DNA from: Thermodesulfobacteriota bacterium
GTDB taxonomy: Bacteria; Desulfobacterota_D; UBA1144; Nemesobacterales; CSP1-2
DNA: 41,349 nucleotides
NCBI GenBank assembly: GCA_036397855.1
Contig: DASWID010000163.1
Span: forward strand, 1 to 41,349
Direction of reading: 5' to 3'
In this document: in pieces, positions 1 to 41,349 of the stretch
Layout of the letters: every line of letters starts with the position of its first letter
Position numbering within the stretch: the stretch's first letter is position 1
The notes under the pieces: generated by a model
The model's input: the letters and a program-made list of their open reading frames with translations, nothing else
Told to the model about the DNA's origin: nothing
Database searches by the model: none
Translations under genes and position numbers: made by a program

Positions 1-74
1 GCGCCCATAGCTCAGTTGGACAGAGCAACGGCCTTCTAAGCCGTGGGTCGGGGGTTCGAATCCCTCTGGGCGCG
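1..74 (+). tRNA. tRNA-Arg (anticodon TCT)
   Basis: A complete cloverleaf can be folded by eye. The 7-bp acceptor stem pairs GCGCCCA at the very start with TGGGCGC at 67-73, followed by a G discriminator at 74. The anticodon stem ACGGC/GCCGT encloses the loop CTTCTAA, so the anticodon is TCT, which reads AGA and AGG. The T-arm contains GGTTCGAATCC. CCA is not encoded. The gene begins at base 1, so any promoter lies outside the window. It is followed 12 bases later by a tRNA-His and is probably co-transcribed with it. Confidence 0.95.
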
Positions 75-86
75 GGAAAAATCAAT

Positions 87-162
87 GGTGGGTGTAGCTC
101 AGCTTGGTTAGAGCACTGGGTTGTGGCCCCAGAGGCCGCCGGTTCAAGTCCGGTCACCCACC
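87..162 (+). tRNA. tRNA-His (anticodon GTG)
   Basis: The acceptor stem GTGGGTG (88-94) pairs with CACCCAC (155-161). An additional G at 87 faces C at 162, which is the G-1:C73 pair diagnostic of tRNA-His. The anticodon stem CTGGG/CCCAG encloses TTGTGGC, giving anticodon GTG. The T-arm has GGTTCAAGTCC. CCA is not encoded. A run of T follows at 164-171 and may end the two-tRNA transcript, although no strong hairpin apart from the tRNA itself precedes it. Confidence 0.95.
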
Positions 163-214
163 CTCTTTTTTCCAGTGTTTTTTGAGATTTATCTAATAGT
201 TAAAGGATATTCCG

Positions 215-883
215 TCAGGTAGGAATCAAATCACAATAATAAAAGCGGTTGTCCCTCAGGACAACTTCCCCCTTTGCAAATATCAGGGGAATTTGAAAAA
301 TGTTCCCTCCATACACGAAAGAATGGAATTCTCCGTTTTCTCCACAAGGATCCACTCCGGCAGGCAGGTCAGATAAAAATTTCTCATCGTATTCTCTGCC
401 TGCGAATGATTTGTCTAATGCTTCTGTATCTATGCATGTGATAACCGCCTTGAATCCCAAAGTTATAAATGTGTTGGCAAGCTCAATGGAATTTTTCCCC
501 CAAATCGGGAATAGTCCCCTCATGCCTATTCCGCTTAGAAAATCTTCCCTGTACCTTCTTATATCTTGTAAGAAGATATCCCCAAATACTACCGAATTGA
601 TGCCCATTTTCTTATATTCAAGCACTACTTCACTGAACTTTGATTCATATTCTTGATTTGAGGCATTGTTGGAGATAAAAACATTTTCCAAGGGTATACC
701 AATGGAATCAGCCTGTTGTTCGAGCAGGATCCTTCTTATACCGTGCATGCTGACCCTGTCATAACCTTTTGTAATAGTCGTTATCAAGGCGACTATCTCA
801 AAATTGTCGTTTTTTTGAAGCTCACGGAGAGCTAATACACTATCTTTTCCACCACTCCAAGATAGAAGAACTTTTTCGGGCAT
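215..883 (-). CDS. PP-loop ATP pyrophosphatase of the Dph6 / DUF71 family
   Basis: The 222-residue product starts with the PP-loop signature SWSGGKDS at about residues 8-15, which binds ATP in the adenine nucleotide alpha-hydrolase fold. A second family-typical region near the C-terminus contains DPCGENGEFHSFV (about 178-190). In archaea and eukaryotes relatives are diphthine-ammonia ligases. Bacteria lack diphthamide, so here the substrate is unknown and only an adenylation-type amide- or thiol-forming reaction can be proposed. The length matches the single-domain family. It stands alone, convergent with the tRNA pair, with about 230 bases between its start and the next gene on the other strand. 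Confidence 0.85.
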   Translation of the reverse strand: MPEKVLLSWSGGKDSVLALRELQKNDNFEIVALITTITKGYDRVSMHGIRRILLEQQADSIGIPLENVFISNNASNQEYESKFSEVVLEYKKMGINSVVFGDIFLQDIRRYREDFLSGIGMRGLFPIWGKNSIELANTFITLGFKAVITCIDTEALDKSFAGREYDEKFLSDLPAGVDPCGENGEFHSFVYGGNIFQIPLIFAKGEVVLRDNRFYYCDLIPT

Positions 884-1075
884 TAGTGTTCTCCAAATTT
901 AAGTTTTGATCATTAGAGGATAAATTATTATTAAAAAAAGAGCTTCACCTTATATGGAGTCAGCATTCAGAAGTCTGAATTCAGAATTGAGTATATAATT
1001 ATAAAGGTAGTTTAGAAATAGACAGTAAAAATTTCAAATCAATTACGGCCTCATTCTCAGATCTTCTACCTAATC

Positions 1076-1100
1076 TGTAGGAGCGGCTTCCAGCCGCGAC
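1076..1100 (+). repeat. REP-like palindrome, left of the RAYT gene
   Basis: TGTAGGAGCGGCTTCCAGCC followed by GCGAC carries the short palindrome GCGGCTtccAGCCGC. It lies just 12 bases before the transposase-family start codon. An inverted relative of the same 25-base unit follows that gene at 1577-1600, and a partial copy lies at 1621-1638. This layout is the usual one for REP elements served by a neighbouring Y1 transposase. Confidence 0.75.
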
Positions 1101-1111
1101 AAAGGGAATAT

Positions 1112-1576
1112 ATGAGAAATACGCAACCCCGTCAAAAAAGCCTTCGAAACGGTCGGTACATCGAGGCAGGCCTTTTCTACTTTCTTACTTCAGTAACAAA
1201 AGACCGTACTCCCTTCTTTCTTAAATCTAACACCGCTCTAACTGTTCTAGATGCTCTGAAATGGCTGGACCAAAAAAACCGAATAATATTGGTGGGTGCG
1301 GTGGTTATGCCTGACCATCTTCACTTCATTGCTCAACTGAAGGACGAAACACTGTCTCGGCTGATGCATTCACTGAAAAGCTACACGGCGAATGAAATTA
1401 ATAAAATTCTGGGTAGACGCGGTCCTGTCTGGGAACGCCAGTATTACGAAAGCGGCATAAGATGTGAGCAGGCTTTGAGGAAGAAGGTCGAATATTGCCT
1501 AAATAACCCTGAAAGAAGAGGTTTGGTTGAAGATTTCAGGGAGTATCCTTATTGGTACTGCAGGTATGAACTTTGA
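1112..1576 (+). CDS. REP-associated tyrosine transposase (RAYT), Y1/IS200-like
   Basis: The 154-residue product has the HUH motif PDHLHFI at about residues 69-75. A C-terminal tyrosine helix contains the likely nucleophile within ERQYYESGIR (about 109-118), followed by KKVEYCLNNPERRGLV. This order of motifs (R-Y-x-HUH, then Y) is typical of the single-domain transposases that process REP palindromes instead of being mobile insertion sequences themselves. The gene is bracketed by inverted REP-like hairpins at 1076-1100 and 1577-1600, the second starting immediately after its stop codon. It lies alone between the DUF71 gene and pyrD. A full-length reading frame suggests it is functional. Confidence 0.88.
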   Translation: MRNTQPRQKSLRNGRYIEAGLFYFLTSVTKDRTPFFLKSNTALTVLDALKWLDQKNRIILVGAVVMPDHLHFIAQLKDETLSRLMHSLKSYTANEINKILGRRGPVWERQYYESGIRCEQALRKKVEYCLNNPERRGLVEDFREYPYWYCRYEL

Positions 1577-1638
1577 TCGCGCCAAGATGGCGCTCCTACA
1601 GGAGGGGCGAGACGGAGCTGTCGTAGGAGCGGCTTCCC
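1577..1638 (+). repeat. Inverted REP-like palindrome plus a second partial copy, right of the RAYT gene
   Basis: Bases 1577-1600 are the reverse-complement counterpart of the left REP: read on the minus strand they begin TGTAGGAGCGCC and end TTGGCGCGA. The unit TCGTAGGAGCGGCTTCCC at 1621-1638 is a further, direct, partial copy. Between them lies a GC-rich spacer. The stretch directly after (1641-1680) holds a degenerate copy of the TTCGAC/CTGAGC intergenic repeat family seen elsewhere in the window. Confidence 0.7.
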
Positions 1639-1819
1639 TTCGACCCTTCGATTCTTCGACAATGCTCAGAACTTAGGACTCAGGGCAGGCCAGTAGCGAT
1701 GATTAAGTCGCACCAATTCGGTACCACTTAAATAAATCATTGCATTATAAACGATGATGGCTTCATTTATTATTGGGTAATATATATTATTCATTGAAAA
1801 TCAAGCGCTAGTTCCTTAA

Positions 1820-2923
1820 ATGTATAAACAAATAATAAGGCCAATGCTAGACCGGTTGGACTCTGAGACATGGCATGACATAGCCCGCGAATCATTACAC
1901 GTCGCAGAGATGTCGCCCTTCACCCTTAAATTATTGGAGAAATTTGCCTACAGAGGAAGTCGATTTTTTGATGATCGGCTGCGAGTTTCTCTGGGCGGGG
2001 TAGAATTGGAAAACCCCCTTATAGTTGGAGCGGGATGGGACAAGGCCGGCCGTGCCGTGAAGGGGCTATGGCAATTAGGCTTTGCCGGCGTTGAGGTCGG
2101 GTCGGTCCTAGAGTATCCACAGGCTGGAAATCCTAAACCTAGGCTGTTCATGCTGTCATCGGGTGTTGCTTTGAATTGGCTAGGATTTAATAGCCCTGGA
2201 ATGGATGTCGTCGCCAGAAATCTGGATAGTTATAAGGATAGCGGCATACCAATTGGAATCAGTATCGGCATCAACCGAGACGTTGCTGCGAAGGATGCCC
2301 CGAGGGCCCATGCTGTAGTGGCAAAGGAGTTATACGATCATGCCAGTTATTTTGTCATTAATATCAGTTCGCCAAATACACCGGGGCTCAGACGACTCCA
2401 GGTCAAAAATTCTGTGACAGATATAGCGAAAGCCGTTAATCAAGAAATGAACGCGAAGGGTGAAAGAAAACCCCTGTTTGTAAAAATAGCCCCTGACCTC
2501 AATCAAAATGATTTAGATGGCATTATTGACGCAGTTGTTGATAATGGTTTGACAGGAATAATAGCAGCAAACACCGCCGATATTCCTGAGCTGAAAGCGA
2601 AATATGGTGAAAGATGGAGATATGTTAATGGTGGCATAAGTGGTGACGACGGGGATTATAGGAGGATGACAACGGGAAAAATAGCCTATATCTACAAGAA
2701 AGCCGGCGACCTAGTGGAGATTATCGGGGTCGGAGGCATAAAAGATACCGAGACAGCCCTTGAAAAAATCAAAGCAGGGGCAAAAGCACTTCAAATTGTT
2801 ACAGGCATCAGGGGGGAAGGCCCCACCTTGCCTGGCAGGATCAACAGCGGCCTTGTCGATTATATGGAGAAAGAAGGGATCAAAAGCCTTGATGAAATAG
2901 TGGGAATTGATGTTAGGAAATAA
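1820..2923 (+). CDS. pyrD: Dihydroorotate dehydrogenase, class 2-like (quinone)
   Basis: The 367-residue product oxidises dihydroorotate to orotate in pyrimidine synthesis. An N-terminal helical extension (residues 1-50) is typical of the membrane-associated class 2 enzymes. The FMN barrel follows. The catalytic base is a serine in NISSPNTPGLRRLQ (about 180-193), the class 2 signature, where class 1 has cysteine. KIAPDLNQNDL and GVGGI (about 301-305) contact FMN phosphate. Several normally rigid positions differ: GAGWDKAG replaces the usual GFDKNG, and the C-terminal phosphate loop reads IVTGIRGEGP. It may therefore be a divergent branch. No Shine-Dalgarno sequence is obvious before the ATG. 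carB, another pyrimidine gene, lies 14 kb away. Confidence 0.9.
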   Translation: MYKQIIRPMLDRLDSETWHDIARESLHVAEMSPFTLKLLEKFAYRGSRFFDDRLRVSLGGVELENPLIVGAGWDKAGRAVKGLWQLGFAGVEVGSVLEYPQAGNPKPRLFMLSSGVALNWLGFNSPGMDVVARNLDSYKDSGIPIGISIGINRDVAAKDAPRAHAVVAKELYDHASYFVINISSPNTPGLRRLQVKNSVTDIAKAVNQEMNAKGERKPLFVKIAPDLNQNDLDGIIDAVVDNGLTGIIAANTADIPELKAKYGERWRYVNGGISGDDGDYRRMTTGKIAYIYKKAGDLVEIIGVGGIKDTETALEKIKAGAKALQIVTGIRGEGPTLPGRINSGLVDYMEKEGIKSLDEIVGIDVRK

Positions 2924-2940
2924 TACAATGAACTATAGAC

Positions 2941-3042
2941 GGGACTTTCCAGTCCCCCCTCTTTGGTTCTCCCCCCAACTCATTGGTGGGGAGAGTATGA
3001 TTGGACGTGATTTCCGAATGTAGCAGCGACCTTAAGGTCGCT
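2941..3042. repeat. Two short hairpins between pyrD and argJ
   Basis: GGGACTttccAGTCCC at 2941-2956 is a 6-bp stem with a 4-base loop. AGCGACCTTAAGGTCGCT at 3025-3042 is a perfect 18-base palindrome. Both lie between the convergent ends of pyrD and argJ and may act as bidirectional terminators or be dispersed REP-type palindromes. Neither is followed by a clean T-tract. Confidence 0.45.
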
Positions 3043-3079
3043 ATGCTGGCTCGGAGAATTTCGAGAATACTGACCTACC

Positions 3080-4258
3080 TTATGTCCTATAATGGGCATT
3101 AAGCTTCAAGTATTCTATCGTTATATCGCTGGCGATGACGAAAGAACTTGCTTTGCCACTTTTGATGTCTATTGTAACCGTAAAATTTGGCTGTCTCATA
3201 ACATGCTTAAATTTATTTCCATTCATAACCTCTACACCATTTCTAACAACCCTATAATCCCCAAAATAAAGATCGACCCTCTCGGGATCGAATTTAACCC
3301 CCGCTCTTCCGGCGGCTGCAATCAGCCTGCCCCAATTCGGGTCTTCGCCATAAAAAGCGGTCTTAACTAGTATCGAGGACCCGAGTGTTCTGGCGATAAG
3401 ATTTGCTTCATTCTCGGTTTTTGCGCCCTTAATTATAATCTTTACAACCTTTGTAGCCCCTTCCCCATCTCTCACTATCATCTCTGCGATTTCAGTGTTA
3501 AGTTCCGTCAATGCCCTTTCAAACTTGTTATAGGTCCTATCTCCCTCCCAAATCGCCTTATTCCCAAGTATCCCGTTTGAAAGCATGATTACAGCATCAT
3601 TAGTAGATGTGTCGCCATCAACAATTATCCTATTAAATGATGTTTCCACTGAGCTTTTGAGAGATTTCACCATGGCCCTTCTGGTCAGGTTGATATCAGT
3701 TAGAATAAAACATAGCATGGTAGCCATCTGAGGGGCAATCATCCCCGCCCCTTTTCCGACTGCACATATGGTCCCCAATTTCCCATTTATCTTTAACCTT
3801 GAAGATGCGTATTTAGGAAACTTATCCGTCGTCATTATTGCCTCAGCCATGTCTACCAATCCATCGTGTCTTAAACTAGAAATCAGATTCGGGACTGCTT
3901 TCTCTATCTTTTCCACGGGCAGAAACTCGCCTATTACCCCTGTCGAAGAAGGTATTACAAGTGATTCCTTAATGTTGAGCTTATTTGCTACTATTCTTGT
4001 TGTAAGTTCAGCATCCTTGATACCTCTTTTCGCAGTACAGGCATTTGCATTTCCACTATTTGCGATTATTGCCTGACAGAACCCACCCTTAACGCGCTCC
4101 ATAGCAATAATTACGGGTGCCGCTTTCACAACGTTTGTTGTAAAAACCGCGGCAACTCTTGCCGGCAACTCAGAAAAAATGAGACCCAAATCTTTCTTCT
4201 GTTTCTTCTTAATTCCGGCATATATTCCCGAGCTAAGAAATCCTGGCACCTCAATCAT
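3080..4258 (-). CDS. argJ: Glutamate N-acetyltransferase / amino-acid acetyltransferase
   Basis: The 392-residue product is a full-length OAT-family enzyme that recycles the acetyl group from N-acetylornithine to glutamate in arginine synthesis. The precursor cleaves itself before the threonine of MIAPQMATML (Thr180), which becomes the nucleophile of the beta chain. Other family marks are NSGNANACT (about 67-75), the DGDTSTNDA substrate loop and the C-terminal YGEDPNWGR. The presence of the first-step motifs cannot tell mono- from bifunctional forms. Its ATG overlaps the TGA of recO in an ATGA junction, so it is translationally coupled and is the last gene of the mgtE-recO-argJ operon. Confidence 0.95.
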   Translation of the reverse strand: MIEVPGFLSSGIYAGIKKKQKKDLGLIFSELPARVAAVFTTNVVKAAPVIIAMERVKGGFCQAIIANSGNANACTAKRGIKDAELTTRIVANKLNIKESLVIPSSTGVIGEFLPVEKIEKAVPNLISSLRHDGLVDMAEAIMTTDKFPKYASSRLKINGKLGTICAVGKGAGMIAPQMATMLCFILTDINLTRRAMVKSLKSSVETSFNRIIVDGDTSTNDAVIMLSNGILGNKAIWEGDRTYNKFERALTELNTEIAEMIVRDGEGATKVVKIIIKGAKTENEANLIARTLGSSILVKTAFYGEDPNWGRLIAAAGRAGVKFDPERVDLYFGDYRVVRNGVEVMNGNKFKHVMRQPNFTVTIDIKSGKASSFVIASDITIEYLKLNAHYRT

Positions 4259-4962
4259 TTACAAAGCTCCTCGACCAATTTAAATGACTTAAATTCTCTT
4301 CCAGTATGATATTCCGTGAATTTTCGAAAGAGATTTATATACTTAAAAGCCATTCCATGATCCTCATCGATCAATTGTGAATCTAGCAAAAAATCCTTAT
4401 ATAGAACAGGTCCTCTAGTCTTATTCGAGTTACAATTTGAACAAATAAATCCCCCCTTTTTAATGCTGAGGGAAGATCTGTCATCGATAACCCGACCACA
4501 CCCAGCACAGGAATGAAGGTTGGGCATTAAACCTGACAATTTAAGAATAGAGAGTTGAAACCTCAAAAGTTCCGGAAGGGCGGACCTCCCAGAATCAAGA
4601 GAAGAAAATGTGTCTACCAACAGGCTAAAAGTTTTTTCGTTGGGTTCTTCTTTTGGAACGAGGATCTCTATATTCTCCATTATGAAACTCCCCAAAGCAA
4701 AGAGATCTACATTCTGCATAAAACTAGAAAAAACACTTATAGTCTCGCAATCCTCAACGAAATTCATCCTGCCCGATCTATTCCGAAAACTAATGCGAAG
4801 ATGTATAAACGGCTCGAGCCTTCCACCAAAGCGCTTGCTGCTTTTCTTAGCATTCCTTGCAAATCCCGTAACTTTCCCGTAATCCCTGGTGAAAATCGAG
4901 AGTATGTAATCCGCTTCACCGTAGATATTCTTTTTAAGTATAAATGACTCAGAGAGCTGCAT
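4255..4962 (-). CDS. recO: DNA repair protein RecO
   Basis: RecO mediates loading of RecA onto SSB-coated single strands, with RecF and RecR. The N-terminal OB fold is visible (ESFILKKNIYGEADYILSIF, about residues 5-24), followed by a basic stretch (ARNAKKSSKRFGGRLEPF). The helical domain carries a four-cysteine zinc-binding module, CAGC and CSNC, typical of many RecO proteins. I place the start at the ATG at 4962; an in-frame TTG two codons upstream is possible. The start lies 15 bases after the mgtE stop and the gene ends overlapping argJ, so the three genes form one operon. Confidence 0.92.
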   Translation of the reverse strand: MQLSESFILKKNIYGEADYILSIFTRDYGKVTGFARNAKKSSKRFGGRLEPFIHLRISFRNRSGRMNFVEDCETISVFSSFMQNVDLFALGSFIMENIEILVPKEEPNEKTFSLLVDTFSSLDSGRSALPELLRFQLSILKLSGLMPNLHSCAGCGRVIDDRSSLSIKKGGFICSNCNSNKTRGPVLYKDFLLDSQLIDEDHGMAFKYINLFRKFTEYHTGREFKSFKLVEELCK

Positions 4963-4977
4963 TAACAATATTATTGT

Positions 4978-6330
4978 CTAAAATATCATCATAGCAATAA
5001 AGAGATAAACAACAGAACCAAATAAATCATTAAACATCGTCAGAAACGGACCAGACGCAGCGGCGGGATCAAACTTTAATTTATACAGGGTAAGAGGTCC
5101 AGCAACTCCGATGAATGAGGTAGCGATGGTCGCTGTAACCATTGCTACGAAAACCGCAATGGCCAGTTTTGCGGCTTCTGGCTCGTTCATGCTAATTATC
5201 GAGCCAATCACCGCTGCAACTAAACCACAAATCAAACCAATAATCAATCCCACTTTTACCTCTGCAAGAATCAAACTTATCATTTCTCCAAAGTGTATCG
5301 TTCCCATGCCGAGACCCCTGATGACAATCGTTACGGTCTGAAGCCCGACATTTCCACCGGTAGCCATTATAGCAGGCATAAATGCAGCTAGGATCGCAAC
5401 CCGTTGTAGCGTCGGTTTGAATGCATAAATTATCACGAAGGCTATCATAAGCTCTCCAAAGAGTGTTAAGATAAGCCAGGGTGTCCTCAATCTTACTCTT
5501 GTGACCGTTGGTGTGTATATTGGATGAAGATATTCTTGAACGCCTGCTAATTGGTACATGTCTTCAGAAGCTTCTTCCGTTATGACATCTATGATATCGT
5601 CTGCCGTGATTCGTCCAAGCAGTTCTCCGTTTTCTCCTACCACCGGGAGAGAGAAAATATCATACTTTTCGAATAGATTGCCAACGGCTTCCTGATCCAT
5701 AGACGGAGTAGCCGTTATTTCAACAGGCGCCATTATATTCTTTACCTTCGTTTTGGGATTTGAAAGAAGCAGTTTTTTTGGCGTGACCACTCCGAGGAGT
5801 TTTTCATTTTCATCTACCACGTATATCTCATGAAAATCTTCTACATCTTCAGCGATCAGACGAATCCAATTTATTGCATCTGCGACGGTAGAATCCTGTT
5901 GCACCTCAACCAGTTCCTTCTGCATGATACCACCGGCGGAATCTTCAGGATATTTGAGAAGAGTCTCTACTTCTTCCACCTCTTGAGGTGGCAACTTTTC
6001 AAGTACCAATCTCGCAGTTTCATCGGGCAATTCTGCAATTACGTCAGTTGCATCATCTGAATCCATTTCTTCAACCAATTCAGCTATTTCACCTAGGTCA
6101 AGTGTCTTTAGAAGTTCCTGCCTAACCTCTGGCTCGATCTCTAAAATCACTTGAGAAGCCGTTTCATTATCTAGGCTATTGAGTACCCTCGATTGATCTT
6201 CGGGTTCGAGAGCTTGAATCAAGTCAGCAATTTCGAATGGTTGAAGCTTTGAGAGCAATTCCTCAATCTCCTCCGCTTTCCCCTTCAAAATCAAATTGGA
6301 AATTTCCTCTTTAGACTTATGTTCTTCCAT
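4978..6330 (-). CDS. mgtE: Magnesium transporter MgtE
   Basis: At 450 residues this has the usual MgtE plan. A superhelical acidic N domain (about 1-135, rich in E and D) comes first, then a pair of CBS domains (about 136-260), a plug helix and five membrane helices. The selectivity motif reads PAIMATGGNVGLQT, and the pore aspartate lies in the C-terminal FNDLFG. The acidic cytosolic domain senses cytosolic Mg2+ and closes the channel in well-studied homologues. It is the first gene of the operon with recO and argJ. The 340 bases upstream were read for an M-box magnesium riboswitch and none was recognised. Confidence 0.95.
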   Translation of the reverse strand: MEEHKSKEEISNLILKGKAEEIEELLSKLQPFEIADLIQALEPEDQSRVLNSLDNETASQVILEIEPEVRQELLKTLDLGEIAELVEEMDSDDATDVIAELPDETARLVLEKLPPQEVEEVETLLKYPEDSAGGIMQKELVEVQQDSTVADAINWIRLIAEDVEDFHEIYVVDENEKLLGVVTPKKLLLSNPKTKVKNIMAPVEITATPSMDQEAVGNLFEKYDIFSLPVVGENGELLGRITADDIIDVITEEASEDMYQLAGVQEYLHPIYTPTVTRVRLRTPWLILTLFGELMIAFVIIYAFKPTLQRVAILAAFMPAIMATGGNVGLQTVTIVIRGLGMGTIHFGEMISLILAEVKVGLIIGLICGLVAAVIGSIISMNEPEAAKLAIAVFVAMVTATIATSFIGVAGPLTLYKLKFDPAAASGPFLTMFNDLFGSVVYLFIAMMIF

Positions 6331-6678
6331 GATGCCAATTTCACAAATTAGGGTGTAATCAAGCTATTCTAAGTGAGAAACCTAAAATGTAAAGCAATAT
6401 ATGTTCCATTCAATACAAAAAATAATAACTGCATCTTACTTCTTGAAAATTCATGATATCAGATATTGATACTACATATATCAAAGGCAATGATCCAACA
6501 TCGGAACAACTACTTATGGGAATAATAATATTTAACCACCAGAAAAATTTCTTTATTTTATGATTCCTTAAGATAAGATAAATGGATCGTAATAGAGACA
6601 GCGTAAAACATTTAAAAGTTGGTATAGTTAAGAAATAGCCAAATTAAGCAACGATCTATCGTTAATGGAGGTAGTTTG
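6331..6678. other. AT-rich divergent intergenic region
   Basis: This holds about 350 bases between the start of mgtE (minus) and the broken SnoaL-like gene (plus), and should carry promoters for both. No gene, tRNA, riboswitch consensus or convincing terminator is visible. The only gene-proximal signal is a strong ribosome-binding site, GGAGG, at 6667-6671 for the downstream gene. Confidence 0.5.
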
Positions 6679-7089
6679 ATGCAAGTGGAACAAAACAAGT
6701 CTATCGCCTTACGTTATATAGAAGAGATGCACAATAAAAGGAATCTCGATGTAGCAGATGAGTGATTCTCAGATGAATGTAAAATCCATCTGGGACAAGC
6801 ATCATTTAATGGAGAAAATTATAAGAATATAATACTCAGATCTTCATCTACTTTTTCAGATACAACAACAACCGTAGATGATCTAATTGCCGAGGGAGAT
6901 AAGGTTGTAACAAGATGGACGAGTCGATTTACTCATCAAGATAAATTTATGGGGGTCGATCCTACATATCAGCAAATAAAGATATCTGGTATCTCTATAT
7001 ACAGGATTAACCAAGGCAAAATTGCTGAAATCTGGATCAGCTGGGACAGGCTATCATTGATGCAGCAACTGGGCATTATTCATCCATAG
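6679..7089 (+). pseudogene. SnoaL-like / ester cyclase-family protein interrupted by an in-frame TGA
   Basis: A GGAGG site 7 bases upstream of the ATG opens a frame encoding MQVEQNKSIALRYIEEMHNK at its start. The frame meets TGA at codon 29 (6763-6765) and then continues without any other stop for 107 codons to TAG at 7087-7089. The reading on both sides is typical of the SnoaL-like NTF2-fold family: the N-terminal helix, then FSDECKIHLG, then the late strands and RINQGKIAEIWISWDRLSLM, which is the diagnostic C-terminal segment. The total of 136 codons fits the family. A single nonsense change in an otherwise intact gene is the simplest reading. Read-through, recoding or sequencing error are alternatives. 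Confidence 0.75.
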
Positions 7090-7470
7090 ACGTTTCATAA
7101 TTCTGAGCGAATATTTTTGGTTTTCCCCGATTCTTTACTGGTAATAAAACCGTTGAGAGGTTTTTTTAAACCGAGTATCTTGCCAACAAACTTATCTTAC
7201 GTATAGGAATCCGTTGGCAAACCCAATAACATAGCTTATGAATTCATCTTAAACGATCTGTTGCAGGTCCTTATTTATGTCGAAGGGACGGGTAGTAGTT
7301 TACTTGGATGCAACTCTAAAAGAACGTCAGGCTATTACCATCCTACTTACCCTGCACATCTAAATTGAGCAAAAACCTATGAACTCATACTTTGGTGGTT
7401 TCGTAAGACCAATTATCATATTATAATGTATTGTTGATGGATGTGTTTTAGACTTTAAGTTTAATTATCT
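7090..7470. other. Gene-free stretch
   Basis: About 380 AT-rich bases follow the SnoaL-like gene. No reading frame with recognisable protein content was found on either strand, and no RNA fold stands out. It should contain the promoter of the downstream PEBP gene, but no confident -35/-10 pair could be chosen. Confidence 0.4.
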
Positions 7471-8028
7471 ATGCTCGGAAATAAATATAAGTTAATTGTC
7501 TTATTTTCTCTATCTTATCTCATTGTTATTCAAATGTCGTTCAGAAATAATACGTTTGCTTTGGGAGGAAATAGTATGGAACTTAAAAGCCCTGCGTTCG
7601 GAGAAGGGAGTATGATTCCCAAAAAATACACCTGCGACGGTCAGGACATCTCTCCTCCTTTAAAATGGACATCAGTGATAGATGGCACCAAGACTCTTGC
7701 TCTAATATGTGATGATCCAGATGCTCCTGGGGGAACATGGGTTCACTGGGTCATTTTTAATCTACCTAGTGACACCAGAGGCTTAACGGAGAGCACGCCC
7801 CACCTGAAAGAACTCCCGACCGGTGCTAAACAGGGCACTAATGATTTTGGAAAGATTGGCTACGGAGGACCTTGTCCACCGGGAGGAACTCATAGATATT
7901 ATTTCAAAATTTATTCCCTGGATACAGATCTCAATCTAGAGCCTGGTGCTACCAAGGCTCAATTACTCCAGGCAATGGAAGGTCATATTCTTGGAGAGGG
8001 TCAATTGATGGGTAAATATAAGAGATAA
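7471..8028 (+). CDS. YbhB/YbcL-family (PEBP, Raf kinase inhibitor-like) protein
   Basis: The 185-residue product has a hydrophobic N-terminus (residues 7-25) that could be a signal peptide or anchor, followed by a complete bacterial PEBP domain. The ligand-pocket motifs are present: CDGQDISPPLKW, CDDPDAPGG and WVHWVIFNLP, and later GGPCPPGGTHRYYFKIY. Family members bind phospholipid head groups or small anions and their bacterial role is unsettled. The upstream ATG at 7471 has no clear ribosome site. An internal ATG at 7576 has GGGAGG 7 bases before it and would give a 150-residue protein without the signal, so both a secreted and a cytosolic form are possible. Confidence 0.88.
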   Translation: MLGNKYKLIVLFSLSYLIVIQMSFRNNTFALGGNSMELKSPAFGEGSMIPKKYTCDGQDISPPLKWTSVIDGTKTLALICDDPDAPGGTWVHWVIFNLPSDTRGLTESTPHLKELPTGAKQGTNDFGKIGYGGPCPPGGTHRYYFKIYSLDTDLNLEPGATKAQLLQAMEGHILGEGQLMGKYKR

Positions 8029-8115
8029 TAGTTTTATATAATATGCTAACCATTAAATAAAAAATGAGATCAATGAAAAATATTAAGTTTTCGTGGTAGT
8101 TGAAATAATACTGTT

Positions 8116-9255
8116 TTAGTGAAGTTCCTCACAAGTCCTACTTATTACATCGACAGCACGATCCACTTCTTGAATGGTGTTTTCAATGGAAAAGCTAAAG
8201 CGAATACTCGAATAAGCTTCCTCGTCTGTATGACCCATTGCTTTTAGCACATAAGAAGGTTCAGGCTGTAAATTGGTGCATGCAGAGCTTTGCGAGCACC
8301 TTATTCCCATTGTGTCTAGTTTCTTTAATAATATTCTTCCGTCTATGCCTCCAAATAAAATGTTTGTTGTGTTGCAGATCCTATCTGAAGGATCCCCGTT
8401 TATACTTGTATTTGGCACCGATTCAAGTATTTCAGACTCAAAGTGGTCGCGTAGTTCTCGCATCTTCTTAATGTGATCCTTAAGATTCTTCCGTCGAAGT
8501 TCCGCAGCCTTGCCCATTCCCACAATCCCGGAAACGTTCTCGGTACCGGGACGGAAGCCGCTCTCTTGAAAGCCCCCGAAGAAAATGGGTGCTAATAAAA
8601 ACTTATCCCTACAATATATCGCCCCTATTCCCTGGGGAGAGTGAAATTTGTGCCCCGTCAAAGAGAGAAAATCTACCGCAATGTCATCCATGCTTATTTC
8701 TAACTTTCCCACAGCCTGCGCTGCGTCCGTATGAATGATTTTTCCATTTTCATGACATATAGCGACAATTTCTGCCAATGGCTGAATGACTCCCGTCTCA
8801 TTATTTACCCATTGAATCGATACAAGATCTATGTTCTCCCTAACAAGTCGTCTCAGTTCCTCAAGGTCTATATGTCCCCTTGAATCGACGGGGAGCAAAA
8901 TAATATCAACACCCTTAATCCTTAAATGACTGCACATCTTTCGGATCGACGAATGCTCAACGGTAGTCGTTAGTATACGACAGCGCTCACTCTTGCTACG
9001 TGTAAAGGAGTAGAAAGCCATGTTATTAGCTTCTGTGCCAGAGCTTGTGAAAACTATATTTTTCGGATCAGCTCCTATCAACTGTCCCAGTTGCTTTCTA
9101 GCTCCTATAATATACTCCCTAGCCCTCTCCCCTGCCGAATGAGAGCTAGATGGGTTCCCAAAGCCGCCGCTGAGAATCGGAAGCATTGTTTTAACCACAT
9201 CCGGTAAGGGCTTTGTAGTCGCATTATTGTCTAAATAAATTTCTATGTTTTCCAT
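8116..9255 (-). CDS. Cysteine desulfurase (IscS/NifS family)
   Basis: This PLP enzyme removes sulfur from cysteine for Fe-S clusters and thiolated cofactors. The product, about 380 residues, opens with the family signature YLDNNATTKPLPDV. The PLP-binding lysine lies in SLTGHKFHSPQG (Lys204 counted from the TTG-ATG start) and the persulfide cysteine in SSACTNL (Cys327). The long active-site loop marks group I enzymes. A TTG immediately precedes the chosen ATG. No iscU, scaffold or regulator neighbours it, so whether it serves Fe-S assembly, tRNA thiolation or another target is open. Confidence 0.92.
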   Translation of the reverse strand: MENIEIYLDNNATTKPLPDVVKTMLPILSGGFGNPSSSHSAGERAREYIIGARKQLGQLIGADPKNIVFTSSGTEANNMAFYSFTRSKSERCRILTTTVEHSSIRKMCSHLRIKGVDIILLPVDSRGHIDLEELRRLVRENIDLVSIQWVNNETGVIQPLAEIVAICHENGKIIHTDAAQAVGKLEISMDDIAVDFLSLTGHKFHSPQGIGAIYCRDKFLLAPIFFGGFQESGFRPGTENVSGIVGMGKAAELRRKNLKDHIKKMRELRDHFESEILESVPNTSINGDPSDRICNTTNILFGGIDGRILLKKLDTMGIRCSQSSACTNLQPEPSYVLKAMGHTDEEAYSSIRFSFSIENTIQEVDRAVDVISRTCEELH

Positions 9256-9477
9256 CAACAGTTTCGAGCCTTTTATATTACATAAACAGTATAATATACA
9301 AACCTATGACCTGTACAGTAAATATTAATCACTGGAGAACAACTATTGAATCATAAGCAACAAGCGGTTGGATAGGTAGTCCAGTGTCGGTTGATAAGAC
9401 CAGGTTTGCTTCATGCTTGAGCTTATACCGAAATTATTTTTTGCTCCTAATCAAGTTATAATTAATATTCAAACAAC

Positions 9478-10389
9478 ATGGCTATTATCACAATTTCAGA
9501 AAATCTGGATGGCTTGGGTAACGAGATTGCAACTAAGGTCTCACAAAGACTAGGTTTTTCTTTAGTCGATAGTACCTTAATGCTGAGGGATTTGATCGAC
9601 ACAGGCTCTCTAGACAATAAGAGCTTATTCGATTATGTGTCAAAGAAAAAAATTCCTCCTGAAATAATAAAAAATCTAATCATTGAAAAAGCACTTAGGG
9701 ATAATGTCGTCATACTTAATCTAGGCGGAGAAGTCTTATTTCGGAAATTGCCAGGGACATTACATGTAAAGGTGCGGGACAGTAACAGCTATCGGGCAGA
9801 CAAAAGGGCTTTAACGCAAACTAGAAAAAATTATATAAGCTTCATAAGAACACTTTTTCGAAAAGAAAAAATAGGAGCTGAATTTTATGATATACAGATA
9901 ATGTTAGAGAGACTGGATACTGATTTTGCAGTGGATCTGATACTCGCTGCAGTTGAAACCAAAGGTATAACCATGAAGGCTGGAATTACATGGAAGGCTC
10001 TTCAGCTACTTAAGTCAAGCTTGAGAAAAAAAGAAAGGCGTTTTAATGCAGCCAAATATGTTAAAAAATTTACAATGCCTTCATTTGCCCACCATAGCGA
10101 AAAAGAATTTGCGAAGGTTCTGGATTTTTACAGGATAAAATGGGAGTATGAGCCTAGAAGCTTTCTTCTTAAAGCCGATAAAAACGGGATGGTTAAAGAG
10201 GAGTTCACACCTGATTTTTATCTTCCTGAGCTAGACCTTTACATAGAACTCACAACCCTTAAGCAAAAGCTTGTTACAAAGAAGAATAGAAAATTGAGAA
10301 GATTAAAAAAGCTTTATCCCAACGTAAACATTAAATTATTCTATGGAAGGGATTATAATAAGTTACTGCAGAGGTTCGGAATTAGATAA
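9478..10389 (+). CDS. Cytidylate kinase-like domain fused to a restriction-endonuclease-like (PD-(D/E)XK-type) domain
   Basis: The 303-residue product appears to have two parts. Residues 1-165 follow the cytidylate kinase 2 pattern: ITISENLDGLGNEIATKVSQ at the P-loop position, then RADKRALTQTRKNYISF and FAVDLILAAVE near the end. The P-loop glycines are degenerate (LDGLGN instead of GSGGREI), so kinase activity is doubtful. Residues 200-303 resemble a small nuclease fold: an early acidic helix (HSEKEFAKVLDFY), then FTPDFYLPELDLYIELTTLK with Asp246 and Glu257, and a basic helix KKNRKLRRLKKLY. The usual EXK lysine is replaced by threonine. It is followed 305 bases later by a hypoxanthine phosphoribosyltransferase. 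The function is unknown. Confidence 0.65.
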   Translation: MAIITISENLDGLGNEIATKVSQRLGFSLVDSTLMLRDLIDTGSLDNKSLFDYVSKKKIPPEIIKNLIIEKALRDNVVILNLGGEVLFRKLPGTLHVKVRDSNSYRADKRALTQTRKNYISFIRTLFRKEKIGAEFYDIQIMLERLDTDFAVDLILAAVETKGITMKAGITWKALQLLKSSLRKKERRFNAAKYVKKFTMPSFAHHSEKEFAKVLDFYRIKWEYEPRSFLLKADKNGMVKEEFTPDFYLPELDLYIELTTLKQKLVTKKNRKLRRLKKLYPNVNIKLFYGRDYNKLLQRFGIR

Positions 10390-10694
10390 AAAAAAGCGAC
10401 CCCAAGTGACCTCGTTCCTCTTGAAAACCACTTTCTCTACTCGAGTCTCCTCTTTCGATACTCTTTGATTAGTTTTCTAAGTAGCCTCAGCCCCTTGGAA
10501 TCGCTTATATATATTTATACAAAATATAACTCCCCATGTCAAGAGAAAATTTTTAAATATAAAATATTACTGAAACTCAGCAAGTTATGATACACTTAAT
10601 CCAAGTAATTGACGATAACACTTATATGAGATAATCCAATACGCTATCTGAAGTACATATTTGTACTCGGCAGTGAAAGTTCACAATATCAAAA
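10390..10694. other. Intergenic region upstream of hpt
   Basis: About 305 AT-rich bases separate the fusion gene from hpt. No reading frame or RNA structure of note is visible. It should hold an independent promoter for hpt, but I cannot choose one with confidence. Confidence 0.35.
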
Positions 10695-11231
10695 GTGCTT
10701 GAAGACATACAAAAAATACTAATTACTGAAAAAGAGATTAATGATAGGGTAAAGGAATTGGGTGCGAAGATTTCGCAAGATTATAAAGGAACGAATCCTG
10801 TTTTAGTCTGTGTGCTGAGGGGTGCAATCGTATTTATCTGTGATTTAATAAGACAGATTTCCATACCCATAACCCTGGATTTCTTGTCTATTTCAAGTTA
10901 TACAGGTAACAAACAGACTGGAATCGTAAGAATATTAAAGGACTTAGATGAGAACATTGAGAATAAAAGCGTAATCATGGTTGAGGATATTATCGATACG
11001 GGGTTAACCCTTAACTATATACTAAGGACTCTAAAAGCAAGGAAACCGGCTAATGTCCGAGTATGCGCTCTCCTTGATAAAAAGGTAAGACGAATCGTAG
11101 ATATACCGATTGATTATCGCGGCTTCGAGATACCAGATGAATTTGTTATAGGTTACGGAATGGATTACAGACAGCAGTATAGGAATCTACCATTCATCGG
11201 CGTTCTTAAGGAAGAAATTCTGGGAAGTTGA
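10695..11231 (+). CDS. hpt: Hypoxanthine phosphoribosyltransferase
   Basis: The 178-residue product salvages hypoxanthine and guanine to IMP and GMP using PRPP. The PRPP-binding loop is VIMVEDIIDTGLTL, with the paired acidic residues and the DTG turn. VCVLRGAIVFICDL forms the first PRPP-contact loop, and the C-terminal GYGMDYRQQYRNLPFIGVL is the conserved metal/purine region. The length fits the family. Translation begins at GTG (10695), with only a weak upstream ribosome site. It stands alone after the kinase-nuclease fusion. Confidence 0.93.
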   Translation: MLEDIQKILITEKEINDRVKELGAKISQDYKGTNPVLVCVLRGAIVFICDLIRQISIPITLDFLSISSYTGNKQTGIVRILKDLDENIENKSVIMVEDIIDTGLTLNYILRTLKARKPANVRVCALLDKKVRRIVDIPIDYRGFEIPDEFVIGYGMDYRQQYRNLPFIGVLKEEILGS

Positions 11232-11361
11232 GTACGTAAAAGCGTCATCATCGCAAAAATTTGCGAAACTCGTTCATAATGACCAGATTGGAAACAATTT
11301 TTAGGCGACTTCGGATCTCATAGGCTCATTTATCCCCTTGTGAGAATAGACTTATTCTCAA

Positions 11362-12219
11362 ATGAAAACGAGAATTTTGTTGACTTCGCTTTCTGTTGTA
11401 ATTATTTCATCCGTATTATTTACGCTAAATTCTCTTGCTCAGCCCGGCGTACTCGTTTTTAAGCGACATGGAAATGATTTCAGAACGATACCTCTTGAAA
11501 AACTTAAAAAACTTATTCCACCACTTAAAGTAGAGGCGTTAGAACCTCAAGAATCCGTAAAACGAGAGTACGTTGGCTTTCCCGTAAACCAACTCCTTAC
11601 GATAGTTTATGGTAATAGCTGGAAAGATGCCGATGACATTTTGTTTACATGTAAGGACGGCTATCAGCCATCTATTCCCACAGAAAACTTCATAAGATTC
11701 AATAGCTACCTTGTATATGACCGTCCAGACAACAAAGAATTTACATTAATAAATAAATTGCAAAATGATGAACTTGTGAAGCTCGGACCGTTTTACCTCA
11801 TATGGGATGATATTAAATCCCCTGAGGTCCTAAAAATCGGCGCTGTGCATTGGCCTTATCAAATAACAACAATTGACCTTATAAACTTCTCCGACCGTTT
11901 TCCCCATATGGCTCCGCCCCAGAATAGCCCAAATTCGGTAAGGAGTGGATTCAATTCCTTTAGAACGTATTGCATGAGTTGTCACACAGTAAACGGCGAG
12001 GGTGGAAAGAAGGCACGAGAGCTTAATTACCCGGTTAGCGTAACTGAATATTTCAAAGAACCCTGGCTAAAAAAATGGATCAACAACCCAAGAGACATCA
12101 GCTACAATTCAACCATGCCAGCCCTGGATCCCAACGTCGAGGATAGAGAAAGGATCATCGAGAACATTATTTCCTATCTTAAAGTCATGAAGGATAATAA
12201 ACATAGACCCAAATCATAA
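11362..12219 (+). CDS. Periplasmic c-type cytochrome with an N-terminal oxidoreductase-like domain
   Basis: The 285-residue product has a Sec signal peptide (residues 1-26, cleavage near NSLAQP). A domain of about 150 residues follows that resembles the molybdopterin-oxidoreductase/sulfite-oxidase accessory fold (FPVNQLLTIVYG, DDILFTCKDGYQPSIP). The C-terminal third is a class I cytochrome c domain with the heme motif CMSCH (Cys204, Cys207, His208) and a likely axial methionine in STMPALDP (Met252). It should be a soluble or loosely bound electron carrier. No oxidase, reductase or cytochrome-maturation gene is next to it, so its partner is unknown. Confidence 0.82.
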   Translation: MKTRILLTSLSVVIISSVLFTLNSLAQPGVLVFKRHGNDFRTIPLEKLKKLIPPLKVEALEPQESVKREYVGFPVNQLLTIVYGNSWKDADDILFTCKDGYQPSIPTENFIRFNSYLVYDRPDNKEFTLINKLQNDELVKLGPFYLIWDDIKSPEVLKIGAVHWPYQITTIDLINFSDRFPHMAPPQNSPNSVRSGFNSFRTYCMSCHTVNGEGGKKARELNYPVSVTEYFKEPWLKKWINNPRDISYNSTMPALDPNVEDRERIIENIISYLKVMKDNKHRPKS

Positions 12220-12249
12220 TGTAAACAAGGAATAAAACAAACCGCCAAT

Positions 12250-13053
12250 CTAATTGTTATGAGGTATGAGGGCGACGATCCGGAGCGGCCCTCCACTGCC
12301 ACCTTTGATCTTCATAGGCAAGGCAAAAACGATTGCCCCTTTAGCAGGCAATTTGTCCAGATTAGCCACGTTTTCAAATGCCGGCACGCTTTCATTAAAT
12401 AATGTGACGTGTGATTTAAATAACTGCGATTGACCATAATCTATACTTGCCGTATCCAATCCTATTGCCTTTAGTCTTCGATTTTCAATCAACCACTTTG
12501 CCGCTTCCGGGTCCAATCCTGGGAAGTGAAGATTCTTCACGGCTTCTTCACCGCGATTTTCTGTTCCCAGATATTTAACCTTATCCGGCCAATATTTTGA
12601 GTAACCGGTGTACAATAAAACAATCGAATCATCCGGAATCCGACCATTTTCATCCTCCCATTCCTTGAAATCGTCGATTCCTACCTGATAATCCGGGTCA
12701 ACCGAGGCCTTTTGTGAAACATCAATAACAACAGCAGATCCAACCAGTTGTTCTATAGGAAGTTCGTCGACTGTCCTTTGGCCCTCTGCGAAATGAATGG
12801 GTGCGTCGACATGAGTTCCACCATGTTCAGCAGCTGAATAATTTTTCGCTTCATAAAAGAACCCCTTGTCTGTAATGCCCTTGAATACGACTTCGGATTT
12901 GAAAGGTTGGGCAGTTGGCCAGTAGATTGTGTCGGAGGAGAAATCATGTGTGAGGTCAACCCATTCCCCTTCAGGAAATGAGTTTGATTTAGAACACCCT
13001 AGAATAGTAATCAGGGTTGATAACAATAAAGCCGGCAAATTATAACTGGACAT
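12250..13053 (-). CDS. Cyclase-family (kynurenine formamidase-like) lipoprotein
   Basis: The 267-residue product starts with a lipoprotein signal (hydrophobic residues 6-18, lipobox ITILGC). The cyclase family domain follows, with its metal-binding motif HGGTHVDAPIHF (about residues 77-88) and supporting motifs DLTHDFSSDTIYWP and AIGLDTASIDYGQS. Family members include KynB formamidase, isatin hydrolase and carbapenem-intermediate hydrolases, all Mn/Zn amidohydrolases, and the substrate here cannot be assigned. Ribosome site GGGAG lies 5 bases before the ATG. It is convergent with the cytochrome gene and divergent from the propeller gene. Confidence 0.85.
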   Translation of the reverse strand: MSSYNLPALLLSTLITILGCSKSNSFPEGEWVDLTHDFSSDTIYWPTAQPFKSEVVFKGITDKGFFYEAKNYSAAEHGGTHVDAPIHFAEGQRTVDELPIEQLVGSAVVIDVSQKASVDPDYQVGIDDFKEWEDENGRIPDDSIVLLYTGYSKYWPDKVKYLGTENRGEEAVKNLHFPGLDPEAAKWLIENRRLKAIGLDTASIDYGQSQLFKSHVTLFNESVPAFENVANLDKLPAKGAIVFALPMKIKGGSGGPLRIVALIPHNN

Positions 13054-13147
13054 GTTATCTCCCTCTCTATGTACAAGTTCTTGACAAGATTATATAGTGG
13101 GTGTGATAATATCAAGAATTCACAAGCCAGAATGGAGGAATAATTTT

Positions 13148-14092
13148 ATGACAAGAGCTTGGAGCAGAATAATCCTAGCTTTTTCTTTTGCAATATTATT
13201 GCTGAATATTTCATGCGAAGAGCAGAATACCGGCACCAGGATACTAACATTTCCTGGTGGGTTGGCAGTGGCAGAAGATGGCAATATATTTTTAACCACG
13301 GTAAGTCCGCCGACAGTATTACGAGTCGATCCCGATTCAGGCGGGGTTACAACAGTTTCCGGAGGCGGCGTTGGCAGTGGACCGGGATTTTCAGCTCCCA
13401 GAGGGCTTACAATTGATGATGCAGGAATACTGTTTGTAACAGACTCCGATCTCGGGGCTGTTTTTAGCGTAGACCCTCTTACCGGTAATCGCAATATCAT
13501 ATCCAGTTCAAGCGTTGGTTCCGGTACAGACTTAAAAAATCCCGTAGATGTTACGGTGGGGTTCGATGGGAATCTAGTCGTCGCTGACCCAAACCTTAAG
13601 GCACTCGTTATGATAAATCCCATAGATGGTAACCGCACCATAATATCCGACAGCGACATTGGTACTGGGACTAATTTTAAAGCACCGGTAGGTGTCACCG
13701 CCGATGATGAAGGAATATTATTGGTAGCGGATCAGTTCCGTAGAGCAGTTTTTGCAGTCGATCCTGATACGGGAGACCGAACTGTGATATCGGACAGGAA
13801 GACCGGCAATGGTTCATTATTCAATCAAATCTCCGGTCTAGCCCTTGATACAGATGGTAATATAGTTGTTGTTGACACAGGGGGTAATAGTGTTATTGGT
13901 GTAGAAATTCTGACCGGAGACCGTGATACCATAACAGGACTTTTTATCGGTTCAGGTCCAATACTTCAGTTTCCCAGGGCAATTGCAGTTGAGGACGACG
14001 GAAATATCCTGGTTTTTGACAGTTTCAATTTTAGCCTTTTTCGAGTTGACCCCATAAACGGCAATCGAACTGTACTGGTAGACGTTGGTTAA
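13148..14092 (+). CDS. Secreted NHL/SMP-30-like beta-propeller protein
   Basis: The product, about 314 residues, has a hydrophobic N-terminal segment ending near NISCEE, so it is exported and possibly lipidated, although the lipobox is imperfect. The rest consists of roughly six imperfect repeats of about 45 residues. Each has the pattern (F)xxPxGhxhxxDGxIhVxDxxxxxVhxVDPhTGxRTIIS followed by VGSGxxF, typical of NHL or SMP-30-type propellers. The start is set at ATG 13148 because GGAGGA lies 8 bases upstream. A GTG 51 bases earlier is in frame but lacks such a site. The ligand is unknown. The highly similar blades suggest recent internal duplication. Confidence 0.82.
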   Translation: MTRAWSRIILAFSFAILLLNISCEEQNTGTRILTFPGGLAVAEDGNIFLTTVSPPTVLRVDPDSGGVTTVSGGGVGSGPGFSAPRGLTIDDAGILFVTDSDLGAVFSVDPLTGNRNIISSSSVGSGTDLKNPVDVTVGFDGNLVVADPNLKALVMINPIDGNRTIISDSDIGTGTNFKAPVGVTADDEGILLVADQFRRAVFAVDPDTGDRTVISDRKTGNGSLFNQISGLALDTDGNIVVVDTGGNSVIGVEILTGDRDTITGLFIGSGPILQFPRAIAVEDDGNILVFDSFNFSLFRVDPINGNRTVLVDVG

Positions 14093-14159
14093 TAAATGTG
14101 TTTTTTATGTAGCATAAATTCATAATTATACAAAGCTAATCCATAACTTATTAAAACGA

Positions 14160-14690
14160 TTATAATTCATGAAACAATTTAATGTACTCTTTCTCGGTAA
14201 TCATATCACTTACACTCTCTAACCTGTCTAAAAATACTATTCCATTTAAATGATCATATTCGTGTTGAAATATCCTTGCTATGAAATCTTCTAATTCCTC
14301 CCTCTTCTTACCCTCATTCCTGGTCGTATACTCAACGGCGATGGATTTGTGACGAGGTACCAATCCCCTGATTCCCGGTATGCTTAAACATCCTTCCCAA
14401 TCCTTAACCATGTCATCGGAGCGAGATATAATCTTCGGATTTATTACCTCTAGAGGTTCCGTTTTTGGTGCATCGGGATACCGAGGGTTTGGATGAGAGT
14501 AAATTATAAAAATTTGATAGGACTCATTTACCTGCGGAGCAGCAATCCCCACACCATTTACCGCACTAACAGTCTCAGTCAAATTGTCGATTAGATTCTG
14601 AATATATTCATCGCCAATATTATCCACATGTTTAGCTTTCTCTCTTAATATTGGATTACCAAGCTCTTCAATTTCCAATATCTCGGCCAT
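14160..14690 (-). CDS. def: Peptide deformylase
   Basis: This is the metalloenzyme that removes the N-formyl group from nascent proteins. All three motifs are present and in order: GVGIAAPQV, EGCLSIPG and the metal site HEYDHLNG. The product is about 176 residues, a normal size. The start is uncertain between ATG at 14690 and a TTG at 14699. The insert between the first two motifs (SHPNPRYPDAPKTEPLE) resembles type I-like enzymes of Gram-negatives. It is not next to fmt, its common partner. Confidence 0.95.
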   Translation of the reverse strand: MAEILEIEELGNPILREKAKHVDNIGDEYIQNLIDNLTETVSAVNGVGIAAPQVNESYQIFIIYSHPNPRYPDAPKTEPLEVINPKIISRSDDMVKDWEGCLSIPGIRGLVPRHKSIAVEYTTRNEGKKREELEDFIARIFQHEYDHLNGIVFLDRLESVSDMITEKEYIKLFHEL

Positions 14691-14801
14691 TTCCCTCAAT
14701 TATAATACCAATATGAATTTAATAAAGAACCTGGTCTTAAATGTTTGAATATATCCAATAATAATGGGAGAATTTTTTGGAACGTATTTGGTTTTCTGTA
14801 A

Positions 14802-15215
14802 ATGATACATAAACTCTCAGATTTAAAATTAACAAGACTCAATAATGTTGACAAAGGCTCAACGAATATGGTAATGGTTGGCATGATTCCTGTCATGGTG
14901 ATATTGAGAACCAAGATTCCGGGAGGAGACGACCCTAAAACACCTCTTTTCTGGGGTATTATGTCACTTGCAACAATCGCTGCCTCTTTCACTGCTTACC
15001 CAATAAACTCCTGGATGGTAAGAAGGGGTCTCAAACACGGTATGATGACAGCAGTTCCGGCTTCCCAAGCTGCAGCCACGATGTCTATGCCAATGCACCA
15101 CGAAGGCGGACACATATCCACGTCAAAAGCCGTTGGAGTTTTTATAATTACCATTGCCTTGCTTGCAATATCAGTCTGGTTTACTAAACTTTTTGTGGAA
15201 CTCAGGCTCTGGTAG
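14802..15215 (+). CDS. DUF4396 membrane protein
   Basis: The 137-residue product matches the DUF4396 pattern around DPKTPLFWGIMSLATIAASF, then TAYPINSWMVRRGLKHGM, the most conserved element. Three membrane segments are visible: about 24-36, 45-65 and 110-130. A loop of M, H and G residues (MSMPMHHEGGHIS) lies before the last helix and could bind metal. The function is unknown. No good ribosome site precedes the ATG at 14802, and ATG at 14868 is an alternative. It lies 6 bases from the VOC gene, so the two are probably co-transcribed. Confidence 0.75.
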   Translation: MIHKLSDLKLTRLNNVDKGSTNMVMVGMIPVMVILRTKIPGGDDPKTPLFWGIMSLATIAASFTAYPINSWMVRRGLKHGMMTAVPASQAAATMSMPMHHEGGHISTSKAVGVFIITIALLAISVWFTKLFVELRLW

Positions 15216-15221
15216 GAAATT

Positions 15222-15659
15222 ATGAAATGGATAAAAAACCTGGTGGGTAGGGAGACCTTGATCACGGGTATAGACCACGTTGCGATAGTTGTAAGCGACA
15301 TGGATAGGTCTATAGAGTTTTACAATGAGGTGTTAGGACTGAGTATACTGAAAGATGGACGAATCGAAGGGGGAAAGAAAAAGTCCTTTCTCGGAACTAA
15401 AGACCATACTTTAATCGCCTTAACAGAAGATAAAAAACTCAATAGAGATAAAGCTCAAATTGTGGAGAGCGTTGCGCACGTGGCTTTTGAAGTGGATGAT
15501 GTGGAAAAAGCGAGCAAGACACTTAAGAACAAGGGGATCTCATTTATTGAAGAAAAGGTCGAAAAGGACGGGAAGATAAAAGCATATCACTTCCTCGACC
15601 CCGATGGCCTTGAATTAGAGATTTACGGTGAGACGGGAGAATCAGTACCACCCTATTGA
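15222..15659 (+). CDS. VOC-superfamily (glyoxalase/bleomycin-resistance-type) protein
   Basis: The 145-residue product has the paired beta-alpha-beta-beta-beta modules of the vicinal oxygen chelate fold. The first metal ligand is the histidine in GIDHVAIVVSDMDRS (His19). The second module has SVAHVAFEVDD, and the terminal LDPDGLELEIYGE supplies the last glutamate. This could be a lyase, epimerase or dioxygenase-like enzyme or a binding protein, and the sequence does not settle which. An AGGAA site lies 4-5 bases before the ATG. It follows DUF4396 after 6 bases, probably in one transcript. Confidence 0.85.
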   Translation: MKWIKNLVGRETLITGIDHVAIVVSDMDRSIEFYNEVLGLSILKDGRIEGGKKKSFLGTKDHTLIALTEDKKLNRDKAQIVESVAHVAFEVDDVEKASKTLKNKGISFIEEKVEKDGKIKAYHFLDPDGLELEIYGETGESVPPY

Positions 15660-15846
15660 CTTAGATTTTAATCAATTTCACTAAACTTCTGAGGCAAGAC
15701 ATTAGACTTCCCAGATTGTTTGAAGTGTTCACTAAACTCAAAAACGTCTTTTATCTCTAGGCGTTTGCAAACTGCAAAACTATCACAATCAGTCCGTCAT
15801 GTGACTAATTCAATTTGCGAGTCGGGGAGATTTTAGGTATAAAATC

Positions 15847-16923
15847 ATGACTCCATTACCATACTTGAGGTATTTCATGGACCTGAAACAACTCGCTAAA
15901 CAAGTTTCGTATAAATCAAGAATTAAAGTTAGTTTAAAGGACATAGAAAGGCTGTTAGGTGCTCTAAAAAAGGACAAAAATCCGTGGGAGGTTATAGACA
16001 AGTCCGATTTTCCGGTACCCGCTGTTTTCGAGTCAATTAAGGCATTGGAGAAAAGCGGATTCGTTTCGGTATTGGACAATGGATTTTACCTTACAGACGA
16101 CGGGCAAAATATTGCAAAAAAACTGCATCCTGTTGAAGATATTTCATGTAAGTCTTGCGAAGGAAGGGGAATCATCTTAGAAAAATTTTCAGAGATCAAA
16201 GATAAGTTTCTCAGAATTCAGAAAAGACGTCCTGTTCCGTTGAGGAAATTTGATCAGGGATACGTCACCCCTACAACTACTCTTTCTCGCTTTGCAATCG
16301 CCTATGAAAGGGGAGACATATATGGAAAGGAAATATTCGTGCTTGGAGATGACGATCTGATAAGTATCGTTCTTGGGATCAGCCGCCTACCTAAGAGAAT
16401 AACCGTTGTAGAAATTGACAAGAGGCTAACCGATTTCATTCAGGAAACCGGTGTAAAAGAAGGGTTCAAAGTCGAGGTTCACACATTCGATCTAAGGCGT
16501 TCTATTCCTAATGAACAAAGGAATAAATATGATACCTTTTTCACCGATCCGCCTGAGACATTGAAAGCCGCTGATGCTTTCATAGGTAGGGGAATAGCCG
16601 CACTTAGAGAACCCGGCTCAGCTGGCTATTTCGGGTTGACAAGAAGAGAGGCATCACTTACAAAATGGCATGAACTACAGAAAATGCTATTGAAGTATCG
16701 CATCGTTTTTACTGATATCATTCATAATTTCAATGAATATATAAACTGGGGCTACGAAGAGGATACGAAAGCCTGGAAGCTTTCGCCTATAAAGGTTAAA
16801 CCTAAGAAGAACTGGTACAGGTCAGCCCTCTACAGATTTGAAACGCTTGAAGGATTCAAAGGGAATACAAAGGACTATGGAAAAGAGAACATTTACGAGG
16901 ATCATGAAAGCTCTACAACCTGA
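15847..16923 (+). CDS. bpsA: Branched-chain polyamine synthase (N4-bis(aminopropyl)spermidine synthase)
   Basis: The 358-residue product has an N-terminal winged-helix-like domain (1-95), a CxxC pair (CKSCEGRG, about 99-106) and a Rossmann aminopropyltransferase domain. The diagnostic motifs of BpsA are present: GDDDLISIV, VEIDKRL, and the DPPETLKAADAF motif that replaces the aspartate loop of spermidine synthases. The enzyme adds aminopropyl groups from decarboxylated S-adenosylmethionine to spermidine, making a quaternary-type branched polyamine known mainly from thermophilic archaea and bacteria. No speE or speD is in the window. carB follows after 87 bases on the same strand. Confidence 0.88.
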   Translation: MTPLPYLRYFMDLKQLAKQVSYKSRIKVSLKDIERLLGALKKDKNPWEVIDKSDFPVPAVFESIKALEKSGFVSVLDNGFYLTDDGQNIAKKLHPVEDISCKSCEGRGIILEKFSEIKDKFLRIQKRRPVPLRKFDQGYVTPTTTLSRFAIAYERGDIYGKEIFVLGDDDLISIVLGISRLPKRITVVEIDKRLTDFIQETGVKEGFKVEVHTFDLRRSIPNEQRNKYDTFFTDPPETLKAADAFIGRGIAALREPGSAGYFGLTRREASLTKWHELQKMLLKYRIVFTDIIHNFNEYINWGYEEDTKAWKLSPIKVKPKKNWYRSALYRFETLEGFKGNTKDYGKENIYEDHESSTT

Positions 16924-16942
16924 ATATGTAATACGATACTCT

Positions 16943-17000
16943 TTAGCCACGAATTTAACACAAATTAACTTGAGTGAAATTAATTTGCATCTTGCATCGC
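16943..17000. repeat. Half of a TTAGCCACGAAT-type dispersed repeat upstream of carB
   Basis: TTAGCCACGAATTTAACACA starts at about 16943. It is half of the widespread AGCCACGAATTAACACGAATT palindrome, whose other orientation appears at 40270-40290 (CGTGTTCATTCGTGG) and again as AGCCACGAATCAACGC at 40700. A trace of the heptad repeat, TTGCATCTTGCATCG, lies at 16984-17000. No ribosome site is visible in front of carB here. Confidence 0.45.
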
Positions 17001-17010
17001 GAACCAATAA

Positions 17011-20000
17011 ATGCCTAAAAGAACGGATATCAAAAAGATTCTCTTAATAGGCTCGGGGCCTATAGTAATAGGTCAGGCCTGTGAGTTTGATTATTCCGGA
17101 ACGCAAGCCTGTAAGGCACTTCGAGAGGAAGGCTATCAGATAGTACTCGTAAACAGTAACCCAGCTACAATAATGACAGATCCAACGGTCGCAGATAGAA
17201 CCTATATAGAACCGCTCGTACCTGAAATTGTTGAAAAGATCATTGAGAAGGAACGTCCTCAAGCCTTACTTCCAACTCTTGGAGGACAGACAGCCCTAAA
17301 TATCACCGTTAAACTTGCCGAGACAGGGGTTTTAGAAAAATTCGGAGTCGAATTAATCGGGGCAAAACTAAGCGCAATAAAAAAAGCCGAGAACAGGGAT
17401 CTCTTCAAAGAATCAATCAAGAAAACCGGCCTGAAGGTCCTACCAAGCGGAGTTGCTCATTCCATGAACGAAGCATGGAATGTTGTAAACAATATTGGAT
17501 TTCCGGTTATCATTCGCCCCTCTTTCACACTAGGAGGTACTGGAGGAAGCGTAGCTTATAACAAGGAGGAGTTTGAAGATTACGTGAAAGCCGGCCTAGA
17601 TTTAAGCCCGGTTAGTGAGATACTGATAGAACAATCAGCATTGGGCTGGAAGGAGTTTGAGCTTGAGGTTATGAGGGATGGAATGGATAACGTAGTCATA
17701 ATATGTTCAATTGAAAATTTTGACCCAATGGGTGTCCATACCGGAGATAGCATAACGGTTGCACCAGCCCAGACCCTGACCGATAAGGAATATCAGAGGA
17801 TGAGAGATGCCGCCATCGCCATAATCAGGGAGATCGGAGTTGATACAGGGGGGTCAAACATTCAATTCGCAATCAACCCGGCAGATGGCGACATGGTTGT
17901 CATTGAGATGAATCCAAGGGTCTCAAGGAGCTCGGCCCTTGCTTCAAAAGCCACCGGGTATCCAATCGCTAAGATAGCAGCAAAGCTTGCCGTTGGATAT
18001 ACCCTCGATGAGATTCCGAATGATATAACTCGTTATACCCCTGCTTCGTTTGAACCTACAATTGACTATGTCGTAGTAAAAATCCCAAGATTCGCATTTG
18101 AAAAATTTCCACAGACCGAGCCTCTGCTCACGACTCAAATGAAATCCGTCGGTGAGGTTATGGCAATCGGAAGAACATTTAAGGAAGCATTACAGAAGGC
18201 TATACGTTCTCTTGAAATTGATTCTTCGGGGTTCGAGTCAATCACAACAAATTTAGACTTGATTAGAGAGAAATTAATAATCCCGAACCATGAAAGATTA
18301 TGGTACATAGCCGATGCTATTAGGTGTGGAATGGATGTTAAGGAAATAAACATTTTAACAAAGATTGACAGATGGTTCCTTGAAAATATCAGACAAATTG
18401 TTGAATTGGAAAATCAGATAAAGAAATTCAATTCAGATGATTTGCCAGGTCCCATTTTGAGACGAGCGAAGGAATTTGGGTTTTCAGACATAAGATTAGC
18501 CGAGCTTGTAGATACAAGCCAGGATGAAATCCGAAAAAAGGCCGAAGAACTGGGAATTAACAAGGCATACAAAATGGTAGATACATGCGCCGCTGAGTTT
18601 GAGGCATACACTCCGTATCTTTACTCCACTTACGACGGGGAAGACGAGGCGTTACCAAACCAGAAAAGAAAGGTAGTCATTTTAGGAGGTGGACCAAACA
18701 GGATCGGACAGGGTATAGAGTTCGATTATAGCTGCGTTCATGCATCTTTCTCATTAAAAGAAGAAGGATTCGAGTCCATTATGGTCAATTGTAATCCAGA
18801 AACCGTTAGTACTGATTATGACACATCAGATAGATTATATTTTGAACCCCTTACATTGGAAGACACTTTGTCAATCGTTAAAAAGGAAAAACCTTCAGGA
18901 GTGATCGTACAACTCGGGGGTCAGACGCCTCTTAAGCTCGCAATTCCACTCGAGAAGAGGGGTGTAAATGTCATCGGCACGTCTCCCGAAAACATTGATC
19001 TTGCCGAGGACAGGGAACGATTCAGAGACCTAATAATACAATTAGGGCTAAAGCAGCCTAAAAGTGGTATAGCAAGGAGTGTAGGTGAAGCAATCCGAAT
19101 AGCTTTCGAAATCGGATTCCCGGTAATGGTTAGACCCTCTTATGTACTTGGTGGACGAGCCATGGAAATTGTTTACAGCGAGAGAGCACTAATAAGCTAT
19201 ACTAAAGAGGCGGTAAAGGTATCGCCCAACCAGCCGATACTCATAGACGAGTTTATAAAGGATGCCAAGGAACTAGATGTAGACGCCATCTCCGACGGGG
19301 AATTAGTAGTTGTTGGAGGCGTCTTGGAGCACATAGAAGAGGCGGGGGTCCATTCCGGGGATAGCGCCATGGTGATCCCTCCCTTCTCCATAGATAATTC
19401 TCTAATTGACGAAATAGTGCGGCAAACGAAGGTTCTTGCTTTAGCCCTCAATGTAAGAGGTTTGGTCAACATTCAATTCGCGATTAAAGATCAAGATGTA
19501 TATGTGCTCGAAGTAAATCCGAGGGCAAGTCGCACTATTCCATTTGTTAGTAAGGCCATAGGAATTCCACTCGCTAAACTGGGAACAAAGGTCATGCTAG
19601 GGAAAAGTCTGAATCAACTAGGGTTCACAAAAGAAATTTTGCCAAAACACATATGTATAAAAGAATCGGTTTTCCCCTTTATAAAATTTCCAGGCGTAGA
19701 TACCATTCTAGGACCGGAAATGAAATCAACGGGGGAAGTAATGGGTATAGACACTGAACTCCGACGTACATTTGCAAAGGCGCAGATAGCAGCAGGCACA
19801 TTCCTCCCCCTCGAGGGCACAGCTTTCGTCAGTGTTAAGGATGATGATAAGCCGAAGATAATACCTATAGCTAAGAAGCTCAAGGATCTTGGTTTTAAAC
19901 TGATGTGTACAATGGGTACCGCTTCATATCTAGATAAGCATAAAATCAATTGTGATACGGTAAACAAGGTCATCGAAGGAAGGCCTCACGTCGTGGACCA

Positions 20001-20247
20001 CATAAAAAATGGCGATGTACAACTAGTGGTCAACACTACCTTTGGCGAAAAGGAGATTTCACAATCCTACTCAATAAGAAGAGAATCACTTATCAAAAAC
20101 GTTCCATACTTTACAACCATCGCCGCTTCAAGGGCTGCAGTAGATGCTATAGAGGTATTAAAAATGGAAGGGTTAGAGGTAAGAGCGCTTCAGGATTACT
20201 ATAATGATACTACAAATTCCAAATTACAAGCACCAAATTTCAAATAA
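17011..20247 (+). CDS. carB: Carbamoyl-phosphate synthase large subunit
   Basis: The 1078-residue product is complete. The first ATP-grasp half (1-400) has [22 protein letters not shown] and [10 protein letters not shown]. An oligomerisation region follows, then the second half with [20 protein letters not shown] and [11 protein letters not shown], and a C-terminal MGS-like regulatory domain (about 935-1065) with [11 protein letters not shown]. It makes carbamoyl phosphate for pyrimidine and arginine synthesis; pyrD and argJ are in this window and carA is not. The last 11 residues ([11 protein letters not shown]) are encoded by a dispersed inverted repeat and look like an accidental extension. 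No ribosome site is evident before the ATG. Confidence 0.96.
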
Positions 20248-20345
20248 ATGTAAAATCCGAAATTCTAATGCTCAATGCGTTTGGAATTTATAATTCGATT
20301 ATTGAAATTTCTTTGTGATTTGGTGCTTGGAGATTGAGATTTATC
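20212..20345. repeat. Imperfect inverted repeat overlapping the carB 3' end
   Basis: ACAAGCACCAAATTTCAAA (20226-20244) pairs with TTTGTGATTTGGTGCTTGG (20312-20330). AAATTCCAAA (20214-20223) pairs with TTTGGAATTT (20280-20289). The arms are of the AAATTCCAAGCACCAAATTCCAAA type found dispersed in many genomes. The left arm supplies the carB stop codon. Read-through RNA would fold into a long hairpin between carB and greA. Confidence 0.6.
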
Positions 20346-20397
20346 TTTGATTTTATCGTCGAAGCTTGTTAATTTAAAGTATAAGAGAGCAAACTAA

Positions 20398-20874
20398 ATG
20401 TGTTCTGATAGGGTTCCAATAACACCGGATGGCTTTAGGAAGCTTCAAGAAGATCTAAATAGGTTAATTTCTGTAGAGCGTCCACAGGTCATAAAGATGA
20501 TAGCACATGCAAGATCACTAGGAGACCTCACGGAGAACGCCGAATATGAAACCGCAAAGGACAGGCAGGGTTTTATCGAGGCCAGGATAAAAGAGCTAAA
20601 GAGTAAGATAGCGAGAGCGGACGTAATAGATCCTGAAAAGCTTCCTATAAAAGACCGAGTCATGTTTGGCGTACGCGTGAGGCTTGAGGATATTGAAACC
20701 GGAAATACCCTTACGTATCAGCTCGTAGGACCAGATGAATCAGTACCCGAAAAGGGACTAATATCTGTAGCATCCCCTCTTGGTAGAGCGCTACTTGGAA
20801 AGCGAGTCGATGAAGAGGCTCGGGTTCAAACACCCGGTGGAATACGGGAGTTTGTAATCTTGGAGATTGAATGA
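20398..20874 (+). CDS. greA: Transcription elongation factor GreA
   Basis: The 158-residue product has the N-terminal antiparallel coiled coil (about 1-78) with the tip DLTENAEYETAKDRQ. The acidic residues of that tip enter the RNA polymerase secondary channel to trigger cleavage of backtracked RNA. The C-terminal FKBP-like domain has SVASPLGRALLGKRVDEEARV. The length is standard. It lies 150 bases after carB with a repeat between them, so co-transcription is uncertain. Confidence 0.95.
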   Translation: MCSDRVPITPDGFRKLQEDLNRLISVERPQVIKMIAHARSLGDLTENAEYETAKDRQGFIEARIKELKSKIARADVIDPEKLPIKDRVMFGVRVRLEDIETGNTLTYQLVGPDESVPEKGLISVASPLGRALLGKRVDEEARVQTPGGIREFVILEIE

Positions 20875-21725
20875 TTTTCCTTCCCAATTTCTATTGGATG
20901 TTCAAAGCCTTGGGTTGAAAGACATCGCGCAGGCTAAATGGCCCAAAGCAATCTCAAGCATAACCAGAGAGTGCTTGGGAGTCGATCGCAATTGCAAAAC
21001 CCAGATATTTCGAGGACAGAATTTTTAAAAGTATTTTCTTCATTTATCTTAATGCTCCAAGGGACGCACTGCTCTGCCGTCCTGCGTCATTGCGAAATTT
21101 GCCCTTCGATTCCCTCAGGATAAATTCCGAAATTGAAGCAATCCCACGCCGTGTCAAACTCAGTTATTAGGAATCCATAAAAATACCTCTGGATCCCCGA
21201 TAACTATCCTCGGGGATGACATAACCACTAAAAATTTAATTCAACCGCAACCCGCAAATTTTTTTACCGTCTTCGTTCCGGATTTTCTTAACGCAATTTT
21301 TGGAATGCCGTTGAAGTCCTTTTCATTCCGAAAAGGATTTAATGAAAATAAATCCATTCATAAAATTGTAAGAATTTTGTCCACGAAATATCTAACACCT
21401 ACACCAATGGCAATTTGTTACATATCAGTTTCAAAGTAAGTTCTATTTTTCTTAACAGGTCGAGTCTAGACCCGTTGGCCCTTAGCAGTGAGCTTGTCGA
21501 ACTGTCGAAGGACGTAAACGCTACTTTTAAAACCTGTCGAGTACTACGGATTTACTGGATCTAACCTAGATATTCGTTATTTAAACTGATTAAGATTACC
21601 TTTTGAAATATTTGTTTTATTTTCTCCCTGTGAGTCTTACATCGATTAATTTTTTCTATTTCAAGAGAAAGAAATCTATGATAAGGTAATACACCCAAAA
21701 ACACATAAAAGGGAAATAATGAGTG
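20875..21725. repeat. Gene-free stretch packed with dispersed intergenic repeats
   Basis: About 850 bases hold no credible gene. Recognisable repeat fragments are a hairpin ATCCCCGA/TCGGGGAT (21193-21217) of the TGGATCCCCGAT...GGGATGACA family and GCGTCATTGCGAAATT with GAAGCAATCCC (21084-21152), typical of the CGTCATTGCGAG...GAAGCAATC family. GTGAGCTTGTCGAACTGTCG (21488-21507) belongs to the TTCGAC/CTGAGC family. The final 100 bases are AT-rich and should contain the promoter of the symporter gene. A ribosome site AAAAGGGA lies at 21707-21714. Confidence 0.6.
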
Positions 21726-23081
21726 ATGCAGGATAATCTAATAAAAACACTTTCTGACATAAGTGGCTTAGTCTGGGGCTTGCCTCTGATTATACTTCTT
21801 CTAGGTACCGGAATATATCTCACGATAATACTAAGAGGTATCCAATTTCGGGCGCTAATACCCTCTTTATATTTAGCTTTTATCATAAGGAAAGAAAAGG
21901 AATCATCAGAGGGTGATATCTCCCATTTTCAGGCTCTCATGACAGCGCTTGCTGCGACTGTAGGTGTTGGAAACATTGCCGGTGTTGCAACAGCCATCGC
22001 CGTTGGAGGACCGGGCGCTCTATTTTGGATGTGGATCACAGGTCTTTTTGGAATGGCGACCAAATACTCAGAAGCCGTTCTTGCAGTTAAATACAGAGAG
22101 GTTGATAAATTCGGCACAATGAGCGGCGGCCCGATGTACTACATCTCCAAAGGGCTTGGACTTAAATGGCTCGGAATAATTTTTGCGGTTTTTGCTTCAA
22201 TCGCTGCCTTTGGAATTGGAAACGTTGTTCAATCAAACTCAGTGGCAAAAGGACTCGAATCTTCTTTTGGGATCACTCCATGGGCCACAGGGACGGTATT
22301 GTGTATTGCAACCGGCCTGGTGATTCTCGGAGGGATCAAAAGTATAGCAAGGGCTGCAAGCGCAATAGTCCCGTTCATGATAATCCTGTATATCGTTGGT
22401 TCGATTTCCGTTCTCATGGCACACGTTACAAACATTCCAGAGGCCTTTAAATTAATTTTCGTTCATGCATTTACCCCCGCCGCCGCGACTGGAGGATTTA
22501 TAGGAACAGCCCTGATACAAACGGTTAGGATCGGGGTTGCAAGGGGAATATTCTCAAACGAATCCGGTCTTGGAAGCTCTCCCATTGTTGCCGCCGCTGC
22601 AAAGACACGTAACCCCGTAGCACAGGGTCTAGTATCTATGACCCAAACCTTCATTGACACAATTGTAGTATGCACGTTTACCGGGCTTGTTATTATTTCA
22701 AGCGGAGCATGGATAAGCGGGGAGACAGGCGCTTCGCTTTCGACACTCGCTTTTGAAAAGGGTGTCCCTTTTCAATTAGGTGCTGAAGTAGTTTCATTAA
22801 GTCTTGCATTCTTTGCCTATTCCACCTTACTCGGATGGTCCTATTATGGGGAGAAGTCCATCGAATATATATTTAAAGAGCGTGCGGTGAAACCGTATAG
22901 AGTAATTTTCACACTAATAGTCTTAGTTGGCGCAGTGATTGAACTGGATTTGGTCTGGACATTCGCGGATATAATGAACGGACTAATGGCTTTCCCAAAC
23001 CTTATTGGCCTTCTCGGACTCTCAAAGGTTGTGGTGGAGGAGACAAAGAAATATCTGGATCTCGAGATTTCGGGGAAATAA
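21726..23081 (+). CDS. Sodium:alanine/glycine symporter, AGCS family
   Basis: The product, about 451 residues, has some eleven membrane helices and the AGCS signature [23 protein letters not shown] in its second segment (about residues 78-100, where the ion and substrate bind), followed by [42 protein letters not shown] is the second conserved family region. It takes up alanine, glycine or related small amino acids with sodium or protons. The start is GTG (21723) or the adjacent ATG (21726), and AAAAGGGA precedes both. The 3' end overlaps a minus-strand frame by 80 bases. Confidence 0.93.
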
Positions 23082-23322
23082 AAACTAACATTATAGAGGA
23101 GCTGTAACCCAAAGCTTCGATCTCCTCGAGTTCAGCATGTCGAATACCCACGACACTAAGATAGATATTCTGAAAGTTATGTAACTCAGCTTTAAGTGTT
23201 GCTAAATCTAACTCACGTTGAGCTAACTCCCCTTCAAGTGTTTTAAGTTCAGCTTTCTTTTTGTTCAGCTCTTTTTCTTCGGGGGTTTCGCTTCGTCTTA
23301 TCCCTGTTTCCATAGTATCCAA
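23002..23322 (-). CDS. Small coiled-coil protein or gene fragment, convergent with the symporter
   Basis: This 106-residue frame starts at TTG (23322), with an AGGGAA site before it, or at ATG 23313. Residues 15-50 form an E/K/L-rich coiled coil, followed by [19 protein letters not shown] (about 52-70). That stretch resembles an N-terminal segment I associate with some cyanobacterial DnaJ-type proteins (pattern YLxxVGxRYAELDEIEA); I cannot confirm this without a search. After residue 75 the resemblance stops and the remaining 30 residues are antisense to the symporter's last codons, so the protein looks truncated. It may be a remnant or a short stand-alone protein. Confidence 0.45.
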
Positions 23323-23437
23323 ATCTTTATTCCCTTTACATATTTTGTCAATTATTATCCGAGTGCTTATAAGTGATTAGAGAATTTGAAAACTTAACGT
23401 GATATAATTAATAATATTTAGTGTTAGGAGTCCTGAT

Positions 23438-23692
23438 ATGAGTTCAGCCATACCTATATCAAGGGTAAGTGTTGACAAGTATGTAGCTCTAGCCTTAAAA
23501 CACGCTGAATACATCTTAAACGACGATGGAACGTGGACAGTTAAAATCTCCGTCTTGCCCGGTATTATCACGTTTGGAGAAACAAAGGAGGAAGCAAAGG
23601 AAATGGCAGAAGATGCAGTTAGAGGATGGATAAATACCGCTAAGGAATTCGGCGACGAAATTCCTGAAATTGATCGTTGTGTAGTAATTTAG
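23438..23692 (+). CDS. hicB: HicB-family antitoxin (first gene of a hicBA pair)
   Basis: The 84-residue product has the HicB-like partial RNase H fold pattern: HAEYILNDDGTWTVKISVLPGIITFGETKEEAKEMAEDAVRGWI, in which a strand-rich half precedes an amphipathic helix. It should neutralise the HicA toxin encoded 70 bases downstream on the same strand. It has no recognisable C-terminal DNA-binding domain, so autoregulation is not evident. TAGGAG lies 7 bases upstream of the ATG. The order antitoxin before toxin is the reverse of the classical hicAB but common in this subfamily. Confidence 0.82.
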   Translation: MSSAIPISRVSVDKYVALALKHAEYILNDDGTWTVKISVLPGIITFGETKEEAKEMAEDAVRGWINTAKEFGDEIPEIDRCVVI

Positions 23693-23762
23693 TTCCTTTC
23701 TGCTTATCTATTCTAAGTTCCTCCTTGACAACGATGAGCTTATCGCCTATTTCCATGTTTGC

Positions 23763-23987
23763 ATGGTTAAACTCAAACCTGAAAAGCCAAACGAAATGAT
23801 AAGAAAGTTAAGGGCTTTGGGTTACGAAGGTCCCTTTCCTGGAGGCAGACACTTGTTTATGAGGCATCCAATAACTAAATATAAAATTCCAGTCCCTTAT
23901 CACAAAGGCAGGGATATTCCCAAAGGGACCGTCAGAGAAATTATCAAGGAGCTGGGAATTACTGTGGAGAATTGGAATAAGCTTTAA
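23763..23987 (+). CDS. hicA: HicA-family mRNA interferase toxin
   Basis: The 74-residue product has the small double-stranded RNA-binding-like fold of HicA: LRALGYEGPFPGGRHLFMRHP, where GGRH holds the catalytic histidine, then KYKIPVPYHKGRDIPKGTVREIIKELGI, the conserved C-terminal half. HicA cleaves mRNA when HicB is degraded. Here two HicB-like proteins flank it: one upstream on the same strand and one convergent gene whose end overlaps this stop codon by 4 bases. No good ribosome site lies before the ATG, perhaps keeping expression low. Confidence 0.85.
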   Translation: MVKLKPEKPNEMIRKLRALGYEGPFPGGRHLFMRHPITKYKIPVPYHKGRDIPKGTVREIIKELGITVENWNKL

Positions 23988-24187
23988 GGTGATTCCTCTT
24001 GATAAATATCTTCTCCAAAAGTTTCAATATGGAAGCGAATGGCTGACTTCATATCGGCTAGGGCCTCATCATAGGTATCACCTTCGCCAACTACAATTCC
24101 TTTCAGACCAGGCGGATATGCTACAAAACCATCCGGATGTTTCTCAACTATGACTTTGAATTGTTTAGTCCTGAGACTTTCCACCAA
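23984..24187 (-). CDS. Second HicB-family protein, convergent with hicA
   Basis: The 67-residue product matches the short HicB pattern: FKVIVEKHPDGFVAYPPGLKGIVVGEGDTYDEALADMKSAIRFHIETFG. It is encoded on the opposite strand and its 3' end overlaps hicA by 4 bases. It could be an orphan antitoxin left from another module, a second antitoxin for the same toxin, or an antisense-linked control of hicA. The upstream sequence offers no obvious partner toxin on its own strand. Confidence 0.75.
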   Translation of the reverse strand: MVESLRTKQFKVIVEKHPDGFVAYPPGLKGIVVGEGDTYDEALADMKSAIRFHIETFGEDIYQEESP

Positions 24188-24586
24188 AATACGATTCTAG
24201 CACTATTTGAGAAAGTTCCAATAATTGAAATGTGATTTAAGTTTTATAGTAGTGTGTCCAACCGTACTGAGTTCCGACTTTCGATGTCCAGCGGGCTATC
24301 GATAACGGTATATCCAAATCTATCAGAGTACCCATGCTTAGAAGCTATCGAGGTTTTCGATTCAACTTATAGTACACATTGGTCAGAGCCCAGTCGAAGG
24401 AGGGATAACACCCTTCGACATTGCTCAGGGTGCACGGTCGTTTCTAATTTAAGATAGTGTTCTTCGTGCTAAGCAACCATTAGTCAAAGTGAATAATTCT
24501 GTACCGTTCTCCAAGAAAACCTATTTGACTTTATTTCCTAAAGTTAATAAAATGTGGAATATAGTTGACGTCGAATTGGGGAATGA
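24188..24586. repeat. Gene-free stretch with a TTCGAC/CTGAGC-family hairpin
   Basis: About 400 bases without a credible gene. GTCGAAGG (24393-24400) and CCTTCGAC (24412-24419) form a perfect 8-bp stem with an 11-base loop, followed by ATTGCTCAGGG. This is the same family as 1641-1680, 21486-21511, 38493-38516 and 39943-39967. The remainder should contain the promoter of the long nit/oxamate-like gene cluster, which begins at 24587. Confidence 0.5.
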
Positions 24587-25036
24587 ATGTCGAAATATAT
24601 CATTAAAATCGCTGAATCTGAGGATGAACTGAAAGAATATTTTCGTATTCGCAATGAAGTGTTTGTCAGGGAGCAAAGGATATTTCCCGAAACAGATGTC
24701 GACGAATATGATCGGAATTCAATTCACATAATCGCAGTCGAAAGCTCAAGCAGTAACGTAGTAGGCGTTGTCAGATGCTACAGTAAGGATGGAAACACAT
24801 GGTTTGGCGGCAGACTTGGAGCTTTACCCGATTACCGTAATGGCAGAGTTGGATCACGTCTTGTGAGATTCGCTGTGAATACTGCCAAATCAAAGGGATG
24901 CAAAAAATTCCTGGCGTACATACAGCCCAATAATGTTAGATTCTTCCAGAGACTTGATTGGGAAAAGATAGGGGAGCCGATTATCTATCACGGTATTCCG
25001 CACCAACTCATGGAAGCAAATTTGGATTCGTATTAA
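24587..25036 (+). CDS. GNAT N-acetyltransferase, MSMEG_0567/Sll0786 nitrogen-starvation family
   Basis: The 149-residue GNAT domain has the family-typical opening FRIRNEVFVREQRIFPETDVDEYD, the acetyl-CoA loop LPDYRNGRVGSRLVRFAV and a C-terminal IQPNNVRFFQRLDWEKIGEP. The last part closely resembles the GNAT encoded in the Nit1 clusters of mycobacteria and cyanobacteria (MSMEG_0567, Sll0786). The acyl acceptor is unknown. An AIR-synthase-like gene of the same cluster follows, as in those organisms, but here a heptad-repeat array separates the two genes. This is the first gene of the 13-gene plus-strand cluster. Confidence 0.85.
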   Translation: MSKYIIKIAESEDELKEYFRIRNEVFVREQRIFPETDVDEYDRNSIHIIAVESSSSNVVGVVRCYSKDGNTWFGGRLGALPDYRNGRVGSRLVRFAVNTAKSKGCKKFLAYIQPNNVRFFQRLDWEKIGEPIIYHGIPHQLMEANLDSY

Positions 25037-25042
25037 TATCAC

Positions 25043-25164
25043 GATGCAGGATGCAAGATGCAGGATGCAGGATGCAAGTATGAAAAAAAGAACGTGTGTC
25101 CTGAATGGTGAATCATACATCATGCATCGTGGATCGTGTATCGTGCATCATGAATCGTGCATCC
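25043..25164. repeat. Heptad-repeat inverted array 1 (GATGCAR units / TGCATCN units)
   Basis: The left arm (25043-25078) is five tandem 7-mers of the type GATGCAG/GATGCAA. After a short A-rich spacer the right arm (25100-25164) is a longer run of 7-mers of the type ATCRTGN (CATCGTG, GATCGTG, CATCATG). The arms are complementary at six of seven positions per unit, so the transcript could form a long imperfect hairpin. It lies exactly between the GNAT and AIR-synthase-like genes. Three relatives are at 26777-26920, 28232-28337 and 40740-40816. Confidence 0.8.
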
Positions 25165-25211
25165 GCAAATTTTGACAAGGCCGTGTTATTAAAAAAGAAT
25201 AGGAATTCACT

Positions 25212-26201
25212 ATGGATGAGCTAATAAGTGCATTACGCAGCTCCCCTCGTTTAACCGATAAAGTAAATTTAAGAAACCTCTGGGATATCATACCGGGTGT
25301 TTGCGAAGTCGATGGTAGAAATGTGATTCTTGGTGACGATGCAGCGGCTATAGAGACGCAAGATGGTTATTTGTTGGTCGCTGCTGAAGGAGTTTACCCC
25401 GAACTTCTGAAATCAAATCCCTACCTGGCAGGGCGCACCTCTGTCCTTACAAATGTGAGTGATATTTACGCTATGGGTGGAAGACCGATCGCGATCCTGG
25501 ATGTACTATTTTCACCCAACTACGATGAAGTAAATGAGGTGCTTCGTGGAATAAAGGATAATGCATCACGATATAAAGTTCCTTTGGTAGGTGGTCATTT
25601 AACTCGGAAAACCAATTTTTCTTCGCTCTCAGTCTTTATAATAGGTAGGGCTACAAGGATACTCTCCAGTTTTAATGCCAAAACAGGCGATGACTTGGTT
25701 TTCGTTTGTAACTTAGAGGGGAAATTCTATTCAGGATTTAATTTTTGGGATTCCTCCAGTCAATTGAGTAGTGAAGACGCTCTGAGACAATTGGAAGTGT
25801 TTCCGCGACTTGCAGAGGAAGGAAAGGTTGACAGCGCGAAGGACGTTAGCATGGCAGGTTTAATTGGATCAGTCCTGATGCTTTTGGAGTCTTCGGGAAA
25901 AGGTGCAGAGATACACATAGAAAAGATTCCAAAGCCTTATGATATTCCATTAAGGGAGTGGTTGATTACCTTCCCGAGTTACGGATTCATTTTATCGATA
26001 AGACCACAATACACCACAGAAGTTAAGAAGATATTCAATTCTATTAAGCTCACGTGTCGAGTGATCGGTAAGATTATCGGCGGCAGTAATGTCTTATTCG
26101 TAAAAAATGGGGTTGAAAAAAGACTATTTTGGGATATTGAAGTTCAGCCTTTAATTGGTATTGGAAAAGGTAGATTAAAAAAGGTGAAAAATGGCGAATG
26201 A
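25212..26201 (+). CDS. AIR synthase-related protein, Sll0787 family
   Basis: The 329-residue product has the PurM/ThiL/HypE-like ATP-binding fold. The N-terminal glycine-acid loop is VILGDDAAAIE (about residues 39-49), then VLTNVSDIYAMGGRPIAILD and VPLVGGHLTRKTNF, the usual dimer-interface motifs, and DVSMAGLIGSVLMLLESSG of the second domain. The family is encoded in Nit1-type nitrogen-starvation clusters beside the GNAT above. Members probably phosphorylate or activate a carbonyl or amide, with the substrate unknown. The stop codon overlaps the regulator gene by 11 bases, so those two are coupled. Confidence 0.88.
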   Translation: MDELISALRSSPRLTDKVNLRNLWDIIPGVCEVDGRNVILGDDAAAIETQDGYLLVAAEGVYPELLKSNPYLAGRTSVLTNVSDIYAMGGRPIAILDVLFSPNYDEVNEVLRGIKDNASRYKVPLVGGHLTRKTNFSSLSVFIIGRATRILSSFNAKTGDDLVFVCNLEGKFYSGFNFWDSSSQLSSEDALRQLEVFPRLAEEGKVDSAKDVSMAGLIGSVLMLLESSGKGAEIHIEKIPKPYDIPLREWLITFPSYGFILSIRPQYTTEVKKIFNSIKLTCRVIGKIIGGSNVLFVKNGVEKRLFWDIEVQPLIGIGKGRLKKVKNGE

Positions 26202-26778
26202 ACAGAATCAGATAGAGACTATAGTTTCAAAACTAGGTGAGAAAATTAAGCGAATCCGATTAGAGAAGGGTCTGTCCCTTAAAGACTTGTCGGTAAAATC
26301 CGGAATCTCCGCAGCAGCTATCCACAAGATAGAGTCTAATGGAATAATCCCAACCATAACGACCATGATGAAGATCTCTGATGCATTGGGAAAAGAGGTA
26401 AGCTATTTCATTGAAGAAAGACGGGGAAAAAGGGATGTCTTTTTTGTACAAGTTCAACGACGTGAAAGTATTTTCACATTTAAGAAGGGATTAAAGCTTC
26501 ATGGTATTTCTGCAAAGAAATACGGAGACTTCATGATGACAGCCGCCTATGCAGTGGTTGACGTAGGGGCCGCAAGCGGTAGAAATCCAATGAAACATAG
26601 AGGAGAAGAGTTGGTATATTGCCTTAAAGGGAAAATGGAACTTCGAATAGGTGATCAAACATATACCCTAGGACCCGGCGACAGTATTCACTTCAGGACT
26701 GATATCAATCATAGTTGGAAAAATACTGCCGACGCTCAAGCAGAATTAATATGGGTGCTAGCCGTTGAACCTTCATGA
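26191..26778 (+). CDS. XRE-family transcriptional regulator with a C-terminal cupin domain
   Basis: The 195-residue product has an N-terminal helix-turn-helix of the XRE class (about 12-70: LGEKIKRIRLEKGLSLKDLS, then SGISAAAIHKIESNG). A cupin_2 domain follows, with MKHRGEELVYCLKGKMELRIG and LGPGDSIHFRTDINHSWKN supplying typical cupin motif 1 and 2 positions. Such proteins usually bind a small-molecule effector in the cupin and repress or activate the adjacent operon. Its overlap with the AIR-synthase-like gene and its place inside the cluster make it the likely local regulator. No operator could be identified. Confidence 0.9.
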   Translation: MANEQNQIETIVSKLGEKIKRIRLEKGLSLKDLSVKSGISAAAIHKIESNGIIPTITTMMKISDALGKEVSYFIEERRGKRDVFFVQVQRRESIFTFKKGLKLHGISAKKYGDFMMTAAYAVVDVGAASGRNPMKHRGEELVYCLKGKMELRIGDQTYTLGPGDSIHFRTDINHSWKNTADAQAELIWVLAVEPS

Positions 26779-26920
26779 TTCAGGATACAGGAAACAGGAT
26801 GCAGGATGAAAAGAAAAAAGATTAATCCTGAACCGTGAATCATGCATCTTGTATCGTGCATCATGAATCAGTTTTTATTTATCATGCATCATGCATCGTG
26901 CATCGTGAATCATGCATCTT
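26777..26920. repeat. Heptad-repeat inverted array 2
   Basis: The left arm (26777-26808) contains degenerate 7-mers (CAGGATA, CAGGAAA, CAGGATG). The right arm (26826-26920) is a long run of ATCRTGN units interrupted by a T-rich insert at 26870-26884. It begins at the stop of the regulator gene and ends just before the DUF1116 start. The repeat keeps a reading frame open, which makes the DUF1116 frame look 30 codons longer than the likely gene. Confidence 0.8.
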
Positions 26921-26931
26921 CTGTTAATACA

Positions 26932-28233
26932 ATGGTTGCTAAAATAAAAGACCAGAAAAAAACAGAGACCGGGGCATTAAAGTATCTCGGTGAGCGAATT
27001 AATGAAGCCAACACACTTGCGATAGACAGAATCTTATCCGTTGAACCTGTTTTCATTGATGTTGATACAGCACTTAATGTAATACCCGGTATGACCCACG
27101 ATACAATACTCCATGCAGGTCCTCCGATTGAATGGGAAAGAATGTGCGATCCGATGAAGAGGGCAGTTAGAGGAGCTTTAGTGTTCGAGGGCCTTGCAGA
27201 AAATGACGAGGCCGCAATTCAACTACTAAAAAGAAAAAAAGTAAAGCTCTCGCCAAACCATCACCATGACGCAGCGGGAGCGATGACGGGAATTATCTCG
27301 CCCTCAATGCCTGTCATTGTTACAAAAGACTCAACCTTCGGAAAAACAGTTTTTTCCACATTTAATGAAGGCGCAGGCAAAGTCCTATGGTTTGGGTCTT
27401 TCGAAAAAGAGACCCTTGATCGTCTCAAGTGGATTCGGGACATTTTTGGTCCTGTAATGAAGAAGGTTATCAAAAAAGCACAAGGCATCCCCATCTGGAG
27501 CATCCTGGCCCAGGGAATTCAGATGGGAGATGAGTGCCATAATCGTCACGCGGCATCATCAAATCTTTTTCTTAAAAGAATTCTCGAACCACTCGTTTCG
27601 ATCGATCTTTCAAAAAGAGTTTTGTTGCAGGTCTATAACTTTATTGCCGGAAATAGCCATTTCTTTCTAAACATTACCATGGCTGCCTGTAAACTCTCGA
27701 TGGATGCGGCACGGGGTATAAGAGAATCAACTGTTGTCACCGCAATGTCTCGAAATGGGACTGATTTTGGTATTCGAATAAGCGGACTTGGGAATGAATG
27801 GTGCACAGCACCTGCTCCTTATCTCAAGGATGCTCTATATAACCCTGGATACAACTTCAATGACGGAGCCCCAGATATAGGGGACAGCTCAATCATAGAA
27901 ACAATGGGACTTGGAGGGTTCGCCATTGCAGCCGCGCCTGCAATGGCATCATTTGCCGGAGGAGGCTTTCAAGAGTCTATAAGAATTACAAAGGAGATGG
28001 GTCGAATCACTCTTGTAAAGAATCAGAAGTTCGGAATCCCGGTATTGGACTTCGAGGGAACTCCCACAGGTATCGATTTACGAAAGGTCGTTGAAATTGG
28101 AATTAGCCCAAGTATTAATAGCGCCGTACTACATAAAAGCTCGGGAGCCGGTCAGATAGGTGCGGGAATCGTAAAGGCCCCATATGAATGTTTTTCGAAG
28201 GCACTCAAGGCTTTTGGCAGGAAATACACATGA
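26932..28233 (+). CDS. allG: DUF1116 protein (YlbE/AllG-like), subunit of an oxamate-carbamoyltransferase-type complex
   Basis: The product, about 433 residues, matches the DUF1116 family (Escherichia coli YlbE, renamed AllG). Family-like stretches are VIPGMTHDTILHAGPPIEWE, MKRAVRGALVFEGLA, LSPNHHHDAAGAMTG, GIQMGDECHNRHAASSNLF, SRNGTDFGIRISGLGNEW and AGGGFQESIRITKEMG. In E. coli this protein acts with FdrA/AllF and AllH to transfer a carbamoyl group from oxalurate to phosphate. The His- and Asn-rich motifs are probable active-site elements. I use the ATG at 26932; an in-frame extension to 26842 is encoded only by the upstream heptad repeat. No ribosome site is evident. fdrA follows. Confidence 0.88.
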   Translation: MVAKIKDQKKTETGALKYLGERINEANTLAIDRILSVEPVFIDVDTALNVIPGMTHDTILHAGPPIEWERMCDPMKRAVRGALVFEGLAENDEAAIQLLKRKKVKLSPNHHHDAAGAMTGIISPSMPVIVTKDSTFGKTVFSTFNEGAGKVLWFGSFEKETLDRLKWIRDIFGPVMKKVIKKAQGIPIWSILAQGIQMGDECHNRHAASSNLFLKRILEPLVSIDLSKRVLLQVYNFIAGNSHFFLNITMAACKLSMDAARGIRESTVVTAMSRNGTDFGIRISGLGNEWCTAPAPYLKDALYNPGYNFNDGAPDIGDSSIIETMGLGGFAIAAAPAMASFAGGGFQESIRITKEMGRITLVKNQKFGIPVLDFEGTPTGIDLRKVVEIGISPSINSAVLHKSSGAGQIGAGIVKAPYECFSKALKAFGRKYT

Positions 28234-28337
28234 TGCAGGATGCAAGATGCAGGATGCAAGATGCAAGATAATAAAAGAAAATATAGGTTAATCCTGGATC
28301 ATGTATCGTGCATCGTGCATCGTGGATCTTGAATCGT
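28232..28337. repeat. Heptad-repeat inverted array 3
   Basis: The left arm (28232-28268) is five clean 7-mers of the GATGCAG/GATGCAA type. The right arm (28291-28337) has seven ATCRTGN-type units. It fills the space between the DUF1116 stop (which it overlaps by two bases) and the fdrA start, leaving only 12 bases before the ATG. Confidence 0.8.
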
Positions 28338-28349
28338 TAAGAGAAAACT

Positions 28350-29900
28350 ATGGCTGTAGTCAGCACAGTTAAGAAAAACTTCTATCAGGATTCAATGAAG
28401 CTTATGCAGATTAGCCAAAAGCTAAGCAGTCTTAGCGGAATTAAAAAGGCGGCAGCAATCATGGCAACCGAAGCTAATCTAGCCATGCTGAAAGAGACGG
28501 GATTACTCAAGAAAGGAACCGATTCAGCCAGTCCTAACGATCTTATAGTGGCAATCGAAGCAGAGTCTGGAAAAGCAGCAGATGAAGCTCTAAAGATGTT
28601 GGACTCTCTTCTTGCCCCTCATCCAGCTGACGTTACTTCAAAAATTGAATATAAGGATCTTGATTCAGCTCTAAATAATTTGCCCCAGGCGAATATTGTA
28701 GTTATTTCCGTTCCCGGAGAATATGCAAAGTTGGAGGTTGCGAAGGCTGTTGACAGGGGTATCCATGTCTTTCTGTTTAGCGATAACGTATCAATCGATG
28801 AAGAGATTGAGCTCAAGCTTAGGGCAAAAGAGAAGGGTTTACTAATGATGGGTCCTGGTTGCGGAACAGCAATCATAAATGGAGTAGGACTTGGATTTTC
28901 AAATGTCGTAAATCGAGGTCCAATAGGGATTATAGCAGCAGCGGGCACTGGAATGCAAGAAGTTACTAGCCTTATAAACAATTGGGGATCAGGAATTTCA
29001 CACGCGATCGGAGTCGGTGGCAGAGACTTGTCTGACAAGGTAGGCGGAATAATGACGATAGAGGCAATAAGAATGCTTCTGGGCGATGAAGGAACAAAAG
29101 CCCTTCTTCTGGTTTCGAAGCCACCTTCAGATAAGGTAGCAAGAAGGGTCATAAATTTAATTCGTAAAGGTGACCTACCAGCTGTTATATGTTTCCTCGG
29201 AATGGAAAACATCAAAACGAAAGATTCAAAAATGCAATTTGCCACAAATTTGGACCAAGCCGCGCTTAAAGCAATTAAGCTGGTGGGAGCAAATAATCGC
29301 GCTCCCAAGGTTCTTTCTGATAACAAGTGGAAAAAAGCCGCTCAGAAGTGTCAAAGCCTTTTAAATACCGATCAGCTTTATCTTCGCGGCTTATTCTCTG
29401 GCGGAACCCTTTGTTATGAAGCCCAGCAAATCCTGACACCAATGCTCGGCAAAATATATTCCAATACCCCACTCTATAAGCAAAACAAATTAAAAAATTC
29501 AAATGTAAGCAAGCGGCATACATGTATTGATCTGGGTGAGGAAGAATTTACTAAGGGACGCCCTCATCCGATGATTGATGCGACACAGCGAAGTGAACGG
29601 CTATTACAAGAGGCATCCAATCCTGATGTTGCCGTGATTCTATTCGACGTGGTACTTGGATACGTCGCAAGCCCTGATCCTGCAGGTGATCTAATTCCCG
29701 CTATAAATGAATCAAAAAAAATAGCGAAAACTAACGGTCGTTCTATCACTTTTGTGGCGCATGTTTGTGGTACTGAGCGAGACCCTCAGGATCTAAAATC
29801 GCAGGAGAAAAAGTTGGAAAAAGCTGGAGTCATTGTTCTTCCCACAAACGCTTTAGCCTCTAGAGTGGCAGGATTAATAGCAAAAGGTGTGAAGACTTAG
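28350..29900 (+). CDS. fdrA: FdrA-like acyl-CoA synthetase-fold protein (AllF-like)
   Basis: The 516-residue product resembles FdrA/AllF. An N-terminal family region (about 1-100: YQDSMKLMQISQKLSSLSGI, AAIMATEANLAMLKETG) is followed by a CoA-binding Rossmann domain and a succinyl-CoA-ligase-type domain, with GPGCGTAIINGVGLGFSN, IGIIAAAGTGMQEVTSLI and GISHAIGVGGRDLSDKVGG. The phosphohistidine loop typical of succinyl-CoA synthetase alpha is not apparent. In E. coli it is a subunit of oxamate carbamoyltransferase. It sits between DUF1116 and carbamate kinase, the same association as in the allantoin region of enterobacteria, but without the ureidoglycolate genes. Confidence 0.9.
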   Translation: MAVVSTVKKNFYQDSMKLMQISQKLSSLSGIKKAAAIMATEANLAMLKETGLLKKGTDSASPNDLIVAIEAESGKAADEALKMLDSLLAPHPADVTSKIEYKDLDSALNNLPQANIVVISVPGEYAKLEVAKAVDRGIHVFLFSDNVSIDEEIELKLRAKEKGLLMMGPGCGTAIINGVGLGFSNVVNRGPIGIIAAAGTGMQEVTSLINNWGSGISHAIGVGGRDLSDKVGGIMTIEAIRMLLGDEGTKALLLVSKPPSDKVARRVINLIRKGDLPAVICFLGMENIKTKDSKMQFATNLDQAALKAIKLVGANNRAPKVLSDNKWKKAAQKCQSLLNTDQLYLRGLFSGGTLCYEAQQILTPMLGKIYSNTPLYKQNKLKNSNVSKRHTCIDLGEEEFTKGRPHPMIDATQRSERLLQEASNPDVAVILFDVVLGYVASPDPAGDLIPAINESKKIAKTNGRSITFVAHVCGTERDPQDLKSQEKKLEKAGVIVLPTNALASRVAGLIAKGVKT

Positions 29901-29926
29901 CTAACTAAATAAGCGGAGGGAATGTA

Positions 29927-30865
29927 ATGAAGGTAGCTGTAGTAGCTTTTGGTGGAAACGCCCTCATGGGTCACGAGGGTAAAAGCAATTATACAGATCA
30001 GATGAGGAGAACAGATACAATATGTAGAAAACTACTCAGCCTGTTTGAATTGGGATATAGGATTGTAATCACCCACGGTAACGGTCCGCAGGTGGGAAAT
30101 ATTCTGATGCAGCAGGAGTGTCTTATAGATTCTTTACCACCAATGCCACTTGACGTTTGTAACGCAATGACACAGGGACAGATAGGATATATGATAGAAC
30201 AGAGGTTGAGAAACATTTTCGAGGAAAAAAAGATCAAAAAATCCGTTGTAGTTTTAGTTACGCAAGTGGTTGTTTCAGAAAACGATCCCGCGTTTAAAAA
30301 TCCAACAAAGTTCATCGGGCCTTTTTTCAGTAAAGAGGAAACTGAAAGACTCGAAAAGGAGAAGGGCTGGAACATAAAAGAGGATTCAGGAAGGGGTTAT
30401 AGACGTATTGTTCCATCTCCAAGACCAATAGATATAGTAGAAAAAGACGAAATCTCGGACATGGCAAACAGAGATTTAGTCGTAGTAGCATGTGGGGGTG
30501 GAGGAATACCAGTGCTTAGAGACAAAAAAGGGAAACTAAAGGGCGTTGCCGCTGTGATTGACAAAGATTATGCAGCTGAAAGGATCGCGAGTCTCATAGG
30601 TGCGGATTCACTGATCTTAATAACGCCCGTCGACAAGGTATCAATATTCTACGGAACATCAAAACAGAAAGACCTTGGAAGATTATCGCTCGAAGAAGCG
30701 AGGGGTTACTACGATGAAGGACATTTCCCACCCGGGAGCATGGGGCCTAAAGTCGAGGCCGCTATGAAATTTATCAGCTCAGGCGGACGGAGGACGATTA
30801 TCACCTCTATAGAGGGTTTGGAAGATGCGATAAAAGGCAAAGGCGGAACGGTGATAACGCAATGA
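29927..30865 (+). CDS. arcC: Carbamate kinase
   Basis: The 312-residue amino-acid-kinase-fold product starts with VAVVAFGGNALMG. It continues with VITHGNGPQVGNILMQQE, RRIVPSPRPIDIVE, VVACGGGGIPV, AAVIDKDYAAERIASLIGAD, and the C-terminal PPGSMGPKVEAAMKFI, a complete set of family motifs. It converts carbamoyl phosphate and ADP to ATP, ammonia and carbon dioxide. GGAGGG lies 6 bases before the ATG, and the gene follows fdrA after 26 bases. With AllF/G/H-like partners it would harvest ATP from a carbamoyl compound. No arginine deiminase or catabolic ornithine carbamoyltransferase is in the window. Confidence 0.95.
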   Translation: MKVAVVAFGGNALMGHEGKSNYTDQMRRTDTICRKLLSLFELGYRIVITHGNGPQVGNILMQQECLIDSLPPMPLDVCNAMTQGQIGYMIEQRLRNIFEEKKIKKSVVVLVTQVVVSENDPAFKNPTKFIGPFFSKEETERLEKEKGWNIKEDSGRGYRRIVPSPRPIDIVEKDEISDMANRDLVVVACGGGGIPVLRDKKGKLKGVAAVIDKDYAAERIASLIGADSLILITPVDKVSIFYGTSKQKDLGRLSLEEARGYYDEGHFPPGSMGPKVEAAMKFISSGGRRTIITSIEGLEDAIKGKGGTVITQ

Positions 30866-31156
30866 AATAATATCAGTAGACCAGTAGTAACTTGTAGGGG
30901 ATTAATTTATAGAAATACTTTAAAATCGTTTTTTTTGAAATAAATTCCGTACTCCATAAAGAGTTATTAGAATTTGCGATTTTGGTATTTATGAAACGAT
31001 TTGCTATATATGACATCTAAGCACCAAGGCTTTTATACGTAGGAAGTTGAGATATTGCTTTTATTGAACTTTTGTAATATGATGGGATAATAAGGGGTGT
31101 GAGTTAACCGATTAAACATTAAATTTATTGAAGCGAGAACATAGGAGGTGATGTAA
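30866..31156. other. Intergenic region between carbamate kinase and the amidohydrolase
   Basis: About 290 AT-rich bases without a gene. It is the largest gap in the first half of the cluster and may hold a second promoter. It ends with an unusually strong ribosome-binding site, AGGAGGTG, at 31143-31150 that sets the TTG start of the next gene. Confidence 0.4.
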
Positions 31157-32002
31157 TTGAAAGTGAACAGAAAGGTTTTTGATGCTCATTCACACATAGG
31201 AGAGCTAGCGGCGTATAAATACTATGATTTAACAGAACCAGTAAAACCCACCGTGATCGAGTATCCCACTTATAAAGAATATCTAAAACATATGGACGAG
31301 TATGGTGTTGATCGCGCGATGGTGATTTCTAATTACGGAGTGCCTGACTCAGGTCAGCCATTTACTTTGAATCCAATTGTGCTTGATGGTGTCCATCATG
31401 CAGACCGACTGGTTGGAGCAATCTGGGTTTCCGGTCTTACAAAAGACAAAGAACGTACAGCGGAAGCATTAAAACATGTTAAGGAAGAAGGGATAGTTGC
31501 TCTAAAGTCTACATGCCTTCTTGGGGGTACATACAATCCTGGTGAATGGGATGATGAAGCGCGAGCATTATGGGAAAGCATAATTAATGCTGCTGAGCAA
31601 AATGACCTTGCTTTACATATTCATACGAGCCCTGGTGGAGGTTCAGACATTTCAAATGCACTCGAGTTAGTCAAAAAGTATGGGAAAAGAATCAAGATAC
31701 ATCTGGTACATATGGGTGGATTTGTTAGTGGACATATAAAGCTGGTACCAAAGTTTATTAATTTGGTGAAAGAAGGTTTTAAGGTTTATACGGATACAAC
31801 ATGGGCAGTTGGCTTTGGATCGCGTTGGTTACTCAGTGAGATTGAACGAACTGGTGTTGGCTCCGATAACGTCCTTTTTGCATCCGACACTCCATGGAGT
31901 GACTTTCCTTCGGAGTTCTGGAAGATCGAAGGCGCAGATATTTCTGAGGAATTAAAAAATAAGATTTTTTGGGAAAATGCCCAGAAACTTTATTCTAAAT
32001 AA
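31157..32002 (+). CDS. TIM-barrel metal-dependent amidohydrolase
   Basis: The 281-residue product is an amidohydrolase_2-type barrel. Strand 1 has FDAHSHIGE (His11, His13). Later metal and active-site positions are LHIHTSPGGGSD, KIHLVHMGGF and the final FASDTPWSDFPSEF with its catalytic aspartate. Relatives hydrolyse or decarboxylate small cyclic or aromatic acids. Within this cluster, which lacks a nitrilase, it may provide the hydrolytic step, but that is inference. Translation starts at TTG, supported by AGGAGGTG 6 bases upstream. An inverted repeat separates it from the following Sll0783-like gene. Confidence 0.88.
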   Translation: MKVNRKVFDAHSHIGELAAYKYYDLTEPVKPTVIEYPTYKEYLKHMDEYGVDRAMVISNYGVPDSGQPFTLNPIVLDGVHHADRLVGAIWVSGLTKDKERTAEALKHVKEEGIVALKSTCLLGGTYNPGEWDDEARALWESIINAAEQNDLALHIHTSPGGGSDISNALELVKKYGKRIKIHLVHMGGFVSGHIKLVPKFINLVKEGFKVYTDTTWAVGFGSRWLLSEIERTGVGSDNVLFASDTPWSDFPSEFWKIEGADISEELKNKIFWENAQKLYSK

Positions 32003-32011
32003 AAAACCGTT

Positions 32012-32100
32012 GCCACAAAATCACAAAGGCACAAAGGAGTAATCCAGAAGTTGAATGAAAAAATCCTAATTATAACTTTGTGTCTTAGTGTCTTTGTGGC
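32012..32100. repeat. CACAAAG-type inverted repeat
   Basis: GCCACAAAATCACAAAGGCA at 32012-32031, continuing to 32036, pairs with the sequence CTTTGTGTCTTAGTGTCTTT starting at 32076, continuing to 32100. The two 25-base arms agree at 21 positions and are separated by 39 bases. It belongs to the dispersed CACCAAGACACAAAG...CTTTGTGTCTTGGTG type. A partial copy lies at the right end of the window (about 41314-41328). It sits between the amidohydrolase and the Sll0783-like gene. Confidence 0.65.
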
Positions 32101-32139
32101 TGATAGAAGAAAATTAAATAAATTAAGGAGGTAGTAAAA

Positions 32140-32631
32140 ATGGCAGTCGATCGAGTAAAAGGAGAGAAACCAACAGTAGGAAAGGCGTTGGTAGATTATG
32201 AGGAGAAGGTATTCCCCGATCATAAAGCAAAACCAGGGGAAAAGGCGTTATTCCTTATCCACTCGGTGCCCTATGAAGGTTCTGTGGCTGGTATAAATAT
32301 GCTTACGGCCATAAGAGCTAAAAAGAAGGGTTATGATGTGAGCGTACTCTTTTACGGCCCGGCTTCCGGCATACCAGTATATAGGGGCTGGCCCAATGTT
32401 GGAGACGACGCTTATGGTGCTGGGATACAGTTATATCCAAACCTTGTTGCACGATTGATTAAGGAAGGAATAACGGTCTACGCTTGTCGCTTTTCAGCTG
32501 CTTCGCTTTGCGGTCTCAGAGAAGATGACTTTCTGGAGGGTGTAAGGGGGATACATCCAACTGACATCCTGGACATTGTAATCGAACACCATAGGGCTGG
32601 GGCAATGTTATTCAGCACTTGGACTGTTTGA
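32140..32631 (+). CDS. MSMEG_0572/Sll0783 family nitrogen-starvation response protein (DsrE-like)
   Basis: The 163-residue product has the family pattern GEKALFLIHSVPYEGSVAGIN, then VSVLFYGPASGIPVYRGWPNVGDDA, then YACRFSAASLCGLREDDFLEGVRGIHPTDILD. Its fold is DsrE-like, with Cys in ACRFSAASLCG as possible reactive residues. Homologues are strongly induced by nitrogen limitation in cyanobacteria (Sll0783) and lie in Nit1 clusters. The biochemical role is unsettled. A perfect AAGGAGGT site precedes the ATG, suggesting high expression. The radical SAM gene of the same cluster follows. Confidence 0.9.
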   Translation: MAVDRVKGEKPTVGKALVDYEEKVFPDHKAKPGEKALFLIHSVPYEGSVAGINMLTAIRAKKKGYDVSVLFYGPASGIPVYRGWPNVGDDAYGAGIQLYPNLVARLIKEGITVYACRFSAASLCGLREDDFLEGVRGIHPTDILDIVIEHHRAGAMLFSTWTV

Positions 32632-32767
32632 GAACAATTTATTAGCAGTTATCTTTTTTAATATTTATTTTTCAGAGATACTATAAAACGATCATTCTTT
32701 GGTCTGCAAGCTAAAGCCGTAGAGTGGTTGACTGGGTAGTATTGCTAAACTTATCTGGGGGTGATAA

Positions 32768-33898
32768 ATGGATCCAAGATCCCTGAAAGTGGAGTTGCAG
32801 AGTTACGGCGTGAGAATCCCTGATACCAGAGATATAAGGAGGGGTGGAGCGGGACCTACGGGCGGGATACATCTAAAGATTCTTCCCGACAGTGAAGCTA
32901 ACATTCCCGTGGTTGGGGGTTTCCTGGATTCCTCGCCCTACTATCTCGACCAAATTAATGGGGAATACTGGGTGTTTCGAGACGATGTAGCTCTAGCTCA
33001 GGTAGAGCTGATGAAGGACGCTAATTTTTATGAGCACAAAACATCAAATGGAATTCCGATGCAGAAAATTGGGCTGCTTCACTGTCCGACAACATTTGCG
33101 ACTACCCTTCTTCAGACCTGCGATTTCTGGGTAGATGAACGGAGGTGTAAGTTCTGCGGTATCGAGCTTACACTTAAGGATAGGAGCACTGTTGGTTTTA
33201 AAAATTCAAAAAGCCTTGTTGAGACTATTTTGCTTGCTAAGGAACTCGATGGAATTTCGAATATTGTTTTTACCTCGGGAGTTGCTCCAGATGAGGAAAA
33301 GGCATTACGAAAGTATGCCGAAATATGTTCAGAAGTGAAGAGATTCACGGGTCTTCCAATACAGCTTCAAATTATACCCCCTGAGGATCTAACCTGGCTT
33401 AAAAGACTAAAGAATGCAGGAGTTGATGCCCTGGGGGTTCATATAGAGACGTTTGACCCCGATGTATTTGAAAAAATTACCCCTGGTAAAGCGAGAATTG
33501 GATTCGATAAGTATTTGGAGACGTGGAGGGAAGGGGTGAATGTATTCGGAAGGTGGCAGGTAAGTACATATGTATTAGTAGGGCTCGGAGAGAGACTAGA
33601 AACGATAATAGAAGGAGCATCATTATGCGCTGAATTAGGAGTGTATCCCTTTATAGTACCATTCCGACCCATTGCTGGAACACCGATGGAAAATGTAAAA
33701 CCCCCAGAGCCAGAAATTATGAACTACGTTTATACAGAAGTCGCAACGGTTCTTGCAAAATACGATGGGGGATCAAAGAGCAGCAGTGCGGGTTGTGTGA
33801 GCTGTGGCGAGTGTTCAGCCCTTCCTGACTTTGAAAAGATGTTTAAGGAAAGTGAAGTCAAATTCAAAGGATTTATGAAAAAGAATAAGGTTAGCTGA
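32768..33898 (+). CDS. Radical SAM protein, MSMEG_0568 family
   Basis: The 376-residue product matches the Nit1-cluster radical SAM family (MSMEG_0568): GVRIPDTRDIRRGGAGPTGG at its N-terminus, then the likely cluster motif CDFWVDERRCKFC (Cys118, Cys127, Cys130). The spacing is C-X8-C-X2-C instead of the textbook C-X3-C-X2-C. A barrel follows with VFTSGVAPDEEKAL, LQIIPPED, ALGVHIETFDPDVF and VLVGLGERLET. A C-terminal CVSCGEC (Cys343, 346, 349) could bind a second cluster. It may build the nitrile or related group made by these clusters, but its substrate is unknown. GGGGGTG precedes the ATG. Confidence 0.9.
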   Translation: MDPRSLKVELQSYGVRIPDTRDIRRGGAGPTGGIHLKILPDSEANIPVVGGFLDSSPYYLDQINGEYWVFRDDVALAQVELMKDANFYEHKTSNGIPMQKIGLLHCPTTFATTLLQTCDFWVDERRCKFCGIELTLKDRSTVGFKNSKSLVETILLAKELDGISNIVFTSGVAPDEEKALRKYAEICSEVKRFTGLPIQLQIIPPEDLTWLKRLKNAGVDALGVHIETFDPDVFEKITPGKARIGFDKYLETWREGVNVFGRWQVSTYVLVGLGERLETIIEGASLCAELGVYPFIVPFRPIAGTPMENVKPPEPEIMNYVYTEVATVLAKYDGGSKSSSAGCVSCGECSALPDFEKMFKESEVKFKGFMKKNKVS

Positions 33899-33953
33899 AG
33901 TGTCCTGAAGATTTAATCTGCTGATTAATAAACAGGATTCGAAGAAAGTGAGG

Positions 33954-33969
33954 AACGCATATATGCGTT
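33954..33969. promoter_or_regulatory. 16-base palindrome upstream of the flavoprotein gene
   Basis: AACGCATATATGCGTT is a perfect palindrome, extended with one mismatch to GGAACGCAT/ATGCGTTTCC. It lies in the 147-base gap after the radical SAM gene, 77 bases before the next start. There is no T-tract, so an operator or an attenuator-like hairpin is as likely as a terminator. Confidence 0.4.
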
Positions 33970-34045
33970 TCCAAGTTTCCTGTTAAACTTTTACCTGGTT
34001 AATAAATTATATTTGGATCTGCGATTTCAGTGAGGTAAAAATATC

Positions 34046-35422
34046 ATGGCTCAAAACAATCTACGTATCATTGTTGTCGGAGGAGGCGCTGCTGGGATTT
34101 CCTCCGCCTCGACTTCCAAGGTTATCGCGCCGGATTCCAAAGTTACTCTTTTCACAGAATATGAAGATGTAGCTTACAGTCCTTGCGGTATCCCATTCGT
34201 ACATGGAAAGGAAATTCCAGATTTCAAGAATCTCTTTCTCCAGACCTCAGAGCACTATGCTGGGATAGGAATAGATCTAAGGCTCCAAACGACTGTTACT
34301 GGACTAGATGTAAAAAATAAGACCGTTAATGTTGGCTCAGATGTCTTCGAGTGGGATCGGCTGATTCTCGCAACTGGTTTTGAATATGAAAAGCCGGATA
34401 TTCCGGGTGTAGAACTCGAAGGTCTTCACTACGTTAAGAACATTCGTCGCGCAATGGAATTTGACAAGATTCTTGATCAGATAAAGAAGGCTGTAGTCAT
34501 GTCTGCAACTCCTCTAGGTATTGAAATGACTGGCGCCCTTGCCCAAAGGGGTCTTGAGACCCACCTTGTGGACGAGGGGGCATGGATAATGTCTGATGTA
34601 GCTGATCCCGATATAGTCGAACCAGTGCAGCAGTCTCTTGAGGAACTCGGTGCAAAAATCCATTTTGGCACTAAGGTCTTAGAGTTTAAAGGCTCTAATG
34701 GAAAGGTGGCCTCGGTAGTTACAAATAATGGTGAGATCGACTGTGATGTAGTAATCGTTGCCACTCATAAAGTGCCAAACAACAAACTCGCTAAGGCTGC
34801 AGGTTTAGACATAGGAGCAACCGGGGGAATACTCGTAGATGATCATATGCGCACATCCGTCAAAGATGTTTATGCAGCAGGAGACTGCATAGAAGTTGTT
34901 CATGGCGTAACTGATTTACCAATACAAGGCCTTTCCGGGAGCCACGCCTATTCCCAGGGAAGGGTTGCGGGCGCTAACGCCGCGGGCGATGACCGAGCTT
35001 ATGATCCTGTCTACATACCCTGGGGCATGGTAGGGGGCCACGTCCAGTTAGGGGGTGTTTCCCTTGGCGAAACGCTTCATAAGGCTTTAGGAATTCCGCA
35101 CTTCGTTGCCTTTGCTCAAGGAATATCCAGAGCCAGATACTATCCAGGAGTTAGCAGAATACGTGTTAAGCTCATTGCTGATCCGAAAACACTTCGAGTC
35201 ATGGGTGCGCAGATGTCGGGCGGTGAGGGAATCAAGGAAAGAGCAGACTTCCTTGCATTTACGATCAAACGTGGAGCCACACTGCATGACTATGCCTGGA
35301 TGGAAAATGTTTATTCACCCCCAATCGGGGCACTGATGGAGCCGATTGCACTGGCGGCTCAGGCTGGATTAGCAGAGTTGGCAAAGAGAAGATACGAAGC
35401 TCCAGAATTTGCCGGCAAATAG
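34046..35422 (+). CDS. Flavoprotein of the CoA-disulfide reductase / NADH oxidase family
   Basis: The 458-residue product has the FAD Rossmann motif VVGGGAAGISSAS (residues 10-22), the redox cysteine in AYSPCGIPFVHGKEIPD (Cys47), a second FAD motif DVYAAGDCIEVVHGV and a C-terminal dimerisation domain (from about 340). In relatives Cys47 forms a mixed disulfide with CoA or a sulfenic acid. The second nucleotide loop is degenerate: VVMSATPLGIEMTG replaces the normal VVIGGGxIGxEMAE, so ordinary NAD(P)H binding is doubtful. GAGGT lies 9 bases upstream. In typical Nit1 clusters a different flavoprotein (MSMEG_0569) occupies this role. Confidence 0.88.
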   Translation: MAQNNLRIIVVGGGAAGISSASTSKVIAPDSKVTLFTEYEDVAYSPCGIPFVHGKEIPDFKNLFLQTSEHYAGIGIDLRLQTTVTGLDVKNKTVNVGSDVFEWDRLILATGFEYEKPDIPGVELEGLHYVKNIRRAMEFDKILDQIKKAVVMSATPLGIEMTGALAQRGLETHLVDEGAWIMSDVADPDIVEPVQQSLEELGAKIHFGTKVLEFKGSNGKVASVVTNNGEIDCDVVIVATHKVPNNKLAKAAGLDIGATGGILVDDHMRTSVKDVYAAGDCIEVVHGVTDLPIQGLSGSHAYSQGRVAGANAAGDDRAYDPVYIPWGMVGGHVQLGGVSLGETLHKALGIPHFVAFAQGISRARYYPGVSRIRVKLIADPKTLRVMGAQMSGGEGIKERADFLAFTIKRGATLHDYAWMENVYSPPIGALMEPIALAAQAGLAELAKRRYEAPEFAGK

Positions 35423-35438
35423 AATAGAGGTAGCAAAA

Positions 35439-35699
35439 TTGGCAGACAACAAATCTTTCAGTCAATGGTTAAGAAAAAATGCTGAAAAGTACCTGCTGGA
35501 GGCTGCGGCTGATGATCTAATAGCCCGCTATCCCGATCTTTGCGCAAAGCCTTACCGCGATGAAGGGCCTGGTCCCTTTTTTTGGAGGAAGGTATTCGTT
35601 CCACTTTATACTTCTATTCCCTGGAGCATACGTAAAAAGATTATCCTTCTTACTGCATACCCGGGTGGAAAACGCCCACACTGGAAGAGTTTTACTTAA
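35439..35699 (+). CDS. Unrecognised 86-residue protein in the cluster
   Basis: I do not recognise this family. The start is TTG at 35439, supported by AGAGG 8 bases upstream. A further upstream ATG (35409) would overlap the flavoprotein gene and has no such site. The protein starts with a helical stretch (SFSQWLRKNAEKYLLEAAAD), continues with DLIARYPDLCAKPYRDEGPG and then an aromatic and basic half, FFWRKVFVPLYTSIPWSIRK, ending PGGKRPHWKSFT. The hydrophobic segment is too short and charged for a clear membrane helix. It begins 16 bases after the flavoprotein stop and ends 5 bases before the DUF2877 gene, so it is almost surely translated as part of the operon. Confidence 0.75.
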   Translation: MADNKSFSQWLRKNAEKYLLEAAADDLIARYPDLCAKPYRDEGPGPFFWRKVFVPLYTSIPWSIRKKIILLTAYPGGKRPHWKSFT

Positions 35700-35704
35700 T
35701 TCCG

Positions 35705-36685
35705 ATGCCATTAATTGCAGAATCCGTAGGTTATAAGGCCAAGAAGGCCCTACAGAATTCCCGAACAAAATCTAAGATACATAGCGTATTCGATCACGCC
35801 TTTTATATAGAAGTTAATGAAAACAAATTGATTAATGTCATAACGACTATATCGTACATGAGTTCAACCTCTGTTCTGATAAAGAATACAAGAATGAAGA
35901 GTTTTAAACTATTGAATATTAAAGAAGGTATGCAAGTTAGCGCAGACGATCGTCATATTGTGATCGGAGACAAGCTAGCAGCTATAAAACTTGATGGGTC
36001 CTCCACATATTCAAAACCCCCGGTCCCAAAAAAGGAATCATTAGGAAGTTTAGCTATGATAAGTTTGAATCTCAGGGTAGCTCGAGATGAAATATATAAA
36101 TGCAGGAGCAGGGACGGTCTGGTCGATGTATTGGAAAAGGTGGAAACCACGGGCCCGCTCAACCTTTTTCTAAAACCTCAAGAGATCAACCTTTCAGAAA
36201 GAGCAAGGCCTTATATCGAAAGGCTAATGTGGGGCCTCCACTGGGGCGATTCCGAGATGGTATTATCGAATGCCCAGTTGCTTCTAGGATTAGGCCCGGG
36301 ACTAACACCTTCATGTGATGACTTTTTAGCAGGTTTGCTAATGAGTTTAAACTTCGCGGGCAAAGTTATCTTAAAAGATATTAAGCAGGAAACGGAGTTT
36401 TATAAGATGATTTCTAACCAAATCTACAGGTCCGCAAAATCAAAAACAACTATATACAGCCTAAATAATTTAGAAGGTGCTTGTTATGGTGAAGGGCCTA
36501 ATGCAGCTGTGGACTTAATGCTCAGTCTGCTAACAAAGGATGCAAATCAAGTTGCAAAGTGTACTCGGATGGTGCTAAAGATCGGAGAAACAACGGGCGC
36601 CGATATCGCAATTGGAGTTTACTATGGAATTCGTTATTTGATTTCGCGATTAGAAGGTATAGAAAGCTTTGATGAAACCGCTTAA
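35705..36685 (+). CDS. allH: DUF2877 protein (YlbF/AllH-like), oxamate-carbamoyltransferase-type subunit
   Basis: The 326-residue product has the DUF2877 hallmark LLGLGPGLTPSCDDFLAGLL (about residues 196-215), then TIYSLNNLEGACYGEGPNAA and a terminal TGADIAIGVYYGIRYLIS. E. coli AllH (YlbF) has the same GxGPGLTPxGDD element and is the third component of oxamate carbamoyltransferase with AllF and AllG. Here it is separated from those two by carbamate kinase, the amidohydrolase, two Nit1-type genes, the flavoprotein and the 86-residue protein. The stop overlaps the glycosyltransferase start by 14 bases, indicating coupling. Confidence 0.85.
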   Translation: MPLIAESVGYKAKKALQNSRTKSKIHSVFDHAFYIEVNENKLINVITTISYMSSTSVLIKNTRMKSFKLLNIKEGMQVSADDRHIVIGDKLAAIKLDGSSTYSKPPVPKKESLGSLAMISLNLRVARDEIYKCRSRDGLVDVLEKVETTGPLNLFLKPQEINLSERARPYIERLMWGLHWGDSEMVLSNAQLLLGLGPGLTPSCDDFLAGLLMSLNFAGKVILKDIKQETEFYKMISNQIYRSAKSKTTIYSLNNLEGACYGEGPNAAVDLMLSLLTKDANQVAKCTRMVLKIGETTGADIAIGVYYGIRYLISRLEGIESFDETA

Positions 36686-37868
36686 GATCGCCCTATTTAC
36701 ATATTCAACCAAGCCAAGAGGAGGCGTCGTACATACTCTAAGATTGGCGGAGGAATTGACAAGTCTAAAACATGACGTTCATGTTTATACCCTATCCACC
36801 GGGAATGGCTTTTACAGAAATGTAGACTTTCCCCATACCCTTATACCTTGCCCGGTGGTCAACTATCCAAGCATTGATGAAAAGATAGAAAGCTATATCC
36901 GAATATATTACGAATATCTCTCGTCCATAAATGAACTTTACGACATCTACCACGCAGAGGATTGTATCTCAGCAAATGCACTATTGGAATTGCGTAATAA
37001 TGGAGTTATCAAGTCGTTCGTAAGAACGGTCCATCACCTAGATGATTTCACTTCTCATTCCCTAATTGAGTGCCAGTCGAACAGTATATTGGAACCCGAT
37101 CATGTGATGGTTGTTAGCAGATATTGGGAAAAGGAACTCCGTTCACTTTATTCCTTAAACCCTATACTTACTCAAAATGGCGTGGATGTGGGCAGGTTTT
37201 CACAACTTAAAGGAGACAAATATTCAAAAGAATCGGCAAAAGGTAAGTTTTCGGTTAATGGTTACAGGGTAATTTTGAGTATAGGTGGAATTGAACCGCG
37301 AAAGAATACCTTAACTACGCTCAGGGCGTTTAACATTGCAAAATCCCATTTTATGAAAAAGGGTGAGCGTTTGATATGGTTAATTGGAGGCGGAGAAACC
37401 CTCTTCGATTACAGGGCATATCGCGAGGAATTCTTTTCTCAAGTCGAGAGGCTAGGACTCAAAATGGATCAAGACATAAGGGTTCTTGGGAATATACCGG
37501 AAGTGAATATGCCAGACCTTTACGGCGCGGGAGATATTTTTGTATTTCCATCCCTGAAAGAAGGTTGGGGACTTGTCGTGCTTGAGGCCATGGCTTCAGG
37601 AGTTCCAGTCATCGCTTCCAATATTGCACCGCTGACCGAGTATCTAAAAGATAGTGAAAACGCAATCCTTATTCCTCCCATGGACCATGAGGCCCTGGCT
37701 CAAGAAATAATAAGTGTTTTGGAAGACGAAGATCTTCGAGAAAAACTAGCAACAAATGGACTGAGGACTGCCAAATCCTACAGCTGGCGGAGTACAGCGT
37801 TAATGCATTCGGAGTTTTATAATAGAATTCTAGAAGGTGTTATACCAGTTAAAAAAAACACATTGTAA
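36672..37868 (+). CDS. Glycosyltransferase, MSMEG_0565 family (GT4 fold)
   Basis: The product, about 398 residues, is a GT-B retaining glycosyltransferase. The N-terminal domain has FTYSTKPRGGVVHTLRLAEEL and IYHAEDCISANAL. The donor-binding domain has ILSIGGIEPRKNTLTTLRAF and the E-x7-E motif EGWGLVVLEAMASGVPVIAS (about 299-318). The N-terminal sequence is typical of the Nit1-cluster glycosyltransferase (MSMEG_0565), which suggests the final product is glycosylated. The start is ATG 36672, with TTG just before it, overlapping the DUF2877 stop. It is the last gene of the cluster proper and is followed by a GC-rich hairpin. Confidence 0.9.
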   Translation: MKPLKIALFTYSTKPRGGVVHTLRLAEELTSLKHDVHVYTLSTGNGFYRNVDFPHTLIPCPVVNYPSIDEKIESYIRIYYEYLSSINELYDIYHAEDCISANALLELRNNGVIKSFVRTVHHLDDFTSHSLIECQSNSILEPDHVMVVSRYWEKELRSLYSLNPILTQNGVDVGRFSQLKGDKYSKESAKGKFSVNGYRVILSIGGIEPRKNTLTTLRAFNIAKSHFMKKGERLIWLIGGGETLFDYRAYREEFFSQVERLGLKMDQDIRVLGNIPEVNMPDLYGAGDIFVFPSLKEGWGLVVLEAMASGVPVIASNIAPLTEYLKDSENAILIPPMDHEALAQEIISVLEDEDLREKLATNGLRTAKSYSWRSTALMHSEFYNRILEGVIPVKKNTL

Positions 37869-38076
37869 ATTTCTTCACTTGTATGCATAACTACCGAAAT
37901 CACCCGCAGGGAATGGCGGCCAGCGACGTTGATTTCAGGTCTAAATCCCGACCGCCAATCCCGGTCGGGTGCAACAACTGGTTATGCCACCATTTGTGAC
38001 CGTTTGAATTGTCTTTTCTAGTGACTGGCACACAACTTCCTTTGTTGATTTAAGGTCACCGGACAGCACTGGGCAT
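37869..38076. other. Short gene-free stretch after the cluster
   Basis: About 200 bases hold the GC-rich hairpin noted separately and nothing else recognisable. No tRNA or reading frame is seen. It separates the plus-strand cluster from a convergent tiny gene. Confidence 0.35.
37947..37969 (+). terminator. GC-rich hairpin downstream of the cluster
   Basis: CCCGACC (37947-37953) pairs with GGTCGGG (37963-37969) around a 9-base loop, 80 bases after the last gene of the cluster. There is no T-run, so this is either a weak or Rho-assisted terminator or a dispersed palindrome. Confidence 0.35.
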
Positions 38077-38184
38077 TTATTTATTCTTCTTTTCCTTTTT
38101 CAGTTTTCGTTTTTCCTTTGGATTAAGCTGGGCCTTTTTCTGTTGTTCCCTTTTGCCTTTATCTTTTTTTCCCTTATCACCCAT
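38077..38184 (-). CDS. Tiny lysine-rich protein (35 residues)
   Basis: On the minus strand, AAGGAG lies 8 bases before an ATG at 38184. It opens a 35-codon frame beginning MGDKGKKDKGKREQQKKAQL and ending with a KEKRKLKKEKKNK-type tail, with TAA at 38079-38077. Almost half of the residues are lysine, and there are no hydrophobic clusters. I have the impression of similar short MG(K/D)KxKGKREQxKKxxL...KEKRKLKKEKK proteins in other bacteria, but the function is unknown; RNA or ribosome binding or DNA compaction are guesses. The strong ribosome site and repetitive low-complexity codons ending exactly at a stop support a real gene. Confidence 0.7.
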   Translation of the reverse strand: MGDKGKKDKGKREQQKKAQLNPKEKRKLKKEKKNK

Positions 38185-38856
38185 ATCTGTTTCTCCTTGG
38201 TTGAAAATGACTTGCGCCCGACTGTAGCGCCGAAAACCCGTCTTCGGTTGTAGGGGTTAGCAGATGAGATCGATTGGCGTCACGCTCGCCAATTTCTCGG
38301 CTATCCCCAAGCACTACTTGACATGCGGTATGACTACTAAATAGCCTGCGAAAATGCAGCATAATTTCCTATATGGCAAGTTATACTGCAAATCTTTGAT
38401 CAATCTAATGTTAAAACGAGTCTAGTTTCATGTCAAGATTTCACCCTATTTTTCACCTAGTTTTCTTCAACCAATTCACCGGATAACCTACCCGTTCATC
38501 CTGAGCTCTGTCGAGGATGTTAAGCCTTGTATCTTTCCGCACTCCCAACCTTCGATTAGACTCACGGCTTAGTGTGAACCGGTTTTTGAACACTTCAATC
38601 CTTACTACCGGGTTCGTCGTGGCACCGAATCTGAGCCATTTTCCTTCACCGGAGATTATACTTCAAACCGTCATAAATTAAATTGCACGAATAAATTCGT
38701 GCCTACAAACTTTTTATTTGTAGGCACAGACTTGTCTGTGCCATTGAGCACGTCCGACGAGACCATGAGGGACTGATGCCCTCATCAGTTAGGCTCTAAC
38801 CCGACCTCACATCCCCCGAATCAAATGATCAAATTGTCAAATGATCTCATAATCAA
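38185..38856. repeat. Gene-free, repeat-rich stretch
   Basis: About 670 bases without a credible gene. Recognisable elements are a TTCGAC/CTGAGC-family copy, CGTTCATCCTGAGCTCTGTC (38493-38512), and the triple hairpin at 38685-38742. A CGACGAGACCAT...GGGACTGATGCC...CATCAG unit (about 38754-38789) carries the hairpin ACTGATG/CATCAGT at 38772-38789. A second copy of that last unit is at 40016-40056. Confidence 0.55.
38685..38742. repeat. Three adjoining hairpins, REP/BIME-like
   Basis: GCACGAAT/ATTCGTGC (38685-38702), GCCTACAAA/TTTGTAGGC (38701-38725) and GGCACAGA/TCTGTGCC (38723-38742) follow one another almost without spacers. Neighbouring stems share bases at their edges, so alternative pairing is possible. 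This dense palindrome cluster is typical of mobile REP-type elements, and a RAYT gene is present at 1112-1576, although its own REP sequence is different. Confidence 0.65.
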
Positions 38857-39519
38857 TCACGAGCCACCACGAACTGGAAGCACGAAGCGGTTGGGGACCT
38901 TACTGGTGATGATCAAGCCGCCAGTGGTGAAATCGACGCACCACGCGGCGTCCGGGCTGCTCGGGTACGTAGTAGACGACCAGTAGCGGCCTGTAACAAT
39001 GTTCAAGAATGGGTGGCCAGTCGGCAACGCTGGATTAAAGTTTCCAAGATCAAGGAGGCTCGTCAACTGATTCCGATTCGGCAAATGCCAATCCCCTTCA
39101 GCGGAACCATCCATAAGGCCACATTCCCCGCTATTCAGAGTATTCGCATCTGCCAACGCGTCGGCCCAAAGCCTTGACCCAAAACAGTTCGCGTCCTTCA
39201 GCCAAATAAGCCCTGTCAGATTATCCGTCACCGTACCGTCACAGGACTCCTCTGCGTCGGTGCAGTCGCCATCGCTGTTCATGTCAACATTGGCCGTGAA
39301 CCGCGGGTCCGGAGGTGCCACTCCTGCCCGCACTTCACCATCCTGGCCCTGAGCGCCGGCATCTGTACAGGGTATCTCATCAATTGGGGGAATCTCCCCC
39401 CTGGATCCCCAGCACGTCGTCTGACCCGTCTGTGGCACCGGAGCCTTACAAGAGTCCAACTCTGTACCCATTAGCCCCAAACTAAGCAATACAAACAACA
39501 AAAGAAATACCTTTTTCAT
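38857..39519 (-). CDS. Secreted DUF1566 (Lcl C-terminal-like) protein
   Basis: The 220-residue product starts with a clear signal peptide (MKKVFLLLFVLLSLGLMG). A linker with acidic calcium-like features (VDMNSDGDCTDAEESCDG) follows, then the DUF1566 domain: DNLTGLIWLKDANCFG, WADALADANTL, GDWHLPNRNQLTSLLDLGNF and RYWSSTTYPSSPDAAWCVDF. Such domains occur in secreted or surface adhesin-like proteins resembling the Legionella collagen-like protein C-terminus; the ligand is unknown. The coding sequence is visibly more GC-rich than neighbouring genes and lies between repeat clusters, which suggests transfer. AGGAGG lies just upstream of the ATG. Confidence 0.85.
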   Translation of the reverse strand: MKKVFLLLFVLLSLGLMGTELDSCKAPVPQTGQTTCWGSRGEIPPIDEIPCTDAGAQGQDGEVRAGVAPPDPRFTANVDMNSDGDCTDAEESCDGTVTDNLTGLIWLKDANCFGSRLWADALADANTLNSGECGLMDGSAEGDWHLPNRNQLTSLLDLGNFNPALPTGHPFLNIVTGRYWSSTTYPSSPDAAWCVDFTTGGLIITSKVPNRFVLPVRGGS

Positions 39520-39549
39520 GGTATTTACCTCCTGATTTTAATTGTTTTT

Positions 39550-39849
39550 TCAAAGCAACGCTGTGTGCATGGAATAATCCTCAATGGCCTGTATCAATAC
39601 AGGGTAATCTTCCCTATGAATACCTTTGCTATAAAAGTTCCAAATGCTCATATGGTTAGATAATAGATAAAATGGTACCGGCTTGTCTATACAACTTTGG
39701 ATGTATTTTGGTTGTACACGGATGTACAACCTTTTTACCCGTACAACGGGGTGACTCGGCCTAGTAAAATAGGGACTGAAACTGTTATTTATAAAGACAG
39801 CGTCTGCTGTACCTATTTTACATTGAGTTGGAAAGACTATCATCGCCAA
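39550..39849 (-). CDS. Doubtful 99-residue hypothetical frame
   Basis: An open frame with no recognised domain. Its first 28 codons (minus strand) come from the 112-base direct repeat at 39766-39877 and therefore probably are not ancestral coding sequence. The C-terminal part, SNHMSIWNFYSKGIHREDYP followed by VLIQAIEDY, has the composition of a real protein and may be a remnant of a larger gene. I would treat it as unproven. Confidence 0.2.
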   Translation of the reverse strand: MAMIVFPTQCKIGTADAVFINNSFSPYFTRPSHPVVRVKRLYIRVQPKYIQSCIDKPVPFYLLSNHMSIWNFYSKGIHREDYPVLIQAIEDYSMHTALL

Positions 39850-39877
39850 TGAAAGCTGGTGTCTCTCCTATTTTTCC
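39766..39877 (+). repeat. About 110-base direct repeat, copy A
   Basis: The unit starts AAAATAGGGACTGAAACTGT, contains TTATTTATAAAGACAGCGTC and ends TTTTTCC. Copy B at 40108-40215 matches it along the whole length at most positions, with small changes and a 4-base length difference. A gene-free spacer of about 230 bases separates the copies. Confidence 0.8.
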
Positions 39878-40107
39878 GTTAGAGCACCCTTCGACTGGGT
39901 GATCGGAAATTGTTATTTAAATATTATGAACTTATTTTAAGCCGTTCATCCTGAGCTCTGTCGAAGGCGGGGAGGAATAACAACCTAACCTCAGTTAGTA
40001 CCATTAAGCACAACCGACGAGACCATAAAATGTAGGGACTGATGCCATCATCAGTCCAAATCAAGCCCGTTCAGGAACCGGGAGCTACATTTTCTCATTC
40101 TTCGATC
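39878..40107. repeat. Spacer between the direct repeats, with two other repeat families
   Basis: It contains another TTCGAC/CTGAGC copy, CCGTTCATCCTGAGCTCTGT (39942-39961) continuing TCGAAGG. It also has the unit CGACGAGACCATAAAATGTA (40016-40035) followed by the perfect hairpin GACTGATG/CATCAGTC (40037-40056). No gene is visible. Confidence 0.55.
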
Positions 40108-40215
40108 AAAATAGGGACTGAAACTATTATTTATAAAGACAGCGTCTGCTGTGCCTTTCTTACACTAAGAGAGAATATCATCCCCAATCAAAACTAGTGT
40201 CTGTTCCATTTTTCC
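40108..40215 (+). repeat. About 110-base direct repeat, copy B
   Basis: The partner of 39766-39877, starting AAAATAGGGACTGAAACTAT and ending TTTTTCC. The shared ends suggest a duplicated, possibly mobile, short element, but no terminal inverted repeats are evident. Confidence 0.8.
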
Positions 40216-40313
40216 TCGAGCCATAATTTAGGTTAGAATTAAGGGAATATCACCCAATTAATGGTATATTCGTGTTCATTCGTGGATAATAAGGTGTTCA
40301 GAGGTGAAGGTTT
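40216..40313. repeat. Region before osmC with a CGTGTTCATTCGTGG repeat half
   Basis: TATTCGTGTTCATTCGTGG (about 40266-40284) is one half of the AGCCACGAATNAACACGAATA palindrome family. The inverted half AGCCACGAATCAACGC follows the osmC stop at 40700-40715, so the osmC gene is bracketed by the two halves. A ribosome site GAGGTGAAGG precedes osmC. Confidence 0.5.
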
Positions 40314-40700
40314 ATGGAAGTTCAGGCTATTTGGAAGAAGAATTATCGGGTTGAAGTTAGGGCGAGGCAATTTAATGTTCCTATTGATGAGGCTCCCGAG
40401 TTCAATGGTGAAGACACCGGAATGATGCCGACTGAATTATTTCTCTGCTCTCTAGCTTCTTGTTATTGCCTTTCTCTCGTATACGTTGCTAAAAAAAAGC
40501 AAATGAAAATTGAAGACATGCGTGTAAATGTAATAGGCGAAAAGGACAAAAGAAATTTCATTTTTTCAAGACTTATAGTAGAGGTTGAGAGTTCATTGCC
40601 ATCAGAGGATTTAGAAGATATCATCGATATTGCAATAAAATATTGCTATGTGAGCAATACTGTATCAAAATCATGCCCGATTGAGTATGTAGTAGTTTAG
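40314..40700 (+). CDS. OsmC-family protein
   Basis: The 128-residue product has the OsmC/Ohr fold with two cysteines at family positions: SLASCYCLSLVYVAKKK (first, on the central helix) and KYCYVSNTVSKSCPIEYVV (second, near the C-terminus). In Ohr and OsmC the pair reduces organic hydroperoxides; many members of this YhfA-like branch have unknown substrates. The conserved GEDTGMMPTELFLCSLASC opening supports the assignment. It is co-directional with, and followed after a heptad-repeat array by, the short FdrA-like gene. Confidence 0.88.
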   Translation: MEVQAIWKKNYRVEVRARQFNVPIDEAPEFNGEDTGMMPTELFLCSLASCYCLSLVYVAKKKQMKIEDMRVNVIGEKDKRNFIFSRLIVEVESSLPSEDLEDIIDIAIKYCYVSNTVSKSCPIEYVVV

Positions 40701-40739
40701 CCACGAATCAACGCTAATGGACAGGAATCAAGAATTAAG

Positions 40740-40816
40740 TGCAGGATACAGAATACAAGATGAACGACGCAGGACACAGCATGGATCATGGATCATGAAT
40801 CGTGTATCATGCATCA
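40740..40816. repeat. Heptad-repeat inverted array 4 (degenerate)
   Basis: The left arm (40740-40780) has degenerate units CAGGATA, CAGAATA, CAAGATG, CAGGACA. The right arm (40781-40816) has ATCATGG, ATCATGA, ATCGTGT, ATCATGC. It has the same architecture as the three arrays in the main cluster, more eroded. It lies between osmC and the FdrA-like gene. Confidence 0.7.
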
Positions 40817-40838
40817 TTTTTAATGGAGGGGAAATATC

Positions 40839-41297
40839 TTGGCAATAAAGTTCAAAATCAAAAAAGGCTATTTTCAAGATGCACTGCGTTTGATGCGAAT
40901 TTCCAAAAATCTAAGGGATATAGAAGGCGTAGAAAAGGCCGTTGCAGTAATGGCCACCGAAAAGGCAAAATTTGCACTCAAAGATGCCGGTCTGATGACC
41001 GCAGAAATAAACGATGCTAGTGGAAGTGATCTAGTAATCGTTGTCGAGGCCAAATCTGAAGAGATCGCAGAAGAAACATTGGACAGGATGGAAGAAATGA
41101 TATCATCAGGTGGTCCACGGGCTGGGAAGCCGTCTTCTTCTAATATACTTAATGATGAAATTCAAGCTATAAATATTGGACTTGAAGCCTTCAAGGACGC
41201 ATTAGAAGCACAGGGGGTAAAGGTGAAGCACGTCGATTGGCAGGTCCCCGCAAAAGGTGACATGAAGTTAATAAACATTCTGAAGAAGATGTATTGA
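40839..41297 (+). CDS. Short FdrA-domain protein
   Basis: The 152-residue product starts at TTG with GGAGGGG 8 bases upstream. Residues 1-75 resemble the N-terminus of the full FdrA encoded at 28350-29900: YFQDALRLMRISKNL against YQDSMKLMQISQKL, and AVAVMATEKAKFALKDAGL against AAAIMATEANLAMLKETGL. After a Ser/Gly linker the C-terminal 45 residues (EAFKDALEAQGVKVKHVDWQ, then VPAKGDMKLINILKKM) resemble a short segment that I associate with proteins of the FdrA/DUF1116 system. It lacks the CoA-binding and ligase domains. It may be an accessory or regulatory subunit of a second FdrA-type complex whose other genes lie beyond the window edge. Confidence 0.8.
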   Translation: MAIKFKIKKGYFQDALRLMRISKNLRDIEGVEKAVAVMATEKAKFALKDAGLMTAEINDASGSDLVIVVEAKSEEIAEETLDRMEEMISSGGPRAGKPSSSNILNDEIQAINIGLEAFKDALEAQGVKVKHVDWQVPAKGDMKLINILKKMY

Positions 41298-41349
41298 TGT
41301 AAGAACCACTACGGCACCAAGACACCACGTTCTTAATTATATTAAAACA

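Follow-up and report, generated by a model that had tools for sequence, protein, structure and literature searches.

A gene cluster from a Thermodesulfobacteriota bacterium belongs to one conserved unit, as judged by gene content and order, in which predicted Nit1-type nitrogen genes and All-type carbamoyltransferase genes occur together. The unit is physically linked to predicted genes for coenzyme M (CoM), a small thiol known chiefly from the metabolism of methane and alkenes. The gene set points to an undescribed pathway. We consider it probable that the unit encodes one horizontally mobile pathway, composed of Nit1-type enzymes and an AllF/AllG-type transferase, that depends on CoM made by genes of the same locus. 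A literature search, whose coverage excluded most subscription journals, found no published report of the Nit1/AllFGH/CoM gene combination.

Composition of the gene cluster

Profile searches of the proteins encoded in the window (the whole stretch of 41,349 nucleotides that was analysed) identified 13 genes between positions 24587 and 37868, all on the + strand (Table 1). This agrees with the original prediction of thirteen co-directional genes that include five Nit1-type families; all five pass their curated cut-offs, and the predicted AllG, AllF, AllH, carbamate kinase (CK) and amidohydrolase were likewise recovered by profile matches. The flavoprotein described as CoA-disulfide-reductase-like is real, but its score of 276 is under the family cut-off of 579. 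It has a single redox cysteine (SPCGIP) and is 52% identical to its homologue in a Methylocystis cluster. The radical SAM protein contains a CX8CX2C motif and a C-terminal CX2CX2C motif. The HTH-cupin regulator is kept in the cluster of relatives and in Methylocystis (41% identical to the latter). A search of solved structures with the amidohydrolase gave no informative match; its gene is retained in the clusters of relatives and in G061 and G065, two genomes of a distant lineage. The AllH gene starts 5 bp past the 96-aa gene and, as predicted, overlaps the glycosyltransferase gene, by 17 bp.

Table 1. Predicted genes of the hybrid cluster and neighbouring genes in the window
Gene product	Position	Strand	Assignment
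GNAT, MSMEG_0567/Sll0786 family	24587..25036	+	TIGR04045, 158.6 vs cut-off 68.45 bits
AIR-synthase-like (AIRS), sll0787 family, PurM/HypE/ThiL superfamily	25212..26201	+	TIGR04049, 336 vs cut-off 321
HTH-cupin regulator, PuuR-like	26191..26778	+	Pfam HTH_3 + Cupin_2
AllG (DUF1116)	26842..28233	+	PF06545, 271 bits
AllF (FdrA)	28350..29900	+	NF004760, 493 vs cut-off 433
Carbamate kinase (CK)	29927..30865	+	TIGR00746, 388 vs cut-off 358
Amidohydrolase-2 family hydrolase or decarboxylase	31157..32002	+	PF04909
MSMEG_0572/Sll0783 family (0572), DsrE-like	32140..32631	+	TIGR04044, 169 vs cut-off 110
MSMEG_0568 radical SAM (rSAM)	32768..33898	+	TIGR04043, 335 vs cut-off 304
FAD pyridine-nucleotide disulfide reductase (FADox), CoA-disulfide-reductase-like	34046..35422	+	profile matches
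96-aa protein	35409..35699	+	no Pfam/NCBIfam match; conserved among relatives
AllH (DUF2877)	35705..36685	+	PF11392, 73 bits
MSMEG_0565 family GT4 glycosyltransferase (GT)	36669..37868	+	TIGR04047, 383 vs cut-off 260
OsmC-like protein	40314..40700	+	PF02566
mini-FdrA	40839..41297	+	two matches to E. coli AllF
AgcS sodium:alanine/glycine symporter (tentative member)	21723..23081	+	TIGR00835

The hybrid resembles Nit1C (nitBCDEFGH; sll0783-0787; MSMEG_0565-0572) in its GNAT, AIRS, 0572, rSAM and GT proteins, and both contain a flavoprotein and a protein of about 100 amino acids. Unlike Nit1C, the cluster in the window's lineage is without nitrilase. None was found in the window, as had been predicted, and no Nit1-type nitrilase (subfamily-1, TIGR04048) scored over the cut-off in 61 related genomes, the window's own included. 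The flavoprotein of Nit1C is of the MSMEG_0569 type, whereas that of the window is CoA-disulfide-reductase-like. The 96-aa protein has no NCBIfam match, the MSMEG_0570 family (~100-aa ORF6) included, and hence no detectable relation to it, although a distant one is possible. In the plasmid collection its only matches are the two Methylocystis clusters, and this protein is a signature of the CoM-linked subtype of the cluster. An AlphaFold2 model of it had a pLDDT of 54, too low to use. AllFGH, mini-FdrA, CK, amidohydrolase, OsmC and CoM genes are all additions of the hybrid.

Extent and conservation of the unit

The predicted limits of the cluster, 24587 to 37868, were too narrow. Comparison of gene order indicates that the unit continues with the OsmC-like and mini-FdrA genes in the window and then onto a second contig (G000:C57), which carries a downstream module of five genes encoding a haem-oxygenase-fold protein (Fer13), a methyltransferase, an aminotransferase, a PLP synthase and a PLP decarboxylase. 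OsmC comes right after the glycosyltransferase in most relatives. The AgcS symporter lies upstream of the cluster only in the window and in one other locus (L014, genome G002).

The order of the 13 genes is kept across three families (f1, f3 and f6) of the window's order. Among the 61 related genomes, most of the evidence coming from metagenome-assembled genomes, rSAM was found in 21 and AllG in 24; 20 have both, one has rSAM alone and four have AllG alone. The genus g11 has a patchy distribution, with rSAM, AllG and Fer13 all confined to one and the same set of 3 genomes out of 14. The original prediction held that the mixture is not two neighbouring operons and treated confinement to this genome as a sign of chance adjacency. 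The conserved order, the co-occurrence in 20/61 genomes and the recurrence in a distant lineage bear it out, the mixture being present in three families, in G061/G065 and in Methylocystis. Two operons brought together by chance, or an assembly artefact, would be compatible with draft metagenome contigs and with intergenic gaps of up to 291 bp in the window cluster. Such an explanation is hardly credible given the gene order kept in many genomes, the all-or-none occurrence in one genus, the reappearance of the set in another order in a distant lineage, and the presence on complete plasmids of cultured strains.

The oxamic transcarbamylase gene set

The window contains the gene set for a predicted oxamic transcarbamylase (OXTCase), i.e. 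AllF, AllG and AllH homologues with carbamate kinase, the AllF being truncated and its complement lying in mini-FdrA. AllG, AllF and CK are 42, 38 and 38% identical, respectively, to the E. coli allantoin proteins. The alignment of AllG with its E. coli counterpart begins at residue 53, and the true start of AllG may lie further in than annotated. AllF aligns to residues 6-492 of the 555 of E. coli AllF, with the C-terminal ~60 residues missing. Mini-FdrA matches E. coli AllF twice, at 6-89 (E 1e-11) and 507-554 (E 3e-6). By alignment, the predicted mini-FdrA comprises the FdrA N-terminal domain and exactly the C-terminal motif missing from the local AllF. In Methylocystis, the missing C-terminal part of AllF sits at the N-terminus of AllG.

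The hybrid shares AllG, AllF, AllH and carbamate kinase with the E. coli allFGHK operon, but it is interleaved with Nit1 genes, its AllF is split with mini-FdrA and allantoin genes are absent. An ordinary oxalurate-type AllFGHK system for ureide or allantoin catabolism that merely sits with Nit1 genes would fit the identities to the E. coli proteins. It would also fit the occurrence of AllFGHK with biuret genes, outside allantoin operons, in nitrifiers, although the available part of that report does not mention the Nit1 radical-SAM cluster or CoM genes with them (PMC12625717). We regard this explanation as decidedly improbable: as predicted, no allantoin-pathway genes are among the annotated genes of the window, and the association of the All genes with Nit1 and CoM genes recurs in three lineages.

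Linkage to coenzyme M genes

The hybrid set recurs with a different gene order in G061 and G065. The rpoB of the G061 lineage is 58.8% identical, yet rSAM, FADox and the amidohydrolase are 75, 74 and 80% identical; single-gene trees gave weak support for a donor. In G061 the hybrid is preceded, on the same strand, by a complete XcbA-ComA-XcbC-XcbD-XcbE operon, with 44 bp between the end of the operon and AllG. XcbA (411 vs 150 bits) and XcbC (628 vs 575) score above their cut-offs and ComA was identified by PF02679; XcbD and XcbE are fused, with XcbE at 476 vs 450 and the XcbD fragment at 592 vs 600. This operon matches the CoM cluster of Xanthobacter autotrophicus Py2 in its five functions and in their order, and its proteins are 47-58% identical to their Py2 counterparts. 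The G065 contig carries mini-FdrA followed by XcbA at the contig end. Nit1 genes were not found near ComA on a ComA plasmid of Legionella lytica.

The Xcb operon is not in the window's cluster, and the ComA homologue of the window's genome is unlinked to it, lying next to an MmgE/PrpD-like gene. Unlike the Py2 clusters, the window's lineage has the unrelated five-gene module in place of the CoM genes, and the hybrid is without EaCoMT and 2-KPCC. In G001 the module lies among genes for EaCoMT (58% identical to Py2), 2-KPCC (46%, with the CX4C motif intact), two SDRs and a MEDS regulator, with EaCoMT, 2-KPCC and SDR resembling those of the Py2 epoxide cluster. G031 repeats this arrangement on fragments: one contig combines EaCoMT-like and CoADR-like genes with a portion of the module, and another has EaCoMT, 2-KPCC-like, SDR and MEDS-type genes. 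Genome searches found ComA in neither G001 nor G031. Since the module stands in CoM-dependent epoxide clusters of two ComA-less genomes, it is a candidate, and may be a new route of CoM biosynthesis.

The MetE-like EaCoMT gave strong matches only in G001 and G031 (best score in the window's genome, 19.7 bits), and no known CoM-consuming enzyme was found within the hybrid itself. The cluster's flavoprotein is 25% identical to Py2 2-KPCC and is without the CX4C motif. In the window's genome the cluster is without the PLP synthase gene, and the only homologues, 43 and 39% identical, lie elsewhere. Fer13 matched TenA, BesC and CADD, but at the level of the fold only (best E 1e-3). A plasmid search for the module found no Fer13 and only distant homologues of Methyltransf_20.

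The Methylocystis plasmid locus

A single plasmid locus of the cultured Methylocystis iwaonis combines a Nit1 cluster with AllF, AllG and CoM genes. Its Nit1/All part encodes nitrilase (573 vs cut-off 503), rSAM, GNAT, AIRS, 0572, GT, AllF, AllG, FADox, the 96-aa protein and OsmC, and its CoM genes are XcbA, ComA, XcbD, XcbE and XcbC, with XcbC, XcbD and XcbE under their curated cut-offs. CK, AllH and the amidohydrolase were not found in the locus. Because AllF/AllG and nitrilase occur together here, we abandoned a general rule in which AllFGH replaces nitrilase. The CoM link, mini-FdrA, the downstream module and this nitrilase-bearing version lay outside the original prediction.

The locus also encodes an LnmK-like acyltransferase/decarboxylase. 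Its GT, GNAT, radical SAM and LnmK-like proteins look biosynthetic, which we counted against a catabolic reading. The absence of CK from the locus leaves room for a biosynthetic direction, in which AllF/AllG would run synthetically and the product would be a small molecule, glycosylated, acylated and perhaps carbamoylated, that includes or uses up CoM. The original prediction had named both ATP-yielding degradation and the synthesis of a glycosylated carbamoyl compound, and the sequence evidence is compatible with either. The set of GT4, exosortase-like GNAT, radical SAM, AIRS and methyltransferase would suit such a product, as would the ready reversibility of the OXTCase reaction (PMC11326118). 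We nevertheless think biosynthesis rather unlikely, because the CK encoded in the clusters of related genomes and of G061/G065 would drain carbamoyl phosphate and because Nit1C is genetically tied to cyanide assimilation in pseudomonads (PMC11049912).

The tie to cyanide could be read more directly: CoM would take up cyanide to form a linked thiocyanate or nitrile, which AIRS would hydrate to an S-carbamoyl group in a reversal of HypE-type chemistry; AllF/G/H would then pass this group to phosphate, yielding ATP, NH3 and CO2. AIRS does belong by profile search to the PurM/ThiL/SelD superfamily, and a bd-type oxidase adjoins the Methylocystis locus. However, the chemistry is speculative, and by eye AIRS is without the C-terminal PRIC cysteine motif of HypE. 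Cyanide tolerance through the bd oxidase was discarded, as PF01654 occurs in just 3/61 relatives and its distribution does not follow that of the cluster. We judge this form of cyanide or nitrile handling improbable.

Discussion

In the pathway that we favour, rSAM, GNAT, AIRS, 0572 and GT would cooperate with the AllF/AllG-type transferase, a thiol/disulfide flavoprotein, OsmC and the 96-aa protein. From the linked genes we strongly infer that the thiol is CoM, the non-homologous module of the window's lineage included. It would be made via XcbA, ComA, XcbC, XcbD and XcbE in G061 and Methylocystis. The window's lineage would use the haem-oxygenase-fold protein, Methyltransf_20, the aminotransferase, a cysteate-synthase-like PLP enzyme and a LysA-like decarboxylase.

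More weakly, we infer that in the window's lineage the pathway degrades a small C-N compound via carbamoyl phosphate. An N- or S-carbamoyl intermediate would be phosphorolysed by AllF/AllG/AllH with mini-FdrA, carbamate kinase would convert the carbamoyl phosphate to ATP, NH3 and CO2, and the flavoprotein would hold CoM reduced. CK is paired with AllFGH in E. coli catabolism (PMC11326118); in the window's lineage its presence speaks for the release of carbamoyl phosphate with a gain of ATP, the substrate and direction being putative. E. coli requires AllF, AllG and AllH for oxamic transcarbamylase activity (PMC11326118), and the Methylocystis locus is without AllH and CK; carbamoyl-phosphate release is therefore not a universal role. 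This version weakens the carbamoyl-phosphate/ATP reading outside clusters of the Dadabacteria type, as in the window's lineage, and of the G061 type. The full proposal, which we put forward tentatively, as a reasonable possibility, has two parts. Nit1-type and AllF/AllG-type enzymes would form a CoM-dependent pathway that acts on a small nitrogen compound and has spread to distant lineages, and the window's lineage would have a fourth route to CoM, one independent of ComA.

Nit1C is still explained only in part. A 2005 paper described it as widely conserved, its chemistry being then not known (PMC1199592), and it has since been linked genetically to cyanide assimilation in pseudomonads (PMC11049912). 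The hybrid unites, in one conserved and mobile unit, genes from two bacterial nitrogen pathways that had been regarded as unrelated, one a cluster of the cyanide/nitrile type and the other a carbamoyl transferase of the allantoin type. A conserved linkage of Nit1 and CoM genes would supply Nit1-type chemistry with a concrete thiol cofactor, extend CoM into nitrogen metabolism and nominate a new route of CoM biosynthesis. With the locus plasmid-borne in Methylocystis iwaonis, a cultured methanotroph, the pathway is directly testable.

Composition of the hybrid cluster

The window is contig C163 in a draft genome of 3.1 Mb, and its closest named records are metagenome genomes of Candidatus Dadabacteria, Desulfobacterota and bacterium HR37. 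Profile searches confirmed the 13-gene mixture of Nit1-type and All genes read from the sequence in the original prediction, with the Nit1-type proteins, FdrA and carbamate kinase exceeding curated cut-offs. Two members not named there are a PuuR-like HTH-cupin regulator and a 96-aa protein to which these searches assigned no family. All E. coli AllFGHK families are represented. The hybrid shares the Nit1 core, yet by strict features it is not Nit1C, since the nitrilase, ORF6 and flavoprotein features tested were not found. The Xcb operon for coenzyme M (CoM) synthesis is absent from the cluster in this genome.

The small FdrA-like protein (mini-FdrA) aligns to residues 6-89 and 507-554 of E. 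coli AllF; the CoA-binding and ligase domains in between are missing. The window AllF matches residues 6-492 and then ends; the two are complementary. In Methylocystis, the C-terminal motif of mini-FdrA is located at the N-terminus of AllG. Mini-FdrA is therefore probably a transferase subunit.

Positions of features in the window and in related loci
Feature	Location	Coordinates
Branched-chain polyamine synthase (BpsA_C), upstream of carB and greA	window	15847-16923
Thirteen-gene hybrid	window (+)	24587-37868
OsmC	window	40314-40700
mini-FdrA	window	40839-41297
End overlap	window; L039 (G000:C57)	40835-41349; 1-515
Unlinked ComA homologue paired with MmgE/PrpD-like gene; other CoM genes absent	L090 (G000:C59:8000-22165)	10392-12685
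Same pair; other CoM genes absent	L091 (G002:C21)	9642-11900
Second, divergent carbamate-kinase-like gene (33%), between 96-aa protein and AllH	L014 (G002)	12895-13830
Second copy of cluster radical SAM, cysteate-synthase-like PLP gene directly after; apart from main cluster	L011 (G004:C707)	2356-4409
bd-type quinol oxidase genes and DUF2474 subunit, adjoining the Nit1/All/CoM locus	L111 (M. iwaonis plasmid)	15333-17911

Conservation and extent of the unit

Window proteins were compared by tblastn with 25 loci and regions of further genomes, mostly metagenome genomes. Three families keep the order [AmHyd] GNAT AIRS HTH-cupin AllG AllF CK [AmHyd] 0572 rSAM FADox 96-aa AllH GT OsmC mini-FdrA (AmHyd, amidohydrolase; AIRS, AIR-synthase-like; CK, carbamate kinase; 0572, MSMEG_0572/Sll0783; rSAM, MSMEG_0568 radical SAM; FADox, CoA-disulfide-reductase-like flavoprotein; GT, glycosyltransferase). 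The mixed order is thus one unit, and its parts and their physical linkage are established. The amidohydrolase is mainly the gene that moves: in family f1 it lies inside the unit, in f3 and f6 ahead of it in inverted orientation. Among 61 related genomes, rSAM exceeded its cut-off in 21, AllG in 24 and both in 20 (Fisher's test 3e-11, a value that ignores shared ancestry). More telling is one genus of 14 genomes, in which rSAM, AllG and the downstream marker Fer13, a haem-oxygenase-fold protein, occur in the identical three.

While the 13 genes stood, the predicted end did not: OsmC, mini-FdrA and a downstream module also belong to the unit. Many relatives have OsmC and mini-FdrA within about 50 bp after the glycosyltransferase; in the window 2.4 kb, including an Lcl_C-domain gene, separates them from the glycosyltransferase. 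Over its last 515 bases the window agrees with the beginning of contig C57 at 496/515 positions (96%), the last 60 being identical. Because of this overlap C57 likely continues the window, a join inferred rather than assembled, and the near-identical ends suggest an assembly split by strain variants. C57 encodes Fer13, Methyltransf_20, an aminotransferase and a LysA-like protein, with a GxxExxY-like gene inserted between mini-FdrA and Fer13. In relatives, the module additionally has a cystathionine-synthase/cysteate-synthase-like PLP enzyme.

Linkage to coenzyme M genes

In G061, a genome whose rpoB is 58.8% identical to that of the window genome, the hybrid locus reads on one strand XcbA ComA XcbC XcbD-XcbE AllG AllF GNAT AIRS CK 0572 AmHyd 0572 rSAM FADox 96-aa. 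The CoM proteins of this locus share 47-58% identity with their counterparts in Xanthobacter autotrophicus Py2, where the genes are ordered in the same way. The rSAM (75%), FADox (74%) and AmHyd (80%) of G061 are all closer to the window's than rpoB, and the order of the hybrid differs from the window's, which fits transfer of the whole set. No AllH was detected in G061. Its relative G065 has AllH, and there the hybrid is followed by GT, mini-FdrA and, at the contig end, XcbA.

Among 72,556 plasmids the 96-aa protein had only two matches, both in Methylocystis iwaonis. That locus combines nitrilase (TIGR04048, 573 bits), rSAM, GNAT, AIRS, LnmK-like, HTH-cupin, AllF, GT, AllG, 0572, 96-aa, FADox and OsmC genes with ComA, XcbA, XcbD, XcbE and XcbC, the last three scoring below curated cut-offs. 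The FADox is 52% identical to the window's (next best in plasmids, about 31%). A search covering 190-320 kb of the plasmid turned up neither CK nor AllH.

The downstream module (Methyltransf_20, aminotransferase, PLP synthase, Fer13, LysA-like) also occurs in genome G001 without Nit1/All genes, within a CoM-dependent epoxide cluster whose EaCoMT and 2-KPCC are 58% and 46% identical to those of Py2, with the CX4C motif present. Two SDRs, CoA transferase subunits and a MEDS regulator complete this cluster, and G031 repeats the arrangement on fragments. Only these two of the 61 genomes gave strong EaCoMT matches, and ComA is absent from both. They therefore need another source of CoM, for which the module is the candidate. 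A methanotroph has a cluster built in the same way, with a ComA/ASL/ADSL/DcyD set in place of the module (PMC11507031).

HcyBio (PF01837) genes, of the sulfur-incorporating homocysteine/CoM-synthase type, have relatives of the Nit1 radical SAM (about 40%) as neighbours in several archaea, among them alkane/methane oxidisers, at four loci (L018, from Methanophagales, with two copies of the rSAM gene, and L020-L022). This could be a hint that the rSAM family has a role involving sulfur.

Proposed function

We infer that CoM is the thiol of the pathway; it would be handled by FADox and OsmC, and AllF/AllG/mini-FdrA would transfer a carbamoyl-like group. In pseudomonads, genetic evidence ties the Nit1-type core to the assimilation of cyanide (PMC11049912), so that a nitrile or a carbon derived from cyanide is plausible here; the distribution of bd oxidase against the cluster in the 61 relatives gave no support for this reading. 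By its gene content the M. iwaonis locus shows that release of carbamoyl phosphate would not be universal, so a biosynthetic role of the hybrid is a serious rival. For degradation there is the precedent of E. coli, where the group leaves as carbamoyl phosphate with ATP return (PMC11326118). By analogy, release of the group as carbamoyl phosphate, with recovery of ATP, is probable in lineages with AllH and carbamate kinase.

Follow-up and report, generated by a model that had tools for sequence, protein, structure and literature searches.

The window analyzed here, a stretch of DNA of 41,349 nt, is the entire contig C163, and its edge is the contig end. At that edge lies an open reading frame resembling the N-terminal region of FdrA, in addition to a full-length FdrA gene elsewhere in the window. 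The question raised by this locus is what such a miniature FdrA-like protein (hereafter, the mini) does beside the main one. The earlier note described a 152-residue protein that keeps the FdrA N-terminal region and a short C-terminal segment, lacks the CoA-ligase domains, and is preceded by a heptad array of the kind found in the main cluster. The layout of the gene agrees with this description:

40780–40817, forward strand: period-7 array upstream of the mini gene
40825–40831, forward strand: Shine-Dalgarno-like GGAGGGG, 7 nt before the TTG start of the mini
40839–41297, forward strand: mini ORF, 152 aa, TTG start, with an FdrA-type N-domain, a linker and an AllF-type C-terminal tail
40839–41108, forward strand: N-domain of the mini (residues 1–90), an FdrA N-domain homolog whose model resembles a ferredoxin-like fold
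40965–40967, forward strand: codon 43 of the mini, Ala in 21 of 21 aligned minis and Asn in 38 of 38 aligned FdrA N-domains
41148–41294, forward strand: tail of the mini (residues 104–152, 49 residues), equivalent to E. coli AllF 509–553 and YahG 7–50

When the mini was compared with the NCBIfam FdrA model NF004760, it was matched in two stretches (E 2.8e-22), the best of which covered residues 6–90. The score of 78.9 bits lies under the curated cut-off of 433 bits, and the mini is accordingly not a whole-protein member of the FdrA/AllF family. In the Pfam search, neither CoA_binding (PF02629) nor Ligase_CoA (PF00549) matched the mini, whereas both matched the main FdrA. Besides the N-domain, a second block is conserved, residues 104–152. 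A model of this tail, built from 21 minis (20 of the window's phylum and one from the genome G057), matched the extreme C-terminus of E. coli AllF (509–553) and the N-terminus of E. coli YahG (7–50), while the whole-family profile was aligned to chain residues 419–473 of the AllF structure (PDB 3dmy) with an E-value of 8e-4. The array ahead of the mini resembles the other period-7 arrays between genes of the cluster, at 25043–25163, 26777–26920 and 28232–28337.

The main cluster of the window is a hybrid of an allFGH-type set and genes of the Nit1C type:

24587–37868, forward strand: rest of the hybrid cluster, with Nit1C-type genes interleaved with allG, allF, carbamate kinase and allH
24587 (GNAT), 25212 (AIR-synthase-like), 32140 (MSMEG_0572), 32768 (radical SAM) and 36669 (glycosyltransferase): Nit1C-type genes
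26842–28233, forward strand: AllG (DUF1116), no N-terminal tail; PF06545, 270.6 bits, cut-off 27
28350–29900, forward strand: main FdrA (AllF-like), 516 aa, without the tail, from profile matches
29927–30865, forward strand: carbamate kinase; TIGR00746, 387.7 bits, cut-off 358.25
35705–36685, forward strand: AllH (DUF2877); PF11392, 73.3 bits, cut-off 25
40314–40700, forward strand: OsmC-family protein, conserved neighbor upstream of the mini (all 19 phylum loci read)

FdrA, AllG, AllH and carbamate kinase, the components of an AllFGH set, are all present in the window with scores above their cut-offs. The main FdrA was aligned to positions 4–492 of the 555 positions of NF004760 (492.7 bits against the cut-off of 433), and therefore ends ahead of the tail. 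The true start of AllG is probably later than 26842, because the first codons of the ORF consist of the heptad repeat. The Nit1C members GNAT, AIR-synthase-like, ORF1 (MSMEG_0572) and radical SAM exceeded the NCBIfam cut-offs of TIGR04045, TIGR04049, TIGR04044 and TIGR04043, as well as of TIGR04047 (the glycosyltransferase). Possible candidates for Nit1C ORF6 (about 100 aa) and ORF7 (a pyridine nucleotide-disulphide oxidoreductase) in the cluster are a 96-aa protein and a CoA-disulfide-reductase-like protein that scores below its cut-offs. As for the subfamily-1 nitrilase, seven CN_hydrolase matches were found in the genome and none of them on C163 or C57, the contig that overlaps the end of the window. 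This hybrid without nitrilase was seen across the phylum loci read, and it is rearranged in the genomes G057 and G394 and in a Methylocystis plasmid. The conserved 96-aa protein encoded at 35409–35699, between the FAD reductase and allH, had no NCBIfam match at 1e-10, and relatives of it also occur in G057 and G394. In the genome G002, a second, distant carbamate-kinase-like gene (L030:7695–8630, reverse strand, 33% identity) lies between allH and a small gene like the one at 35409–35699.

The distribution of the tail was then compared across 27 sets (21 + 6) from E. coli, other named plasmids and further genomes. The tail was carried by the FdrA C-terminus in four sets, by the AllG N-terminus in 16, by a free 57-aa ORF in three and by a mini in two. 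Exactly one tail was found in 25 of the 27 sets and two tails in none; where both FdrA and AllG were found, the figure was 24 of 25. The two sets with no detected tail are those of Nonomuraea, where FdrA and AllG are present, and of Vibrio diabolicus, where AllG is truncated and transposon-flanked and no FdrA lies in the stretch. Among the AllG carriers, the Aminobacter proteins have the same accessions as those of K. quasipneumoniae, the genes of G452 are on two contigs, and the Embleya match is partial. Several sets were picked by tail matches, which biases the census towards having a tail; nine named sets picked by an FdrA or N-domain match (H5, H91, H93, H128, H131 and H146–H149) gave eight with one tail and one, Nonomuraea, with none. 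AllH was not detected in the stretches of G057, Methylocystis, Aminobacter, K. quasipneumoniae and five AllG-type sets, so that a full AllFGH is not present in every set; in these cases, AllH may be encoded elsewhere or be dispensable. The free ORFs that contain only the tail are the following:

L070:7432–7605, reverse strand: free 57-aa tail ORF beside fdrA
L071:9784–9957, forward strand: free 57-aa tail ORF beside fdrA
L072:3517–3690, forward strand: free 57-aa tail ORF beside an fdrA fragment

In G179 and G294, the free ORF and the end of fdrA share 11 and 8 nt, respectively, which suggests coupled translation. In the stretch of G279, the tail ORF was accompanied by an fdrA fragment only, and AllG was not found. 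A wider search in the order of G179 (eight genomes) returned G179 and G279 again and no other free tails.

In the window's own phylum, the tail model matched neither the 19 full FdrA proteins nor the 22 AllG proteins, a few of the latter being cut at an end. When it was applied to all 3081 ORFs of 33 stretches from the window's genome and phylum, it matched 21 ORFs, all of them minis and belonging to 20 genomes (C163 and C57 each contribute a copy); no other ORF, FdrA and AllG included, was matched at E < 0.1. Within the window and C57, the two copies of the mini were the only matches, in line with one tail per set, a pattern that comes from the present analysis and not from a published criterion. 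The mini is probably a fourth, separately encoded subunit of the AllFGH-type (oxamate-carbamoyltransferase-like) complex of its own cluster, to which it would supply the tail in trans. The computed basis of this reading consists of homology, conservation, synteny, the lack of a tail in the main subunits read, and the single tail in 25 of 27 sets; from here we infer the complex, the position at an interface, the docking role and the reaction. The proposal in the earlier note that FdrA is split into separate polypeptides, or exists in an adaptor form, finds support in substance, as the piece absent from the main FdrA is the piece carried by the mini.

The position of the gene allows another reading, in which the mini stands outside the enzyme as an adaptor or regulator that delivers the carbamoyltransferase to a further enzyme encoded in the cluster or senses a ligand. 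Its partners could be the MiaE-like protein, the methyltransferase, the aminotransferase block or the Nit1C enzymes. Among 57 genomes of the phylum (the window's own included), a full-length mini was found in 22 and an FdrA N-domain, within a frame of at least 222 aa, likewise in 22; both were found in 19. In the three genomes with FdrA and no mini (G007, G035 and G037), the FdrA contigs stop before the expected position of the mini; the three with a mini and no FdrA match (G016, G031 and G041) are assemblies of 140 to 280 contigs. In a smaller sample of 40 genomes, AllG was found in 22, of which 19 had the mini, and in G031 a mini was found but no AllG match. Nineteen other phylum loci were read, with G040 and G041 left out; the mini is directly preceded by the OsmC gene in all 19 and directly followed by the MiaE-like gene in 18, and the gene order from the MiaE-like gene onward is common to most relatives read. 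Moreover, the MiaE-like gene was matched in 22 of the 57 genomes, exactly those that bear the mini, and the mini lies about 9–17 kb from fdrA in the phylum, the two genes not being adjacent. The gene order around the mini, the co-occurrence with the MiaE-like gene and the distance from fdrA would suit an adaptor. However, in G057 and G394, which belong to another and larger phylum group, a full-length mini lies 10–12 kb from a tail-less FdrA/AllG pair and adjoins an MSMEG_0565-type glycosyltransferase, and the MiaE-like query gave no match in G057; there, the mini therefore goes with FdrA and the Nit1C-type genes. In addition, the tail belongs to AllF or YahG elsewhere, and the main subunits are without it exactly where the mini is found. 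A role outside the enzyme is hence considered unlikely and, judged from gene content and order, the mini is the distal member of one cluster that it shares with the main FdrA.

To place the N-domain, a tree of 59 N-domains was inspected. A split with SH-aLRT 99.5 and UFBoot 99 had all 21 minis together on the same side. FdrAs from clusters of their own type were the nearest neighbors, though weakly: mean identity was 33% to the FdrAs of the phylum and 29% to the others. The simplest account would be a single duplication of an FdrA N-domain, followed by its spread with the cluster. Across FdrA N-domains, seven positions never vary (38 of 38 sequences, or 34 of 34 after collapse at 90% identity). 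The minis retain Asp14, Leu18, Gly51 and Asp64 in 21 of 21 and Met38 in 20 of 21, but Asn43 is replaced by Ala in 21 of 21, and Ser15 by Ala in 18 of 21, Ser15 being kept in three. The mini of G394, which stands outside the alignment of 21, has Ser at position 43 and Ile at position 15 when aligned by eye. Thus, the FdrA N-domain is present in the mini without the full set of invariant residues. The loss of Asn43 suggests that the N-domain of the mini no longer performs the role of this residue in FdrA and serves for docking instead.

The same losses, together with the missing CoA-ligase domains, could be expected of a dominant-negative form or decoy, that is, a fragment of FdrA without catalytic function that would switch the enzyme off by titrating FdrA or AllG. 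A decoy would not account for the mini bearing the set's only tail, for the pattern of one tail per set or for the existence of free 57-aa tails, and we regard it as improbable.

In the AlphaFold model of the mini, residues 1–90 were of moderate confidence (mean pLDDT 65–86 per block of ten), and much of residues 91–152 had a pLDDT below 50; the model was made from an alignment of four rows. A Foldseek search with this model gave no match at E up to 0.001, and VIA-align gave a best Z of 8.2, with many ferredoxin-like domains listed, possibly reflecting only a common arrangement. When the tail was modelled alone, low-confidence helices only were obtained (mean pLDDT 67.8), in place of the strand-helix-strand arrangement expected from its sequence.

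The earlier note had also suggested that another FdrA-type set starts just beyond the window, as the homology of the mini to the FdrA N-domain might imply. The sequence beyond the contig end is available:

40835–41349, forward strand: terminal overlap with C57 1–515 (515 bp, end to end, 96.3% identity, 19 mismatches)

The copies of the mini on C163 and C57 differ by 3.7%, and the simplest reading of the overlap would be a single locus, broken in the assembly, with variation between strains. From the mini onward, C57 carries genes for a PDDEXK_3/GxxExxY protein, a MiaE-like protein, Methyltransf_20, an aminotransferase and a decarboxylase. When all 33,472 bases of C57 were searched in two stretches with the FdrA, AllG and AllH models and a carbamate kinase query, the mini was the only match. 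The genome (completeness 95.65%) contains one AllG match and one full FdrA. A second FdrA set is hence refuted for the genome as assembled, and its start beyond the window is very improbable. A weak match elsewhere in the genome, at C81:10909 (E 1.4e-4), has an internal stop. Two further observations concern this region: no period-7 array with a score of at least 40 was found in the first 20 kb of C57, and the GxxExxY/PDDEXK_3 gene (L005:602–1003, on C57, between the mini and the MiaE-like gene) had no match in the loci of 34 relatives (L025–L058).

The note named the absence of any related gene downstream, along with a lack of conservation in relatives, as what would speak against its reading; the first is indeed seen on C57, but the second is not, as orthologs are conserved. 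Full-length orthologs were found in 21 other genomes of the phylum and in two of another phylum. They are of 150–152 aa where read, except for one with an earlier called start, and related minis also occur on public contigs titled "Deltaproteobacteria bacterium" and "Desulfobacterota bacterium". In the plasmid collection, 132 records matched the mini, and none had one place covering at least 80% of the query; a full-length mini was thus not found among them. The dN/dS ratio of the mini was 0.07–0.24 in nine pairs, the estimate being rough for some pairs with dS above 0.9; by this measure, the mini is under purifying selection. Since full-length orthologs at 53–75% identity exist and dN/dS is 0.07–0.24, the mini is not a chance ORF, and the 152-residue ORF is confirmed as real. 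That the mini is a decaying piece of duplicated fdrA or the product of faulty assembly, to which the contig end and the 3.7% difference between the C163 and C57 copies might point, is scarcely credible, as pseudogene and chimera are ruled out by these orthologs, these ratios and the same flanking order on long contigs (for example, in G008 and G034).

We therefore return to the mini as a separately encoded fourth subunit. AllF-AllG-AllH of E. coli is the oxamic transcarbamylase and AllK the carbamate kinase (PMC11326118). The identification of AllFGH as an enzyme dates only from 2024; according to the same paper, it bears no similarity to known transcarbamylases, and its subunit arrangement is an estimate (PMC11326118). 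In the window's system, the tail of the mini would take, in trans, the place of the C-terminus of E. coli AllF or of the N-terminus of YahG in the yah set. This place is most likely the point where FdrA and AllG meet, because in other lineages the tail is fused to one of these two subunits, at the end of FdrA or at the start of AllG. The duplicated N-domain, which is without the invariant Asn and usually without the Ser, would most likely dock the tail on FdrA through pairing of N-domains, not through substrate binding. The reaction would be carbamoyl transfer to phosphate, followed by ATP formation by carbamate kinase.

A bolder form of this proposal is offered tentatively, as a possibility that falls short of an even chance. 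The tail of about 50 residues at the AllF-AllG junction may be an unrecognised fourth functional element, present once per enzyme, for which any polypeptide can serve as the carrier. Here, it would be carried by a dead copy of the FdrA N-domain in an assembly that mixes FdrA and mini and in which ligand is bound by only some of the N-domains, and the mini might set stoichiometry or regulate the enzyme besides completing it.

Fused to one or the other of two subunits, carried on a third protein or encoded freely, the segment would mark the place where the subunits meet, and the model predicts a part of the enzyme whose loss should abolish activity. The 57-aa tail ORF is easily overlooked in annotation, and sets judged complete by allFGH alone may miss a part. 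Furthermore, the Nit1C/allFGH hybrid connects two poorly understood nitrogen gene clusters. None of the open-licence papers listed dealt with a free FdrA tail, a miniature FdrA or a tail on DUF1116.

Among known systems, E. coli AllF (FdrA, PDB 3dmy; PMC11326118) comes close to the mini, as its N-domain (2–87) and tail (509–553) are both homologous to it. Between these two parts, AllF has CoA-binding and CoA-ligase domains, whereas in the mini they are joined by a short linker only; the invariant Asn43 is also absent from the mini. E. coli YahF is a tail-less FdrA like that of the window, and the sole tail of the yah set is likewise on another polypeptide (YahG 7–50, the N-terminus of a DUF1116 protein); unlike in the mini, the tail there is fused to AllG, with no FdrA-type N-domain attached. 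The free 57-aa ORFs of G179, G294 and G279 resemble the mini in keeping the tail apart from FdrA and AllG, but they have no N-domain and adjoin fdrA, whereas the mini lies about 10 kb away. As to the cluster, the GNAT, AIR-synthase-like, MSMEG_0572, radical SAM and glycosyltransferase genes of the Nit1C cluster (Podar et al., 2005; PMC1199592) are also present in the window. The window differs from the Nit1C cluster in having no nitrilase match on the contig and in the interleaved allFGH and carbamate kinase genes. The Methylocystis plasmid (L081) carries a similar Nit1C/allFGH hybrid, but with an annotated nitrilase and with the tail on AllG.
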